From NCBI GenBank assembly GCA_900319245.1, contig ONNQ01000023.1, forward strand, positions 580-50,749: a stretch of 50,170 nucleotides of DNA. Direction: 5' to 3'. The notes below the pieces were generated by a model. That model did not search any database. It worked only from the letters and a program-made list of their open reading frames with translations, and was not told the origin of the DNA. The first letter of the stretch is position 1, and the number at the start of each line of letters is the position of its first letter. Shown piece by piece: positions 1 to 50,170 of this stretch. The translations under genes and the position numbers were made by a program. The stretch comes from an uncultured Lachnospiraceae bacterium (lineage in GTDB: Bacteria > Bacillota > Clostridia > Lachnospirales > Lachnospiraceae).

Positions 1-105
1 GGTCAAACGGGACAGCGGGCATGTGTCTGCCCTGTGACCGCGTAAGCGGCACGAAGCCCCCGCCTCTAAGCGATTATGCGTAGGCGGTGGGTAGTTCACT
101 TGGAT
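1..105 (+). ncRNA. ssrS: Probable 3' part of 6S RNA (truncated by window edge)
   Basis: The window opens in a GC-rich, highly foldable non-coding stretch. GGTCA at the first bases pairs with TGACC at about 35-39 and encloses an inner GGGCA/TGCCC hairpin. It is followed by ACGAAGCCCCCGCC, a loop, and GGCGGTGGGTAGTTCAC. That closing pattern is how I remember Firmicutes 6S RNA genes ending, a judgement from memory and not from a search. The 5' half lies outside the window, so the RNA polymerase-binding bulge cannot be checked. Another structured RNA is possible. Confidence 0.5.
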
Positions 106-136
106 AAAAGTATTCTACTTTCCATGCGCTAAAAAG

Positions 137-142
137 TATAAT
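137..142 (+). promoter_or_regulatory. Candidate -10 element for the HTH gene
   Basis: TATAAT lies about 100 bases before the HTH gene. It is flanked by a 7-base inverted repeat, AAGTATT at 108-114 and AATACTT at 140-146, which could be an operator. No good -35 is seen at 17 bases, so this is a weak call. Confidence 0.35.
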
Positions 143-245
143 ACTTATATGGAATATCGTGTCATTCGGATTTGGCATAATTTGGTGTTCAGTCCAGATA
201 TATACTGAGCAAGTGGCGCTAGGTGCTTAAGAAAGGGAGGTAAGT

Positions 246-875
246 ATGTCTAAAAAGCTTGGGGATCTGATCAAAGAGGCGCGCGCAGCCAAGGGACTTA
301 CACAGGCGGCTGTAGCGGAACAGGTGGACGGAATCACTGCATCCGATGTGGGCAAGATCGAGCGCGGGGAGAAGGAGCCCACGCAGGCTGTTCTGAAAAA
401 GATGGCTAAGGTCCTCGGGGTGACGCAGAAGTCTCTTCTCGACGCGGTGACCGGAACCGGAAAGACTACGGCTGCCGGCAAGACTTCAACTGCCGGAAAG
501 ACTTCTTCCACCGGCAAAACTACGGCTAAGAAGACGACTGCTGCAAAAAAGACTGCCGCCAAGGCAGTCAACGCACTTACACTCACCGCGACTGAGAAAA
601 AGCTTGTGCAGCTCTACAGAGATGCGGATACCAAAACCAAGAAGGCTGCGATCAACCTTCTGGAAGGCGACAGCAACGCCATTGAGCTGATCGGCGCACT
701 CCTTTCCGCTAACGCGAAGGGGGCCGGAAGCAGCGGGTCTTCTTCAGGGTCTTCGGGGACGTCCGACCTGATCAGCGCGCTTCTCTCCGGAAAGGCGGGC
801 GGAAGCTCTGGCGGTGCAGCCGGCAAGGATACAATGAACGCGCTGATGGATCTTCTGGGGAAGATCAATAAGTGA
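246..875 (+). CDS. XRE-type HTH protein with histone-H1-like linker and Gly/Ser-rich tail
   Basis: The first ~66 of 209 residues form an XRE/Cro-type helix-turn-helix (LTQAAVAEQV, then SDVGKIERGEKEPT), so DNA binding is expected. Residues ~68-110 are a low-complexity Gly-Lys-Thr repeat running into a Lys/Ala/Thr tract (KKTTAAKKTAAKA) like bacterial histone-H1-like tails. The C-terminal half holds a helical segment, then three related amphipathic pieces (ELIGALLSA, DLISALLSG, TMNALMDLLG) separated by Gly/Ser linkers, perhaps for self-association. The GGGAGG site 4-9 bases upstream of the ATG fixes the start. A terminator follows, so it is probably transcribed alone. Targets are unknown; a nucleoid-associated or broad regulator is inference. 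Confidence 0.85.
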   Translation: MSKKLGDLIKEARAAKGLTQAAVAEQVDGITASDVGKIERGEKEPTQAVLKKMAKVLGVTQKSLLDAVTGTGKTTAAGKTSTAGKTSSTGKTTAKKTTAAKKTAAKAVNALTLTATEKKLVQLYRDADTKTKKAAINLLEGDSNAIELIGALLSANAKGAGSSGSSSGSSGTSDLISALLSGKAGGSSGGAAGKDTMNALMDLLGKINK

Positions 876-921
876 TGAAGGTGCTTTGACTTTTGTGTAT
901 AAATAGTATAGTTCAATAGAA

Positions 922-977
922 AGGCTCTTTTTCAAGCGGATTTGTGTAACCAGCTTGGAAAAGAGCCTGTTTTCTTT
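922..977 (+). terminator. Intrinsic terminator after the HTH gene
   Basis: A 16-base arm at 922-937 (AGGCTCTTTTTCAAGC) pairs with 953-968 with few mismatches and is followed by a T-rich tail (GTTTTCTTT). Confidence 0.8.
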
Positions 978-1029
978 GGAAACAATCTTATTTCTATCGT
1001 CCTCTTCGGCCTTTTGAGACATAAGAATT

Positions 1030-1260
1030 CTTCGTCTTTGCAGTCAGGCACAGAAAATTTCTTCGTCTTTGGCTGACAAGTTCAGAAAGCTTCTTTTTTT
1101 TAGCCGTTAGGTACAGAAGCCTGATTTCATGAGTTTGTTTCCCACGGATTTTTGCGTAATTAGGTACAACAAGCAGATTTCACGCGATTGTACTCCAATA
1201 TTCTCTGTCTCAGCGAGACATTTAGGTATGGGAGACATATTCCTTGTGATTGTACTCCAA
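1030..1260 (+). repeat. Degenerate repeats with a TTAGGTAC-like core, 31- and 62-base spacing
   Basis: Three degenerate ~31-base units start at 1030, 1061 and 1093. They are followed by TTAGGTAC-type cores at 1108, 1161 and 1223, the last two exactly 62 bases apart. Each later unit ends in a shared GATT-TCA-CG, TGTACTCC tail. No convincing coding sequence lies here; the short ORFs lack ribosome sites. Confidence 0.6.
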
Positions 1261-1303
1261 TTATCATTAAAATCATGGATAACAAATTCGATAAAACACT
1301 CGG

Positions 1304-1442
1304 CTGTACCTAAACGCCCCCGAGCAAGAGAAAACCTTGGAGAACAAATCAAGAAAACCAAGGTGCTGTACCTAAACGCCCCCGAGCAAGAGAAAACCTT
1401 GGAGAACAAATCAAGAAAACCAAGGTGCTGTACCTAACCGCC
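1304..1442 (-). repeat. Tandem 62-base repeat, two identical copies plus a partial third
   Basis: Unit one is 1304-1365 and unit two 1366-1427; by eye they are identical. A third begins at 1428 and diverges after ~10 bases. Each unit contains an ACCTTGG/CCAAGGT inverted repeat. Read on the minus strand each ends in TTTAGGTACAG, the core of the degenerate plus-strand repeats at 1030-1260, so the two arrays face each other in opposite orientation. Together with the terminator at 922 this accounts for most of the 595-base gap 876-1470. Confidence 0.85.
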
Positions 1443-1470
1443 ATAAAATCAGGCAGAAGACCCGGGAAAA

Positions 1471-2922
1471 TCACACTAGGAACTCCGCCATCTCCCCGAT
1501 CGTGCGGAAGATGAAGGTTGCGCCAGCCTCCTCCAGCTCGCCTTGCGGTGCGAAACCGGTGTAGACAGCCAGGCTGTCGAGGCCGCACTGCTTCGCGCCT
1601 TCGACGTCATGCTTGCGGTCGCCGATCATCAGGACCTCCGGATCGCCGGCGGACTTGCCCATACGGCGCAGGGCTTCTTCGATGATGTCCTTCTTGGCAG
1701 AGCGCTTCTCATCCATGCTCGCTCCGACTACCTCGTCAAAATACTGCATCAGATCGAAATGCTCCAGGATCCGGCGCACATATTCCTCCGGTTTGGAGGA
1801 GGCGACAGCAAGAAAACGGCCCTTTTCATGAAGAGCACGCAGCATCTCGGGGACACCCTCCAGCACCTCGTTTTCGAATAATCCGACCGTCGAAAAGCGC
1901 TCGCGATAGACCATCAGCGCTTCTTCCGCCTGCTCGCGGCTCAGCCCGTGGAACTCCATGAAAGAGGGAATGAGCGGCGGCCCGATGTAGGGCGTCAGCG
2001 TGTCCGGATCCGCGACATCGATGCCGAAGTGCCGCAGTGCATGCTGCACACTCTTTGTGATCCCCTCCTTGGGATCCGTGAGCGTGCCGTCCAGGTCGAA
2101 GAGCAGATACCGATAGGACGCCGGATCTTTGGAGATCGAGTTGAGGAAGGCGACCATTTTTCCCGTCACCTGATCGATATGCGCGGCAAAACAGTGATCG
2201 TCGTCACCCGTCGTGAACATTTCAGCGTTCTGATAGGCCTCTGCGGTTCGGACGCCGTATTCATAGGGGACCAGCTCATCGGTGGGGGAGTGACCAACCA
2301 GCACAGGCCTGTCCCCGTAAAGGCGGATCGCGTCATCAAAGGGCAGAAGCCGGTTTACCCTGTAGTAATTGCCGGAGATCGGAGCGCTGTCAAAGACAAG
2401 TGTCTCATCCGGAATGTGTTCGGGATCAAAGAAGCGGACCGGGAAGCCGCCGGAATAGCTGACATCGCGAATCAGCATGGCCGGAGCGAGCAGAATGAGT
2501 CCATCCAGTTTATCGGGCTCGAGACCCGCGCCGAGAACGGCTGCCGCGCCTGCCTGGGAATGGCCGCACAGATAGAGCTCGGAGACATAATCGAGCCCCC
2601 GGGCGTAGTCGATCAGGTCCATCAACTCAAGAGCCCAGTGGAACAGCGTGTGGTCATGAAAAGACCCGCCGCTTTTGCCGTGGCCATACAGTTCGGCGCG
2701 CAAACAGGCATAACCGGCTTTGGGGAGGGCCTCCGCAATGGCCGTCATGTGGGGCTCTTCCATATGCCCGGTCAGGCCCGGGATGGCGAGGACCATGGGA
2801 ATTTTAGAATGATCCGCGCGGGAATCTCTGTCAGGCAGGTCGAGTTTTATGTGTACTGAAATTCCGTCACAAGGAATGTAAAATTCTTCATTTATCATCG
2901 CTTTTTCACTTTCTGTGCGCAT
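1471..2922 (-). CDS. Fusion of alpha/beta-hydrolase and HAD phosphatase
   Basis: The 483-residue protein joins two enzymes. Residues ~10-265 are an alpha/beta-hydrolase resembling cinnamoyl/feruloyl-esterase-like serine hydrolases: nucleophile elbow GHSQAG, an Asp in GHSPTDELVP, and a likely catalytic His in DDDHCF. Residues ~270-483 are a phosphoglycolate-phosphatase-like HAD domain with motif I FDLDGTLTD, motif II around VASSKPE, a Lys near EKRSAKKD, and motif III/IV IGDRKHDVEGA. Both active sites look intact. No stop or frame change separates them. The start at 2922 has no clear ribosome site; an internal ATG at 2898 (MINEEF) is an equally plausible start. Substrates cannot be named. It is convergent with the HTH gene across the repeats. 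Confidence 0.85.
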   Translation of the reverse strand: MRTESEKAMINEEFYIPCDGISVHIKLDLPDRDSRADHSKIPMVLAIPGLTGHMEEPHMTAIAEALPKAGYACLRAELYGHGKSGGSFHDHTLFHWALELMDLIDYARGLDYVSELYLCGHSQAGAAAVLGAGLEPDKLDGLILLAPAMLIRDVSYSGGFPVRFFDPEHIPDETLVFDSAPISGNYYRVNRLLPFDDAIRLYGDRPVLVGHSPTDELVPYEYGVRTAEAYQNAEMFTTGDDDHCFAAHIDQVTGKMVAFLNSISKDPASYRYLLFDLDGTLTDPKEGITKSVQHALRHFGIDVADPDTLTPYIGPPLIPSFMEFHGLSREQAEEALMVYRERFSTVGLFENEVLEGVPEMLRALHEKGRFLAVASSKPEEYVRRILEHFDLMQYFDEVVGASMDEKRSAKKDIIEEALRRMGKSAGDPEVLMIGDRKHDVEGAKQCGLDSLAVYTGFAPQGELEEAGATFIFRTIGEMAEFLV

Positions 2923-3007
2923 TAATACTGTATACTGTTAGTAACGATTACATTATGACATATTTAAGAGGCGCTAAGTTCAGGAAAATAGAAAAAGGGG
3001 ATAAAGT

Positions 3008-4900
3008 ATGGACTTAACATTAGAAAAGAGAAAGATCCTGGAACTGCTTGCCAGAGAGTTTCCCAACCGCAGGGCGGCTTTTGCGGAGATTATCAATCTG
3101 CAGGCAATTCTGAACCTTCCCAAGGGAACGGAACACTATTTGAGCGACCTGCACGGAGAATATGAGGCGTTTAAGCACATTCTCAACAACTGTTCAGGCG
3201 TCATCAGGGAGAAAGTAGAGCTTCTGTTCGGGGATACTTTGACGCCGGCCGAGCAGGCGGAATTATGCACGCTGATCTATTATCCGGTGGAAGAACTGGA
3301 GAGGATGAAGCAGGGCGGCGAGATCCCTCGTCTTCTGTACAGGCAGATGCTGGACAGGCTGATCGAACTGACCCGCTACGCGTCTTCCAAGTATACCCGC
3401 TCCAAGGTCCGCAAGGCCATGCCGCAGGAGTTTGCCTTCATCATCGACGAGCTCCTGCACGCCCAGAAGGACGAGGACAACAACCGCGCGCGCTACCACA
3501 CCAAGATCCTTGATTCTATCATGGACACGAAGAGCGCGGATGATTTCATCGTGGCGCTCTGTACGTTGACAAAGAGGCTGTTTGTGGACCGCCTGCACAT
3601 TCTCGGCGACATTTTCGACCGGGGCGAGCACGCGGACCTGATCATGGACCTGCTGATGAGCTACGAGAACGAGCTCGATATCCAGTGGGGCAATCACGAC
3701 ATTCTCTGGATGGGTGCCGCGGCGGGCAATCCGGCCAGCATCTTTGTATGCATCAACAACAACGTCAAATACGGCAACTACGAAGTTCTTGAAAACGGCT
3801 ACGGCATCAGCATGAGAAACCTGGTGCTGTTCGCGGAAAAGACTTATACCCATGAAGAGGGTATGGACCCTCTCAAGAAGGCGATTTCCGTGCTGATCTT
3901 CAAGCTGGAGGGGCAGCTGATCAAGAGACATCCGGAATATAAGATGGACAATCGCATGCTCCTGGGTCAGGTGGACTGGGACAACTATACCATTACGCTG
4001 GACGGCACAGTTCATCCGCTCAAGACCCATGACTTCCCTACCGTAGACAGGGAAGATCCCTTCAGGCTCAGCGCTGAGGAAGAGACCGTGGTCCGGGACC
4101 TGCAATACGCGTTTACACATTCCGTGCGGCTCCGCCAGCACGTGGATTTCCTGTATTCCCACGGATCCATGTACAAGTGCATCAATGAGAATCTTCTCTA
4201 TCACGGGTGCATGCCGCTGGACGACGACGGAAACTTTGCCCGTGTCGATTTCTGGGGTGATCCCGTGCAGGGAAGAGCGTATCTGGACAAAGTGGACCAG
4301 GAAGTCAGAAGCGCGTGGAGCACGCCGGATCAGAACAGCGTGGACTTTTTGTGGTATCTGTGGTGCGGCTATGATTCGCCTCTGTTCGGCAGGGTGATCA
4401 AGACATTTGAGAGAACCTATCTGGAAGATAAGAGCACCTGGAAGGAACCGCGCAATCCCTATTACGTATATAACAGGGAGAAGCGCACGGCCAAGATGAT
4501 CCTGCATGAGTTCGGACTCTATTCCGAGCGGAGTCACATCATCAACGGCCACACACCGGTCAATGTCAAAAAAGGAGAGTCCCCCATCCGCGCTGACGGA
4601 AAACTCTATGTCATTGACGGCGGCTTCTGCAAAGCTTACCAGAAAGCGACCGGCATTGCCGGTTACACGCTGATCTTCAGCTCCCACGGTATGAAGCTCA
4701 AGACCCACCAGCCTTTCGAGAGCCTCAAAAAGGCCCTGGAGGAGAATCTGGATATTCACTCGGATACAGAGATCGTGGAAGAGGAAGAGGAGCGCATTCT
4801 GGTCGCCGACACGGACCAGGGCGTGATCATCCGCGAGAGGATCAAAGATCTCAAGGACCTCTTAAAGGCCTACAGAAGCGGCCTTGTCAGAGAAAGATAG
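3008..4900 (+). CDS. fbp: Fructose-1,6-bisphosphatase, class III
   Basis: This 630-residue protein matches the long Firmicutes class III FBPase, which hydrolyses fructose 1,6-bisphosphate to fructose 6-phosphate in gluconeogenesis. Visible metallophosphatase motifs are SDLHGEY near residue 45, GDIFDRGEHAD near 200, WGNHDILWMG near 227 and INGHTPV near 517. The length is close to the ~640 residues of the family. The ATG follows a purine-rich AAAAAGGGG site. It is divergent from the hydrolase fusion and stands alone, ending at a strong terminator. Class III enzymes use Mn and are unrelated to class I FBPases. Confidence 0.96.
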   Translation: MDLTLEKRKILELLAREFPNRRAAFAEIINLQAILNLPKGTEHYLSDLHGEYEAFKHILNNCSGVIREKVELLFGDTLTPAEQAELCTLIYYPVEELERMKQGGEIPRLLYRQMLDRLIELTRYASSKYTRSKVRKAMPQEFAFIIDELLHAQKDEDNNRARYHTKILDSIMDTKSADDFIVALCTLTKRLFVDRLHILGDIFDRGEHADLIMDLLMSYENELDIQWGNHDILWMGAAAGNPASIFVCINNNVKYGNYEVLENGYGISMRNLVLFAEKTYTHEEGMDPLKKAISVLIFKLEGQLIKRHPEYKMDNRMLLGQVDWDNYTITLDGTVHPLKTHDFPTVDREDPFRLSAEEETVVRDLQYAFTHSVRLRQHVDFLYSHGSMYKCINENLLYHGCMPLDDDGNFARVDFWGDPVQGRAYLDKVDQEVRSAWSTPDQNSVDFLWYLWCGYDSPLFGRVIKTFERTYLEDKSTWKEPRNPYYVYNREKRTAKMILHEFGLYSERSHIINGHTPVNVKKGESPIRADGKLYVIDGGFCKAYQKATGIAGYTLIFSSHGMKLKTHQPFESLKKALEENLDIHSDTEIVEEEEERILVADTDQGVIIRERIKDLKDLLKAYRSGLVRER

Positions 4901-4930
4901 AGCAGCGGTACAAAGACAGGACACGCAATA

Positions 4931-4966
4931 AGCCCCGGGGCGCGGAAGCTCCGGGGCTTTCTTCTT
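4931..4966 (+). terminator. Intrinsic terminator after fbp
   Basis: AGCCCCGG pairs with CCGGGGCT around a GC-rich loop and is followed by TTCTTCTTT. Confidence 0.85.
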
Positions 4967-5065
4967 TCCAGCGGCCTGTTCCGCAGAAAATGCTTTAAAT
5001 ACGGTCAAAATATGATATATTTAGAACACTGTGCAAAGAGTAATGAATTAGAAAAGGAGTGCATC

Positions 5066-6379
5066 ATGAATCAGTCATCGTCAGTTTCACCGTCAGCCAA
5101 TCCGAAAGCGCTGCTGCCCATTCTTCTGTTCCTGATCGTCTATCTCGGAAACGGTATTTTCTTCGAGTATATAAGACCCGCAGAAGGACAGATGGGATTT
5201 TACGTAGTGTCCGTGGTGCTGGCGTTCTCTATTGCCCTGATCGCGGCCTTTTTGCAGAACAAAAAGCTATCTTTTGATGAAAAGATCCATATTTGCGCCC
5301 AGGGAATCGGCGATGACAACATTGTGATCATGCTGTTCATTTTCCTGATGGCCGGCGCCTTCAGCGGGATCGCGTCAGAGGCGGGCGGCGCATCGAGCAC
5401 CGCAAACCTGCTTCTCAGCATCATCCCGGGTAAATTTGCCGTGCCCGGTCTGTTTCTCATTGCCTGCCTGATTTCGATGGCCATGGGTACCAGCGTGGGA
5501 ACGATTTCCGTCCTTGCGCCGATTGCCTGTGCGGTTTCGAAGAACGGAGGACTTTTCCTTCCCCTGTGTGTCGGCGTCGTTGTCGGCGGCGCTATGTTTG
5601 GCGATAACCTCTCCTTTATTTCGGATACCACCATTGCGGCGACCAAGACGCAGGGCGTGGAAATGAAAGACAAGTTTCGTACAAATATAAAAGTAGCATT
5701 TCCGGCGGCAGCGATTACGCTGGTCATCCTGCTTGTTTACGCATTCGTCAGCGGCGGCGCAGTGATCGGGGACTTTCCCTTTAATATCTGGCAGGCGCTT
5801 CCCTACTTCATCGTACTGGGCATGTCCATCTTCGGGATCAACGTATTCCTGGTCCTGATCGTGGGAATCCTGCTCTTCATCGTGGTTGGCATCGTGACAG
5901 GTTCACTGACCTACGCCACGGCGCTGGCATCCATGGGAAATGGCATCAGCGGCATGTTCGAGACCATGATCGTCACGATCCTTGTGGCGTCGATCGCAGC
6001 GCTGATGAAAGAAAACGGAGGCTTTGAAGCGATCCTTTCCTTTATCCGAAAGAACGCAAACAGCAAGCGGGGCGGCATGCACGGCATCGCCTTTTTGACC
6101 GCGTTTATGGATATTGCTACGGCCAATAATACCGTCGCGATCGTGATCGCGGCTCCGATTGCCAGAGACATTACCAAGGAATATGGGGTCGATCCCCGGC
6201 AGACGGCTTCGCTCCTCGATACCTGCTCCTGCATCGCGCAGGGAATCATTCCCTATGGCGCGCAGCTTTTGGTGGCAGCCAATATCGCGAAGCTGACCAG
6301 TGTGTCGATGATCCCCTTCCTGATCTACCCGTTTGTGCTGACTGTCTTTGTCGCGATCTCGATTCAGAGGACGGAGTGA
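5066..6379 (+). CDS. NhaC-family Na+/H+ antiporter
   Basis: The 437-residue hydrophobic protein has ~11 predicted membrane segments. The block MAMGTSVGTISVLAPIA, then GDNLSFISDTTIAATKTQGV, is typical of NhaC-family antiporters of the ion transporter superfamily; they exchange Na+ for protons, or in some members malate/lactate with Na+. The C-terminal half repeats the fold (FMDIATANNTVAIVIAAPIA). I start at ATG 5066 because AAAAGGAG sits 7 bases upstream; extending to 5012 adds 18 non-membrane residues without a ribosome site. It is followed 48 bases later by an HD-domain gene. The transported ion or substrate is inferred from family. Confidence 0.88.
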   Translation: MNQSSSVSPSANPKALLPILLFLIVYLGNGIFFEYIRPAEGQMGFYVVSVVLAFSIALIAAFLQNKKLSFDEKIHICAQGIGDDNIVIMLFIFLMAGAFSGIASEAGGASSTANLLLSIIPGKFAVPGLFLIACLISMAMGTSVGTISVLAPIACAVSKNGGLFLPLCVGVVVGGAMFGDNLSFISDTTIAATKTQGVEMKDKFRTNIKVAFPAAAITLVILLVYAFVSGGAVIGDFPFNIWQALPYFIVLGMSIFGINVFLVLIVGILLFIVVGIVTGSLTYATALASMGNGISGMFETMIVTILVASIAALMKENGGFEAILSFIRKNANSKRGGMHGIAFLTAFMDIATANNTVAIVIAAPIARDITKEYGVDPRQTASLLDTCSCIAQGIIPYGAQLLVAANIAKLTSVSMIPFLIYPFVLTVFVAISIQRTE

Positions 6380-6427
6380 ATGACCTACCGCATGCGCTAA
6401 GCAAAGCGCTTCGACATGGAGGGAAGA

Positions 6428-6931
6428 GTGAAGAACGATAAGAAGCTTTTCTACGAAGAACTGAACAAATTGGTCATGGATTCCAGGATCCGCAGGCTCA
6501 GTAAGTATCCCCAGCACAACGGGAGCAACACGTTGACCCACTGCGTGCAGGTGGCGAAACGGAGCTTTGCACTCGCGGAAGAATTCGGCTGGGATATTGA
6601 CGAAAAGGAGCTTGCGCGCGGCGCGATGCTCCATGACTATTATCAGTATGACATCAAGAAGGAGGGCTTTTCTGCCTATCATCATGGCACATCTCATCCG
6701 CTGACCGCGATGAAAAAGGCGCAGGAGGATTTTGACCTGACGGAGAAAGAGCGCAATATTATAAGGGGGCATATGTGGCCGCTGACACTGGTGCATCCGC
6801 CCAAATCCAAAGAGGCGATTCTGGTCTGCCTCGCGGATAAGGACATCGCGACCAGGGAATTCGCAAGGCCTGAAATCCGCAAAGCGAAGAAGCTTGCCGG
6901 AAAAGTGCTGAACCGCAAGTCCTCTCAATAA
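6428..6931 (+). CDS. HD-domain metal-dependent phosphohydrolase
   Basis: The protein is ~167 residues with HD-superfamily metal ligands: an upstream His in THCVQVAKRSF, the HD pair in MLHDYYQYD, and a later His in GHMWPLT with Asp in CLADKD. Similar short HD proteins in Firmicutes are uncharacterised; nucleotide or phosphate-ester hydrolysis is the family expectation. I prefer GTG 6428 because GGAGGG lies 5 bases before it; ATG 6416 would add four residues with no ribosome site upstream. It follows nhaC closely and precedes a terminator, so the two may be cotranscribed. Confidence 0.82.
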   Translation: MKNDKKLFYEELNKLVMDSRIRRLSKYPQHNGSNTLTHCVQVAKRSFALAEEFGWDIDEKELARGAMLHDYYQYDIKKEGFSAYHHGTSHPLTAMKKAQEDFDLTEKERNIIRGHMWPLTLVHPPKSKEAILVCLADKDIATREFARPEIRKAKKLAGKVLNRKSSQ

Positions 6932-6946
6932 TTGCATACCCATACA

Positions 6947-6981
6947 AGACCGGTGCATCGCACAGATGTGCCGGTCTTTAT
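6947..6981 (+). terminator. Intrinsic terminator after the HD gene
   Basis: AGACCGGTGCAT (6947-6958) pairs with ATGTGCCGGTCT (6966-6977) with one mismatch or wobble and is followed by TTTAT. The U-tract is short. Confidence 0.65.
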
Positions 6982-7109
6982 CGTGGTGCGCCTGGACCAT
7001 AGAACACAAAAGCTTCGACCATTGGCAAAAAGGTTTACGCATTAACAAGTTAAAGTGTTACAATAAAGTGTCTAAACCAGTAAAGAATACATAATCAGGA
7101 GGAAAAGCT

Positions 7110-8075
7110 TTGAAAGTGACAAGAAGAACGGCGCTTATGATGGCCCTGGTCCTGGTTCTTGCAGCGTTCACAGGCTGCGGGCAGAAGGATACGCTGCGCA
7201 TCGGTACAGCAGGCGAAGGGGGCAACTATAATTCGTTGGGACACGCATTGTCTTCCACGCTTGCGGCAGATCCCTATAAGATCAGCACAGAGGTAAAGAC
7301 GACGGCCGGCTCGGCAGCCAATATCCGCCTCCTTTCCAAGGATTATCTGGAACTGGCGCTGGCCCAGTCCGACGTCATTGACGAGATGTACAATGGCACG
7401 CTGGAAACCGCTGCCATGAAAGGCTACTCCGCGGTAGCTGCGCTGTATCCGGAACCCGTGCAGATCGTAGTGCGGGCGGATTCGCCGATCGAAAAAGTCA
7501 GCGACCTGGTCGGCACGACGGTGAGCGTCGGTGAAGAGGACTCCGGCACGCAGAAGAACGCGGTGCAGATCCTGCAGGCCTACGGCCTTACGTCCAACAC
7601 ACTGTCGGTGCAGAATATGACCTATACAGAAGCGGCCAATGCGCTCAGCGATGGATCGATTGACGCCATGTTTTGCACAGCGGGCGCACCGGCCCAGGTG
7701 ATCACCGACCTCGCAGGAGAGACGCCGGTCCGCCTCGTTTCCATCGACAGCCGGCAGAGCAGTCTTTTGACAGGGTCCTATGGATTCTACACGGAAACCG
7801 TGATCCCGGCGGGCACCTACAATGGTCAAAATACAGACGTCACGACACTGGCGGTCCAGTCCGTCCTTCTTGCCTCCAACAAGGTGCCGCAGGAGACAGT
7901 CTATGCGATCACAGGCGCTCTCTTTCAGCAAAAGGCGGCGCTTAACAGTGCGGTTCCGGTAGAATTTGACCTGCAGGAGCAGAACGCCACGCAGTCGATC
8001 ACAATTCCCTTCCACGCCGGCGCAGCCCAGTACTATGAAGAGTGCGGCATTTCGGTCGACACTGCGAAAGAGTAA
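7110..8075 (+). CDS. TAXI-family solute-binding lipoprotein
   Basis: The 321-residue protein begins with a signal peptide and lipobox (AAFTGC, lipidated Cys ~23), then a TAXI-type binding domain (LRIGTAGEGGNYNSLG; STEVKTTAGSAANIRLL; LALAQSDVIDEMY). TAXI proteins normally deliver ligands to fused TRAP membrane subunits. No TRAP membrane gene is present; instead a GltS-type symporter starts 12 bases downstream, so this protein probably captures the ligand (glutamate or a similar acid, by inference) for it. The start is TTG 7110, set by AGGAGG 7 bases upstream. A terminator precedes it, so it is first in its operon. Confidence 0.9.
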   Translation: MKVTRRTALMMALVLVLAAFTGCGQKDTLRIGTAGEGGNYNSLGHALSSTLAADPYKISTEVKTTAGSAANIRLLSKDYLELALAQSDVIDEMYNGTLETAAMKGYSAVAALYPEPVQIVVRADSPIEKVSDLVGTTVSVGEEDSGTQKNAVQILQAYGLTSNTLSVQNMTYTEAANALSDGSIDAMFCTAGAPAQVITDLAGETPVRLVSIDSRQSSLLTGSYGFYTETVIPAGTYNGQNTDVTTLAVQSVLLASNKVPQETVYAITGALFQQKAALNSAVPVEFDLQEQNATQSITIPFHAGAAQYYEECGISVDTAKE

Positions 8076-8087
8076 GGAGGGAGTTCT

Positions 8088-9284
8088 ATGCTGACTATCG
8101 AAATCAACAAATACCTGACACTTGCAATTGCGGTGGGCGTTCTCCTTCTGGGACAGTTCCTCAGAAAGAGGATCCGTTTTCTGGAAACATTCTGCATTCC
8201 GGCACCGGTCGTCGGCGGCCTGATCGTCGCCATCATTTCCTGCATCCTCTATGTGTGCGGCATCGTAGAGTTTGTCTATGACGACACATTCCGTGAGATC
8301 TGCATGGTATTCTTCTTTACGTCGGTGGGATTCCAGGCCAATCTCGCCGTCCTCAAGGAGGGCGGCAAGGACCTGATCATATTCCTGATCCAGGTCATTC
8401 TGCTCATCATTCTGCAGAACGTGCTGGCAGTCGGCGTCTCCCGGCTTCTCGGCGTCAATCCGCTGGTCGGACTGTGCACAGGTTCGGTCCCCATGGTCGG
8501 CGGACACGGTACAGCCGGCGCCTTTGGTCCGGTCATCGAGGACTTCGGAATTCAGGGTGCAACAACGATCGCAACAGCGGCGGCTACGTTTGGCCTGATC
8601 GCAGGCAGCTTGATCGGCGGGCCCCTTGGAAATTCCCTGATCAAGAAGTATAATTTGCTTGAGACTGCAAAGTCGGCCGATGAGGGCAATGATATCTTTG
8701 AAGAAGATGAAGAGCAGCATGTCAGGCACTCTGACCAGTACGCGCCGGCGGTCTTTGAGCTGTGCGTGACAGTGGGTCTGGGGACGCTGGTTTCCGCGCT
8801 CTTAACCATGACCGGCATGACCTTCCCGGTCTATATCGGTGCCATGATCGTCGCGGCGATTATCAGAAACGTCGGTGAGTACACCGGCAAGATCAAGGTC
8901 TACATGGGCGAGATCAACGACCTCGGCGGTATCTGCCTGTCGCTCTTTCTTGGCATCGCCATGATCACCCTCAAGATCTGGCAGCTGGCCGCGCTTGCGC
9001 TTCCTCTGGTCATCCTGCTTCTGGTACAGCTGGTATTTATGTATCTGTTTGCAAGATTTGTGATCTTTAGGTTTACAGGCGCCGATTACGACGCGGCTGT
9101 CATCACCGCCGGAACCTGCGGATTCGGTATGGGAGCAACGCCCAATGCGATGGCCAACATGCAGGCGATCTGCGACAAATATGTGCCTTCGATCAAGGCC
9201 TACCTGCTGATCCCGATCGTCGGAAGTCTCTTTGCGGATTTCATCAATTCGCTTGTGATTACATTTTTCATCAATTTGGTCTGA
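8088..9284 (+). CDS. gltS: GltS-type Na+:glutamate symporter
   Basis: This 398-residue membrane protein matches the sodium/glutamate symporter family: ~10-11 membrane segments in two inverted halves. The re-entrant loops are visible as GSVPMVGGHGTAGAFGP and TAGTCGFGMGATPNAMANM. A charged cytoplasmic stretch (DEGNDIFEEDEEQ) separates the halves. GGAGGG just before ATG 8088 gives the start. It lies directly between a TAXI binding lipoprotein and a small conserved-looking ORF, implying a binding-protein-assisted version of a carrier that usually works alone. Ligand identity is inferred from the family. Confidence 0.92.
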   Translation: MLTIEINKYLTLAIAVGVLLLGQFLRKRIRFLETFCIPAPVVGGLIVAIISCILYVCGIVEFVYDDTFREICMVFFFTSVGFQANLAVLKEGGKDLIIFLIQVILLIILQNVLAVGVSRLLGVNPLVGLCTGSVPMVGGHGTAGAFGPVIEDFGIQGATTIATAAATFGLIAGSLIGGPLGNSLIKKYNLLETAKSADEGNDIFEEDEEQHVRHSDQYAPAVFELCVTVGLGTLVSALLTMTGMTFPVYIGAMIVAAIIRNVGEYTGKIKVYMGEINDLGGICLSLFLGIAMITLKIWQLAALALPLVILLLVQLVFMYLFARFVIFRFTGADYDAAVITAGTCGFGMGATPNAMANMQAICDKYVPSIKAYLLIPIVGSLFADFINSLVITFFINLV

Positions 9285-9306
9285 CAGAAAGGAAGGAGCG
9301 CCACGA

Positions 9307-9495
9307 ATGAGTGCGAACAAAAAGCTTCATGTACAGATAGAGAATCTTGCTATGCCTGAGATCCATACCGATTCCTATGAAGAGAAGCAGAAGAAATCAG
9401 ATGTGGATGAGAACAAGGAGCGCAAGGAGAAGGACGTTGTCTATGACAACGTTGCGATTCCGGAGATTCATTTTCGCAAGAAGAAAAAGCAGTGA
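9307..9495 (+). CDS. Small charged protein with duplicated N-x-A-x-P-E-I-H motif
   Basis: A 62-residue soluble, very charged protein preceded by GGAAGGAG and only 22 bases after gltS, so probably translated with it. Its notable feature is an internal repeat: ENLAMPEIH (12-20) and DNVAIPEIH (47-55) joined by a Lys/Glu/Asp-rich, probably helical linker, with a basic tail (RKKKKQ). There is no signal peptide or membrane segment. I do not recognise a family. The position suggests a cytoplasmic accessory of the TAXI-GltS system, which is inference. Confidence 0.7.
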   Translation: MSANKKLHVQIENLAMPEIHTDSYEEKQKKSDVDENKERKEKDVVYDNVAIPEIHFRKKKKQ

Positions 9496-9567
9496 CACAT
9501 AGACCGGTAAAGTCTTTGGATACCGGAATGACGAATCAATATACAGCATACAAAAGGGGAAACAGGG

Positions 9568-10923
9568 ATGAAGACTTTATCTAAAGGGAAAATGTGGTGT
9601 TTCGCGATCGGACAGTTCGGCTGGTCGCTTCTGTCAGCGCTGATCACGAACTGGCTGGTCTATTTTTACCAGCCTGACGCGGATTCCATCGCCGCGGGAC
9701 AGACGCTGTTCATTCCGCAGGGACGCGTGATTCTCGGAATTGCCACCGTGATCGGCGGCATTGCGGCGCTGGGAAGAGTGTTTGACGCAGTGACAGACCC
9801 GATGATCGCGAATCTGTCCGACAGGTCCCAGAATCCCAAGGGACGCAGGATCCCGTTTATGCAAAAGATCGCAATCCCGTTTGCGCTGATCACCGTATTG
9901 GTGTTCTGGGCGCCGGTCAATGCGATTTCGACAGTGAACTGCGTGTGGCTTCTGGTCACGCTCTTATTGTTCTATCTGTTCATGACAACCTACTGCACGC
10001 CCTATAACGCGTTGATCTCAGAACTGGGAACCACACAGGACACCCGCATCAGTATTTCGACCTATATATCCGTCACCTTCCTTCTGGGATCCGCGATCGG
10101 CTATGCGGCGCCTTTTATCTGGGGCGCGATGGAGCCCTCCCTGGGGAGAGTGATGGCCATCCGCGTCACCTTTGCGATTCTGGCGGTAATCGGCCTGGCC
10201 GCGCTTTTGGTGCCGACCTTCACGATCAATGAGAAGGAATATGTGCACACGGTGCCCTCGGAAGACGACGCATTCACATCCCTGATCAAGACCTTCAAGA
10301 ATGGTGATTTCCGTGTCTTCGTCGGAAGCGACGTCCTCTATTTCCTGGGACTGACCATCTTCCAGACAGGCCTTCCCTTCTTTATCACATCGCTGATGAA
10401 GCTGCCGGAGACCTTTACGACGATCCTGTATGTGGCCATGACGCTTCTGTCCTTCGCCTGCTACATGCCGGTCAACGCGCTGGCACACCGCATGAACAAG
10501 AAGAAGCTGGTTCTGATCGGCTTCGTCGGCCTGTCCATCGTATACCTGATCACGGCAATTTCCGGCCTTCTGGGCGGCTCCGGCCTTGTATTTGGCATTA
10601 TCATTGTCTGTGCCGCGGCGTTCCCTATGGCAATCCTTGGTATTTTGCCGCAGGCGATCGTAGCGGATATCGCGGAAGCGGACGCCATTGTGACAGGTGA
10701 GAACCGGGAGGGTATGTTCTTCGCGGCGAGAACCTTCGCATTTAAATTTGGCCAAAGTATTGCTATGCTGATCTTTACGGCCTTTGCCAGCATTGGCCCA
10801 GAGACCGGTCTGGGGTACCGGATTGCGGCGGTCTCCGCGGCTGTGATCTGCCTTGCAGGCGCATTGATCCTGTCCCGCTATAACGAAGAGAAGATCCTTG
10901 GCATTATCGTGCCCAAAGAATAA
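9568..10923 (+). CDS. GPH-family sugar:cation symporter (MelB-like MFS)
   Basis: The 451-residue protein has 12 predicted membrane segments and the GPH signature: an N-terminal FAIGQFGWSLLSALI helix, the cation-site motif FDAVTDPMIANLSDR near residue 75, and RRIPFM after it. GPH carriers import glycosides, pentosides or hexuronides with Na+ or H+. GGGG-AACAGGG precedes the ATG. An imperfect hairpin (CCGGTA 9504-9509 / TACCGG 9521-9526) lies in the leader. No glycosidase is adjacent, so the sugar cannot be guessed. Confidence 0.88.
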   Translation: MKTLSKGKMWCFAIGQFGWSLLSALITNWLVYFYQPDADSIAAGQTLFIPQGRVILGIATVIGGIAALGRVFDAVTDPMIANLSDRSQNPKGRRIPFMQKIAIPFALITVLVFWAPVNAISTVNCVWLLVTLLLFYLFMTTYCTPYNALISELGTTQDTRISISTYISVTFLLGSAIGYAAPFIWGAMEPSLGRVMAIRVTFAILAVIGLAALLVPTFTINEKEYVHTVPSEDDAFTSLIKTFKNGDFRVFVGSDVLYFLGLTIFQTGLPFFITSLMKLPETFTTILYVAMTLLSFACYMPVNALAHRMNKKKLVLIGFVGLSIVYLITAISGLLGGSGLVFGIIIVCAAAFPMAILGILPQAIVADIAEADAIVTGENREGMFFAARTFAFKFGQSIAMLIFTAFASIGPETGLGYRIAAVSAAVICLAGALILSRYNEEKILGIIVPKE

Positions 10924-10972
10924 ACAATCGTGTAATGGGGTGAGGAATTCGAAGGATGGGAGATGGAATCCT

Positions 10973-12076
10973 ATGACCGGATGTAGCACAGCAATTTTGT
11001 GCGGCGGTCTGAGCCGGCGCATGGGCGAAGACAAGGCGTCTCTTGCCTTTAAGGGCGTGCCGCTGGCCAGATATAAATGGGCGCAATTTGCAGGTGAAGA
11101 TGCGGAAGTGTTCTTCTCTGTCCGCGACAAAGAGCAGGGGGATCAGATTGAGAGACTTGTGGGAGGCAAGGCGGCGGCGCTGGCAGATGATCCGGCGGGC
11201 TGCGGGCCTTTAGGAGGAATCTGCACCTCCCTTCGCCACTGCCGGCAGGACTATCTGTTCGTGACAGCAGTGGATATGCCTTATTCGGATCTTGCAATCG
11301 CGGAAGAACTGATGCTGCGGATCGGAAGCCCTGAGAGCGCCGAAAGCAAACCGTGGGACGCGGTCGTTCCCGTCACGCTGGATGGGAAAGAACATCCGCT
11401 TTGCGCGGTCTATCATAAGCGCTGCCTTCCGATTCTGGAGGGACAGCTTGCAAACGGCAATTTCAGAGTGCGGGATGCGCTGGCAGGGCTTCGCGTGTGC
11501 TATGTCCCGTCCGAGGCGCTTACGATGGGAGAGAAGAAGCTGACCAATATGAACAATCAGGCTTCGTACAGAATGGCTGTGCAGGCGGCGGCGTCCGTCT
11601 ACTCGCTGATCGCCTGGTCCGATACCGGAAAGACGACCTATCTGGAAAAACTGATCCCCGCTCTCAAAAAGCGGGGCGTTCGGGTCGCTGTGATCAAGCA
11701 CGACGGGCACGATTTTGACATCGATCACGAGGGAACCGACTCGGCGCGGTTCACAAGAGCCGGTGCGGACGTAGCCGGGATCTTCTCAGACACCCATGCG
11801 GCCGTCATGCTGAACGGTCCTATAGAAGCCGAGAAACTGGTGTTTTTGATCTCCATGAGCGGGACGGCCGACCTGATCCTCACGGAAGGGTGCAAAAAGG
11901 GAAAGTGGCCCAAGATCCTTCTATACAGGGAGAGCAGCGGCAAACCCATGGCGGCGGATCCGGATACCTGCGCGGCCGTCGTCTCGGATGTGCAGGTGGA
12001 TACGACAGCGCCGGTATTTCCGATCGATGACCCGGATGCGCTTGCGGCGTTTCTGTCGGGATCACTGTTCCTGTGA
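10973..12076 (+). CDS. MobA-MobB fusion, molybdenum cofactor guanylylation
   Basis: The 367-residue protein fuses two cofactor enzymes. Residues 1-~195 are MobA, which adds GMP to molybdopterin (ILCGGLSRRMGEDKA nucleotide loop; TAVDMPY). Residues ~205-367 are MobB, a GTP-binding adaptor with P-loop SDTGKTTY and IKHDGHDFDIDHEGTDSARF. I start at ATG 10973 after GGGAGATGG; the open frame back to 10898 runs into the upstream gene. The last 15 bases overlap the convergent Crp/Fnr gene. Making the bis-MGD cofactor fits the molybdoenzyme at 12934. Confidence 0.92.
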   Translation: MTGCSTAILCGGLSRRMGEDKASLAFKGVPLARYKWAQFAGEDAEVFFSVRDKEQGDQIERLVGGKAAALADDPAGCGPLGGICTSLRHCRQDYLFVTAVDMPYSDLAIAEELMLRIGSPESAESKPWDAVVPVTLDGKEHPLCAVYHKRCLPILEGQLANGNFRVRDALAGLRVCYVPSEALTMGEKKLTNMNNQASYRMAVQAAASVYSLIAWSDTGKTTYLEKLIPALKKRGVRVAVIKHDGHDFDIDHEGTDSARFTRAGADVAGIFSDTHAAVMLNGPIEAEKLVFLISMSGTADLILTEGCKKGKWPKILLYRESSGKPMAADPDTCAAVVSDVQVDTTAPVFPIDDPDALAAFLSGSLFL

Positions 12077-12745
12077 CACATTGTAAAGATGGAAGACCCT
12101 CTGATCATAATCGAGGATTCCATCTTTTTTCATGCTCGAAAGCTCCCTCGAGAGGGCGCTTCGATTGGTGCAGAGATAATCGGCCATCTCCGTGCGGTTG
12201 AGCGGGATCGTGATGGTCAAAGAACCGACCTTCTGGGCCTCCATGGACAGATAGGCAAGGATCTTCTCCCGCAAAGACGGCTTGGAAGTGATCTCGATCT
12301 TCTCTGTGAGCGCGATATTCTTGCGGCTCATCATCGTAAAGAGATTGCGGGAGAGCTGGTGGTGGAAGGGACATGCGTTTTTACAGGGGTGGAGGATCCT
12401 CTCGACCGGCAGGTACAGGACCACGGTGGGTTCCGCCGCCTTGAAATGGATGCCCCGCTCCTGATAGGCCTCGCCGACCATCACTTCTCCGAAAATCCCG
12501 TCGTCATTTGTATAAGACAGGAAGGTGCGGCGTCCCCAGACGTCCTCCTTGACTGTATGGACACAGCCGCTGATGACAAGCCCCAGCTGTTTGGCAGAGG
12601 CGTCGGGCGGCGATATGATCTGATCCTTTCGATAACTCTTTTCTATGCAGCCAAGACATCCCATCAATGTGCTGCAGTTGCCCATCGATATATTCGCAAA
12701 CATCGGGTGCTCTTGAAACGCCCGCATCAGTATATCTGCCATCAT
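12062..12745 (-). CDS. Crp/Fnr-family transcription regulator
   Basis: The ~227-residue protein has an N-terminal cyclic-nucleotide-binding-like beta roll (LGLVISGCVHTV; GIFGEVMVG) and a C-terminal winged helix-turn-helix (LNRTEMADYLCTNRSALSRELSSMKKDG). Several Cys residues (NCSTLMGCLGC near the N-terminus; HPCKNACPF in the middle) could hold an Fe-S cluster or act as a redox switch, as in FNR-type sensors, but the spacing is not the canonical FNR pattern. I start at ATG 12745 behind GTGGGA; a TTG at 12772 is possible. It is divergent from the reductase operon and a palindrome in the shared promoter fits its family. Confidence 0.9.
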   Translation of the reverse strand: MMADILMRAFQEHPMFANISMGNCSTLMGCLGCIEKSYRKDQIISPPDASAKQLGLVISGCVHTVKEDVWGRRTFLSYTNDDGIFGEVMVGEAYQERGIHFKAAEPTVVLYLPVERILHPCKNACPFHHQLSRNLFTMMSRKNIALTEKIEITSKPSLREKILAYLSMEAQKVGSLTITIPLNRTEMADYLCTNRSALSRELSSMKKDGILDYDQRVFHLYNVSQEQ

Positions 12746-12765
12746 CGTCCCACTTTCTGATCCGG

Positions 12766-12797
12766 TTAACAAACCAAATATTGTTAATGCAATAACA
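12766..12797. promoter_or_regulatory. Overlapping inverted repeats by the regulator's own promoter
   Basis: TTAACAA (12766-12772) pairs with TTGTTAA (12781-12787), and TGTTA (12782-12786) pairs with TAACA (12793-12797) with a 6-base spacer. Both lie at or just after the predicted regulator -10, so they are candidate autoregulatory operators. Confidence 0.45.
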
Positions 12798-12825
12798 TTA
12801 TAGAGCGCATTCGTTGCGTATGCAA
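12797..12825 (-). promoter_or_regulatory. Predicted sigma-A promoter of the Crp/Fnr regulator
   Basis: On the minus strand TTGCAT (12825-12820), a 17-base spacer, then a perfect TATAAT (12802-12797). Its -35 lies inside the palindrome at 12812-12827, so occupation of that site should block it. Confidence 0.6.
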
Positions 12826-12827
12826 CG
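12812..12827. promoter_or_regulatory. Perfect 16-base palindrome, candidate Crp/Fnr-family operator
   Basis: CGTTGC-GTAT-GCAACG is a perfect 6+4+6 dyad. Its centre (12819.5) lies about 41.5 bases before the predicted start of the operon transcript, the classical class II activator position, and it overlaps the divergent regulator's -35. Confidence 0.6.
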
Positions 12828-12845
12828 TAGAGATGTCTCCCATTA

Positions 12846-12854
12846 TGTTATAAT
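12846..12854 (+). promoter_or_regulatory. Extended -10 of the molybdoenzyme operon
   Basis: TGTTATAAT is a perfect extended -10 (TGnTATAAT). The -35 position (about 12826-12831, CGTAGA) has no consensus, typical of an activator-dependent promoter. Confidence 0.65.
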
Positions 12855-12933
12855 TCATAAAGAATTATGGAATAATATTGGTTAGTTTATGCAAACTTAC
12901 CAAAACAGATTCGGAAATGGAATGGAGGACACA

Positions 12934-15018
12934 ATGAAAAGGATACAATCAACCTGCAATTTCTGCGCGATTGACTGTAATCTGGACTTCTGCGTTGAAG
13001 ACGGCCGGATCGTCAGGACAATTCCCACCAAGGGATATCCTGTCAACGATGGATTCAGCTGCATTAAGGGCCTGTCGCTGAGCAAACAGCAGACAACCGT
13101 CAAGCCCGGTGCGCTGCCCAAGATCCGGCAGGCAGACGGAACCATGAAGGAAGTATCATGGGACGAGGGATTCCAGCATGTCGCAGACAAGATCAAGGAA
13201 ATCCAGGCCAAGTATGGCACAGAGAGCGTTGCGGGCATCAGTACAGGGCAGCTTACGCTGGAGGAGTTCGCGATCTTTGGTCATGTCATGAGAAATTATC
13301 TGCAGACCAATGTAGACGGTAATACACGTCTTTGCATGGCGACCGCAGCCGTCGGCCACAAGCAGACTTTTGGCTACGATGCGCCCGGCTATACTCTGAA
13401 GGATCTGGAACTGTCCGATACGCTGATCTTCATCGGCGCCAACCCTGTCGTGGCGCATCCCATTATCTGGGGCCGCCTCCGCCAGAACAAGGTGCCCGGA
13501 CATAAGATCATTGTCATCGATCCCAGAAAATCCGAGACAGCGATGAACGCCGACTATTGGTATGGCTTAAAGCCCAGAACCGATCTGGTCCTTATGTACA
13601 CGATCGCCAACATGCTGATCGAGAACGACTGGATCGACCACGGCTTCATCGAGGCGCACACCAACAAATTCGGTGAATTTGCTGAGTTCGTAAAGGACTT
13701 CACGCTGAAGAGAGGCGCAGAGGTCACAGGCCTTTCCGAGGAGCAGATCACAGAGCTTGTCGGCCTGATTCACAACGGCAAGGCCGTATCATTCTGGTGG
13801 ACCATGGGCGTCAACCAGGGCTACGAAGCGGTCCGCACGGCGCAGTCGATCATCAACCTCGCGCTGATGACCGGCAACATCGGAAAGCCCGGCACCGGCG
13901 GCAACTCCATCACCGGACAGTGCAACGCGATGGGATCCAGACTCTTTAGTAATACGACCTGCCTGTTCGCAGGCGGCGACTTTACCGATGAGAATGAGAG
14001 AGCAAGGATCGCCCGGCTGACCGGCATTGATATCGATCACGTGGCCAAGAAGCCCACCATTCCCTACAACAAGATCGTGGAGGGCATCAACGCGGGCGAG
14101 ATCAAGGGCCTGTGGATCCTGTGCACCAATCCCAGACACAGCTGGACCAACAACGAGACCTTTGCGGAAGCGACCAAGAAGCTCGACCTGTTCGTCGTAC
14201 AGGATATCTATGACACGATCGAGAGCGCGGAGAACGCAACCGTTTATTTCCCTGTCGTTCCCGGCATCAAGAAGGAAGGTACCTATATCAACCTGGAGAG
14301 AAGACTTTCCGCTATGCGTCAGGTCCTGCCTCGCGGCGAGAACGAGATTTCCGACTACGAGTGCATCCTCGGCGTCGCCAAGGCGCTCGGCATGGGCAAG
14401 GCTATCGAGAAATGGGAGACCCCCAGAATGTGCTTTGACATGCTGCGTGAGATCTCGAAGGGCAAGCCCTGCGATTTCAGCGGCGTGAAGTGGGATGAAC
14501 TGGAAGGCTCCCACGGAAGACAGTGGCCCTATCCGGAAGGCAGAGAAGAGGAGTTTGCGGCGGAAGAGAGAAGACTTTATGAGGACGGACGCTTCTATAC
14601 GCCCAACCAGAAAGCGAACTTCATGTTTGAAGAGCCTCTTCCCAACCCTTATGTTCCCAATGAGGAGTTCCCGATCGTGTTCAATACCGGTCGAGGCACC
14701 GTTGGACAGTGGCATACACAGAGCCGTACCAAGGAAGTCAAGTTCGTCGAGGACGTATCGCTCAGCAAGGCGTATCTGTTCATGAATACAGAGCAGGCCA
14801 GGGAAAACGGCATCTACGAAATGGACCGCATCCGTGTCTATTCCGTAAACGGACAGAATGCGGAGTTCTACGTCAAGATCACGGATAATGTTCCTTACAA
14901 CCAGCTCTACGCACCGATCCATTATATTGAGTGCAACAAGCTGACGCCTTCCAATTATGACAAGTATTCCAAAGAGCCCAACTACAAGGGCGGAATCTGC
15001 CGCTTTGAGAAGATCTGA
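12934..15018 (+). CDS. Molybdopterin oxidoreductase, nitrate-reductase-like catalytic subunit
   Basis: The 694-residue protein has an N-terminal [4Fe-4S] motif (C8, C11, C15, C43), the bis-MGD binding fold, and a C-terminal molydopterin-binding beta barrel (FNTGRGTVGQWHTQSRT). The probable Mo ligand is Cys134 in TRLCMATA. That context, with LELSDTLIFIGANPVVAHPI, resembles cytoplasmic/periplasmic nitrate reductases (NarB/NasA/NapA) more than formate dehydrogenases, which have Sec or Cys followed by His. There is no Tat signal, so it is cytoplasmic. The ~78 kDa size followed by ~15 and ~45 kDa partners recalls, from memory, the clostridial nitrate reductase operon. GGAGG 5 bases before ATG 12934 sets the start. 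Formate dehydrogenase or another oxyanion reductase remains possible. Confidence 0.85.
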   Translation: MKRIQSTCNFCAIDCNLDFCVEDGRIVRTIPTKGYPVNDGFSCIKGLSLSKQQTTVKPGALPKIRQADGTMKEVSWDEGFQHVADKIKEIQAKYGTESVAGISTGQLTLEEFAIFGHVMRNYLQTNVDGNTRLCMATAAVGHKQTFGYDAPGYTLKDLELSDTLIFIGANPVVAHPIIWGRLRQNKVPGHKIIVIDPRKSETAMNADYWYGLKPRTDLVLMYTIANMLIENDWIDHGFIEAHTNKFGEFAEFVKDFTLKRGAEVTGLSEEQITELVGLIHNGKAVSFWWTMGVNQGYEAVRTAQSIINLALMTGNIGKPGTGGNSITGQCNAMGSRLFSNTTCLFAGGDFTDENERARIARLTGIDIDHVAKKPTIPYNKIVEGINAGEIKGLWILCTNPRHSWTNNETFAEATKKLDLFVVQDIYDTIESAENATVYFPVVPGIKKEGTYINLERRLSAMRQVLPRGENEISDYECILGVAKALGMGKAIEKWETPRMCFDMLREISKGKPCDFSGVKWDELEGSHGRQWPYPEGREEEFAAEERRLYEDGRFYTPNQKANFMFEEPLPNPYVPNEEFPIVFNTGRGTVGQWHTQSRTKEVKFVEDVSLSKAYLFMNTEQARENGIYEMDRIRVYSVNGQNAEFYVKITDNVPYNQLYAPIHYIECNKLTPSNYDKYSKEPNYKGGICRFEKI

Positions 15019-15038
15019 TGTAGGAGGTAATGGTAATT

Positions 15039-15470
15039 ATGTATAGAATCAAAATTGACCGCAGTCGCTGCATCGGATGTCTTACGTGTGTCACGGCTTG
15101 CGTGGTCAGCCATGAGACGGAGAGCGGCGATGCGCGCAACCGTGTCGTGATCGACAGCGAGACCAAGCCGGCGCCGATCTTTTGCCGTCACTGCGAGCAT
15201 CCCGAATGCGTGTACACCTGCATGACAGGCGCTATGAAGAAAAATCCGGAGACCGGATATGTCACCTATGACAAAGAGCAGTGCGCAAGCTGCTATATGT
15301 GCGTCATGTCCTGTCCTTTCGGCATCCTCAAGCCCGACAGCATCCACTTCCGCGAGATCATGAAGTGCAATATGTGCGTACATAGAAGTGAGGATGGAAA
15401 GACCGCCAACCCCATGTGCGTGGAGAAATGTCCCATGCATGCGATCACTCTCGAGGAGGTGAAAAACTGA
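15039..15470 (+). CDS. Four-cluster ferredoxin-type electron-transfer subunit
   Basis: The 143-residue protein carries four Cys groups: CIGCLTCVTAC, CRHCEHPECVYTC, CASCYMCVMSC and CNMC with MCVEKC. This is the DmsB/HycB-type pattern that binds up to four [4Fe-4S] clusters and wires a molybdoenzyme to its electron donor. AGGAGG lies 11 bases before ATG 15039 but only 2 before an in-frame ATG at 15030, so 15039 is preferred. It lies 20 bases after the catalytic gene and its end carries the ribosome site of the next gene. Confidence 0.9.
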   Translation: MYRIKIDRSRCIGCLTCVTACVVSHETESGDARNRVVIDSETKPAPIFCRHCEHPECVYTCMTGAMKKNPETGYVTYDKEQCASCYMCVMSCPFGILKPDSIHFREIMKCNMCVHRSEDGKTANPMCVEKCPMHAITLEEVKN

Positions 15471-15471
15471 T

Positions 15472-16707
15472 ATGAAGTATGTTGTCATCGGTTCTTCCGC
15501 AGCGGGCGTCAACGCCATCAGAGAGCTGCGCAGACTGGACAAGGAGTGTCAGATCGTTCTGATCTCCAAGGACAAGGATATCTACTCCCGTTGCATTCTC
15601 CACGAGTATCTGGCCGGCAAGAGAAGTATTGAGCGCCTTCGCTTTGTTGAAAAAGATTTCGAGACGCTGTACAAGGTCGACTGGATGAAAGGCAGAGAGG
15701 CGATCGGTCTTGACAGAGAGAAGAAAGAAGTGATCCTGGACGGCGATGAGAGAGTCAGCTATGACAAGCTCCTGATCGCGACCGGCTCCCACACCTTCTT
15801 CCCGCCGATCAAGAATATGCTCGGCTCCCCCAATATGATCGGCTTCCGCAACATCGACGATATCGAAGTCCTCAAGGAAGTGGCCAAGACCCACAAGAAT
15901 ATCGTGGTCCTCGGCTCCGGACTTGTCGGCATTGACTGCGCGACCGGTTTCCTGGAGCTTGGCGTCAAGGTCGTTCTGTGCGATTTCGCCGGCTGGCTTC
16001 TCAACAAGCAGCTGGACCAGAGAGCCGCCCAGACCTATATCGATGCCTTTAACGCACATGGCGTTGAGCAGCACTACGGCGTCGGCGTCAATGAAGTGAC
16101 GATCAATGATCAGCACGAGATCACGGAAGTGATCCTCAGCGACGGCACAGTGATCCCCTGCGATTTCTTCGTCGTTACCGCAGGTGTTCGCTCCAACGTC
16201 GAATTCCTTAAGGACAGCGGCCTGGAACTCAGCCGTTTTGGCCTTGTCTATGACGAGACCGGAAGGACCAGCGATCCGGATATCTACGGCGCAGGCGATG
16301 TGTCCGGCACAAGTCCGATCTGGCCTGTCGCTGTCAAGGAAGGCATGATCGCCGCTGCCAATATGGCCGGCTACAATGAGAAAATGACGGACTTCTTCGC
16401 AAGTAAGTCCACAATGCGGTTCCTCGAGATCAGCACAATGTCCCTTGGCAATGTGAATCCCGATCCCGCAGACGAGAGCATTCAGGTAGAGACATACGAA
16501 AAAGGCGACGTCTACAAGAAGATCGTCCACCAGGACGGCAAGATCATCGGCGCGCTCCTGCAGGGAGACCTGGCATATGGCGGCGTACTGCAGCAGATGA
16601 TCGCCCGCAAGATCGATGTCCGCAAGGTCAAGAAGCCTCTGTTTGACATCGACTACTCTGATTTCTTCCATATCAGAGACAATACCTATGAGTTCTATTA
16701 CGATTGA
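15472..16707 (+). CDS. FAD/NAD(P)H-dependent oxidoreductase of the reductase complex
   Basis: The 411-residue protein is a pyridine-nucleotide-disulfide-type flavoprotein: FAD motif VVIGSSAAGVNA at the N-terminus, NAD(P)H motif VVLGSGLVGIDCA near residue 145, and a second FAD motif DIYGAGDVSG near 275. It resembles the N-terminal half of NirB and rubredoxin/ferredoxin reductases. The redox-active Cys pair of disulfide reductases is absent, so electron transfer is more likely. It starts 1 base after the ferredoxin stop, with GAGGAGGTG inside that gene, so translation is probably coupled. Likely role: pass NADH electrons through the ferredoxin to the molybdoenzyme. Confidence 0.88.
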   Translation: MKYVVIGSSAAGVNAIRELRRLDKECQIVLISKDKDIYSRCILHEYLAGKRSIERLRFVEKDFETLYKVDWMKGREAIGLDREKKEVILDGDERVSYDKLLIATGSHTFFPPIKNMLGSPNMIGFRNIDDIEVLKEVAKTHKNIVVLGSGLVGIDCATGFLELGVKVVLCDFAGWLLNKQLDQRAAQTYIDAFNAHGVEQHYGVGVNEVTINDQHEITEVILSDGTVIPCDFFVVTAGVRSNVEFLKDSGLELSRFGLVYDETGRTSDPDIYGAGDVSGTSPIWPVAVKEGMIAAANMAGYNEKMTDFFASKSTMRFLEISTMSLGNVNPDPADESIQVETYEKGDVYKKIVHQDGKIIGALLQGDLAYGGVLQQMIARKIDVRKVKKPLFDIDYSDFFHIRDNTYEFYYD

Positions 16708-16725
16708 TAAAGGAGATTGTGACAA

Positions 16726-17670
16726 ATGAGTCGTTTAGAAAAAATTCCGGTACCCTGTATTGCCACATTCCTGAGTTTTCTGACTCTGGGTAATGTATAT
16801 GGAGGCCTCGGCTTCGTATGGCTCCGCTATCTGATCATGGCACTGGGCACGATTTTCATGATCTGCTATATCCTGAAATTGGCCATGTTCTCGAAGACAT
16901 GCCTGAGCGAGTATGAGCAGACGATCCCGGCCAGCCTGTATGGCGCCTTCAGCATGGTACTGATGGTCCTTGGTAGCTTTTATTACGAGATCGGTCTTCC
17001 CTTCGGCAAGATCATCTGGTTTATAGCGGTCGCGATCCATTGTGTTCACATCATTGTTTTTACGATCAAGCACACATTTGGCAAAGTAGTGATGCCCAAG
17101 AATTTCATCAACATGATGCCCAGCTGGTACGTTACCTACAACGGCTGGATGGTCGCATGTGTGACCGGCGGCAAGATGAACGCCGGCCCGATCCTGAAGT
17201 TCATCACGATCTATGGATGCATCATCTATGTCGTGCTGCTTCCGTTTATGATCTGGAGACTCTTCAATGTGGAGATCAAGAACGCCGCGTATCACACAAT
17301 GGCCGTTCTTCTGGCGCCCTGCAGCCTTTGCGTCGTCAGCTTGATCAATGTAAACGGACAGAACAACGGAATTGTCCTGACATTTATGTATATCTGCGTA
17401 CTGGCATCTCTGGCCTTTATCCTGTATAAGCTCCCGGATTTCTTCTCCTTTGATTTCTATCCGGGATTTGCGGGACTTACCTTCCCGATGGCGATCGGCG
17501 TTGTGGCGTCCCAGAAGATGGCCGGCTATCTGATCGAGAAGGGCAGCGAAGGCCTCGGCAATGCGGTCACCCAGCTCGTCGGAGTGCAGATTTTTGTGAC
17601 CACTATGCTGGTCGGTTATGTCATGCTGATGTTCCTCAGAATGCTTTTAAAGAAACAGAAGAGGGGCTGA
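16726..17670 (+). CDS. TDT-family (TehA/SLAC1/SSU1-type) anion channel or transporter
   Basis: The 314-residue protein has about ten membrane segments and begins with the typical KIPVPCIATFLSFLTLGN stretch of the tellurite-resistance/dicarboxylate transporter family. That family includes SLAC1-type nitrate/chloride channels, TehA and the yeast sulfite pump SSU1. AAGGAG lies upstream of the ATG and the gene follows the flavoprotein by 18 bases. Placed between a nitrate-reductase-like complex and a siroheme reductase, it most likely moves nitrate, nitrite or sulfite; which one cannot be told from sequence. Confidence 0.82.
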   Translation: MSRLEKIPVPCIATFLSFLTLGNVYGGLGFVWLRYLIMALGTIFMICYILKLAMFSKTCLSEYEQTIPASLYGAFSMVLMVLGSFYYEIGLPFGKIIWFIAVAIHCVHIIVFTIKHTFGKVVMPKNFINMMPSWYVTYNGWMVACVTGGKMNAGPILKFITIYGCIIYVVLLPFMIWRLFNVEIKNAAYHTMAVLLAPCSLCVVSLINVNGQNNGIVLTFMYICVLASLAFILYKLPDFFSFDFYPGFAGLTFPMAIGVVASQKMAGYLIEKGSEGLGNAVTQLVGVQIFVTTMLVGYVMLMFLRMLLKKQKRG

Positions 17671-17690
17671 CGCAGCAAATTGATCTTGCT

Positions 17691-17723
17691 TGTACAGGCC
17701 GCCCGCATTTGGCGGCCTGTACA
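17691..17723. other. Perfect 13-base-pair hairpin without U-tract between TDT and asrA
   Basis: TGTACAGGCCGCC (17691-17703) pairs perfectly with GGCGGCCTGTACA (17711-17723) around a 7-base loop. The next bases are GAATAGGATA, so it is not a classical terminator. It may be an RNA-processing or stabilising element that sets different levels of the upstream and downstream halves of the operon. Confidence 0.7.
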
Positions 17724-17766
17724 GAATAGGATAAATGGCTGGTAAGCAGCAGAAGGGAGGCAAAAA

Positions 17767-18792
17767 TTGGGTTATGTTCTGACAAAAGAAGGGTTTGACA
17801 AAGCCCTGAAGAAACTCGCGGAGGAGAGACTGATCTATGCGCCGGTCCTCAAGGTGGGTGAAGGAAGGTTTACGGACACGGACGTTGTCCGCTATGACTA
17901 TGTGACAGAGCTGTCACAGATCGAGCTTTCTAAGAAGTCCGATTATGCATTCAAAGAGATCCTGACGCCTCTGTCTGAGACCCTGTTCTTCTTTACAGAG
18001 AACGAGGTGAAGACAGCGGACAGAGACACCAGAGAAGTGATCGTGTTCCTGAAGAGCTGCGACATGCACGCAGTGCGCCGTCTGGACCAGATCTACATGA
18101 ACAACGGCATTTCTGTCGATCCTTTTTACAAAGAAGTGCGCGACAGACTCAAATTCGTCCTGATCGGATGTCAGAAGTCCGGCGCGGATTGCTTCTGCGT
18201 GGATATGGGCACCAACAAGACCACAGACGGTTATCTCTTCTCGATTGACGTGATCGGCGATGAGATTTACTGCGACGTCAAGTGCGACGACGTTGCTGCG
18301 ATCTTCTCAGAATGCGGCGGCAGAGAAGAAGCAGTAGAGCCCAAATATGTGACAGAGAACGCGACACATGTCACGATTCCGGCAGAGGTTCCGAACAGCA
18401 TTTACAAGAATCCCGTTTGGGACGAGTACAGCGTGCGCTGCATCGGCTGCGGCCGCTGCAATTTCGTATGTCCTACCTGCACCTGCTACACAATGCAGGA
18501 TGTGTATTATACAGAGAACGGAAAAGTCGGCGAGAGAAGAAGAGTCGGCGCTTCCTGTATGGTAGACGGCTACACCAACGTGGCCGGCGGCGGACAGTAC
18601 AGAAGGACCAAGGGAGAGAGAATGCGCTTCAAGGTCCTTCACAAGATCTTCGATTTCAGAAAGAGATTCGGCTATGACATGTGCGTCGGCTGCGGCCGCT
18701 GCGACATGGTATGTCCGGAGTACATTTCGTTCTCCGCATGCATCAACAAGGTCAACAAGGCAGTAGAGGAGGTGCAGAATGGGAGCAACTAA
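17767..18792 (+). CDS. asrA: Anaerobic sulfite reductase subunit A
   Basis: The 341-residue protein matches AsrA, the ferredoxin-like electron-entry subunit of anaerobic (dissimilatory-type, siroheme) sulfite reductase. Two [4Fe-4S] motifs are visible in the C-terminal part: C225-x2-C228-x2-C231-x3-C235 and C306-x2-C309-x2-C312-x3-C316. The start is TTG 17767, supported by GGGAGG 6 bases before it. It overlaps asrB by 14 bases, with the asrB ribosome site inside its last codons. It takes electrons from AsrB or ferredoxin to AsrC. Confidence 0.93.
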   Translation: MGYVLTKEGFDKALKKLAEERLIYAPVLKVGEGRFTDTDVVRYDYVTELSQIELSKKSDYAFKEILTPLSETLFFFTENEVKTADRDTREVIVFLKSCDMHAVRRLDQIYMNNGISVDPFYKEVRDRLKFVLIGCQKSGADCFCVDMGTNKTTDGYLFSIDVIGDEIYCDVKCDDVAAIFSECGGREEAVEPKYVTENATHVTIPAEVPNSIYKNPVWDEYSVRCIGCGRCNFVCPTCTCYTMQDVYYTENGKVGERRRVGASCMVDGYTNVAGGGQYRRTKGERMRFKVLHKIFDFRKRFGYDMCVGCGRCDMVCPEYISFSACINKVNKAVEEVQNGSN

Positions 18793-19585
18793 TATGCAGA
18801 ACAATCCTTATGTGCCTTGGCCTTCCAAGATCCTGGATGTGATCAAGCACACGCAGAAGGAATATACATTCCGTATGGAATATGTCGGGGAGGTAAAGCC
18901 CGGACAGTTTTTTGAAGTATCGATGCCAAAATACGGCGAAGCACCGATCTCTGTCTCCGGCATCGGCCCGAACTATGTGGACCTGACGATCCGCAAAGTC
19001 GGCCGCGTCACAGGGGAAGTGTTTGAAAAATATAAAGGACAGAGTCTCCTCCTTCGCGGACCTTACGGAAACGGCTTTGATACCAGCCTGTATGAAGACT
19101 GCGAGATGATCGTAGTCGCAGGCGGCACCGGCGTTTCTCCGGTACGCGGCGTCATTGACGCGCTGGCAGAGACCAAGGCACCCAAGGACAAGCATGTGAT
19201 CGTCGGCTTCAGAAGCCCTGACGACATGCTCTTTAGAGACGACCTCAAGAGATGGGATGAAAAGCTCGATCTGATCCTCACCGTTGACGGCGCACCGGAA
19301 GGCTACACCGGCAATATCGGTCTGGTCACCAAGTATATTCCGGACGTTCCGATCCGCGACCTTGAGACGGCGCAGGCAGTCGTCGTCGGCCCGCCGCCCA
19401 TGATGCGCTTCTCCGTGATGGGCCTTCTGCAGAAGGGCTTCAAGGAAGAGAACATCTGGGTATCCCAGGAGCGCAAGATGTGCTGCGGCCTTGGCAAATG
19501 CGGTCACTGCAGAGTCGGCGAGAAGTACATCTGCCTCGACGGTCCTGTATTCAACTACACAGTCAGCAAAGACATGATCGACTAA
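18779..19585 (+). CDS. asrB: Anaerobic sulfite reductase subunit B
   Basis: This 268-residue flavoprotein has a ferredoxin-NADP+-reductase-like fold: a FAD-binding beta barrel (GQFFEVSMPKYGEAPISVSG), an NAD(P)-binding domain (VVAGGTGVSPVRGVID), and a C-terminal [2Fe-2S]-type Cys group (MCCGLGKCGHCRVGEKYIC) as in dihydroorotate dehydrogenase subunit PyrK. It accepts electrons from NADH for sulfite reduction by AsrC. GAGGAGG 5-7 bases upstream supports ATG 18779. An in-frame ATG five codons later is a less likely start. Confidence 0.94.
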   Translation: MGATNMQNNPYVPWPSKILDVIKHTQKEYTFRMEYVGEVKPGQFFEVSMPKYGEAPISVSGIGPNYVDLTIRKVGRVTGEVFEKYKGQSLLLRGPYGNGFDTSLYEDCEMIVVAGGTGVSPVRGVIDALAETKAPKDKHVIVGFRSPDDMLFRDDLKRWDEKLDLILTVDGAPEGYTGNIGLVTKYIPDVPIRDLETAQAVVVGPPPMMRFSVMGLLQKGFKEENIWVSQERKMCCGLGKCGHCRVGEKYICLDGPVFNYTVSKDMID

Positions 19586-19610
19586 GGAAACGGGAAGGAG
19601 GAATAATACT

Positions 19611-20600
19611 ATGGGTATGGATGTGAATCTGAAAAAACTGAAAAAGAACGCCTTCCGTTACTCCAAGGTCAGAGGCGAGACAGCGTCCCGCGTTCGTATT
19701 CCCGGCGGCGTCATCGGCGCAAAGAGCATGCTCCGCATCACCGAGATCGCTGAGAAGTACGGCAACGGAACGATCTTCATCACGAACCGCCAGGGTGTCG
19801 AGATCCCCGGCATCAAGATGGAGGATATGGATGCGGTCAACAAGGAGCTGCAGCTGATCATCGATGAGTCCGGCGTCAATCAGGAAGTCTATGAGGGCGG
19901 TTATCCGGCCTCCGGCACCAGAAACGTGGTCGCCTGTCCCGGCAAGAGACTTTGCCCCTTCGGGTGCTATGACACGACGGCGTTCGCGCAGAGAATGGAC
20001 AAGGAGATCTTCCCCAACAACCTGCACATGAAAGTGGCCTTCACAGGCTGCTCCAATGACTGCGGCAAGGTTCGCATGGACGACTTTGGCATCATCGGTA
20101 TGACGGAGCCCCAGTATGATCCCGACCGCTGCGTGGGCTGCGAGCAGTGCGTCAAGTACTGCAAGATCCGTTCCACCGGCGCCCTTTCCCTTGTAAACGG
20201 AAAGGTTGTCAGAGACCCCAATCTCTGTGTCGGCTGCGGCGTCTGCGTCACTTACTGCCCGACCCGTGCATGGACCAGAAGTAAAGAGCATTACTTCCGC
20301 GTCGTCATCATGGGCCGCACAGGCAAGAAGAATCCCCGTCTGGCAGAGGACTTCCTGCGCTGGGCAGACGAAGAGAGCATCGTCAAGATCGTTAAGAACT
20401 GCTATGCGTACGTCGAGGAGTATATCGACAAGAACGCACTGGAAGGCAAAGAGCACGTCGGCTATATCGTCGACAGAACCGGATACGAGGAATTCCTCAA
20501 GTATGTCATGGAAGGCGTGGAGCTGCCTGAGAAGGCAGAAGTCGCATCCCGCATCTACTGGGGCGGCAAGCACTATGACAGAGTCAACGAACTTCACTGA
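19611..20600 (+). CDS. asrC: Anaerobic sulfite reductase subunit C (siroheme catalytic subunit)
   Basis: The 329-residue protein is the catalytic siroheme-[4Fe-4S] subunit. The coupled cluster motif is complete: C109-x5-C115 (CPGKRLC) and C147-x3-C151 (CSNDC). Two ferredoxin clusters follow: C174/C177/C180/C184 and C206/C209/C212/C216. The family reduces sulfite to sulfide with six electrons; related siroheme enzymes reduce nitrite to ammonium by the same chemistry. GGAAGGAGG stands before the ATG. It is the last gene before a terminator, 25 bases after asrB. Confidence 0.95.
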   Translation: MGMDVNLKKLKKNAFRYSKVRGETASRVRIPGGVIGAKSMLRITEIAEKYGNGTIFITNRQGVEIPGIKMEDMDAVNKELQLIIDESGVNQEVYEGGYPASGTRNVVACPGKRLCPFGCYDTTAFAQRMDKEIFPNNLHMKVAFTGCSNDCGKVRMDDFGIIGMTEPQYDPDRCVGCEQCVKYCKIRSTGALSLVNGKVVRDPNLCVGCGVCVTYCPTRAWTRSKEHYFRVVIMGRTGKKNPRLAEDFLRWADEESIVKIVKNCYAYVEEYIDKNALEGKEHVGYIVDRTGYEEFLKYVMEGVELPEKAEVASRIYWGGKHYDRVNELH

Positions 20601-20626
20601 TCCGGCATAATACGGTATAATGTGAG

Positions 20627-20658
20627 TACGGGGTCGCCCAGCGCGGCCCCGTATTGTT
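20627..20658 (+). terminator. Terminator-like hairpin after asrC
   Basis: TACGGGG-CGC (20627 on) pairs with GCG-CCCCGTA (ending 20653), followed by TTGTTTA. The weak U-tract may allow read-through into moeA. Confidence 0.6.
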
Positions 20659-20659
20659 T

Positions 20660-20683
20660 AGGGATACATTTAGGGATACATTT
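20660..20683. repeat. 12-base tandem duplication upstream of moeA
   Basis: AGGGATACATTT occurs twice in direct succession. A small hairpin (AATCCAT / ATGGATT) follows at about 20693-20712 in the moeA leader. Confidence 0.6.
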
Positions 20684-20746
20684 GGAATCGAGAATCCATG
20701 ATCCTATGGATTTTCAGGGGACATTTTCGACGAAAGGATGCGCGTT

Positions 20747-21991
20747 ATGGTAGAGAGACCGGATTTTGAGACAGCGAGAGACCTTCTCCTTGCATATACG
20801 CCGGTGACCGGCACGGAGGAGATCGGACTTAGCGGGAGTGCGGGCAGAGTTTTGGCACAGGAGATCCTGGCCGCGGAGGACGTGCCCGGTTTTGACCGGT
20901 CCCCCTATGACGGCTACGCGTTTCGTGCGCAGGACGTGCAGGGCGCAGATTCGCTTCATCCGGTGACACTGTCCGTTGTGGACGCGATTGCGGCGGGCGA
21001 AGTACCCCATGCAGCGATCACAATCGGCACGGCGGCGCGCATCATGACCGGTGCGCCGGTGCCAAGCGGAGCAGACGCCATCGTGCCCTATGAAGTGACC
21101 AGGTTTACGGATACCGAGGTCCAGATCTTTCAGGAAGCCGCTGCGGGGCAAAATATAGTCCGACGGGGCGAAGACGTGCAAAAAGGGCAGCGTTTGGCCG
21201 CCCCCGGCATCAAGATCGACGCGGGACTCTGCGGCGTCATGGCCGCGCAGGGCGTCTTCCGGCCCAGGGTCTATAAAAAGCCTGTCGTGGGGATCATCTC
21301 CACGGGAAGTGAGCTTGTCGATGAGGGACAGCCGCTGTCACCGGGCAAGATATACAATACCAACCGCTACACACTGGAGGCGGCCTGCGCGTCGCTCGGG
21401 TGCCAGCCGGTCTACCTCGGAATGGGAAAGGACAGCACGAAAGAGATTGCGGACCTGATCCTGCGCGGCGTGCAAGGTACAGACGCACCGCGTTGTGACG
21501 TGGTCCTCCTCACAGGCGGCGTTTCGGCAGGCGATTTCGATCTGACGCCCGACGCGATGCAGATGGCGGGGACGAAGGTCCTCATCCGCGGGCTGAACCT
21601 CAAGCCCGGCATGGCGGGTGCATACGGAGTGATCCAAAAAGACAATGCGATTCCAGTCCTCGCCTTTTCCGGCAATCCGGCCGCCTGTATGACGGCCTTC
21701 TGGCTTGTCGGCGCGCCGGTCCTTAGAAAGCTTGCGGGATGGAATAAGCCGCGCCTTACAGAAATCCGGTGCGCGCTGATGAACCGGTTCCCCAAGAAGT
21801 CAGGCGCGACGCGGGTTCTGCGGGGAAAACTTGTCTTCACAGAGGGAAAGGCCTGTCTGGCCATCGATGAAAAACAGGGGAACAGTGTGCTTAGTTCGGC
21901 AATCGGTACAGACCTTCTGGCGGTGATTCCAGCCGGCAGCGGTCCCATGGAAGCGGGAGCGGTTCTTAGAGGCTTTAGGATCACAGATTAA
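20747..21991 (+). CDS. moeA: Molybdopterin molybdenumtransferase MoeA
   Basis: The 414-residue protein inserts molybdate into adenylylated molybdopterin. MoeA signatures are RSPYDGYAFRAQDV, RIMTGAPVPSGADAIVPYE, the MPT-binding domain ISTGSELVDEG and LTGGVSAGDFD, and FSGNPAACMTAFWL. The length matches the family. ATG 20747 is chosen because AAAGG lies ~9 bases before it, while ATG 20738 directly abuts that site. With MobA-MobB it brackets the molybdoenzyme operon, so cofactor supply and enzyme are genetically linked. Confidence 0.94.
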   Translation: MVERPDFETARDLLLAYTPVTGTEEIGLSGSAGRVLAQEILAAEDVPGFDRSPYDGYAFRAQDVQGADSLHPVTLSVVDAIAAGEVPHAAITIGTAARIMTGAPVPSGADAIVPYEVTRFTDTEVQIFQEAAAGQNIVRRGEDVQKGQRLAAPGIKIDAGLCGVMAAQGVFRPRVYKKPVVGIISTGSELVDEGQPLSPGKIYNTNRYTLEAACASLGCQPVYLGMGKDSTKEIADLILRGVQGTDAPRCDVVLLTGGVSAGDFDLTPDAMQMAGTKVLIRGLNLKPGMAGAYGVIQKDNAIPVLAFSGNPAACMTAFWLVGAPVLRKLAGWNKPRLTEIRCALMNRFPKKSGATRVLRGKLVFTEGKACLAIDEKQGNSVLSSAIGTDLLAVIPAGSGPMEAGAVLRGFRITD

Positions 21992-22026
21992 AGTGAAAGA
22001 CAGTACACTTTGCGCAATCATTCGTT

Positions 22027-22032
22027 TATAAT
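22027..22032 (+). promoter_or_regulatory. -10 element before the binding-protein-like lipoprotein
   Basis: TATAAT in an AT-rich gap between moeA and the lipoprotein; the -35 is weak. Confidence 0.4.
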
Positions 22033-22087
22033 AATGAATACAAAAGAATTGTGAAAATGTCGGTTTGATAAGAAAAAAGGTGTAATT

Positions 22088-23413
22088 ATGAACAGGAAGA
22101 GCATAGGTGTTCTCCTTGCGTTCGTAACATGGTTCCTCCTGCTCACAGGATGTTCTGCAGGCGCGGGACAGAATGGATCCGGAACGAGCGCAACAAATGA
22201 AACGGCACAGGCTACAGAACCCGGGACAGAGTCTGTACTGCCGCGGGACGCAAAGATCGGTCTTGTATACGAGGAGGACATCGGCACATTTACAGAGCGC
22301 TTTACGGGAAGCCTCAAGGGATATCTGGCGCAGGCGGATATTGCTGACGATCACATTTTAGAGCGCGTTGTCTCAGCTGCGAATATGGAAGATACGATCA
22401 AGGAACTGACGGATGCCGGATGCTCGGTTTTGATCGTTGGAAACACGGGCGATGTTCCGGTTTCAGCTATTACCGACAATGCGCATAAAGCAGGCGTCCC
22501 GATCCTGTATTTTGGCATGGATCCCGGAGAGAAAGAGCGGGCGCGCTGGGAGAAGAAAGGGATCAAGGCGGCCTATGTGGGCGGCGACAATACCAAGGCG
22601 GCCCAGCAGCGGGCAGACATCCTTGACGCAATGGACTTTTCCAAGATCGATCTCAATGAAGACCGCGAGATCGGAGCGATCATTTTAAAGGATGCCGACG
22701 GATCGGATGCGGAACGGATTAACCTGGAGACGGTGGAAGTTCTTAAAGAGCGCCACTACACGGTGCATATACTGGATGCAGACGACGAAGAGTCGGGCAG
22801 CGAAGAGTCTGACGACTCGCAGGAAGCGTCTGCGGAAGAAGCACAGGAGAATCCGGTGGAAGAGTCAGAAGAGGATTCGGAAGCGGACGTAGAAGAAGGC
22901 ACCCCGGACGGCGAAAATGAAGAACCCCATGAAGCTATTTGGGAAGAAGATGCAACGCCGGAAGAGATCGAGCGGGAAGCAACCTATGAACTGGTGATCG
23001 GCAAGATGGAAGAATACGGCCGGGAACTGGAACTGATTCTCTGCGCCAATGACAGCCAGGCGGCGGGCGTATGGAAGGCAATCAGCGAGGAAAAGAGACT
23101 GGTTGGCCACGACGTGCTGATCCTGGGACTCGGCGCAGGGGAGGAGACCCTCCGTGAAGTGGCAAGAGGCAACATTACCGGCACCTTATTCAACAACTCG
23201 ATGGAACAGGCCAAGTGCACGGCAGACTATACAATCTCCTTCTTAAAAGGCATCGAAGTGCCTCATTACACTGCGTTCGACCATGTCAATGTGACGGTCG
23301 ACAACGCCCAGGAGATTCTGGACATCCTTTCTCTGCAGAGCGGCAGTGAGAGCGCGGGGGAGGATGCGACGGACGAAGAAGCTGCGTTGGAGGAAGCGGA
23401 AAGCGGATCCTGA
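22088..23413 (+). CDS. Periplasmic-binding-protein-like lipoprotein with acidic insert
   Basis: The 441-residue protein has a signal peptide and lipobox (LLTGC, Cys22), then a type I periplasmic-binding fold like sugar-binding proteins and LacI effector domains (AKIGLVYEEDIGTFTERF; VLIVGNTGDVPV; ILCANDSQAAGVWKAI; ILGLGAGEETLREVARGNITGTL). Residues ~231-294 break the fold with a highly acidic Glu/Asp/Ser-rich insert. The C-terminal tail is acidic too. No ABC or kinase partner is adjacent; glgB starts 63 bases later, so they may share a transcript. Sugar sensing or binding is inferred from fold alone. Confidence 0.75.
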   Translation: MNRKSIGVLLAFVTWFLLLTGCSAGAGQNGSGTSATNETAQATEPGTESVLPRDAKIGLVYEEDIGTFTERFTGSLKGYLAQADIADDHILERVVSAANMEDTIKELTDAGCSVLIVGNTGDVPVSAITDNAHKAGVPILYFGMDPGEKERARWEKKGIKAAYVGGDNTKAAQQRADILDAMDFSKIDLNEDREIGAIILKDADGSDAERINLETVEVLKERHYTVHILDADDEESGSEESDDSQEASAEEAQENPVEESEEDSEADVEEGTPDGENEEPHEAIWEEDATPEEIEREATYELVIGKMEEYGRELELILCANDSQAAGVWKAISEEKRLVGHDVLILGLGAGEETLREVARGNITGTLFNNSMEQAKCTADYTISFLKGIEVPHYTAFDHVNVTVDNAQEILDILSLQSGSESAGEDATDEEAALEEAESGS

Positions 23414-23476
23414 ACGGAGTTTCGAAAGATAGAGAAAGACAGCAGGTACATGCAGCACGTAGGAAAAGGAGGAAGT

Positions 23477-25303
23477 ATGGACTTTCAGAAGTTCTATATG
23501 GGCGACGTCTATGACGCGTATACGTATCTGGGCGCGCACGTAGAGGAGGACGGCGTCGTATTCAGAACCTTTGCACCGCAGGCAGAGAAGGTCATGATCA
23601 TCGGCGAGTTCAACAACTGGCAGGAAGAGCAAATGGTGGAGGCGGTCCGCGCTGAATTCTATGAGATTCACATAAAAGGCGCAAGACCCGGACAGATGTA
23701 CAAGTATGTCATCTATGGCAGGAACGGCAGAGTAGAACACTGCGATCCCTATGGATTTGGAATGGAACTGCGTCCCGCTTTTGCATCTATCGTAAGGGAT
23801 CTTGACGAATTCCAATTCACGGATGCCAAGTGGATGAAGAACCGCTCCAGAAATTTCGACAAGCCTCTGAATATCTACGAACTCCATCTCGGATCCTGGA
23901 AGCGCAAGGATGCGGACAGACAGGACGATCCTGATCGAAAAGTGGAGGAAGGCTGGTATCAGTACGATGAGATTGCAGAGGAACTGATCCAGTATGTCAA
24001 GGACAATCACTATACCCATGTAGAGTTTATGCCTCTTTCCGAGCATCCCTTCGATGGCAGCTGGGGCTATCAGAACACGGGATTTTTTGCCCCGACGGCC
24101 CGATATGGCACAGCGAGCCAGCTGCAGAAGCTCATCAATGAGCTCCACAAGGCGGGCATCGGCGCCATCATCGACTTTGTGCCGGCGCACTTCGCAAATG
24201 ATTACTACGCACTCAGGCATTATGACGGATCGGATCTGTATGAATATCCGGCGTCTGACGTCTCGGACAGTGAGTGGGGCAGCTGCAATTTCCTCTTCTC
24301 CCGAAGAGAAGTGGCCTGCTTTATGCAGTCGGCGGCGAACTACTGGCTCGCGGAGTATCATTTTGACGGACTTCGCTTTGACGCGGTCAGCCGCCTGATC
24401 TACTGGATGGGCAACGAGAGCCGTGGCGTCAATGAGTTCAACCTCGATTTTCTCAAGAAGATGAATTTTGGCCTGCATCAGCGGCATCCCACGGCAATGC
24501 TGATCGCAGAGGATTCCACCTCCTATCCCGGCTGCACGAAACCGGTGGACCAGGGCGGTCTTGGATTTGACTACAAGTGGGATCTGGGCTGGATGAACGA
24601 TACGCTGGACTATTTTATGAAGCAGTCCGGCGAGAGAGTCTCCTTCGCGGAGAGGCTGACCTTCTCCATGTTCTACTATTACAATGAGAGACACCTTCTT
24701 CCCCTGTCCCACGACGAAGTCGTGCATGGCAAGAAGACCGTGATCGACAAGATCTTTGGCAATTACGAGATGAAATTCCCGCAGTGCAGGGCGCTGTATA
24801 TGTACATGGCCGTCCATCCCGGCAAAATGCTCAACTTCATGGGCAATGAGATCGCGATGATCCGCGAGTGGGACGAGACCAAGCAGCCCGATTATTTCCT
24901 GCTGCAGTATCCTCTGCACGACAGCTTCCACCATTACATCATGGAGCTCAACAAGGTGTATCTGGATACACCTGCGCTGTATGAGAAGGACTACGATCCG
25001 GAGGGATTTAGGTGGATCGCGATCAACGATATGCAGAACAATGTGTACGGAATCCGCAGAAACGGCAGTAAAGAGAGTGTCGCGGCCTTCTTTAATTTCT
25101 CCGATCAGCCGCACATCTATGTGTACACGCCCAAGGAGGATGAGACGCTGGTACAGGTCCTCCATTCCGATTGGGAGTGCTTTAACGGAACGATTCCCAA
25201 GCCCGCACGCAGGAAAAAGATCAAGGCGCGTGGAATCGGAGGGGGCAAGATCGAACTGCCTCCTTTCTCCGCCATCCTGTTCGAGATCAAACAGGGAATC
25301 TGA
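23477..25303 (+). CDS. glgB: 1,4-alpha-glucan (glycogen) branching enzyme
   Basis: The 608-residue protein has an N-terminal CBM48-type domain (TFAPQAEKVMIIGEFNNW), a GH13 catalytic barrel and a C-terminal beta domain. Conserved GH13 regions are IDFVPAHF (I), GLRFDAVSRL (II, nucleophile Asp), LIAEDSTSYPG (III, acid/base Glu) and LPLSHDEVVHGKKT (IV). It makes alpha-1,6 branches in glycogen. The length is typical of the short Firmicutes form. ATG 23477 follows AAAGGAGG; the longer frame from 23450 lacks one. No other glg gene is in the window. Confidence 0.95.
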   Translation: MDFQKFYMGDVYDAYTYLGAHVEEDGVVFRTFAPQAEKVMIIGEFNNWQEEQMVEAVRAEFYEIHIKGARPGQMYKYVIYGRNGRVEHCDPYGFGMELRPAFASIVRDLDEFQFTDAKWMKNRSRNFDKPLNIYELHLGSWKRKDADRQDDPDRKVEEGWYQYDEIAEELIQYVKDNHYTHVEFMPLSEHPFDGSWGYQNTGFFAPTARYGTASQLQKLINELHKAGIGAIIDFVPAHFANDYYALRHYDGSDLYEYPASDVSDSEWGSCNFLFSRREVACFMQSAANYWLAEYHFDGLRFDAVSRLIYWMGNESRGVNEFNLDFLKKMNFGLHQRHPTAMLIAEDSTSYPGCTKPVDQGGLGFDYKWDLGWMNDTLDYFMKQSGERVSFAERLTFSMFYYYNERHLLPLSHDEVVHGKKTVIDKIFGNYEMKFPQCRALYMYMAVHPGKMLNFMGNEIAMIREWDETKQPDYFLLQYPLHDSFHHYIMELNKVYLDTPALYEKDYDPEGFRWIAINDMQNNVYGIRRNGSKESVAAFFNFSDQPHIYVYTPKEDETLVQVLHSDWECFNGTIPKPARRKKIKARGIGGGKIELPPFSAILFEIKQGI

Positions 25304-25361
25304 AACAAGAAAGAAACGGTTCAACAAGAAACTGTATAAAACAGTCAAAAAAGAAATAGTC

Positions 25362-25393
25362 AAAAAAACGGGGATCTGTCTGCAGATCCCCGT
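25362..25393 (-). terminator. Minus-strand intrinsic terminator (11-bp stem, tetraloop)
   Basis: ACGGGGATCTG (25368-25378) pairs perfectly with CAGATCCCCGT (25383-25393). The run of A at 25362-25368 gives a U-tract only on the minus strand, so it should stop leftward transcription coming from the sortase gene. It might work weakly for glgB on the plus strand. Confidence 0.65.
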
Positions 25394-25442
25394 AAACCAT
25401 ATCACAATATGATAAAGAACAACAATTGGGAGAAGTTTGCCA

Positions 25443-25850
25443 ATGAGAAGCCTTGAAGAACTCCGTGAATTCTTTCGTCACGACCGTTACGCAACCGCGA
25501 CGACAGGCATTGAGATCCTGGAAGCGGGCGACGGCTATGCAAAGGTCGGACTGGCCGTCCATGAAGGCCATATGAATGCAGGAAACCGCGTGATGGGAGC
25601 CGTGTACTACACAATGGCGGATTTCGCGTTTGCGGTCGCCTCCAATCCGGACGCGGGCCATGCACCGATCACGTTTACGCTGTCGAGCCAGATCAGTTTC
25701 CTCACGGCTGCAAGGGGCCAGTATCTGACCGCGGAAGCGCGCGCTGTTCGGAAAGGCAAAAAGGCCAGCTTCTATGAAGCAGAGATCCGGGACGAACTGG
25801 ATACCCTGATCGCGACGGTCTCCTCCACGGGCTTTACCATGGACAAATGA
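25443..25850 (+). CDS. Hotdog-fold thioesterase, PaaI-like
   Basis: The 135-residue protein resembles PaaI-type hotdog thioesterases, which hydrolyse acyl-CoA thioesters. The core reads EGHMNAGNRVMGAVYYTMADFAFAVASN, matching the N-x-x-G-x-x-H/G-x-x-x-x-L-x-D pattern with Asp at the catalytic position, followed by the beta sheet ISFLTAARGQYLTAEARAVRKGKK. GGGAG lies 10 bases before ATG 25443, preferred over TTG 25437. It ends 13 bases before the convergent sortase gene. Its substrate is unknown. Confidence 0.85.
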   Translation: MRSLEELREFFRHDRYATATTGIEILEAGDGYAKVGLAVHEGHMNAGNRVMGAVYYTMADFAFAVASNPDAGHAPITFTLSSQISFLTAARGQYLTAEARAVRKGKKASFYEAEIRDELDTLIATVSSTGFTMDK

Positions 25851-25863
25851 ACCGGTGATCCGG

Positions 25864-26613
25864 TCAGTCGACCATCACAGGAACGGTGACGACGACATAA
25901 CGGGCGTTGTCATACTCATAGGAGCAGGTAGACAGAACGACTATACCGTCGATATGCTTGGGAATCTCGTCGGGTGTGAAACTGGACTGGACCTCAGCCC
26001 AGGACAAATAGGCGTCCAGCTCATCCCGCTCTGTAAAGATCGTATAGATCGGCGCTTCCGCCTCACCGACATATCCGAACAGGACATCCAGCCGGTAGGT
26101 GTGCTCGGGCGTGAGATACCACATGTACTTGTGCTCATCGTAGAACTCCTGCTTGGTGTACTGGTGCAGGGAGGCGAACATGGAGCCGTTCTTCATGTGG
26201 TGCCCGTAGAGAATGGTATTAAAATCACTCAGATCCGCCTGGTTGCGGCAATCCATAAAGATCGTGCCGGCGGAGTTGTACTGTCCGTTGATCATTTGAT
26301 GCAGATACTTTTCATTGTCTTCGGCGAGCGCGACAGGATAATTGATCTGTGTGTCGGGGCTGTAGATCCAGCCGACAACCTCGGGATTGATTTCCTTTAG
26401 CCCCTCGAAATCGACGGTGATCGGACAGACCTGCGGATCGTTATCCGAAAGCGTATTGTCGGGATCCTTTGTGTGACTATACTGAGAGGCTGTATCACTG
26501 TACTGCTTGTCGCCCTCGTGGTACTCGTGGAAGATCTTCCACAGTCTAAACCCGCTAAAAGCGATGATGGCGGAAAATACGATGATCAGGATATTGGAAA
26601 TGGTTCTGCGCAT
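25864..26613 (-). CDS. srtB: Class B sortase
   Basis: The ~249-residue protein has an N-terminal membrane anchor (ISNILIIVFSAIIAFSGF) and a sortase domain of class B. The catalytic His is in ILYGHHM, the Cys in VVLSTCSYEY (about residue 230) and the Arg in DNARYVVV (about 238). Class B sortases attach NPQTN-like or pilin-type proteins to the cell wall. GAGGT just before ATG 26613 fixes the start. No LPxTG/NPxTN substrate or pilin gene is nearby, so this is an orphan sortase. Its transcript probably runs antisense to the thioesterase gene up to the terminator at 25362. Confidence 0.92.
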   Translation of the reverse strand: MRRTISNILIIVFSAIIAFSGFRLWKIFHEYHEGDKQYSDTASQYSHTKDPDNTLSDNDPQVCPITVDFEGLKEINPEVVGWIYSPDTQINYPVALAEDNEKYLHQMINGQYNSAGTIFMDCRNQADLSDFNTILYGHHMKNGSMFASLHQYTKQEFYDEHKYMWYLTPEHTYRLDVLFGYVGEAEAPIYTIFTERDELDAYLSWAEVQSSFTPDEIPKHIDGIVVLSTCSYEYDNARYVVVTVPVMVD

Positions 26614-26884
26614 AGGGTACCTCGTATTGTGTTGTTGTAATAGTGTCATACCACGGTATGGAGCGGGCGTTCATACATTCGGATCCACACCCGACAATCT
26701 TAATATTAAAGTATAATTCGGGATTTGATAATTCTCAAGAAAAACCCATAAAAGAGCAAAAAAGAGGTCTTGACAAGAAAGAGCAGTTGAAGCACTATTC
26801 TGTATTACAAAATGAAGAGACGATCAGCGCCTGACTGCACGTACGAAACTGACTTATGACTTACTTAAAGAAAGAGGATACAAA

Positions 26885-27304
26885 ATGAAAATCAGACTGG
26901 ACGATGTGATGCAGTCTTTCTCCTATCCTTTTCATGCGACCTATTACTATTATATTCCGTTGGAAACTGTATTGATGTTTATGAACGGCATGATATACGG
27001 GAAAGCGGTGCATGGCATCACCACGGAAGAGGACGTGAAAGCGCGTAAAGAGGACTTTATCAAGCTCCCCGATCTGGGAGAGAACGGACGATATAAAGTG
27101 ATGTACGGGTTTATGTCGGCAATTCCGGACGGCAGCGCCAAAGAGAAGGTGCTCGCGGGACTGACAGAAAGGGGCTTTGAAGGTTTTGACGAAGCGGTCA
27201 GAGAGGAAAAGCTTCTTCTGAAATGGTTCAATTACCGTGACGGGATCATCAAAGAATTTTCCAGGCGCTGGTGCAGGGAAAACGGACTGGAACTGATCGA
27301 ATAG
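26885..27304 (+). CDS. UPF0158-family protein
   Basis: The 139-residue soluble protein fits UPF0158: an N-terminal segment MKIRLDDVMQSF, a middle FIKLPDLGENGRYKVMYGFM, and a C-terminal AVREEKLLLKWFNYRDGIIKEFSRRWC with the family's W-F/Y-x-x-R and W-C pattern. The function of the family is unknown. AAAGAGG precedes the ATG. It lies 44 bases before the LCP gene, with which it may be cotranscribed. Confidence 0.72.
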   Translation: MKIRLDDVMQSFSYPFHATYYYYIPLETVLMFMNGMIYGKAVHGITTEEDVKARKEDFIKLPDLGENGRYKVMYGFMSAIPDGSAKEKVLAGLTERGFEGFDEAVREEKLLLKWFNYRDGIIKEFSRRWCRENGLELIE

Positions 27305-27348
27305 TTTCAATGTTCCGTCGCGCATGGCGCTTCGGAAAGAGGATGTAT

Positions 27349-28626
27349 ATGGCAAAAAACAGAAAACAAATTGAAGACGAGATACTCCAAAATGAGGTTC
27401 TCGGAGACGAAGAGGATTACGAAGAATACGCACGGCTCAGGGACGCCAGAGAGGGCGTCCGCGCAAGACAGGTGAGGATCGAGCAGGAAGAAGAGGCCCG
27501 TCAGAGAAGAGAGTATGAGAGGCGCAAGTCTCAAAGGGAAGAGGAGGCGCGCCGGAGAGAAGAGGAAAACAGGCTCAGAACCTATAATAAGAGAAAGAGA
27601 AAGAAATCCCATCCGATTCTCGGGTTCTTGTTTGCACTGCTGCTCCTGCTCATCGTAGCAGCGGTGGGAGGCGCGGCTTATATGCGCTCGCTCCTTACAA
27701 CCGTCAATTCTGTCAATCTCGAGGAGTCCGTGCAGGGCAGCATCTGCCAGCAGGTCAGAGAGGACCCGACTATGGCAGAGTACCAGAATATCGCACTGTT
27801 TGGCGTAGATTCGAGAGAACAGGACCTTTTGAACGGCGATAACCGAAGCGATACGATCATGATCTGCTCCATTCACAAAAAGACCGGGGAGATCAAACTG
27901 GTATCCATCTACAGAGATACGGTGCTCGATATCGGCGGTGGAGAATTTCGTAAGTGCAATGCGGCGTACGCGTTTGGCGGCCCCCAGCAGGCAATCACAA
28001 TGCTCAACGCCAATCTGGACATGAATATCACGGATTTTGTGACCGTCGGATTTGAAGGACTTGCGGATACGATCGACGCGCTGGGCGGCATTGATCTGGA
28101 GATCACAGAAGAAGAACGCGAGTACATGAATAGCTACATGGACGACATGTACTATGAGATCGGCACAGACTATGAGGAAGTCACCGAAGCGGGCATGCAG
28201 CACTTGAGCGGCATCCAGGCTACGGCATATTGCAGGATCCGCTATACGGCGGGCGATGATTTCAGGAGAGCAGAGAGACAGAGAACGGTACTGCAGCTCA
28301 CTTTGCAGAAAGCGAAGGAGGCCAATCCCTTCCAGCTGATTTCTGTCGCGAATGCGGTCCTTGGCAAAACAGCGACCTCCCTGGACAACACGGAACTCCT
28401 GATGCTGATCCTCCGGGCAAGGAACCTGGAACTGACAGAAAGTACTGGATTCCCGTCCGAAGAGGACAGAGTATTTGCAACGATCAATGGCGAATCCTGC
28501 GTGGCACCCTACTATCTGACAACCAATGTGAAGACGCTCCACAGAACGCTCTTTGGGCAGGAGGAGTATGAACCGTCTTCCATAGTCGAAGAGAACACAG
28601 AGATTATCAACAGCTATGTGCAATAA
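27349..28626 (+). CDS. LytR-CpsA-Psr (LCP) family cell-wall ligase
   Basis: The ~425-residue protein has a long charged cytoplasmic N-terminus (about 75 residues of Glu/Arg-rich coiled coil), one membrane helix (ILGFLFALLLLLIVAAVGGAAYM), and an extracellular LCP domain (NIALFGVDSRE; RSDTIMICSIHKKTGEIKLVSIYRDT; INDALGGIDLEI-like stretch; ARNLELTESTGFP). LCP enzymes attach teichoic acid or polysaccharide from lipid carriers to peptidoglycan. The Asp and Arg residues that bind pyrophosphate are present. AAAGAGG stands before ATG 27349. The unusually long basic/acidic coiled coil may recruit partners. Confidence 0.9.
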   Translation: MAKNRKQIEDEILQNEVLGDEEDYEEYARLRDAREGVRARQVRIEQEEEARQRREYERRKSQREEEARRREEENRLRTYNKRKRKKSHPILGFLFALLLLLIVAAVGGAAYMRSLLTTVNSVNLEESVQGSICQQVREDPTMAEYQNIALFGVDSREQDLLNGDNRSDTIMICSIHKKTGEIKLVSIYRDTVLDIGGGEFRKCNAAYAFGGPQQAITMLNANLDMNITDFVTVGFEGLADTIDALGGIDLEITEEEREYMNSYMDDMYYEIGTDYEEVTEAGMQHLSGIQATAYCRIRYTAGDDFRRAERQRTVLQLTLQKAKEANPFQLISVANAVLGKTATSLDNTELLMLILRARNLELTESTGFPSEEDRVFATINGESCVAPYYLTTNVKTLHRTLFGQEEYEPSSIVEENTEIINSYVQ

Positions 28627-28721
28627 ATCACCGGGTACAACATGCGCCGGGACCTTGCAAGCGCTGCGATGCTGAGCAGATATAAACAGATATGAACGGA
28701 CTTGAACAGAAAGGAAGACGA

Positions 28722-29075
28722 ATGAACGTCAAAGAATGCTATGAGCTGATTAAGGGTGACTACGAAGACGTCAAGAGAAGATTCCTCTCTGACAGCAGGA
28801 TCACGCGCTTCGCGCTGCTGTTCTTACAGGACGACAGCATGGATGCACTTAGAAAAGCCATGGAGGAAGATAACTGTGAGATGGCTTTTCAGGCGGCCCA
28901 CACGCTGAAAGGCGTCTGCCTCAATCTCGGACTGACCGGTCTATATGATCCTGTCAATTCGGTGACAGAACTACTGCGCAGCAGCGATCTGGAGACTGCG
29001 AAGAAGGAAATGCTGTGGCTTGAGCGCGAGTTTACGACGACGTATGAAGGTCTGAAAGCGCTCGGGCAGTCATAG
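28722..29075 (+). CDS. Hpt (histidine phosphotransfer) domain protein
   Basis: A ~117-residue single-domain phosphotransfer protein. The phosphorylatable His is in AAHTLKGVCLNLG, the Hpt signature, near residue 54. It would relay phosphoryl groups between a hybrid histidine kinase and a response regulator, but no such pair is adjacent. GAAAGGAAG precedes ATG 28722; the frame from 28692 lacks a ribosome site. It may share the LCP transcript (95 bases apart). Confidence 0.85.
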   Translation: MNVKECYELIKGDYEDVKRRFLSDSRITRFALLFLQDDSMDALRKAMEEDNCEMAFQAAHTLKGVCLNLGLTGLYDPVNSVTELLRSSDLETAKKEMLWLEREFTTTYEGLKALGQS

Positions 29076-29112
29076 AATTTTTATAATAATAAAAAAAATA
29101 TAAATTAATATA

Positions 29113-29140
29113 TTGATGTGTCGGATGAATCTGCTACAAT
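29113..29140 (+). promoter_or_regulatory. mscL promoter with AT-rich UP-like tract
   Basis: TTGATG (29113-29118), a 16-base spacer and TACAAT (29135-29140). About 30 bases of almost pure A/T precede it (29080-29112). Confidence 0.6.
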
Positions 29141-29187
29141 AAGATAAATTAATATTTCATAAACTTTTAGGAAAAGAGGTACAGGAA

Positions 29188-29595
29188 ATGAAGAGTTTTA
29201 TGAAAGAGTTCAAGGAGTTCATCTCCCGCGGCAACGTCATGGACATGGCTGTTGGTATCATCATCGGCGGCGCTTTCACAGCGATCGTCAAGTCTCTGGT
29301 AGATGATATCATCAATCCCCTGCTCGGCTGCTTTGTGAGCATGGATTTCAGCGCATGGAAGATCCCGCTGGTCGGCGATGCATCACTTGGAATCGGCAAT
29401 TTCATCAACGCAGTTATCAGCTTCCTGATCATGGCATTCATCCTTTTCAGCATCATCAAGGCTATGAACAAAGCTGCATCCCTCGGCAAGAAGCCTGAGC
29501 CCGAAGCAGCGCCCACAACCAAGATCTGCCCTTACTGCAAGAGCGAGATCTCCATTGAGGCAACAAGATGCCCTCACTGCACATCCCAGCTTTAA
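29188..29595 (+). CDS. mscL: Large-conductance mechanosensitive channel with C-terminal zinc ribbon
   Basis: The 135-residue protein has the MscL N-terminus (FKEFISRGNVMDMAVGIIIGGAFTAIVKSLVDDIINPLLG) and TM2 (FINAVISFLIMAFILFSIIKAMN). MscL is the homopentameric emergency valve opened by membrane tension. Instead of the usual acidic cytoplasmic helix it ends in a four-Cys zinc ribbon (CPYCKSEISIEATRCPHC). AAAGAGG precedes the ATG. It is transcribed from its own promoter and has its own terminator. Confidence 0.95.
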   Translation: MKSFMKEFKEFISRGNVMDMAVGIIIGGAFTAIVKSLVDDIINPLLGCFVSMDFSAWKIPLVGDASLGIGNFINAVISFLIMAFILFSIIKAMNKAASLGKKPEPEAAPTTKICPYCKSEISIEATRCPHCTSQL

Positions 29596-29647
29596 TCTGC
29601 CGGCCGGACAACGAAGACCGTCTGCGGTGAAACAACGGAACATGCAA

Positions 29648-29678
29648 ACTGCCGCGTAAAACGCGGCAGTTTTTCTTT
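29648..29678 (+). terminator. Intrinsic terminator after mscL
   Basis: ACTGCCGCGT (29648-29657) pairs with ACGCGGCAGT (29661-29670), followed by TTTTCTTTT. Confidence 0.88.
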
Positions 29679-29713
29679 TACAGACTACAGTTTACAGGAG
29701 TACACAGTACAAG

Positions 29714-31153
29714 ATGAGATCCATACTCCAGTCACAAATTGAAGCGCTTTCGGACAAGACGCGCCCCATGCACATGCCGGGACACAAGAGAGTGATGCGG
29801 CCCTCTGATATACTGCCCTATGAGTGGGATATCACAGAAATCGAGGGGGCGGACGATCTGCACGACGCCAATGGGATTTTGAAAGACGCGATGGACCGGG
29901 CGTCCGCACTGTGGAAGAGCCGCCGCACCTGGTTCCTGGTCGGGGGCAGTACCTGCGGCCTTCTTGCCGCGATCCGCGCGGCAGCGCCTTTTGAAAGTGA
30001 GATCATCGCTGCTCGCAATTGCCACCGGTCCGTCTATCATGCCATCGAGCTGGGCGGGTACAAGGTTCACTGGATGATGCCGCCAGAGGACAAGAGCTTT
30101 GACGTGTGCCTTTCGATTACGCCGGAGCAGGTGCAGGCAAGCCTTCGCAAATATCCGGAAAGCGCCTGCGTGATCGTGACGTCCCCCACCTACGAGGGCG
30201 TCATCTCTGAGATCCGTTCGATTGCCGCGCTCTGCCACAAGGCGGAGATCCCACTGCTTGTCGACGAGGCGCATGGCGCCCATCTGGGCCTGTTTGAGGA
30301 GGGCGGATTTCCGGAGAGCGCTGTCCAATGCGGCGCCGACCTCGTGGTTCAGAGCGTGCACAAGACGCTGCCTTCCCTGACCCAGACGGCGCTCCTTCAC
30401 ATGAATGGAGACCTGGTTCGGGAGAAGGAGGTGGAGAGACAGCTCGCGATCTTCGAGACCAGCTCGCCGTCTTACCCTCTGATGATCTCCATCGACAGCT
30501 GTGTCGAAATGCTGCGCGAATACGGCGCCGCGCTGTTTGCCCAGTGGAAGGACATCCTGGACCGCTTTTATAAAAGGGCGGCGGAACTCCATCTGATCCG
30601 TGTCTGGAATCCGGACTTGCGCCAGGGACGCGGTAAGAGCGACATTGTGCGGGACAGGGGCAAAATACTGATCAATTTCCGAAACGCCGGGATCACCGGC
30701 GCGCAGGCCGCCCGGCTCCTGCGCGAGCAATACGGCATTGAGACGGAGATGGCAAGTGGCTGCAACGTGCTTGCCATGACAAGCTGCGCGGACACGGAGA
30801 AAGAGCTTGGGCAGCTCGCCGACGCCCTGCAAAGTCTTGACAAAGCGCTTTCTCTGAAGGAATCGGCAGCGGGCCGTACGTCTGCGATCCCGTCCCTTCC
30901 CCCGGTGCACACGGCCTGTACGATCTTACAAGCCGTAAGCACCGAGCACGAAGATGTCCCTATGGAGGAGAGTGAGGGGCGGATCTGCGCCGAATATCTC
31001 TACGCGTATCCGCCGGGCATACCGATCCTGGCACCGGGAGAGTATATCAAAAAAGAGCATTTGGAGATCCTCAAGCAGATGGAGACAGATGGAAACCGGA
31101 TCCACCACACAGTATCTGAGGAGCCGGACAGGATCACATGCCTTGCCGAGTGA
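29714..31153 (+). CDS. Orn/Lys/Arg decarboxylase family (PLP, fold III group)
   Basis: The 479-residue protein starts with HMPGHKR and carries the family core: EIEGADDLHDANGIL, GGSTCGLLAAI, the PLP-facing Asp in LLVDEAHGAHLG, and the Schiff-base Lys in SVHKTLPSLTQ. It belongs to the short form found in Firmicutes (SpeA/YaaO-like) that decarboxylates arginine, lysine or ornithine for polyamine synthesis; the substrate cannot be told. Its C-terminal EYLYAYPPGIPILAPGE is characteristic. The ribosome site (AGGAG) is rather far from the ATG. It directly precedes the scfA promoter. Confidence 0.9.
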   Translation: MRSILQSQIEALSDKTRPMHMPGHKRVMRPSDILPYEWDITEIEGADDLHDANGILKDAMDRASALWKSRRTWFLVGGSTCGLLAAIRAAAPFESEIIAARNCHRSVYHAIELGGYKVHWMMPPEDKSFDVCLSITPEQVQASLRKYPESACVIVTSPTYEGVISEIRSIAALCHKAEIPLLVDEAHGAHLGLFEEGGFPESAVQCGADLVVQSVHKTLPSLTQTALLHMNGDLVREKEVERQLAIFETSSPSYPLMISIDSCVEMLREYGAALFAQWKDILDRFYKRAAELHLIRVWNPDLRQGRGKSDIVRDRGKILINFRNAGITGAQAARLLREQYGIETEMASGCNVLAMTSCADTEKELGQLADALQSLDKALSLKESAAGRTSAIPSLPPVHTACTILQAVSTEHEDVPMEESEGRICAEYLYAYPPGIPILAPGEYIKKEHLEILKQMETDGNRIHHTVSEEPDRITCLAE

Positions 31154-31157
31154 TGCC

Positions 31158-31187
31158 TTGACAAAAGAAGTAGAGCGTTAGTATTAT
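31158..31187 (+). promoter_or_regulatory. scfA promoter
   Basis: Perfect -35 TTGACA (31158-31163), an 18-base spacer and TATTAT (31182-31187), starting just after the decarboxylase stop. Confidence 0.7.
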
Positions 31188-31231
31188 AGTTGTAGCGTTG
31201 ATGCAATAATTGACAGAAAGAAGGAAATGAT

Positions 31232-31381
31232 ATGAAGCACATTCAGACTTTGAATACCCGTGATATGGCTAAGAGTGCGCAGAACGGCGGCTGCGGCGAG
31301 TGCCAGACTTCCTGCCAGAGCGCATGCAAGACCAGCTGCGGTATTGCGAACCAGGCTTGTGAGAACAAGAACGAGCAGTAA
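31232..31381 (+). CDS. scfA: SCIFF ranthipeptide precursor
   Basis: A 49-residue peptide, too short for usual gene cut-offs. It begins MKHIQTLNTRDMAKSAQ and has six Cys residues (21, 24, 28, 32, 36, 43) in the pattern C-x2-C-x3-C-x3-C-x3-C-x6-C, which defines SCIFF (six cysteines in forty-five). The radical SAM maturase follows at 31500. In SCIFF systems the enzyme installs thioether bonds from Cys to Thr or other residues. AAGAAGG precedes the ATG. SCIFF is near universal in Clostridia, and its role is thought to be signalling rather than antibiosis, not settled. Confidence 0.96.
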   Translation: MKHIQTLNTRDMAKSAQNGGCGECQTSCQSACKTSCGIANQACENKNEQ

Positions 31382-31418
31382 TCAGCAGAAACAACGTACG
31401 GGAAACAGACCGCTCAAT

Positions 31419-31459
31419 TGGCCGGGGTGCGTGAGCACTCCGGCCATTGTTGTGTGTCT
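31419..31459 (+). terminator. Attenuator-like hairpin between scfA and scfB
   Basis: A 12-bp stem (31419-31430 with 31435-31446, one G-U pair) closed by a GTGA tetraloop (GNRA type) is followed by a T/G-rich TTGTTGTGTGTCT. It resembles a leaky terminator that would make scfA mRNA more abundant than scfB. Confidence 0.6.
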
Positions 31460-31499
31460 ATGGTGTCTATACTAAGAACGATCGATAAGGAAAAAGAAG

Positions 31500-32885
31500 A
31501 TGATTCATCAGTATAAGCTTAATGGATATAATATCGTGCTGGACGTATATAGCGGCAGCATTCACCTCACGGATGAGGCGGCCTACGACGCGATCCGGTA
31601 TGTGGACGAGGGAAAGACGCGGGAAGAGGCAGAGAAACTTCTTCTCGATAGTTACAAAGACCAGGGGATCACGAAGGAAGATATAGCGGACATTTTCTCT
31701 GATATAGAGGAACTCAAAAGCGCCGGAAAGCTCTTCACACAGGATGTGTACCAGGATCACAAGTACGACATGAAACAGAGAAATACGGTCATCAAAGCGC
31801 TCTGTCTTCTTGTCGCGCACACCTGCAATCTCAACTGTGAGTATTGCTTTGCCTCCCAGGGAAAGTTCCAGGGCTCTGCAGGTCTGATGAGCTTTGAGAC
31901 CGGCAAACGGGCGTTGGATTTTCTGGTCGAGCACTCGGGTTTTCGAAGAAATCTGGAAGTGGACTTTTTTGGCGGAGAGCCGCTCATGAACTTTGAAGTC
32001 TGTAAGCAGCTCGTCGCGTATGCCAGAAGCATCGAGAAGGAGAAGAAAAAGAATTTCCGTTTTACCTTGACCACAAATGGCGTCGGCGTCACGGACGAGG
32101 TGATCGAGTGGGCAAACCGCGAGTGTCACAACGTCGTGCTCAGTCTCGACGGCAGAAAAGACGTCAACGACCGCTTCCGCGTGGATTATAAGGGAAATGG
32201 AAGCTATGACCGCATTGTGCCGAACTTCCGCAAGTTCGTGGACGCGCGGGGCGGCAAGGGCTACTACATGCGCGGCACCTATACGCACTTTAACACAGAC
32301 TTTACCAAGGACATCTTCCATATGGCAGACGACCTCGGTTTTACAGAGCTCTCCATGGAACCGGTCGTTACATCGCCGGACAGCCCCAGTGCGCTCACGA
32401 AGGAAGATCTTCCGGTTCTCTTTGAACAGTACGAGATTCTCGCCAAGGATATGCTGCGCAGAGAACGCGAGGGCAAGCCAATCACGTTCTATCATTACAT
32501 GATCGATCTGGAGCACGGACCCTGCATTTATAAGCGCATTTCCGGCTGCGGATCCGGCACGGAATATATGGCCGTCACTGCGTGGGGCGATCTCTACCCC
32601 TGCCACCAGTTCGTGGGAGACCCCGACTATAAGCTGGGCGACATCTGGAACGGCGTGACCAATACGGCCAAACAGGATGAATTCAAGTATTGCAACGTCT
32701 ATTCCCATCCGGAGTGCCAGGACTGCTGGGCCAAACTCTATTGCTCGGGCGGATGCGCCGCCAACGCGTACCATACGACCGGAACCATCCAGGGCGTTTA
32801 CCAATATGGGTGCGAACTGTTCAAGAAAAGGATCGAGTGCGCGCTTATGCTCAAGGCAGCCACGGCTATGGGAGAGGAGAACTGA
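31500..32885 (+). CDS. scfB: Radical SAM SCIFF maturase
   Basis: The 461-residue enzyme carries an N-terminal peptide-binding region, the radical SAM motif CNLNCEYC (C-x3-C-x2-C) near residue 110, FFGGEPLMNFE, and a SPASM auxiliary-cluster domain (CGSGTEYMAVTAWGDLYPCHQF; CQDCWAKLYCSGGC). It forms thioether bridges in the adjacent SCIFF peptide. AAGGAAAAAG precedes the ATG. Its stop codon directly abuts the stop of the convergent XRE gene, with no bases between. Confidence 0.96.
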   Translation: MIHQYKLNGYNIVLDVYSGSIHLTDEAAYDAIRYVDEGKTREEAEKLLLDSYKDQGITKEDIADIFSDIEELKSAGKLFTQDVYQDHKYDMKQRNTVIKALCLLVAHTCNLNCEYCFASQGKFQGSAGLMSFETGKRALDFLVEHSGFRRNLEVDFFGGEPLMNFEVCKQLVAYARSIEKEKKKNFRFTLTTNGVGVTDEVIEWANRECHNVVLSLDGRKDVNDRFRVDYKGNGSYDRIVPNFRKFVDARGGKGYYMRGTYTHFNTDFTKDIFHMADDLGFTELSMEPVVTSPDSPSALTKEDLPVLFEQYEILAKDMLRREREGKPITFYHYMIDLEHGPCIYKRISGCGSGTEYMAVTAWGDLYPCHQFVGDPDYKLGDIWNGVTNTAKQDEFKYCNVYSHPECQDCWAKLYCSGGCAANAYHTTGTIQGVYQYGCELFKKRIECALMLKAATAMGEEN

Positions 32886-33116
32886 TCACGCACTGGGATA
32901 TTCCTTGCGAATGTTGCTGATACCGCATATATAGTTGAGGTCGACGTCATAGTATCTGGCAAGCGTGATCAGCGATTCCAACGGGATCCTGAGACGACCG
33001 GTCTCATAGTCGGAATAGGTCCGGGGAGACACTTTGAGAAGAACGGCAAGATTTTTCTGTGTCAGTTTGTTCTGGGTGCGAAGTTTAAGAATACGGGACC
33101 TGCATGTAACACGCAT
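32886..33116 (-). CDS. Small XRE/Cro-type helix-turn-helix regulator
   Basis: The 76-residue protein is a single HTH domain: LKLRTQNKLTQKNLAVLLKVSPRTYSDYETGRLRIPLESLITLARYYDVDLNYICG is recognisable in pieces as Cro/CI-like, ending in a short tail. It lacks a sensor domain. AAAGGA lies 11 bases before ATG 33116. It is convergent with scfB and divergent from the S4 gene, so it may regulate either or a distant target. Confidence 0.87.
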   Translation of the reverse strand: MRVTCRSRILKLRTQNKLTQKNLAVLLKVSPRTYSDYETGRLRIPLESLITLARYYDVDLNYICGISNIRKEYPSA

Positions 33117-33308
33117 GATGATATGTTCCTTTCGATCAGAGAATAGATTGTCCGCAGACAGTTAGAAAATTAGATTGGGTGCGGCGTTTGCCACATCAGC
33201 TATTATAATACAAACTTGGCCATTTGGGGTCAAAATACAGGAGCGAAAATACGAAAATGGCGGCCAGCCGGACAGCCCCGGTCGGCCACGTATGAGAGAT
33301 AGAACATT

Positions 33309-34106
33309 ATGGATGAGAGAGAAGTACTGCGGGGCCGGATCCGGGACCTGTGGAACCGGACGCAGCAGGGCGACTACCTGAATCATACAGGCTTTCTGGC
33401 ACTGGATCTGCAGTCTTACGCCATGCAAGTCATCCGAGAGGAGAAGATTCCCATGCATTCGAGCGCAGGCGCCTACTGCGCCTTTCGCGGAGGATATGAG
33501 GAAGCAGACCGGAAAGTGCTGTGCATGGTCCCCTCTTATATGCGTGAGGAGGATCTGGACGCCGGGATCGCACAGGGGGAAGGCGTATTTACCTGCGTCA
33601 GGATCGCAGCGGTGAAAGCGGGCTTTGCGACGCCGCCGACCCACAGAGACTACCTGGGAAGCCTGATGCATCTGGGCATTACGCGCGAGCAGATCGGCGA
33701 CATTATCTGCCGCGAGGAGGAGGCGTATGTCTTCGTGCTGCGGGACATTGCGCCGTTTGTGTGCCGGGAACTGACAAGGGTGCGCCATACAACCGTCACG
33801 ACAGCTATTACAGCGCCCGGCGAATGCCCGGCAGTCGTCAATACCAGGCTGGAAAGCGGAAGCTCTGCCTCCGAGCGTGTCGACAGCCTTGTGGCGCTGG
33901 TCTTTCATTTGTCCCGTTCGCAGGCCCAGCGGCTGATCGAACAGGAGAAGGTATTTGCGGATGGGCGGATCATCACGTCCAGTTCCTACACGCCCTCGCA
34001 GGGAGAGCGGATTTCGGTCAGAGGCCATGGCAAATTCCGCTATCTGGGAACCGACAAGACGACGCGCAAGGGCAGACTGATCGTCCGCTTCGAACGCTAT
34101 ATATGA
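33309..34106 (+). CDS. YlmH-like S4-domain RNA-binding protein
   Basis: The 265-residue protein has an N-terminal domain with a HxGYxEAD-type stretch (AFRGGYEEADRKVLCMVP), middle block HRDYLGSLMHLGITREQIGDI, and a C-terminal S4 domain (SERVDSLVALVFHLSRSQAQRLIEQEKVFADG). This matches YlmH/RqcP2, which in Bacillus binds stalled 50S subunits in ribosome quality control. The usual ylm/divIVA neighbours are absent. The ribosome site is weak (GAGAG at -12). Confidence 0.88.
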   Translation: MDEREVLRGRIRDLWNRTQQGDYLNHTGFLALDLQSYAMQVIREEKIPMHSSAGAYCAFRGGYEEADRKVLCMVPSYMREEDLDAGIAQGEGVFTCVRIAAVKAGFATPPTHRDYLGSLMHLGITREQIGDIICREEEAYVFVLRDIAPFVCRELTRVRHTTVTTAITAPGECPAVVNTRLESGSSASERVDSLVALVFHLSRSQAQRLIEQEKVFADGRIITSSSYTPSQGERISVRGHGKFRYLGTDKTTRKGRLIVRFERYI

Positions 34107-34249
34107 TATGCGCTGCAAATAGACATCCCTCACAAAATCAGCTAGAATAGAAATGTCAGAACATAGGTGCAGATCCGTTTGCGTTAACGTTTGCATTAAA
34201 TCGTTCTGATGCACACTGTTGTTTGAACTAAAGAATAGAGGCAATGTAT

Positions 34250-35476
34250 ATGAATCTGGAACAGGCAAGAGAAAAATTAAATCAGTATGGACAGCTCCAT
34301 GTCCTCGATCATTATGACGCGCTGACGGACGAACAGAAGCAGATACTTCTGACACAGATCGATGAGACGGACTTCTCTGTGATCCGCTATGCGAAGAATC
34401 CGCACGGCAATCAGAAGAGAGGCAAGATCGAGCCGCTCGGCGCCATGGAAATCAGTGAAATAGAGAAGAACGAACAGCATTTCAGAGAGGTGGGCCTTGC
34501 CGCCCTTCGCGCGCGCAAGATCGGCGCAGTGCTTCTGGCCGGCGGTATGGGAACCAGGCTTGGATCCGACGACCCCAAGTGCATGTACGATATCGGCATT
34601 ACCAAACCGGTCTATATCATGCAGCGCCTGATCGAGAACCTGATGGACGTTGTCAGAGAAGCGGGCGTCTATGTGCCCCTCTTTATCATGACGAGTGACA
34701 AGAACCACGAGAAGACGGTCAACTTCATGGAGAAGATGGACTATTTTGGCTATGACAAGGACATGGTCCGCTTCTTCAAGCAGGATATGGCGCCGGCGGT
34801 GGATTACAATGGCAAAGTATACATGGAGACCAACTACAGGATCGCGACGTCCCCCAACGGAAACGGCGGATGGTTCCTGTCCATGATGAATTCCGGCGTT
34901 CTCGACAGGGCCAAGGAACTGGGCGTCGAGTGGCTCAATATCTTTGCAGTGGACAACGTACTGCAGAGAATCTCGGACCCTTGCTTCGTAGGCGCGACGC
35001 TCGAGAGCGGCTGCGCAACCGGTGCCAAGGTCGTGCGCAAGGTCACGCCGGATGAGAAGGTCGGCGCGCTCTGCCTCGAGGACGGCATGCCCTCGATCGT
35101 CGAGTATTACGATATGACGCCCGAGCTTCTCGAGGCCAAGGACGAGAAGGGGAATCCCGCGTACAACTTCGGCGTCATCCTCAACTATCTCTTCCGTGAG
35201 AAGGACCTTGAGCGGATCGTGAACGACGAACTGCCTGTCCACGTTGTGGAGAAGAAGATCCCGCACATCGACAAGGACGGCAACGAGGTAAAGCCTGCGG
35301 AGCCCAACGGCTACAAGTTCGAGCAGCTGGCCGTGGACCTTGTCAGAGAACTCGACACATGCCTCCCGTACGAGGTACTGCGCGAGAAAGAGTTTGCGCC
35401 GATCAAGAATCCGACCGGCATTGACTCCGTGGAGTCCGCAAGAGAACTCTGCAGGAAGAATGGAATTGAACTGTAA
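34250..35476 (+). CDS. UDPGP-family sugar-nucleotide pyrophosphorylase (UAP1-like)
   Basis: The ~408-residue protein belongs to the UTP-glucose/UDP-GlcNAc pyrophosphorylase family otherwise known mainly from eukaryotes. The nucleotide loop is LLAGGMGTRLGSDDPKCMYDIG; others are TSPNGNGGWFLSM, FAVDNVLQRISDP and PAYNFGVILNYLF. It couples UTP with a hexose or N-acetylhexosamine 1-phosphate to give a UDP-sugar. It differs from bacterial GalU and GlmU. AGAGG lies 8 bases before ATG 34250, which I prefer over 34244. It is followed by a small conserved-looking ORF 18 bases on. Confidence 0.88.
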   Translation: MNLEQAREKLNQYGQLHVLDHYDALTDEQKQILLTQIDETDFSVIRYAKNPHGNQKRGKIEPLGAMEISEIEKNEQHFREVGLAALRARKIGAVLLAGGMGTRLGSDDPKCMYDIGITKPVYIMQRLIENLMDVVREAGVYVPLFIMTSDKNHEKTVNFMEKMDYFGYDKDMVRFFKQDMAPAVDYNGKVYMETNYRIATSPNGNGGWFLSMMNSGVLDRAKELGVEWLNIFAVDNVLQRISDPCFVGATLESGCATGAKVVRKVTPDEKVGALCLEDGMPSIVEYYDMTPELLEAKDEKGNPAYNFGVILNYLFREKDLERIVNDELPVHVVEKKIPHIDKDGNEVKPAEPNGYKFEQLAVDLVRELDTCLPYEVLREKEFAPIKNPTGIDSVESARELCRKNGIEL

Positions 35477-35494
35477 TACCGAACAAGGAGAAGT

Positions 35495-35767
35495 ATGTTC
35501 AGACTGTGGGTCAAAAAATGGAAAGATAACCGCCTCGTAGAAGACACCGTGGTGGAAAATGCGGAGCACGATACCCGGACACACAAGGTCCTTAACGGGC
35601 TGGAAGAGGGGTGCCGCAGGTTCGATCTCGCTGTGCCGATCTGGCTGGATTCGTCGATCCGTGATTTCCAAAGGCATGCGAGATGCCGCTTTACAAAGGA
35701 CTCCTTTATTGAAGAAATCGATTTCGATTATCTGGAAATATGGGTTATTGAAGAAGATATGTGGTGA
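35495..35767 (+). CDS. Small conserved-looking protein of unknown function
   Basis: A 90-residue soluble protein with a basic N-terminus (MFRLWVKKWKDNRLVED) and a C-terminal aromatic-acidic tail (FDYLEIWVIEEDMW). ACAAGGAG stands just before the ATG. It lies 18 bases after the pyrophosphorylase gene and ends at a strong terminator, so it is the last gene of that unit. I do not recognise a family and propose no function. Confidence 0.72.
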   Translation: MFRLWVKKWKDNRLVEDTVVENAEHDTRTHKVLNGLEEGCRRFDLAVPIWLDSSIRDFQRHARCRFTKDSFIEEIDFDYLEIWVIEEDMW

Positions 35768-35772
35768 GTAGA

Positions 35773-35822
35773 AAGCCCCGGAAAAGGCACAGCACTTTTC
35801 CGGGGCTTCTTCACTGTTTTTT
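35773..35822 (+). terminator. Intrinsic terminator
   Basis: AAGCCCCGGAAAAG (35773-35786) pairs perfectly with CTTTTCCGGGGCTT (35795-35808); a T-rich tail (CTTCACTGTTTTTT) follows. Confidence 0.88.
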
Positions 35823-35939
35823 CACGATTTACCCGGAATTGCCTTTGAATCATCACAGTTTCTACACAATTGAACCGTATACTTGCCGTATCGAGATAAG
35901 AAAAACGGTAGAATACCGATATTGAAAGGCAGGTTTGAG

Positions 35940-37871
35940 ATGAGTGACGAGAAATTGAATTTTGACACATCGAACGAGACAGTTACTTCAAATGGTGCAC
36001 AGGAGCCGGTCGATCAGAATATTGTAGAGAGCACGGCGGAAGTGATCAGCGAGTCCGTGACGACAGAAGCGCCTTCGGGAGAAGCCGCGAAGGAAGAGGC
36101 GCCCACGTATTCCTATGAGACCTACAGCACCAATACAAGCACAAACGAATATATGCATGCGGACGCAGGGTCTGCGACCGGTAACGGCAGCTATCAGTAC
36201 AGTGGCGCCAATCACGAATACTATCAGGGTGAGAACTACGGTTCATCTGTTGGCAGCGGTACGGGTGGAAACGGAAACGGAAACAGAGGCGGAAGAGGCA
36301 AGGGCTTCCTCGCGGTTGTACTGGCCATCATCTTCGGCGCATGCATCGGCGCAGGCTTCTGGGGCGTACACCGCTATGTAGGCAAGACGAGCGCTGCGGA
36401 GACAGCGATCGCGGACGCCGCAGGCAATCAGGATTCTTCCATCACCGGAGAACAGAAAGAAGAAGAGCCGGCAGAGGCGCCTGCAGAGGAGGCACCGCAG
36501 GCAGAAGAGCAGGCCCCCGCACAGGATCCCGCCGCAGAGCAGGATGCGCAGGCCGCACAGGAGCAGCCGGCGGAGACGACGGCACCGCAGACGCAGAACG
36601 CCGGTTCCTTTGAACAGGCCGAAGGCATCAAGAATGAAGCGGGTCTGATCATCGCCGACACAGAGACGCCCGATACGGAACTGACCAGAGTTGTCAATCA
36701 GGTCATGCCTTCCATCGTATCGGTCTACAATGACTTCACACAGGAAGTACAGACCTTCTACGGACAGACCTATACAAGGCAGGGAGAATCCACCGGATCC
36801 GGTATCATCATCGGTAAGACGGACAGCGAGCTTTTGATCGTGACCAACAATCACGTCGTAGAAGGCGCGGACAACCTCAGAGTTCTCTTTATTGACCAGG
36901 AGACCTGCAACGCGGAGATCAAGGGAACAGATCCCAGCAACGACCTGGCTGTGATCGCAGTTCCGCTCGAGAGCATTAAGGATACAACCCAGGGACAGAT
37001 CAAAGTGGCAACGCTCGGCAACTCCGACAACCTTAAGATCGGTGAGGACGTCATCGCAATCGGTAACGCCCTTGGCTATGGTCAGTCCGTAACGACCGGA
37101 ATCGTAAGCGCCAACAACAGAGAGATCAGTGATGAGACGATCACAGGTACATTCATTCAGACAGATGCAGCCATCAACCCCGGCAACTCCGGCGGCGCAC
37201 TCGTCAATATCAATGGCAACGTGATTGGCATCAATTCCAGTAAAATCGGCGGAGATACCGTTGAGGGAATGGGATTTGCCATTCCGATCACCAGAGCGAT
37301 CCCGATCATCGAGGATCTGATGAGCAGAGAAACCCTCAACAAGGTCGATGAGGCGGAGCAGGGAACAATCGGAATCAGCGGAGCAACCGTAACTTCTGAC
37401 GTATCCAAGGCGTACAACATGCCTGTAGGTGTATATGTCGCCCAGATCCTTGAAAACGGCGGCGCAGCAAGCTCCGACCTGCGAGAAGGCGATATCATCA
37501 CCGCGATCAACAAGCAGAGCGTCTCCAGCATGGAAGAGCTGCAGAAAATGCTGCAGTACTACAAGGCAGGCACAGAAGTGACGCTGACCGTGCAGAGACA
37601 GGACGGTCAGGGCTCTTATAAAGAAGCAGAAGTGAAGGTTACGCTCGGAACACGTGCTTCGATCGAAAACCAGCAGCAGAACGACCAGCAGAACGGACAG
37701 CAGCAGAATGGCCAGCAGGAGCAGGTCGATCCGAACATGCCTGACCAGAACGGCGGTCAGAACGGAAATAATGGACAGGACGGCCAGAACGGGTATAATG
37801 GTCAGAGTGGGAACGGACAGGGAAGCTACTACAATCCCTTTGAACAGTTCGGATTCCCCTTCGGAAACTGA
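35940..37871 (+). CDS. HtrA/DegP-like serine protease with PDZ domain
   Basis: The 643-residue membrane-anchored protease has a long disordered N-terminus, one membrane helix (~122-145), and an extracellular Glu/Ala/Gln/Pro-rich linker. A trypsin domain follows with the triad His305 (TNNHVVEGA), Asp335 (SNDLAVIAV) and Ser417 (GNSGGAL), then a PDZ domain (residues ~480-590). The tail is a Gln/Asn/Gly-rich repeat. It degrades or refolds misfolded envelope proteins. AAAGGCAGG precedes ATG 35940. The low-complexity ends are unusually long for the family. ClpX-like comes 45 bases later, a quality-control pairing. Confidence 0.93.
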   Translation: MSDEKLNFDTSNETVTSNGAQEPVDQNIVESTAEVISESVTTEAPSGEAAKEEAPTYSYETYSTNTSTNEYMHADAGSATGNGSYQYSGANHEYYQGENYGSSVGSGTGGNGNGNRGGRGKGFLAVVLAIIFGACIGAGFWGVHRYVGKTSAAETAIADAAGNQDSSITGEQKEEEPAEAPAEEAPQAEEQAPAQDPAAEQDAQAAQEQPAETTAPQTQNAGSFEQAEGIKNEAGLIIADTETPDTELTRVVNQVMPSIVSVYNDFTQEVQTFYGQTYTRQGESTGSGIIIGKTDSELLIVTNNHVVEGADNLRVLFIDQETCNAEIKGTDPSNDLAVIAVPLESIKDTTQGQIKVATLGNSDNLKIGEDVIAIGNALGYGQSVTTGIVSANNREISDETITGTFIQTDAAINPGNSGGALVNINGNVIGINSSKIGGDTVEGMGFAIPITRAIPIIEDLMSRETLNKVDEAEQGTIGISGATVTSDVSKAYNMPVGVYVAQILENGGAASSDLREGDIITAINKQSVSSMEELQKMLQYYKAGTEVTLTVQRQDGQGSYKEAEVKVTLGTRASIENQQQNDQQNGQQQNGQQEQVDPNMPDQNGGQNGNNGQDGQNGYNGQSGNGQGSYYNPFEQFGFPFGN

Positions 37872-37916
37872 TCGTCCATACGGTTTTGGCGATAAGGAAT
37901 AAAGCGAGGACAATAT

Positions 37917-39575
37917 ATGGCAAACAATACGAATGGACATGAAGGCGGATCGGGGGAGTACTGCCTCATGTGCGGACGCTCGGAAAAGGAGGCCGGCAAG
38001 ATGGTCTATCTGCCCGGCGGACTCAGGCTCTGCCCGGAATGCATGCAGAAGACAGTAGACCAAGCCAGCAAGATCGATTTCCAGAGCATCTTTAACAATC
38101 CGCTCTTTATGCAGAACAATCCCTTCTTCCCGGGCGGCGCGGGGACACCGAACACAGACGCGCCGGTTGTGGATCCGGCCGAGGATACGAAGTCCGCTGC
38201 GCCGGCACAGGACGAAGCGCCTGTAAAGGCGTCGCCTTCCGGTGTGAAAAAGCCTGCGGACGAGGATGAGCCCGGTGACCAGGACGAGCCCGAGACAGAA
38301 GAGAAGGAAGAAAAAGAGGAGAGCAGCGGGAAAAAAGGCAGACAGCCTTCGGTCAGTTTTTTGAACCTGGGCGACATTTTCGGCAACTTCGGAGGTCCCC
38401 AGCAGGCCAAGGTCAAGAAGAAGAAAAAGACGGGCCCCAAGCCGGTATTCTCCATCGACAATATCCCGGCGCCCCACAAGATCAAGGAAGAGCTGGACAA
38501 GTATATCATCGGGCAGGAGCGCGCCAAGAAGGTCATCTCCGTGGCGGCTTACAACCACTATAAACGTGTGAAGACCGGTACCATGGACGATATTGAGATC
38601 GAGAAGTCCAATATCCTCCTTCTGGGCCCCACCGGATGCGGCAAAACATACATCGTCCGGACGCTGGCCCGCATTCTGGACGTACCGCTCGCTATCACGG
38701 ATGCAACGTCCCTCACAGAGGCCGGCTATATCGGCGACGATATCGAGAGCGTGATTTCCAAGCTCCTCGCGGAAGCGGACAACGACGTAGAGAAGACGGA
38801 GAAGGGCATTGTCTTTGTCGACGAGATCGACAAGATCGCCAAGAAGAAGAACGTAAACTCCAGAGACGTCAGCGGCGAGTCCGTACAGCAGGGCATGCTC
38901 AAGCTCCTCGAGGGCGCGGATGTGGAAGTGCCTGTCGGCGCCAATTCCAAGAACGCGATGGTGCCCCTCACAACCGTCAATACCAGGAATATCCTGTTCA
39001 TCTGCGGCGGCGCTTTCCCGGATCTGGAGAAGATCATTCGCGAGCGGCTGACCAAGCAGACGTCCATCGGATTCTCCGCGGAGATCCGCGACAAGTACGA
39101 CAAGGAGAAGAACATCCTGGACCGCGTGACCAACGAAGACCTGCGCAAATTCGGCATGATCCCCGAGTTTATCGGGCGCCTTCCCATCATCTGCCCTATG
39201 CAGGGCCTGGATGAGGATATGCTGGTCAAAATCCTGAAAGAGCCCAAGAACGCGATCCTCAAGCAGTACCAGAAGCTGCTGGCGCTGGACGAAGTCAAGC
39301 TCGAGTTCGAGGACGACGCCCTGTACGCAATCGCGGAAAAAGCCCTGCAGAAAGACACCGGCGCGAGAGCGCTGCGGTCCATCATTGAGGAATTCATGCT
39401 GGATATCATGTATGAGATCCCCAAGGATGAGAACATCGGAACAGTGACCATCACCCGCGCGTATGTAGAAGGCAAGGGCGGCCCCAGAATCGAGATCCGC
39501 TCGGATCTTGTCGACGGCGCTCGCGGACAGAAGAAATTGCCCGATAAGGGAGAGGCGGAAGCGCCTGCCAACTGA
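37917..39575 (+). CDS. ClpX-like AAA+ unfoldase with long acidic insert, RKH loop missing
   Basis: The 552-residue protein has a ClpX-type zinc finger (Cys16, 19, 39, 42), then a Glu/Pro/Asp-rich insert (~55-175) absent from normal ~420-residue ClpX, then a ClpX AAA+ module. Visible are Walker A GPTGCGKT (~236-243), pore loop GYIGDD (GYVG in ClpX), Walker B IVFVDEID, the ClpP-docking loop SIGFSA, and the Arg finger PEFIGRLP and sensor 2 GARALR. Where ClpX has the RKH substrate loop this protein has NSKNAMV (~341-347). No clpP is adjacent; this is probably a paralog, not the housekeeping clpX. Confidence 0.9.
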   Translation: MANNTNGHEGGSGEYCLMCGRSEKEAGKMVYLPGGLRLCPECMQKTVDQASKIDFQSIFNNPLFMQNNPFFPGGAGTPNTDAPVVDPAEDTKSAAPAQDEAPVKASPSGVKKPADEDEPGDQDEPETEEKEEKEESSGKKGRQPSVSFLNLGDIFGNFGGPQQAKVKKKKKTGPKPVFSIDNIPAPHKIKEELDKYIIGQERAKKVISVAAYNHYKRVKTGTMDDIEIEKSNILLLGPTGCGKTYIVRTLARILDVPLAITDATSLTEAGYIGDDIESVISKLLAEADNDVEKTEKGIVFVDEIDKIAKKKNVNSRDVSGESVQQGMLKLLEGADVEVPVGANSKNAMVPLTTVNTRNILFICGGAFPDLEKIIRERLTKQTSIGFSAEIRDKYDKEKNILDRVTNEDLRKFGMIPEFIGRLPIICPMQGLDEDMLVKILKEPKNAILKQYQKLLALDEVKLEFEDDALYAIAEKALQKDTGARALRSIIEEFMLDIMYEIPKDENIGTVTITRAYVEGKGGPRIEIRSDLVDGARGQKKLPDKGEAEAPAN

Positions 39576-39630
39576 TCCGGGGATTTCGAACCCTGAGAGT
39601 GCGGCCAAGCACTCCAACATGGTGATCAAT

Positions 39631-40251
39631 ATGAAAATGATTGATAAGACAGTTACAGTCTTTACAGAAGAACTCGCGTCATCAGCCCCCGTTCCGGGCG
39701 GGGGCGGCGCTAGTGCGCTTGTGGGCGCAATTGGTATTGCACTGGGAGACATGGTGGGAGAACTCACTGTGGGCAAAAAGAGATATGCGGATGTGGAAGA
39801 AGACGTCCGTGCGCTGATGGCGCGCGCGCAGGAGCTGCGCGTGCGTTTTCTTGCGCTTGTCGACGGCGACGCGGAGGCGTTTGCGCCTCTGGCCAAAGCA
39901 TACAGTATTCCCAAAGGGGATCCCGGTCGCGATGAAATCATGGAAAATGCCTTGCAGGTGGCCTGCAGTGCCCCGATGGACATCATGCGCAGCTGCGCGG
40001 AGGCACTGGATCTGATCGAGGAATTCGCGGCAAAGGGTTCCAAGCTGGCGATTTCAGACGCCGGCTGCGGCGCAATTCTCTGCAAAGCAGCGATGCAGGC
40101 GGCTTCGCTCAACGTCTTCATCAACACGAAGTCTATGAAGGACCGTGCCTGTGCAGAGGCGTTGGAACAGGAGGCAGGCGATCTTTTGACCAAATACACC
40201 GCAATGGGCGATGAGATCTATGGCGCGGTGGTAGACAAGATCAGGCAGTAA
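39631..40251 (+). CDS. fchA: Methenyltetrahydrofolate cyclohydrolase / formiminotransferase-cyclodeaminase domain protein
   Basis: The ~206-residue helical protein matches the FTCD cyclodeaminase family (FchA): VPGGGGASALVGAIGIALGDMVGELTVGKKRY is its signature, and a downstream SDAGCGAILCKAAMQAA is conserved. FchA converts methenyl-THF to formyl-THF; related cyclodeaminases use formimino-THF. I choose ATG 39631 (MKMID) because GGTGAT lies just upstream; ATGs at 39619 and 39637 are alternatives. It ends 11 bases before folD, forming a one-carbon operon. Confidence 0.86.
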   Translation: MKMIDKTVTVFTEELASSAPVPGGGGASALVGAIGIALGDMVGELTVGKKRYADVEEDVRALMARAQELRVRFLALVDGDAEAFAPLAKAYSIPKGDPGRDEIMENALQVACSAPMDIMRSCAEALDLIEEFAAKGSKLAISDAGCGAILCKAAMQAASLNVFINTKSMKDRACAEALEQEAGDLLTKYTAMGDEIYGAVVDKIRQ

Positions 40252-40262
40252 AGGGGACGAAT

Positions 40263-41117
40263 ATGGCCAGAATTCTCAAAGGCAAGGAAGTGGCAGACGC
40301 GTTGACTGCGCAGATGCAGAAGGATGTGGAAGAACTTAGGGCAGCAGGCGTCACGCCGACACTTTGTATTTTCAGGGTGGGAGAGCGGCCGGATGACCTG
40401 TCCTATGAGCGCGGCGCCACCGAGCGTGCGCAGACAGTGGGGATCGATGTGAAGAAAGTGGTGCTTCCGGCGGATGTGACGCAGGAAGTGTTCGACGAGG
40501 CGTTTACAAAGGTCAACGAGGACGACAGCATCCATGGAATTCTCCTTTTCCGCCCCCTTCCCAAACAGCTCGACAATGAGAAAGCGCGGCAGATGCTGAA
40601 CCCCGCCAAGGATATCGACGGCTGCACGGATCTCTCTCTGGCCGGCGTTTTCACGAATACAAAGACCGGATTTCCGCCCTGCACAGCGCAGGCGGCCATG
40701 GAAATCCTGCACCACTTCGGCATTCAGATCAAAGGAAAAAAGGCGGCTGTCATCGGCCGTTCCCTTGTCATTGGCCGGCCCGTGGGTATGATGCTGATGC
40801 ACGAAAACGCGACGGTGGTCAACTGCCACACGCGGACCGTCGACGTCCCTTCGATCACCAGCAAGGCAGATATTCTGATCGCGGCATCGGGTCAGCTGCA
40901 CAGTGTGACCAGAGAGTACACAAACCCGGACCAGGTCGTCATTGACGTGGGTATCAACTGGGACGAGAAAAAGGGCGGCATTTCGGGCGACGTCGCTTTT
41001 GAAGATGTTGAGCCCTATGTCTCTGCGATCACGCCTGTTCCGGGCGGCGTAGGAGGCGTCACCACTTGTGTGCTGATCGGGCACGTTGTCGAGGCGGCCA
41101 GAAGGACGCTCCAATAA
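40263..41117 (+). CDS. folD: Bifunctional methylene-THF dehydrogenase/cyclohydrolase
   Basis: The 284-residue protein matches FolD, the NADP-dependent oxidation of methylene-THF to methenyl-THF and its hydrolysis to formyl-THF. Signatures include DDSIHGILLFRPLPKQLD, PAKDIDGCTD, VIGRSLVIGRPVGMML and TPVPGGVGGVTTCVLI. The canonical catalytic Lys of the YxxxK motif is less obvious here: the region reads DLSYERGATERAQ, with no Lys at the usual place, so the cyclohydrolase activity may be weak. That could explain the adjacent fchA. AAAGGGG lies before the ATG. A terminator follows. Confidence 0.92.
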   Translation: MARILKGKEVADALTAQMQKDVEELRAAGVTPTLCIFRVGERPDDLSYERGATERAQTVGIDVKKVVLPADVTQEVFDEAFTKVNEDDSIHGILLFRPLPKQLDNEKARQMLNPAKDIDGCTDLSLAGVFTNTKTGFPPCTAQAAMEILHHFGIQIKGKKAAVIGRSLVIGRPVGMMLMHENATVVNCHTRTVDVPSITSKADILIAASGQLHSVTREYTNPDQVVIDVGINWDEKKGGISGDVAFEDVEPYVSAITPVPGGVGGVTTCVLIGHVVEAARRTLQ

Positions 41118-41131
41118 GGAACTATTCATAA

Positions 41132-41174
41132 GCAGAAAAAGTATCAATTTCGATATTACTTTCTGCTTTTTTAC
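41132..41174 (+). terminator. Intrinsic terminator after folD
   Basis: AGCAGAAAAAGTATC pairs with GATATTACTTTCTGCT with a single bulge and is followed by TTTTTTA. Confidence 0.82.
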
Positions 41175-41264
41175 ATAAAGAACATGGAATAAACACAAAA
41201 TATACAATTTTGGTTATGGAAAAACGTGCACATGTGTATTAGAATTCCATTAGTAAATCATGGC

Positions 41265-41297
41265 GTGCCTTGACGACAGCAGATTTCGTCAAGGCAC
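41265..41297. other. Perfect 12-bp hairpin upstream of the THF riboswitch
   Basis: GTGCCTTGACGA (41265-41276) pairs with TCGTCAAGGCAC (41286-41297) around a 9-base loop and is not followed by a U-tract. It sits 18 bases before the aptamer. Confidence 0.7.
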
Positions 41298-41315
41298 TAT
41301 TAAAAGAAATTGAAT

Positions 41316-41419
41316 GGACAGAGTAGAAATGACGCGTCAAGTGTCGCGAAATGGGAGGTCGTTCGCGGACGAAAGGATTTGATTTTGAAATCCTGCGGTG
41401 TCATTTCGCATCCGCTGCC
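41316..41419 (+). promoter_or_regulatory. THF riboswitch (class I) upstream of folT
   Basis: The sequence follows the known THF aptamer: GAGTAG, GCGTCAAGTG, then GAAATGGGA-GTCG, a variable stem, and GCGGTG...CGCATCCGCT at the 3' end. I compared it from memory with streptococcal folT aptamers. It lies before a folate-transporter and folylpolyglutamate synthase operon, where tetrahydrofolate feedback is expected. The expression platform before the AAAGGAGG site (~41482) is not clear; ribosome-site masking is possible. This and the hairpin before it fill most of the 378-base gap 41118-41495. Confidence 0.9.
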
Positions 41420-41495
41420 GCGTATTTGTCATGCTTCCGGCGTGGTAGCAAACGTAACACTGTAGTTAGCGGCCTATCACAAAGGAGGTTTTTTT

Positions 41496-42095
41496 ATGTT
41501 CAAACGATTTTTTGGCGCATTGATGGAAAATGGAAACGCTAGGGAACCGGGGACGGGAGAGGATGGCCGTCCGCTTGCGAGCGGGGGTTCCCCCGTGCGC
41601 ACGATTGTATGGCTGGCACTCTTCACGGCTTTGTTCATTGTGCTGGAGCGCTTTCTCTCGATCAATGTCTGGAATATGCGAATAGGCTTTGCTTTTATAG
41701 CGCTGGCCATGGCGGGCATGCTTTACGGCCCGCTCGCAGCTGGCCTGGTAGGTGCGGCGGGTGATATCCTGGGAATGCTTTTGTTCCCCACGGGACCCTA
41801 TTTCCCGGGCTTTACGCTGAACGCCTTCCTGACAGGCGCCGTATTCGGACTGTTCCTCTACAAGGGTATGACGGTCAAGCGCATGATTGGGGCAGTGGCC
41901 GTCAATCAGCTTATTCTGAGCCTTTTTGTGCAGACATTGTGGATTTCCATGACGTATGGCGCACCCTATATAGGACTTCTTCCTGTTCGCCTGACGCAGT
42001 GTCTGGTCATGATCCCGGTTCAGCTGATGTCTCTTTACCTGATCGGCAGGCCATTGGCAAATGCCATGCGCCGCTTGCACATGAACACACTTTGA
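41496..42095 (+). CDS. folT: ECF transporter S component, folate type
   Basis: The 199-residue protein has five to six membrane segments after a ~35-residue charged N-terminus. The FolT/ECF core reads RIGFAFIALAMAGMLYGPLAAGLVGAAGDILGM, followed by FPGFTLNAFLTG. S components bind the vitamin and dock on a shared EcfAAT module, which is not in this window. AAAGGAGG before ATG 41496 gives the start. The THF riboswitch and the adjacent folC support folate as substrate. Confidence 0.88.
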   Translation: MFKRFFGALMENGNAREPGTGEDGRPLASGGSPVRTIVWLALFTALFIVLERFLSINVWNMRIGFAFIALAMAGMLYGPLAAGLVGAAGDILGMLLFPTGPYFPGFTLNAFLTGAVFGLFLYKGMTVKRMIGAVAVNQLILSLFVQTLWISMTYGAPYIGLLPVRLTQCLVMIPVQLMSLYLIGRPLANAMRRLHMNTL

Positions 42096-42136
42096 ACGGG
42101 GAGAGACGGAACTAACGAGCGAGAGGAATCAGGCAG

Positions 42137-44083
42137 ATGACAATACAGGAAGCGATCGACTATATCAACCATCACAACTGGAGCCAGTGGAAGCTTGGCC
42201 TTGACAGAACACGGGAACTGCTGCACAGACTGGGCGATCCCCAGAAGAATCTTCGCTTCGTCCATGTGGCCGGATCGAACGGGAAGGGCTCTACCTGCGC
42301 AATGCTGGAACGGATCCTGCGGGAAGCGGGATATCGCACCGGTCTCTTTCCGTCCCCCTACATCGAGGATTTCCGTGAGCGGATTCAGGTGAGCGGAGAA
42401 TATATCACCGAGGAGGCGCTGTGCGAGATCACAGACAGGGTGAGACAGGAAGCGGACGCTATGGAGGACCATCCGAGCCAGTTTGAACTGATCACGGCGA
42501 TCGGTATGCTGTATTTTGACCAGGCAAAATGCGATATCGTGGTGCTGGAAGTGGGCCTTGGAGGCGAGTTCGACGCTACGAACGTGATCGATCCGCCGGA
42601 GGCAGCAGTGATCACACATATCGGTCTCGAGCACACGCAGTACCTCGGGGATACTCTCGCGGCAATCGCCAGGACCAAATCCGGCATCATCAAGACCGGT
42701 GCAGACGTTGTCCTGTATGAAAACGACGCGGAAGTCATGGACGTGGTGGAAGCGGTGTGCAAGGAGAGAAACTGCCGTCTGCATATTGCACAGAGAAATC
42801 GCATCGTGCCGATGGAGGCTTCGCTGCAGGGGCAGTCTTTCCAATATCTGCCTGCTCAGACGGCGTTCTTCCTTCCTCTTCTGGGCCGCTATCAGCTCGA
42901 CAACGCGGCTGTCGTCCTGACGACAGTGGAAGTGCTGCGCGGCAGAGGATTTGCAATCACAGACGAGGATGTCCGGCGGGGCCTTGCTAAAGTACAGTGG
43001 CCGGCGCGCTTCGAAGTCCTGTGCCGGGAACCGCTTTTCATCCTCGACGGCGGACACAACCCGCAGTGTGCGCAGGCGCTGGCAGAGTCGATCGAAGCCT
43101 ACCTGCCGCAGCAAAAGGTGGTCTATCTCATGGGCGTTCTGGCGGAAAAGGATTATGTCAAGATCGTCGATGCAATCGCCCCCTATGCTGCCGAGTTCGT
43201 CTGCGTGACGCCGGACTCCGAGAGGGCCATGAAGGCGACGGCGCTCGCTGCCTATCTGAAAGAAAGAGGCCTCAAAGCGAAGGCCTGCGGCAGCGTGGAA
43301 GAGGGGATCACAACGGCACTTACCAGAGCTGCTTCGCTCGGAGACCAGGCGGGTTCCGTGGCAGATGGGCAGCAGACAACGGCCAAGAAAAGCGGCGTAT
43401 CAGATACAGGGATTCCCGTGGTGGCGTTTGGCTCTCTCTACATGGCAGGGGCCATCAGAACTGCGTTTCCCAGGCTGTGCAAAAAACAGCAGCGGATCAT
43501 CGCAACGAAAAGACGCCGCGCGATGTCGCAGGAAGAGCGGGAAGAGAAGAATCGCAAGATCAGCGAAAACCTGCAGAAGGTATTAGAAGAGCTGTTCGCT
43601 GAACAGCCTGTGAAACTGTTTTCTTATAGGGGTGTCTGGGACGAGGCCAATGTGGACCTCTTTAATGAATGGGCGAAAGCGAAGGGCGCGCAGGTCGCGT
43701 ACCCGATTTCTCAACCCAAGGGAAATATGCTGGCAGCGGTCCCCGGGGATCGATCCGCTTGGAGAAAGGGCAAATATGACATTCCTGAGCCGGTGCTTGA
43801 AAACGCAACGGTCCTTGCACCGCAGGAAATTGACGTGATCATCGTGCCGTGCGTGGCCTTTGAAAGGAGCGGCAGGCGCTGCGGGCACGGCGCAGGATAT
43901 TATGACAGGTTCATTCCGGCCTGCAGACCGGATACGAAGCTTATTATGGTGGCCTACGATGCACAGGAGATCGAGACCGTGGCAACGCAATATTTTGACA
44001 ACACGATCCCGATCATAGTGACAGAATCCGGCGTGATCCGGACATCATGCATCCAAAGCGATTCTGATCAAAATCCGGTGTAA
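42137..44083 (+). CDS. FolC-MTHFS fusion: folylpolyglutamate synthase + 5-formyl-THF cyclo-ligase
   Basis: The 648-residue protein joins two folate enzymes. Residues 1-~440 are FolC (P-loop HVAGSNGKGSTCAML; HPSQFELITAIGMLYF; VVLEVGLGGEFDATNVI; ILDGGHNPQCAQAL), which adds glutamates to folates. After a ~30-residue linker, residues ~455-640 are 5-formyltetrahydrofolate cyclo-ligase (ATKRRRAMSQEEREEKN; VPCVAFERSGRRCGHGAGYYDRF). One polypeptide would thus trap and recycle folates in a cell importing 5-formyl-THF. It is in the THF-riboswitch operon, 41 bases after folT. Confidence 0.93.
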   Translation: MTIQEAIDYINHHNWSQWKLGLDRTRELLHRLGDPQKNLRFVHVAGSNGKGSTCAMLERILREAGYRTGLFPSPYIEDFRERIQVSGEYITEEALCEITDRVRQEADAMEDHPSQFELITAIGMLYFDQAKCDIVVLEVGLGGEFDATNVIDPPEAAVITHIGLEHTQYLGDTLAAIARTKSGIIKTGADVVLYENDAEVMDVVEAVCKERNCRLHIAQRNRIVPMEASLQGQSFQYLPAQTAFFLPLLGRYQLDNAAVVLTTVEVLRGRGFAITDEDVRRGLAKVQWPARFEVLCREPLFILDGGHNPQCAQALAESIEAYLPQQKVVYLMGVLAEKDYVKIVDAIAPYAAEFVCVTPDSERAMKATALAAYLKERGLKAKACGSVEEGITTALTRAASLGDQAGSVADGQQTTAKKSGVSDTGIPVVAFGSLYMAGAIRTAFPRLCKKQQRIIATKRRRAMSQEEREEKNRKISENLQKVLEELFAEQPVKLFSYRGVWDEANVDLFNEWAKAKGAQVAYPISQPKGNMLAAVPGDRSAWRKGKYDIPEPVLENATVLAPQEIDVIIVPCVAFERSGRRCGHGAGYYDRFIPACRPDTKLIMVAYDAQEIETVATQYFDNTIPIIVTESGVIRTSCIQSDSDQNPV

Positions 44084-44114
44084 TCCGGATAGCATGCATC
44101 CAGAGCAATTCTGA

Positions 44115-44798
44115 TCAGTAGGTGACTTCTCCGTCGTGGGAGAGGAGCGATACAGACGTGACGCCGGGGAGGGCGGAAACGGAGCGGGTCAGCTTCAGGC
44201 CGTCCTTCACCCGCAGTTCGATCACCATATCCAGCTGGTCGCCGGCAAGGCGCGTTGTCTTGATGGCAGAGTGGCTGCTGTATTTGGACACGACTTGCAT
44301 GATCTCCTTTTCGGGAAGACGGTCCCCGGAGACAGCCGCATTGACGACGAGAATCATGGGCGCGGCCACAATGGGAGCCCGGTCCAGGACAAAGAGAAGG
44401 AGCGTCACTGCGAGGGATACGAGCAGGGCGATTTCGGAAAGTCCTGCGCCGCAGATGATTCCGACGCTGATCGACCAGAACAGAAACACCAGGTCCATCG
44501 GATCCTTGATGGCGGTCCGGAAGCGGACGATGGACAGTGCGCCGACCATACCGAGCGAGACGACAATGCTGGACTGGATGGTCAGAATGATCGCGGACGT
44601 AAGCAGCGCCATGGCGACGAGCGCGATGTTAAAGCTCTTGGAGTAGAAACTCTTCCTGGTCATGATCCTGTAGCAGAAGTAGATATAGAGCGCCAGGATC
44701 GTCGTCCACAGAAGGGCCGCCAGAATCGTATTCGTACTCATTTCTACCGTGGAGTATCCCTCCAGAAACGATTTCTTAAATATATCTGAAAAAGTCAT
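44115..44798 (-). CDS. DUF4956 membrane protein
   Basis: The ~227-residue protein has four N-terminal membrane segments followed by a ~90-residue soluble C-terminal domain. The stretch SLGMVGALSIVRFRTAIKDPMDLVFLFWSI is typical of DUF4956. These proteins commonly sit beside VTC polyphosphate polymerases, as here (the VTC gene is 37 bases upstream). GGAGGT precedes ATG 44798; ATG 44810 lies before it. Function unknown; a membrane partner of polyphosphate synthesis or export is inferred. Confidence 0.85.
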   Translation of the reverse strand: MTFSDIFKKSFLEGYSTVEMSTNTILAALLWTTILALYIYFCYRIMTRKSFYSKSFNIALVAMALLTSAIILTIQSSIVVSLGMVGALSIVRFRTAIKDPMDLVFLFWSISVGIICGAGLSEIALLVSLAVTLLLFVLDRAPIVAAPMILVVNAAVSGDRLPEKEIMQVVSKYSSHSAIKTTRLAGDQLDMVIELRVKDGLKLTRSVSALPGVTSVSLLSHDGEVTY

Positions 44799-44835
44799 AG
44801 TTACCTCCATGTCTTTGTATCACTGTGCCATTCTA

Positions 44836-45561
44836 TCACAAATGATATCGCCTTGACAGGTAATACTTGGAGAAGGACGTTCGCTGCAGATCCCGCATCT
44901 GCATTGCCTGCTGCACAGAGCCTGGCAAAAAATCGTCAAATTTCACTTCCAACAGTTCCCTGCCGGCCGGCAGAACAGGCCGAAGCGCTGCATCCTCGTC
45001 CCAGTAACGGGTGAGCTCTGCGCCGGATGCGATGCCGCAATCAAACGTCACCCGCACGTTGCCCTCCGGAAAGAGAAGAGGCGTTCGCATGTAATCGACG
45101 ATCACAGTCGGATGCAGAAGCTGCGTGTAGTGGAGCGTCAGAAAGCGGTTGAGAAGCGGCGGATTCTGCGGGCCGATCTCGGGCCAGCGGTCACAGATGA
45201 TCGCATCGAACATAGCTGCGGAGATGGGGCAGACCTTTTTGCGGACGCGGTCCCCCTCATGCATCTTGCATTCCAGGGCGACATAACTTCTGTCCATGTT
45301 GTAGCTTCGAATCCGCCATTTTTCTCTGGGCGACGTCCCATCTTCATTTTCCCGCATGAGGCGGTCGTCATAGGTGTCCAAATACAGACTGCGCACCCGG
45401 TACTGTCCGTCCGGTCCGCTGTGTGGATCCGGCATCATCAGAGCAGCCAGCCGTACCTTCAGCTCGGCCAGTTGGGCTGTAGAGCATATGTATTTGTGCT
45501 CATTGCGAAAACCGTCCGCGTCGGAATCCGGAAGCGAGCGGAATCGTTGCAGTACATTCAT
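44836..45561 (-). CDS. VTC-domain protein (polyphosphate polymerase-like)
   Basis: The ~241-residue protein is a VTC tunnel domain. Conserved pieces are FRNEHKYICS, RVRSLYLDTYDD, EKWRIRSYN, LECKMHEGDRVRKK, VDYMRTPLLF, VRVTFDCGIASG and LLEVKFDDFLP. The basic residues line the tunnel that makes polyphosphate from ATP in the eukaryotic VTC4. GAGGAG before ATG 45561 supports the start. It is cotranscribed with the DUF4956 gene and divergent from cysK. Confidence 0.87.
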   Translation of the reverse strand: MNVLQRFRSLPDSDADGFRNEHKYICSTAQLAELKVRLAALMMPDPHSGPDGQYRVRSLYLDTYDDRLMRENEDGTSPREKWRIRSYNMDRSYVALECKMHEGDRVRKKVCPISAAMFDAIICDRWPEIGPQNPPLLNRFLTLHYTQLLHPTVIVDYMRTPLLFPEGNVRVTFDCGIASGAELTRYWDEDAALRPVLPAGRELLEVKFDDFLPGSVQQAMQMRDLQRTSFSKYYLSRRYHL

Positions 45562-45706
45562 GGAACCATCTCCTCTCTGCGGCGTTGGCCGCCATTTCAC
45601 TAATCACAATATTAGCACGGGACAGCGTGCGGGAAAAGTCACTGAAAGATCTCATAATGGTCTCGCAATGATCGCATAATGGTTGATGGAAAACTTGGAA
45701 AATGCG

Positions 45707-45735
45707 TTGACAAACATGGGACCAGGTGCTATATT
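45707..45735 (+). promoter_or_regulatory. cysK promoter
   Basis: TTGACA (45707-45712), 17-base spacer, TATATT (45730-45735). The ~100-base leader shows no recognised riboswitch or T-box; the downstream repeats of GATC-like words are not convincing. Confidence 0.75.
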
Positions 45736-45840
45736 GTACTCAATCCCGATAATCCTATTTGAATAGTATGAATATGGCGGTAGATCAAGACAGAGATGGA
45801 TCAAAATAGCGATAGATCATACGAGCTGAAAGGAGATGCC

Positions 45841-46773
45841 ATGAGTAATATTAAGCAGAGCGCAACAGAACTGATCGGTGGAACCCCCCTTCTTTCCCTG
45901 AGAAACTATCAGAAGAAGAAAGGGATCACGGGGGCGGAGATCGTAGCCAAGGTCGAGCTTTTCAATCCGGCCGGCAGTACCAAGGATAGAATCGCGCTGG
46001 CCATGATCGAGGACGCAGAGGAGAAGGGAATTCTCAAGGAAGGCGCCACGATCATCGAGCCTACCAGCGGCAATACCGGTATCGGTATCGCGGCGGTGGC
46101 GACAGCGAAAGGGTACAAGACGATTTTGACTCTGCCAGACACCATGAGCCTGGAGCGCAGAAATCTCCTGAAGGCATACGGCGCAGAGCTTGTCCTCACG
46201 GAAGGCGCGCAGGGCATGAAGGGCGCGATCAAGAAGGCGGAGGAACTCAGGGATTCCATCCCCGGCTCCATTATCCTTGGACAGTTCGACAACCCCGCCA
46301 ACCCCAAGGCGCACTATGAGCACACAGGTCCCGAGATCTGGAAGGATACCGACGGAGAGCTGGACGTCTTCGTATCCGCTGTCGGCACAGGCGGTACACT
46401 CAGCGGCACCGGCAAGTTCCTCAAGGAGAAGAATCCGGCGATCAAGGTCATTGCTGTGGAGCCGGAGACCTCTGCGGTCCTTTCCGGCGAGAAGCCCGGT
46501 CCGCACAAGATCCAGGGAATCGGAGCCGGTTTCATTCCGGCCACACTGGATACAAGCATCTACGATGAGATCATCAAGTGCCCCAATGAGGCGGCTTTCC
46601 AGGAAGGCAAGGCGCTGGCTCGCACAGAGGGCATCCTGACCGGCATTTCCTCCGGCGCGGCGCTCTGGGCAGCGGCACAGGTGGCAGCCAGACCCGAATA
46701 TGCGGGCAAGAGGATCGTGGTCCTTCTGCCCGACTCCGGAGACAGATACCTCTCCACACCGCTTTTTAGCTAA
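45841..46773 (+). CDS. cysK: Cysteine synthase A (O-acetylserine sulfhydrylase)
   Basis: The 310-residue PLP enzyme makes cysteine from O-acetylserine and sulfide. Signatures: ELIGGTPLLSLRNY, FNPAGSTKDRIALAMIE with the Schiff-base Lys, the substrate loop PTSGNTGIGIA, and the phosphate cup GTGGTLSGTG. GAAAGGAG lies 7 bases before ATG 45841; the frame back to 45796 has none. Sulfide from AsrABC would be its natural co-substrate. Confidence 0.96.
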   Translation: MSNIKQSATELIGGTPLLSLRNYQKKKGITGAEIVAKVELFNPAGSTKDRIALAMIEDAEEKGILKEGATIIEPTSGNTGIGIAAVATAKGYKTILTLPDTMSLERRNLLKAYGAELVLTEGAQGMKGAIKKAEELRDSIPGSIILGQFDNPANPKAHYEHTGPEIWKDTDGELDVFVSAVGTGGTLSGTGKFLKEKNPAIKVIAVEPETSAVLSGEKPGPHKIQGIGAGFIPATLDTSIYDEIIKCPNEAAFQEGKALARTEGILTGISSGAALWAAAQVAARPEYAGKRIVVLLPDSGDRYLSTPLFS

Positions 46774-46827
46774 TAGGTACCAACAGATCTATGGCGGATA
46801 TTCCGTCCAGATCGATTCATAAGCACG

Positions 46828-46858
46828 AAAAAGGCTCCGCGTCTGCGGAGCCTTTTGT
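46828..46858. terminator. Bidirectional terminator between cysK and DUF975 gene
   Basis: AAAAGGCTCCGC pairs with GCGGAGCCTTTT around GTCT; A- and T-runs on both sides serve both convergent genes. Confidence 0.8.
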
Positions 46859-46868
46859 AGTGGGGGAG

Positions 46869-47606
46869 TCAACCCCTCGCATGAATTCCATTGATCATAT
46901 CGCGATAAAACGCCGCAACGGCAGCCCGGCTGTAACTGATCACCCACATCCCCGCGATTCCAAAGGACAGAACCCCGAGAAAATAAAGCGGAATAAAACT
47001 CAGATAGAGCTTACAAAGGCGCAACTTGTGTCCCTTGATCATTCTGGCGCTTCCGCGGATCAGCTCACCGGCCGAATACTCGGGATAATCCAGAAACAGA
47101 TACGCGCACATTGCATAGCGGATCCGGATGAACGCAATACCGGCGCCGCCCGCAGCAAGAAGCAGGAGGATCAAACCGATGTAGGAGAGCATGTCCTCCG
47201 CAGAGATCACAGACATTGCGATGATCGCGGGGAGCATGCAGGCCAGCTCCAGAAGAGAGATGAACGCACTGATCGTGACAGCAGTGTCGGAGTTGTAACG
47301 AAAAGCGCAGAATAGGTCGCGAATGCGGGCGTCTTTTTTATACAGAAGCTGCATGAAAATGTCGGCAAGCCCGATCCGCAGCATGTGGGAGCAGATGCTG
47401 ACCACAAAGAAGACGACAACAGAGAGTACAAGCGACAGAAGGACCGAGCCGGACTGGAAGTTGGCGATCAGCTCCATGATCAGCGACGTCGAGAGCGTGT
47501 ATAAGAATACCGAGAGCACAGCAATTGAAAGATGACCGAGCAGCGATTCCCGCGCATCTGCTTTCAGCGCTTTATTTCCTTTATAAAATGATCCTTGATT
47601 ATCCAC
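46869..47606 (-). CDS. DUF975-family membrane protein
   Basis: The 245-residue protein has about six membrane segments and ends in the DUF975 pattern ARMIKGHKLRLCKLYLSFIPLYFLG... WVISYSRAAVAAFYRDM. The N-terminal ALKADARESLLGH also fits. Start is GTG at 47606, with GGGAGG just upstream overlapping the spacer after the preceding gene (2 bases between them). Function of the family is unknown. Confidence 0.8.
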   Translation of the reverse strand: MDNQGSFYKGNKALKADARESLLGHLSIAVLSVFLYTLSTSLIMELIANFQSGSVLLSLVLSVVVFFVVSICSHMLRIGLADIFMQLLYKKDARIRDLFCAFRYNSDTAVTISAFISLLELACMLPAIIAMSVISAEDMLSYIGLILLLLAAGGAGIAFIRIRYAMCAYLFLDYPEYSAGELIRGSARMIKGHKLRLCKLYLSFIPLYFLGVLSFGIAGMWVISYSRAAVAAFYRDMINGIHARG

Positions 47607-47608
47607 TC

Positions 47609-47959
47609 TTACCTCCCGAACTGCGCAATAAACTCATCGAACGTCATCCCGTACATGCGGTAGAGCGTCTGGCTGAACTGTTCCTGCAGAACCGGGTCGT
47701 GCAGCACTCTGTTAAAATAGATGACAGAATACACAAGCATCAGCGTGTTGAGAACCAGCGCGACAATCGCTACGATGGTCGCTATTTTGCTCCTGCGCGG
47801 GTAGACTTCGCTCCCTCCCTTGGAGAGCACCGCCAATACCAGCGAAAGGGACCCCAGTATATAGGGGGCCACCACCGGGAACGACAGTATAGAAAAGATA
47901 GCCAGGACTGCCAGACTCATCGCGGTTCTCGAGAGCCTGTCGCTTGGAGAATAGGTCAT
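47609..47959 (-). CDS. Small two-TM membrane protein
   Basis: The 116-residue protein has two or three hydrophobic helices (SRTAMSLAVLAIFSILSFPVVAPYILGSLSLVLAVLS; IATIVAIVALVLNTLMLVYSVIYF) around the basic stretch YPRRSK, like DUF4190-type proteins. AAGGTG stands before ATG 47959; the open frame to 48112 is AT-rich leader. It is translationally linked to the DUF975 gene. Function unknown. Confidence 0.75.
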   Translation of the reverse strand: MTYSPSDRLSRTAMSLAVLAIFSILSFPVVAPYILGSLSLVLAVLSKGGSEVYPRRSKIATIVAIVALVLNTLMLVYSVIYFNRVLHDPVLQEQFSQTLYRMYGMTFDEFIAQFGR

Positions 47960-48105
47960 AGGATACACACCTTGTTGGTCAAAATATTGTTTAAAGGATT
48001 CTATGTATGAGTATACAGAGTGTTTCTTCAAATGTAAAACGAGGAAAAAACATAAATTGTCTAAAAAAATGCGATAAATCAGCAGAATTGAGTAAAATGT
48101 ACTAA

Positions 48106-48134
48106 TTGACATATGATGCTACTAGCGATATGAT
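48106..48134 (+). promoter_or_regulatory. metK leader promoter
   Basis: TTGACA (48106-48111), 17-base spacer, TATGAT (48129-48134), about 50 bases before the SAM riboswitch. Confidence 0.75.
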
Positions 48135-48181
48135 ATGCACCAATGGGAGCGGTAAGTTCCCAATCAACTAAATACCATGTT

Positions 48182-48367
48182 CTCTTATTCAGAGTGGTGG
48201 AGGTACATAGGACCTGTGAAGCCACGGCAACCCCTGTTAACAGATTACAGACTGCGAAGCAGGTAGGTGCCCACCTGAGCGAGAGACCCTTTCAAGGGGC
48301 GATCGAACAATAAGGGATTTGTGTTTTGACCGAATCCGTATGCTGTCGCCTGCGGGTTTTTTTATTT
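48182..48367 (+). promoter_or_regulatory. SAM-I (S-box) riboswitch with terminator, upstream of metK
   Basis: The aptamer runs from CTTATT (48184) to AATAAG (48309), the P1 stem. Core words GAGTGGTGGAGG, GTGAAGCC-CGGCAACC and GGTGCC are those of the S-box. A terminator (CCGTA..TGCGG stem, 48337-48356, then TTTTTTT) overlaps the end. High SAM should stop metK transcription. Together with the promoter it explains the 458-base gap 47960-48417. Confidence 0.94.
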
Positions 48368-48417
48368 GCATTTTTAATTACATTTATATTTACAAATCCA
48401 CAACAAGGAGGAATTAG

Positions 48418-49608
48418 GTGAAACGACATATCTTTACTTCTGAATCTGTTACCGAAGGACATCCTGATAAGATCTGTGACACAATTTCAGACGCAATACT
48501 CGACGCCTGCATGGAGCAGGATCCGATGAGCCGCGTGGCCTGCGAGACAACCGCGTGCACCGGCTTTATCCTGATCTGCGGCGAGATCACAACCAAGGCG
48601 GCGGTGGACTATTCACAAATCGCCAGAGACGTTGTCAGGGAGATTGGCTATACGGATTCTGATATGGGATTCGACGCCAACACCTGTGCGGTTATGGTGG
48701 CCCTCGACCAGCAGTCACCCGATATCGCGATGGGCGTCAATAAAGCGCTGGAAGCTAGAGAAAACACCATGAGCGAGAAACAGATCGAAGCAATCGGCGC
48801 AGGCGACCAGGGTATGATGTTTGGCTACGCGTCCAATGAGTGCGAAGACTACATGCCTTATCCCATCGATCTTGCCCACAAGCTTGCCAAAAGACTGACC
48901 AAGGTCAGAAAGGACGGAACGCTTCCTTATCTTAGACCCGACGGAAAGACGCAGGTCTCTGTCGAATACGATGACAACGGTAAGCCGCTTCGCCTTGAGG
49001 CAGTTGTCCTCTCTTCCCAGCACGCGGCGGACGTTACCCAGGAGGAGATCCACAGAGATATCAAGAAGTATGTGTTTGACCCGATCCTCCCCGCGGATAT
49101 GATCGACGAGAACACCAAGTTCTTTATCAATCCCACAGGCCGCTTCGTCATCGGTGGACCGCAGGGCGACGCAGGCCTCACAGGCCGTAAGATCATCGTC
49201 GACACCTACGGCGGCATGGCACGCCACGGCGGCGGCGCCTTCTCCGGCAAGGACTGCACCAAAGTGGACAGAAGCGCTGCGTACGCGGCAAGATATGTTG
49301 CCAAAAACATGGTTGCGGCAGGATTTGCTGACAGGCTCGAGATCCAGCTTTCCTATGCGATCGGCGTTGCAAAGCCCACATCGATCATGGTAGACACATT
49401 CGGCACCGGACATGTACCGCAGGAGAAGATCGAAGAGGTGATCGCAAGACACTTCGACCTGCGCCCGGCCGGCATCATCAAGATGCTTGACCTTCGCCGC
49501 CCGATCTACAAGCAGACCGCGTCCTACGGACACTTCGGAAGAAACGACCTCGACCTTCCCTGGGAGAGACTGGACAAGGTCAAGGAGCTCAAGAAAGAAC
49601 TTGACTAA
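48418..49608 (+). CDS. metK: S-adenosylmethionine synthetase
   Basis: The 396-residue enzyme makes SAM from methionine and ATP. Signatures: [21 protein letters not shown] at the N-terminus, [12 protein letters not shown], and [19 protein letters not shown] with the catalytic Lys/Asp. The start is GTG 48418 behind AGGAGG. It is controlled by the SAM-I riboswitch. Confidence 0.97.
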
Positions 49609-49637
49609 TTGCATTTAGCTTTGATCATTGACCTTTG

Positions 49638-49672
49638 GTGCCGCCGGACAGCGTTCCGGCGGCACTTAAAAT
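49638..49672 (+). terminator. Terminator-like hairpin after metK
   Basis: GTGCCGCCGGA pairs with TCCGGCGGCAC (49638-49665), followed by a weak TTAAAATT tract. Confidence 0.65.
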
Positions 49673-49698
49673 TCTCCTATTATTTTTTGAAATCATCA

Positions 49699-49727
49699 TT
49701 GACAATGCTAAATGGTTCTGCTAATAT
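49699..49727 (+). promoter_or_regulatory. Promoter of the truncated tRNA-Ser
   Basis: TTGACA (49699-49704), 17-base spacer, TAATAT (49722-49727). A terminator-like hairpin (GGTG...CACC, then GTTTT, 49770-49792) stands between it and the tRNA remnant. Confidence 0.6.
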
Positions 49728-49792
49728 ATCATTTGTTCGCGCGAGAACATCGAGTGCGAATCAAGACTAAAAAGGTGCTGCGCCACCGTTTT

Positions 49793-49869
49793 GGAGAGGT
49801 AGCGAAGTGGTCATAACGCGGCGGTCTTGAAAACCGTTTGTCCTCACGGGCACATGGGTTCGAATCCCA
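49793..49869 (+). pseudogene. tRNA-Ser(UGA) lacking the 3' acceptor strand
   Basis: GGAGAGG starts a serine tRNA with D-arm, anticodon loop CTTGAAA (anticodon TGA), long variable arm (TGTCC/GGGCA) and T-arm (TGGGTTCGAATCCCA). After CCCA at 49869 the expected CCTCTCC is missing; GGAAAAAG follows instead. It cannot fold an acceptor stem, so it should be non-functional. Confidence 0.8.
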
Positions 49870-49889
49870 GGAAAAAGTTAAATTTGTCC

Positions 49890-49918
49890 TTGAAAACAGG
49901 AAACAAAAGCGATATAAT
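49890..49918 (+). promoter_or_regulatory. Promoter of tRNA-Ser(GGA)
   Basis: TTGAAA (49890-49895), 17-base spacer, TATAAT (49913-49918), starting only ~20 bases after the broken tRNA. Confidence 0.7.
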
Positions 49919-49947
49919 ATAGAAACTTACTCTGTAGGTATCTGCAT

Positions 49948-50037
49948 GGAGAAATACCCAAGCTGGCCGAAGGGGCTCCCCTGGAAAGGGAGTAGGTCGG
50001 GAGAACCGGCGCGAGGGTTCAAATCCCTCTTTCTCCG
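49948..50037 (+). tRNA. tRNA-Ser (anticodon GGA)
   Basis: Complete serine tRNA: acceptor GGAGAAA (49948-49954) pairs with TTTCTCC (50030-50036), G discriminator at 50037. The anticodon loop CTGGAAA in a CTCCC/GGGAG stem reads UCC/UCU. The long variable arm is present (TCGGGAGAACCGGC region). CCA is not encoded. Confidence 0.95.
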
Positions 50038-50046
50038 CTCATCATC

Positions 50047-50097
50047 AGTTGTCATGCAGCTGGTGAGTCAACCATAACAATCGAATATATGACAACT
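50047..50097. repeat. 9-base inverted repeat near window end
   Basis: AGTTGTCAT (50047-50055) and ATGACAACT (50089-50097) are a perfect inverted pair. No gene is seen from 50038 to the end of the window. Confidence 0.5.
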
Positions 50098-50170
50098 TAA
50101 CAGAAATGCAACCCTGAATATATTCCTAAAAGAAGATCGGGACAAATCGTTTAAGAACGATCTTTATGAA

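Follow-up and report, generated by a model that had tools for sequence, protein, structure and literature searches.

AsrABC has already been put forward in print as a nitrite reductase, for Clostridium ljungdahlii (PMC5640608) and for Acididesulfobacillus (PMC10949509). In C. ljungdahlii, nitrate reduction is lost upon deletion of nar (PMC9124969), nitrate strongly induces asrABC-like genes that adjoin nar (PMC5640608), and ammonium is formed stoichiometrically from the nitrate consumed (PMC4222884). Counting against AsrC as the enzyme of the nitrite step are a separate hydroxylamine reductase step named by other authors (PMC4222884), the suggestion that two putative hydroxylamine reductases convert nitrite to ammonium in the same organism (PMC7219301), and Salmonella asr mutants, which are reported to lose sulfite reduction while keeping nitrite reduction (in PMC10949509). 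According to the latter paper AsrABC had not been purified, and no assay of AsrABC on nitrite was found in the literature excerpts.

We analyzed a 50,170-nucleotide stretch of contig ONNQ01000023.1 from an uncultured Lachnospiraceae bacterium of the gut (referred to as the window), in which nar- and asr-type genes lie next to each other. The gene set listed in a first-pass annotation (MobA-MobB, a molybdoenzyme, a ferredoxin, a flavoprotein, a TDT channel, AsrABC and MoeA) was confirmed in full by open reading frames and by Pfam and NCBIfam matches, and the cluster is laid out as follows:

10898-12076, plus strand: MobA-MobB fusion for molybdenum cofactor (MGD) maturation (Pfam MobB, 9.5e-35; NTP_transf_3, 4.4e-28)
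12062-12772, minus strand: Crp/Fnr-family regulator, divergent from narA (Pfam HTH_Crp_2, cNMP_binding)
12812-12827, no strand: palindromic operator CGTTGCGTATGCAACG between the regulator gene and narA (GTTGCN4GCAAC scan of loci)
12849-12854, plus strand: TATAAT -10 hexamer, placing the operator center at about -42 (spacing control)
12889-15018, plus strand: NarA-like molybdopterin nitrate reductase, as predicted from PF00384, PF01568, PF04879, the Cys-Met plus TGQ pattern and a tree
15030-15470, plus strand: NarB-like multi-[4Fe-4S] electron-transfer subunit (Fer4_11, 2.5e-18)
15472-16707, plus strand: NarC-like FAD/NAD(P)H oxidoreductase with a Rubredoxin_C domain (Pyr_redox_2, 4.1e-58; Rubredoxin_C, 1.7e-9)
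16726-17670, plus strand: SLAC1/TDT anion channel, candidate nitrate/nitrite carrier and nar component (PF03595, 6.2e-13)
17767-18792, plus strand: AsrA (TIGR02910, 470.6 bits, cut-off 323.15)
18779-19585, plus strand: AsrB, FAD/NADH (TIGR02911, 403.6 bits, cut-off 288.6)
19611-20600, plus strand: AsrC, a siroheme-[4Fe-4S] enzyme and the proposed nitrite reductase (TIGR02912, 481.6 bits, cut-off 324.1)
20738-21991, plus strand: MoeA, molybdenum insertion (MoeA_N, 8.9e-41)

The divergent regulator at 12062-12772 is absent from the first-pass annotation. As in a NarABC-type layout, the catalytic, multi-[4Fe-4S] and NADH-flavoprotein genes adjoin one another, and the asr genes follow the order A-B-C, with all three subunits above the NCBIfam equivalog cut-offs. 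Based on gene identities, active-site residues, a tree, co-occurrence, shared operators with their spacing and the lack of alternatives in the assembly, we suggest with a probability of roughly three in four that the cluster encodes a soluble, fermentative nitrate-ammonification module, i.e. a cytosolic, NADH-driven electron sink leading from nitrate via nitrite to ammonium.

NarA comprises 709 residues from the first ATG (12889) and 694 residues from the ATG at 12934, which is preceded by a GGAGG just 5' of it and is likely the true start. The Cys ligand of the Mo is followed by Met and TGQ replaces RGQ, as in NapA and Sinorhizobium meliloti NarB, while six formate dehydrogenase (FDH) references carry Cys/Sec-His or Cys-Gln, plus an Arg, at the sites where NarA has Cys-Met and Thr. 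The FDH His (Gln in the FdhA type) and the conserved Arg are thus replaced by Met and Thr, and both the Cys-Met context and TGQ are kept in all of 80 related loci, a set kept by one scan out of at least 571 found. In the phylogenetic placement called for by the first-pass annotation, NarA lies in its own clade with 100/100 support, outside an FDH clade of equal support; the tree contains neither C. ljungdahlii nor C. perfringens sequences. C. perfringens has a nar operon, which was not found among the literature matches listed. The NarB-like ferredoxin contains 16 Cys residues (counted by eye), sufficient for four clusters.

The first-pass annotation had named as its alternative a formate-type complex, that is, a molybdoenzyme acting as an FDH or other donor from which electrons pass to sulfite reduction. 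NarA does score best with the Fdh-alpha model TIGR01591 (455 bits), and its best PDB matches are of the FDH type. However, 455 bits lies under the Fdh-alpha cut-off of 666, S. meliloti NarB, which is encoded beside nirBD, likewise matches Fdh-alpha first (469 versus 427 bits for NasC), and scores of 863 and 934 bits were obtained for two controls annotated as FDH. Together with the missing FDH residues and the tree, these calibrated scores led us to reject the FDH reading, and a donor complex of any such kind appears scarcely conceivable. The molybdoenzyme rather resembles a NarA-like nitrate reductase, as originally supposed, with nitrate as its predicted substrate. With the NasC, NasA and NapA equivalogs it scores below the cut-offs (353.9 of 1100, 349.5 of 1000 and 291.2 of 904 bits, respectively).

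The source assembly is 87% complete, which sets the scope of all genome-wide absences given here. NarA is its sole PF00384 protein, and the MGD genes therefore most likely serve NarA. Bracketing by cofactor genes, mentioned in the first-pass annotation, holds for this locus but is not general, as MobAB- or MoeA-like genes occur in 37 of the 80 related loci and none was found in the sequence covered for near relatives L003-L008. AsrC is the sole NIR_SIR_ferr match and the sole siroheme reductase found in the assembly, which also contains siroheme-type genes (neighbors judged by eye). The earlier remark that no NrfA or NirBD was in view extends to the whole assembled genome at 87% completeness, in which neither Hcp nor a PAPS_reduct-family protein leading from sulfate to sulfite was found either. 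An FNT gene of this organism is not tied to asr, as it is located elsewhere, on contig C31, where it follows an ORF judged by eye to be phosphotransacetylase-like.

A survey of nar and asr co-occurrence, also proposed at the outset, revealed AsrC in all 13 narA-bearing genomes of two samples, no more than 5 kb from narA in 11 of them. Among 200 genomes of the same family, AsrC accompanies narA in 7/7 cases and is present in 30 of the 193 others (Fisher 4.5e-6); the respective numbers for 391 genomes of the same class are 7/7 and 28/384. As asr genes are found in 58 of the 80 related loci, and in 30 of the 38 loci with at least 7.5 kb on either side of narA (no asr nearby in the other 8), the nar-asr linkage exceeds chance. 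The position of asrABC relative to nar varies by lineage (downstream, upstream or inverted). Of 68 nar loci that extend far enough past narC, 67 contain a TDT gene, compared with none of 33 asr loci that lack a linked nar. A dedicated, nitrite-only AsrC clade was rejected; nar-linked AsrC proteins do not form one clade but are interspersed with nar-free AsrC in the tree, with 11 label changes, of which at least 8 are forced. Due to this scatter and to the match with a sulfite-reductase equivalog, AsrC sequence does not mark nitrite specificity.

AsrABC could also be a sulfite reductase, for assimilation or dissimilation, merely co-located and co-regulated with NarA, whose nitrite would leave via the TDT channel. 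The equivalog scores, the nar-free asrABC genes in 30/193 same-family genomes, the 8/38 full-flank nar loci lacking asr and the description of clostridial asrABC as a sulfite reductase (PMC2940859, PMC6041559) fit such a division of labor. We nevertheless consider it unlikely, given the presence of AsrC in every narA genome of the two samples, the operators common to narA and asrA, one of which also stands at hcp (see below), the lack of a PAPS_reduct-family protein in the 87% complete assembly and the strong nitrate induction in C. ljungdahlii (PMC5640608).

In an alignment with E. coli CRP, the regulator carries R/S/R at CRP positions 180/181/185. The palindrome GTTGCN4GCAAC is present in 14/14 loci with a divergent Crp-narA pair, and 118 loci contain 22 matches, compared to a mean of 2.2 (maximum 11) for 29 permuted arms. 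As a new element, two Crp-type operators recur 5' of narA and asrA in relatives: type A precedes narA at 15 loci and asrA and hcp at 2 each, and type B precedes narA at 8 loci, asrA at 10 and an asr-leading fnt at 2. One type A site out of 22, L146:599, has no named gene 3' of it; of the type B sites, also 22 in number, L034:115 is unplaced and L074:13919 precedes a transporter-like ORF before fnt and asrABC. Of 40 operators, many of them from close relatives, 25 lie 29-30 bases 5' of a -10-like hexamer, versus a mean of 0.7 (maximum 5) in 1000 shifted controls; this is activator spacing. The operator is shared with hcp in relatives L131 and L146; in the window's own assembly (87% complete, no hcp found) it is tied to nar alone. 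Two further sites in this genome lie outside promoters and were taken as chance; one is inside an ORF that by eye encodes a MATE-type transporter, the other in the gap between two convergent ORFs. The Desulfovibrio-type HcpR motif, TTGTGAN6TCACAA, gave no signal in the window (21 matches versus 17.8 expected). Among the literature matches listed, we noticed none that connects HcpR to a nar-asr regulon in Clostridia. Because relatives share these control sites, the idea of AsrABC as a nitrite reductase, already proposed for the related acetogen C. ljungdahlii, gains strength and becomes testable.

Chlorate, selenate and arsenate reduction are common activities in the NarA superfamily, and NarA might thus reduce one of these oxyanions, with AsrC acting on the product or on an unrelated substrate. 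The nitrate-reductase residue pattern of NarA, the operators that tie in hcp and FNT genes in relatives, and the genetics of C. ljungdahlii (PMC9124969) make this highly improbable.

For the nitrate-ammonification module, we infer substrates, electron flow, direction of regulation and transport as follows. The HcpR-like Crp/Fnr regulator would bind the palindrome at 12812-12827, centered at about -42, and activate the operon. Electrons from NADH would pass via the FAD of NarC and the [4Fe-4S] clusters of NarB to the Mo site of NarA, where nitrate would be reduced to nitrite (2 e-); maturation of the NarA cofactor is most likely the task of MobA-MobB and MoeA, and the TDT channel may carry nitrate or nitrite. 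Further electrons from NADH would reach the AsrC siroheme through AsrB and AsrA, for conversion of nitrite to ammonium (6 e-). The module would hence take up 8 electrons per nitrate, allowing fermentation to regenerate NAD+. That AsrC most likely turns nitrite into ammonium in this organism, as the first-pass annotation suggested, is favored by the 13/13 co-occurrence, the shared operators, the fact that no other nitrite reductase was found in the assembly, and the work on C. ljungdahlii. Judged by its parts, the route would require no cytochrome or quinone and would therefore give strict fermenters access to an electron sink that ammonifies nitrate.

A broader and more tentative proposal, to which we give somewhat less than even odds, is that in gut and rumen Clostridia the nar-linked AsrABC class is mainly an ammonifying nitrite reductase, which HcpR-like regulators join with nitrate reductase and Hcp in one nitrogen-oxide regulon, even where nar is lacking, while a separate AsrC class, comprising the enterobacterial enzyme and often encoded near arylsulfotransferases, acts on sulfite. 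If so, surveys taking asrA as a marker of sulfite reduction would miscount nitrate ammonifiers. In one rumen survey, NarG, NapA and NrfA served as the markers of nitrate ammonification, and AsrA was placed under sulfate/sulfite reduction (PMC6776011); organisms such as the present one would escape it as nitrate users and be counted as sulfite users. The common operators before narA, asrA and hcp offer a cheap test of AsrABC as a physiological nitrite reductase.

Compared to known systems, the window's AsrABC has the same three annotated subunits as the Salmonella/E. coli-type enzyme, but the E. coli plasmid AsrC, used here in place of Salmonella's own, groups with the separate AsrC class on long branches; of 21 diagnostic sites, it shares 13 with that class and one with the window's class. 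In Acididesulfobacillus acetoxydans, AsrABC is likewise a proposed nitrite reductase in DNRA, its protein being up 195-fold on nitrate; there, however, the nitrate step is NarGHI, far from asrABC by locus number, and a NirA-like enzyme is a rival (PMC10949509). HcpR resembles the window's regulator as a Crp/Fnr protein with a 5-4-5 palindrome, as in GTAACnnnnGTTAC, and in the Ser at CRP position 181, a residue that the C. difficile and C. thermocellum proteins are reported to have (PMC1274295), and hcp lies under the same operator in relatives of the window; in Desulfuromonas/Geobacter, nrfHA and a nar operon have already been assigned to the predicted HcpR regulon (PMC1274295). The difference is that the operator here is GTTGCnnnnGCAAC and stands before nar and asr, with no hcp found in the 87% complete assembly. 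The C. ljungdahlii nar genes (CLJU_c23710-30) likewise encode catalytic, electron-transfer and NADH-oxidase subunits and have asr-like genes beside them, a kinship judged by gene order and family names; that cluster contains a candidate proton/nitrate symporter (PMC5640608), the present one a TDT channel, MobA-MobB and MoeA, and the organism is reported to have two putative hydroxylamine reductases (PMC7219301), while no Hcp was found in the present assembly. The nar-transporter-fnt-asr locus of C. drakei (L074) gave no TDT match between nar and asr, where an FNT gene lies together with an ORF that by eye looks major-facilitator-like, and its Nar and Asr proteins are identical to those of the window at 63% (NarA), 77% (NarB), 53% (NarC) and 49/57/58% (AsrA/B/C) of positions.

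The cluster in the window begins with MobA-MobB and a divergent Crp/Fnr regulator, followed in order by the molybdopterin oxidoreductase NarA, a [4Fe-4S] subunit (NarB), an FAD/NADH flavoprotein (NarC), a SLAC1/TDT channel, AsrA, AsrB, AsrC and MoeA, and each of AsrA, AsrB and AsrC passed its NCBIfam equivalog cut-off. Features in and beside it are:

7110-10923: TAXI-like binding protein ORF (by eye), sodium/glutamate symporter and MFS_2 transporter, left of the cluster
12062-12772: regulator, with three Cys within its first 60 residues (0 to 4 in the other aligned regulators)
12812-12827: candidate operator CGTTGCGTATGCAACG, between regulator and narA
12889: start of a longer narA ORF
12934: start of the 694-residue form of NarA, with GGAGG ahead

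The transporter set recurs left of the cluster in the closest relatives' loci (L002-L008), incomplete in some (L002 lacks the TAXI gene, the short L005 TAXI and symporter). The host genome assembly, 87.3% complete, comprises 2.92 Mb on 80 contigs, with the window on contig C53. NarA is its only PF00384 protein and AsrC its only NIR_SIR_ferr protein, as judged by genome search. Searches of this 87.3%-complete assembly found no cytochrome c nitrite reductase, prismane/Hcp or PAPS reductase family protein, genes for which could sit in the unassembled portion. A siroheme-type NAD_binding_7 protein was found, and hemC-like and SUMT/hemD-like ORFs adjoin its gene (by eye).

The first-pass annotation had read the molybdoenzyme as nitrate-reductase-like, with a formate-type donor complex feeding sulfite reduction as the alternative. 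The top NCBIfam score of NarA, on formate dehydrogenase alpha, seems adverse to the nitrate reading. However, this score is 455 bits against a cut-off of 666, the same model also ranks first for S. meliloti NarB encoded beside nirBD (469 versus 427 for NasC), and two controls annotated as formate dehydrogenases reach 863 and 934, a calibration that removes the objection. In alignments, NarA, 12 chosen relatives and the Cetobacterium protein show Cys-Met and TGQ, as do E. coli NapA and S. meliloti NarB, whereas six formate dehydrogenase-type references show Cys-His (four) or Cys-Gln (two), plus RGQ or RGH; Cys-Met and TGQ are conserved in 80/80 related loci, kept as the best among at least 571 relatives. 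Phylogenetic placement in a 25-row tree united window NarA, the 12 relatives and Cetobacterium in one clade (100/100), apart from a clade of the six formate dehydrogenases (100/100) and a third of five NapA/NarB rows (94/93); as several joins are long branches, the tree does not fix the sister group of the NarA clade. The formate dehydrogenase reading was rejected on pattern, placement and score. NarA is thus predicted to be of the nitrate-reductase type, as first proposed, and homology makes it close to certain that it would perform the nitrate step. One narA relative (G366:C1:2982459-2984516, in a one-contig genome) has a single in-frame TAA.

Synteny was examined in these best 80 loci, which one scan kept from at least 571 relatives. 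Of the 80, 58 show asr genes; among the 38 loci with at least 7.5 kb on each side, 30 contain asr and eight (L010, L029, L058, L060, L062, L068, L078, L079) do not. The position of asrABC varies: after the TDT gene, as in the window, directly upstream of narA, or inverted. The TDT gene is present in 67 of 68 loci having room after narC and in 0/33 examined asr stretches lacking linked nar, and therefore is part of nar, not of asr. Cetobacterium somerae strain ceto has a nar-TDT set of the same kind without adjoining asr, and another strain has a separate asrABC with an FNT gene ~3 kb off. MobAB- or MoeA-like genes occur in 37/80 loci, so the molybdenum-cofactor bracket remarked on earlier, while present in the window, is common yet not fixed (found in L002, in none of the L003-L008 stretches examined). 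Lachnospiraceae-like nar genes also appear in records titled Chloroflexi (L023), Aeriscardovia (L027) and Solobacterium (L021), possibly mis-binned contigs.

The proposed survey of narA-like and asr co-occurrence in other Clostridia covered 200 same-family genomes (family taken as Lachnospiraceae), one per genus, and 391 same-class genomes (class taken as Clostridia). In the family sample, NarA (counted at E < 1e-130) occurs in seven genomes and AsrC in 37, with AsrC in 7/7 NarA genomes (Fisher 4.5e-6), at most 5 kb away on one contig in six and on a different contig in G162. The class sample gave NarA in seven and AsrC in 35, again with AsrC in 7/7, within 5 kb in six and ~0.7 Mb apart in G465; several of these narA genomes belong to one genus and hence are not independent. 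With our genome counted in both samples, pooling yields 13 different narA genomes, of which all 13 carry AsrC and 11 have it linked.

An AsrC tree was built from 89 rows, 82 of them different; 57 rows are nar-linked and the remaining 32 lack such a link. Along it the nar label switches at least 11 times, at least eight of these forced by well-supported branches, a scatter that rules out a nitrite-only AsrC clade. A deep split sets seven rows, none nar-linked (L139, L157-L162), against the other 82. An E. coli plasmid AsrC groups with these seven, on long branches (13/21 diagnostic sites versus 1/21 for the window class). Arylsulfotransferase genes directly adjoin asr in four of the seven second-class loci and lie ~3 kb off in a fifth, with no match in any other locus examined. 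Genomes G148 and G175 carry both classes, and the nar-linked copy in G175 is of the window's class. There are hints that one class may serve nitrogen and the other sulfur, but passages of PMC2940859 and PMC6041559, which give clostridial asr a function in sulfite reduction, speak for mixed use of window-class AsrC.

Where a Crp gene and narA diverge, a type A operator (GTTGCN4GCAAC) lies upstream of narA in 14/14 loci, and L010 has one as well. Across 2.0 Mb of sequence from 118 non-redundant loci, almost all of them picked for nar or asr, there are 22 type A sites, versus a mean of 2.2 and a maximum of 11 for 29 permuted arms: 15 before narA, two before asrA (L133, L155), two before hcp (L131, L146), two before a regulator gene (L059, L133) and one unplaced. 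Type B (CGTGAN6TCACG) likewise has 22 sites, versus a mean of 1.8 and a maximum of 13 (59 permuted arms): eight before narA, 10 before asrA, two before an FNT gene starting an asr operon, one, in the C. drakei locus, before a transporter-like ORF, and one unplaced. Type B loci include L012, L018, L048, L058, L060, L062, L066-L068, L070-L073, L078, L079, L132, L134, L135, L137 and L144; the sites mostly take the longer form CCGTGAN6TCACGG. Type B appears to be a second Crp-type operator serving the same gene set (narA, asrA, asr-leading fnt). Among 40 tested sites, many from close kin, 25 (type A 12/20, type B 13/20) lie 29-30 bases ahead of a -10-like hexamer (TATAAT matched at five or six positions), compared to a mean of 0.7 and a maximum of 5 over 1000 trials with randomly shifted sites. 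This spacing places the operator centre at ~-42, with six type A narA sites at -37 instead; the class II activator position is about -41.5. That operators are common to narA, asrA and, for type A, hcp is a new result of this analysis.

In alignments, the regulators by type A sites (window, L131, L133, L146, L155) have Arg-Ser-Arg at CRP positions 180/181/185, while Arg-Glu-Arg occupies these positions in the regulators of L132 and L137, two loci with type B sites. An exception is L144 (Arg-Ser-Asn, type B site), and three Arg-Glu-Arg loci (L138, L141, L142) contain no strict type B site. In passages of PMC1274295, HcpR2 of C. difficile and C. thermocellum is described with Ser at 181 and deviating motifs, most other HcpR are given the 5-4-5 consensus GTAACnnnnGTTAC, and the predicted HcpR regulons of Desulfuromonas and Geobacter include nrfHA and nar.

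The proposed route from nitrate via nitrite to ammonium, with AsrC, is sound, though not new, as passages of three papers already contain it (PMC5640608, PMC6757427, PMC10949509). In C. ljungdahlii, asr-like genes adjoining nar, 39-42% identical to those of Salmonella, are strongly induced by nitrate, and a nitrite reductase role was suggested (PMC5640608); consumed nitrate yields stoichiometric ammonium, nitrate reductase, nitrite reductase and transporter genes rise >400-fold, and the model includes an additional hydroxylamine reductase (PMC4222884); nar deletion abolishes nitrate reduction (PMC9124969). A suggestion in PMC7219301 assigns nitrite to ammonium instead to two putative hydroxylamine reductases. 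The relevant part of PMC10949509 calls AsrABC unpurified and has Salmonella asr mutants retaining nitrite reduction; it also puts AsrABC forward as the nitrite reductase of Acididesulfobacillus, and the same asr inference was drawn for Clostridium sp. AWRP (PMC6757427). We consider AsrC a likely candidate nitrite reductase, and the cluster's membership in a known, under-recognised kind, alongside these systems, is well supported.
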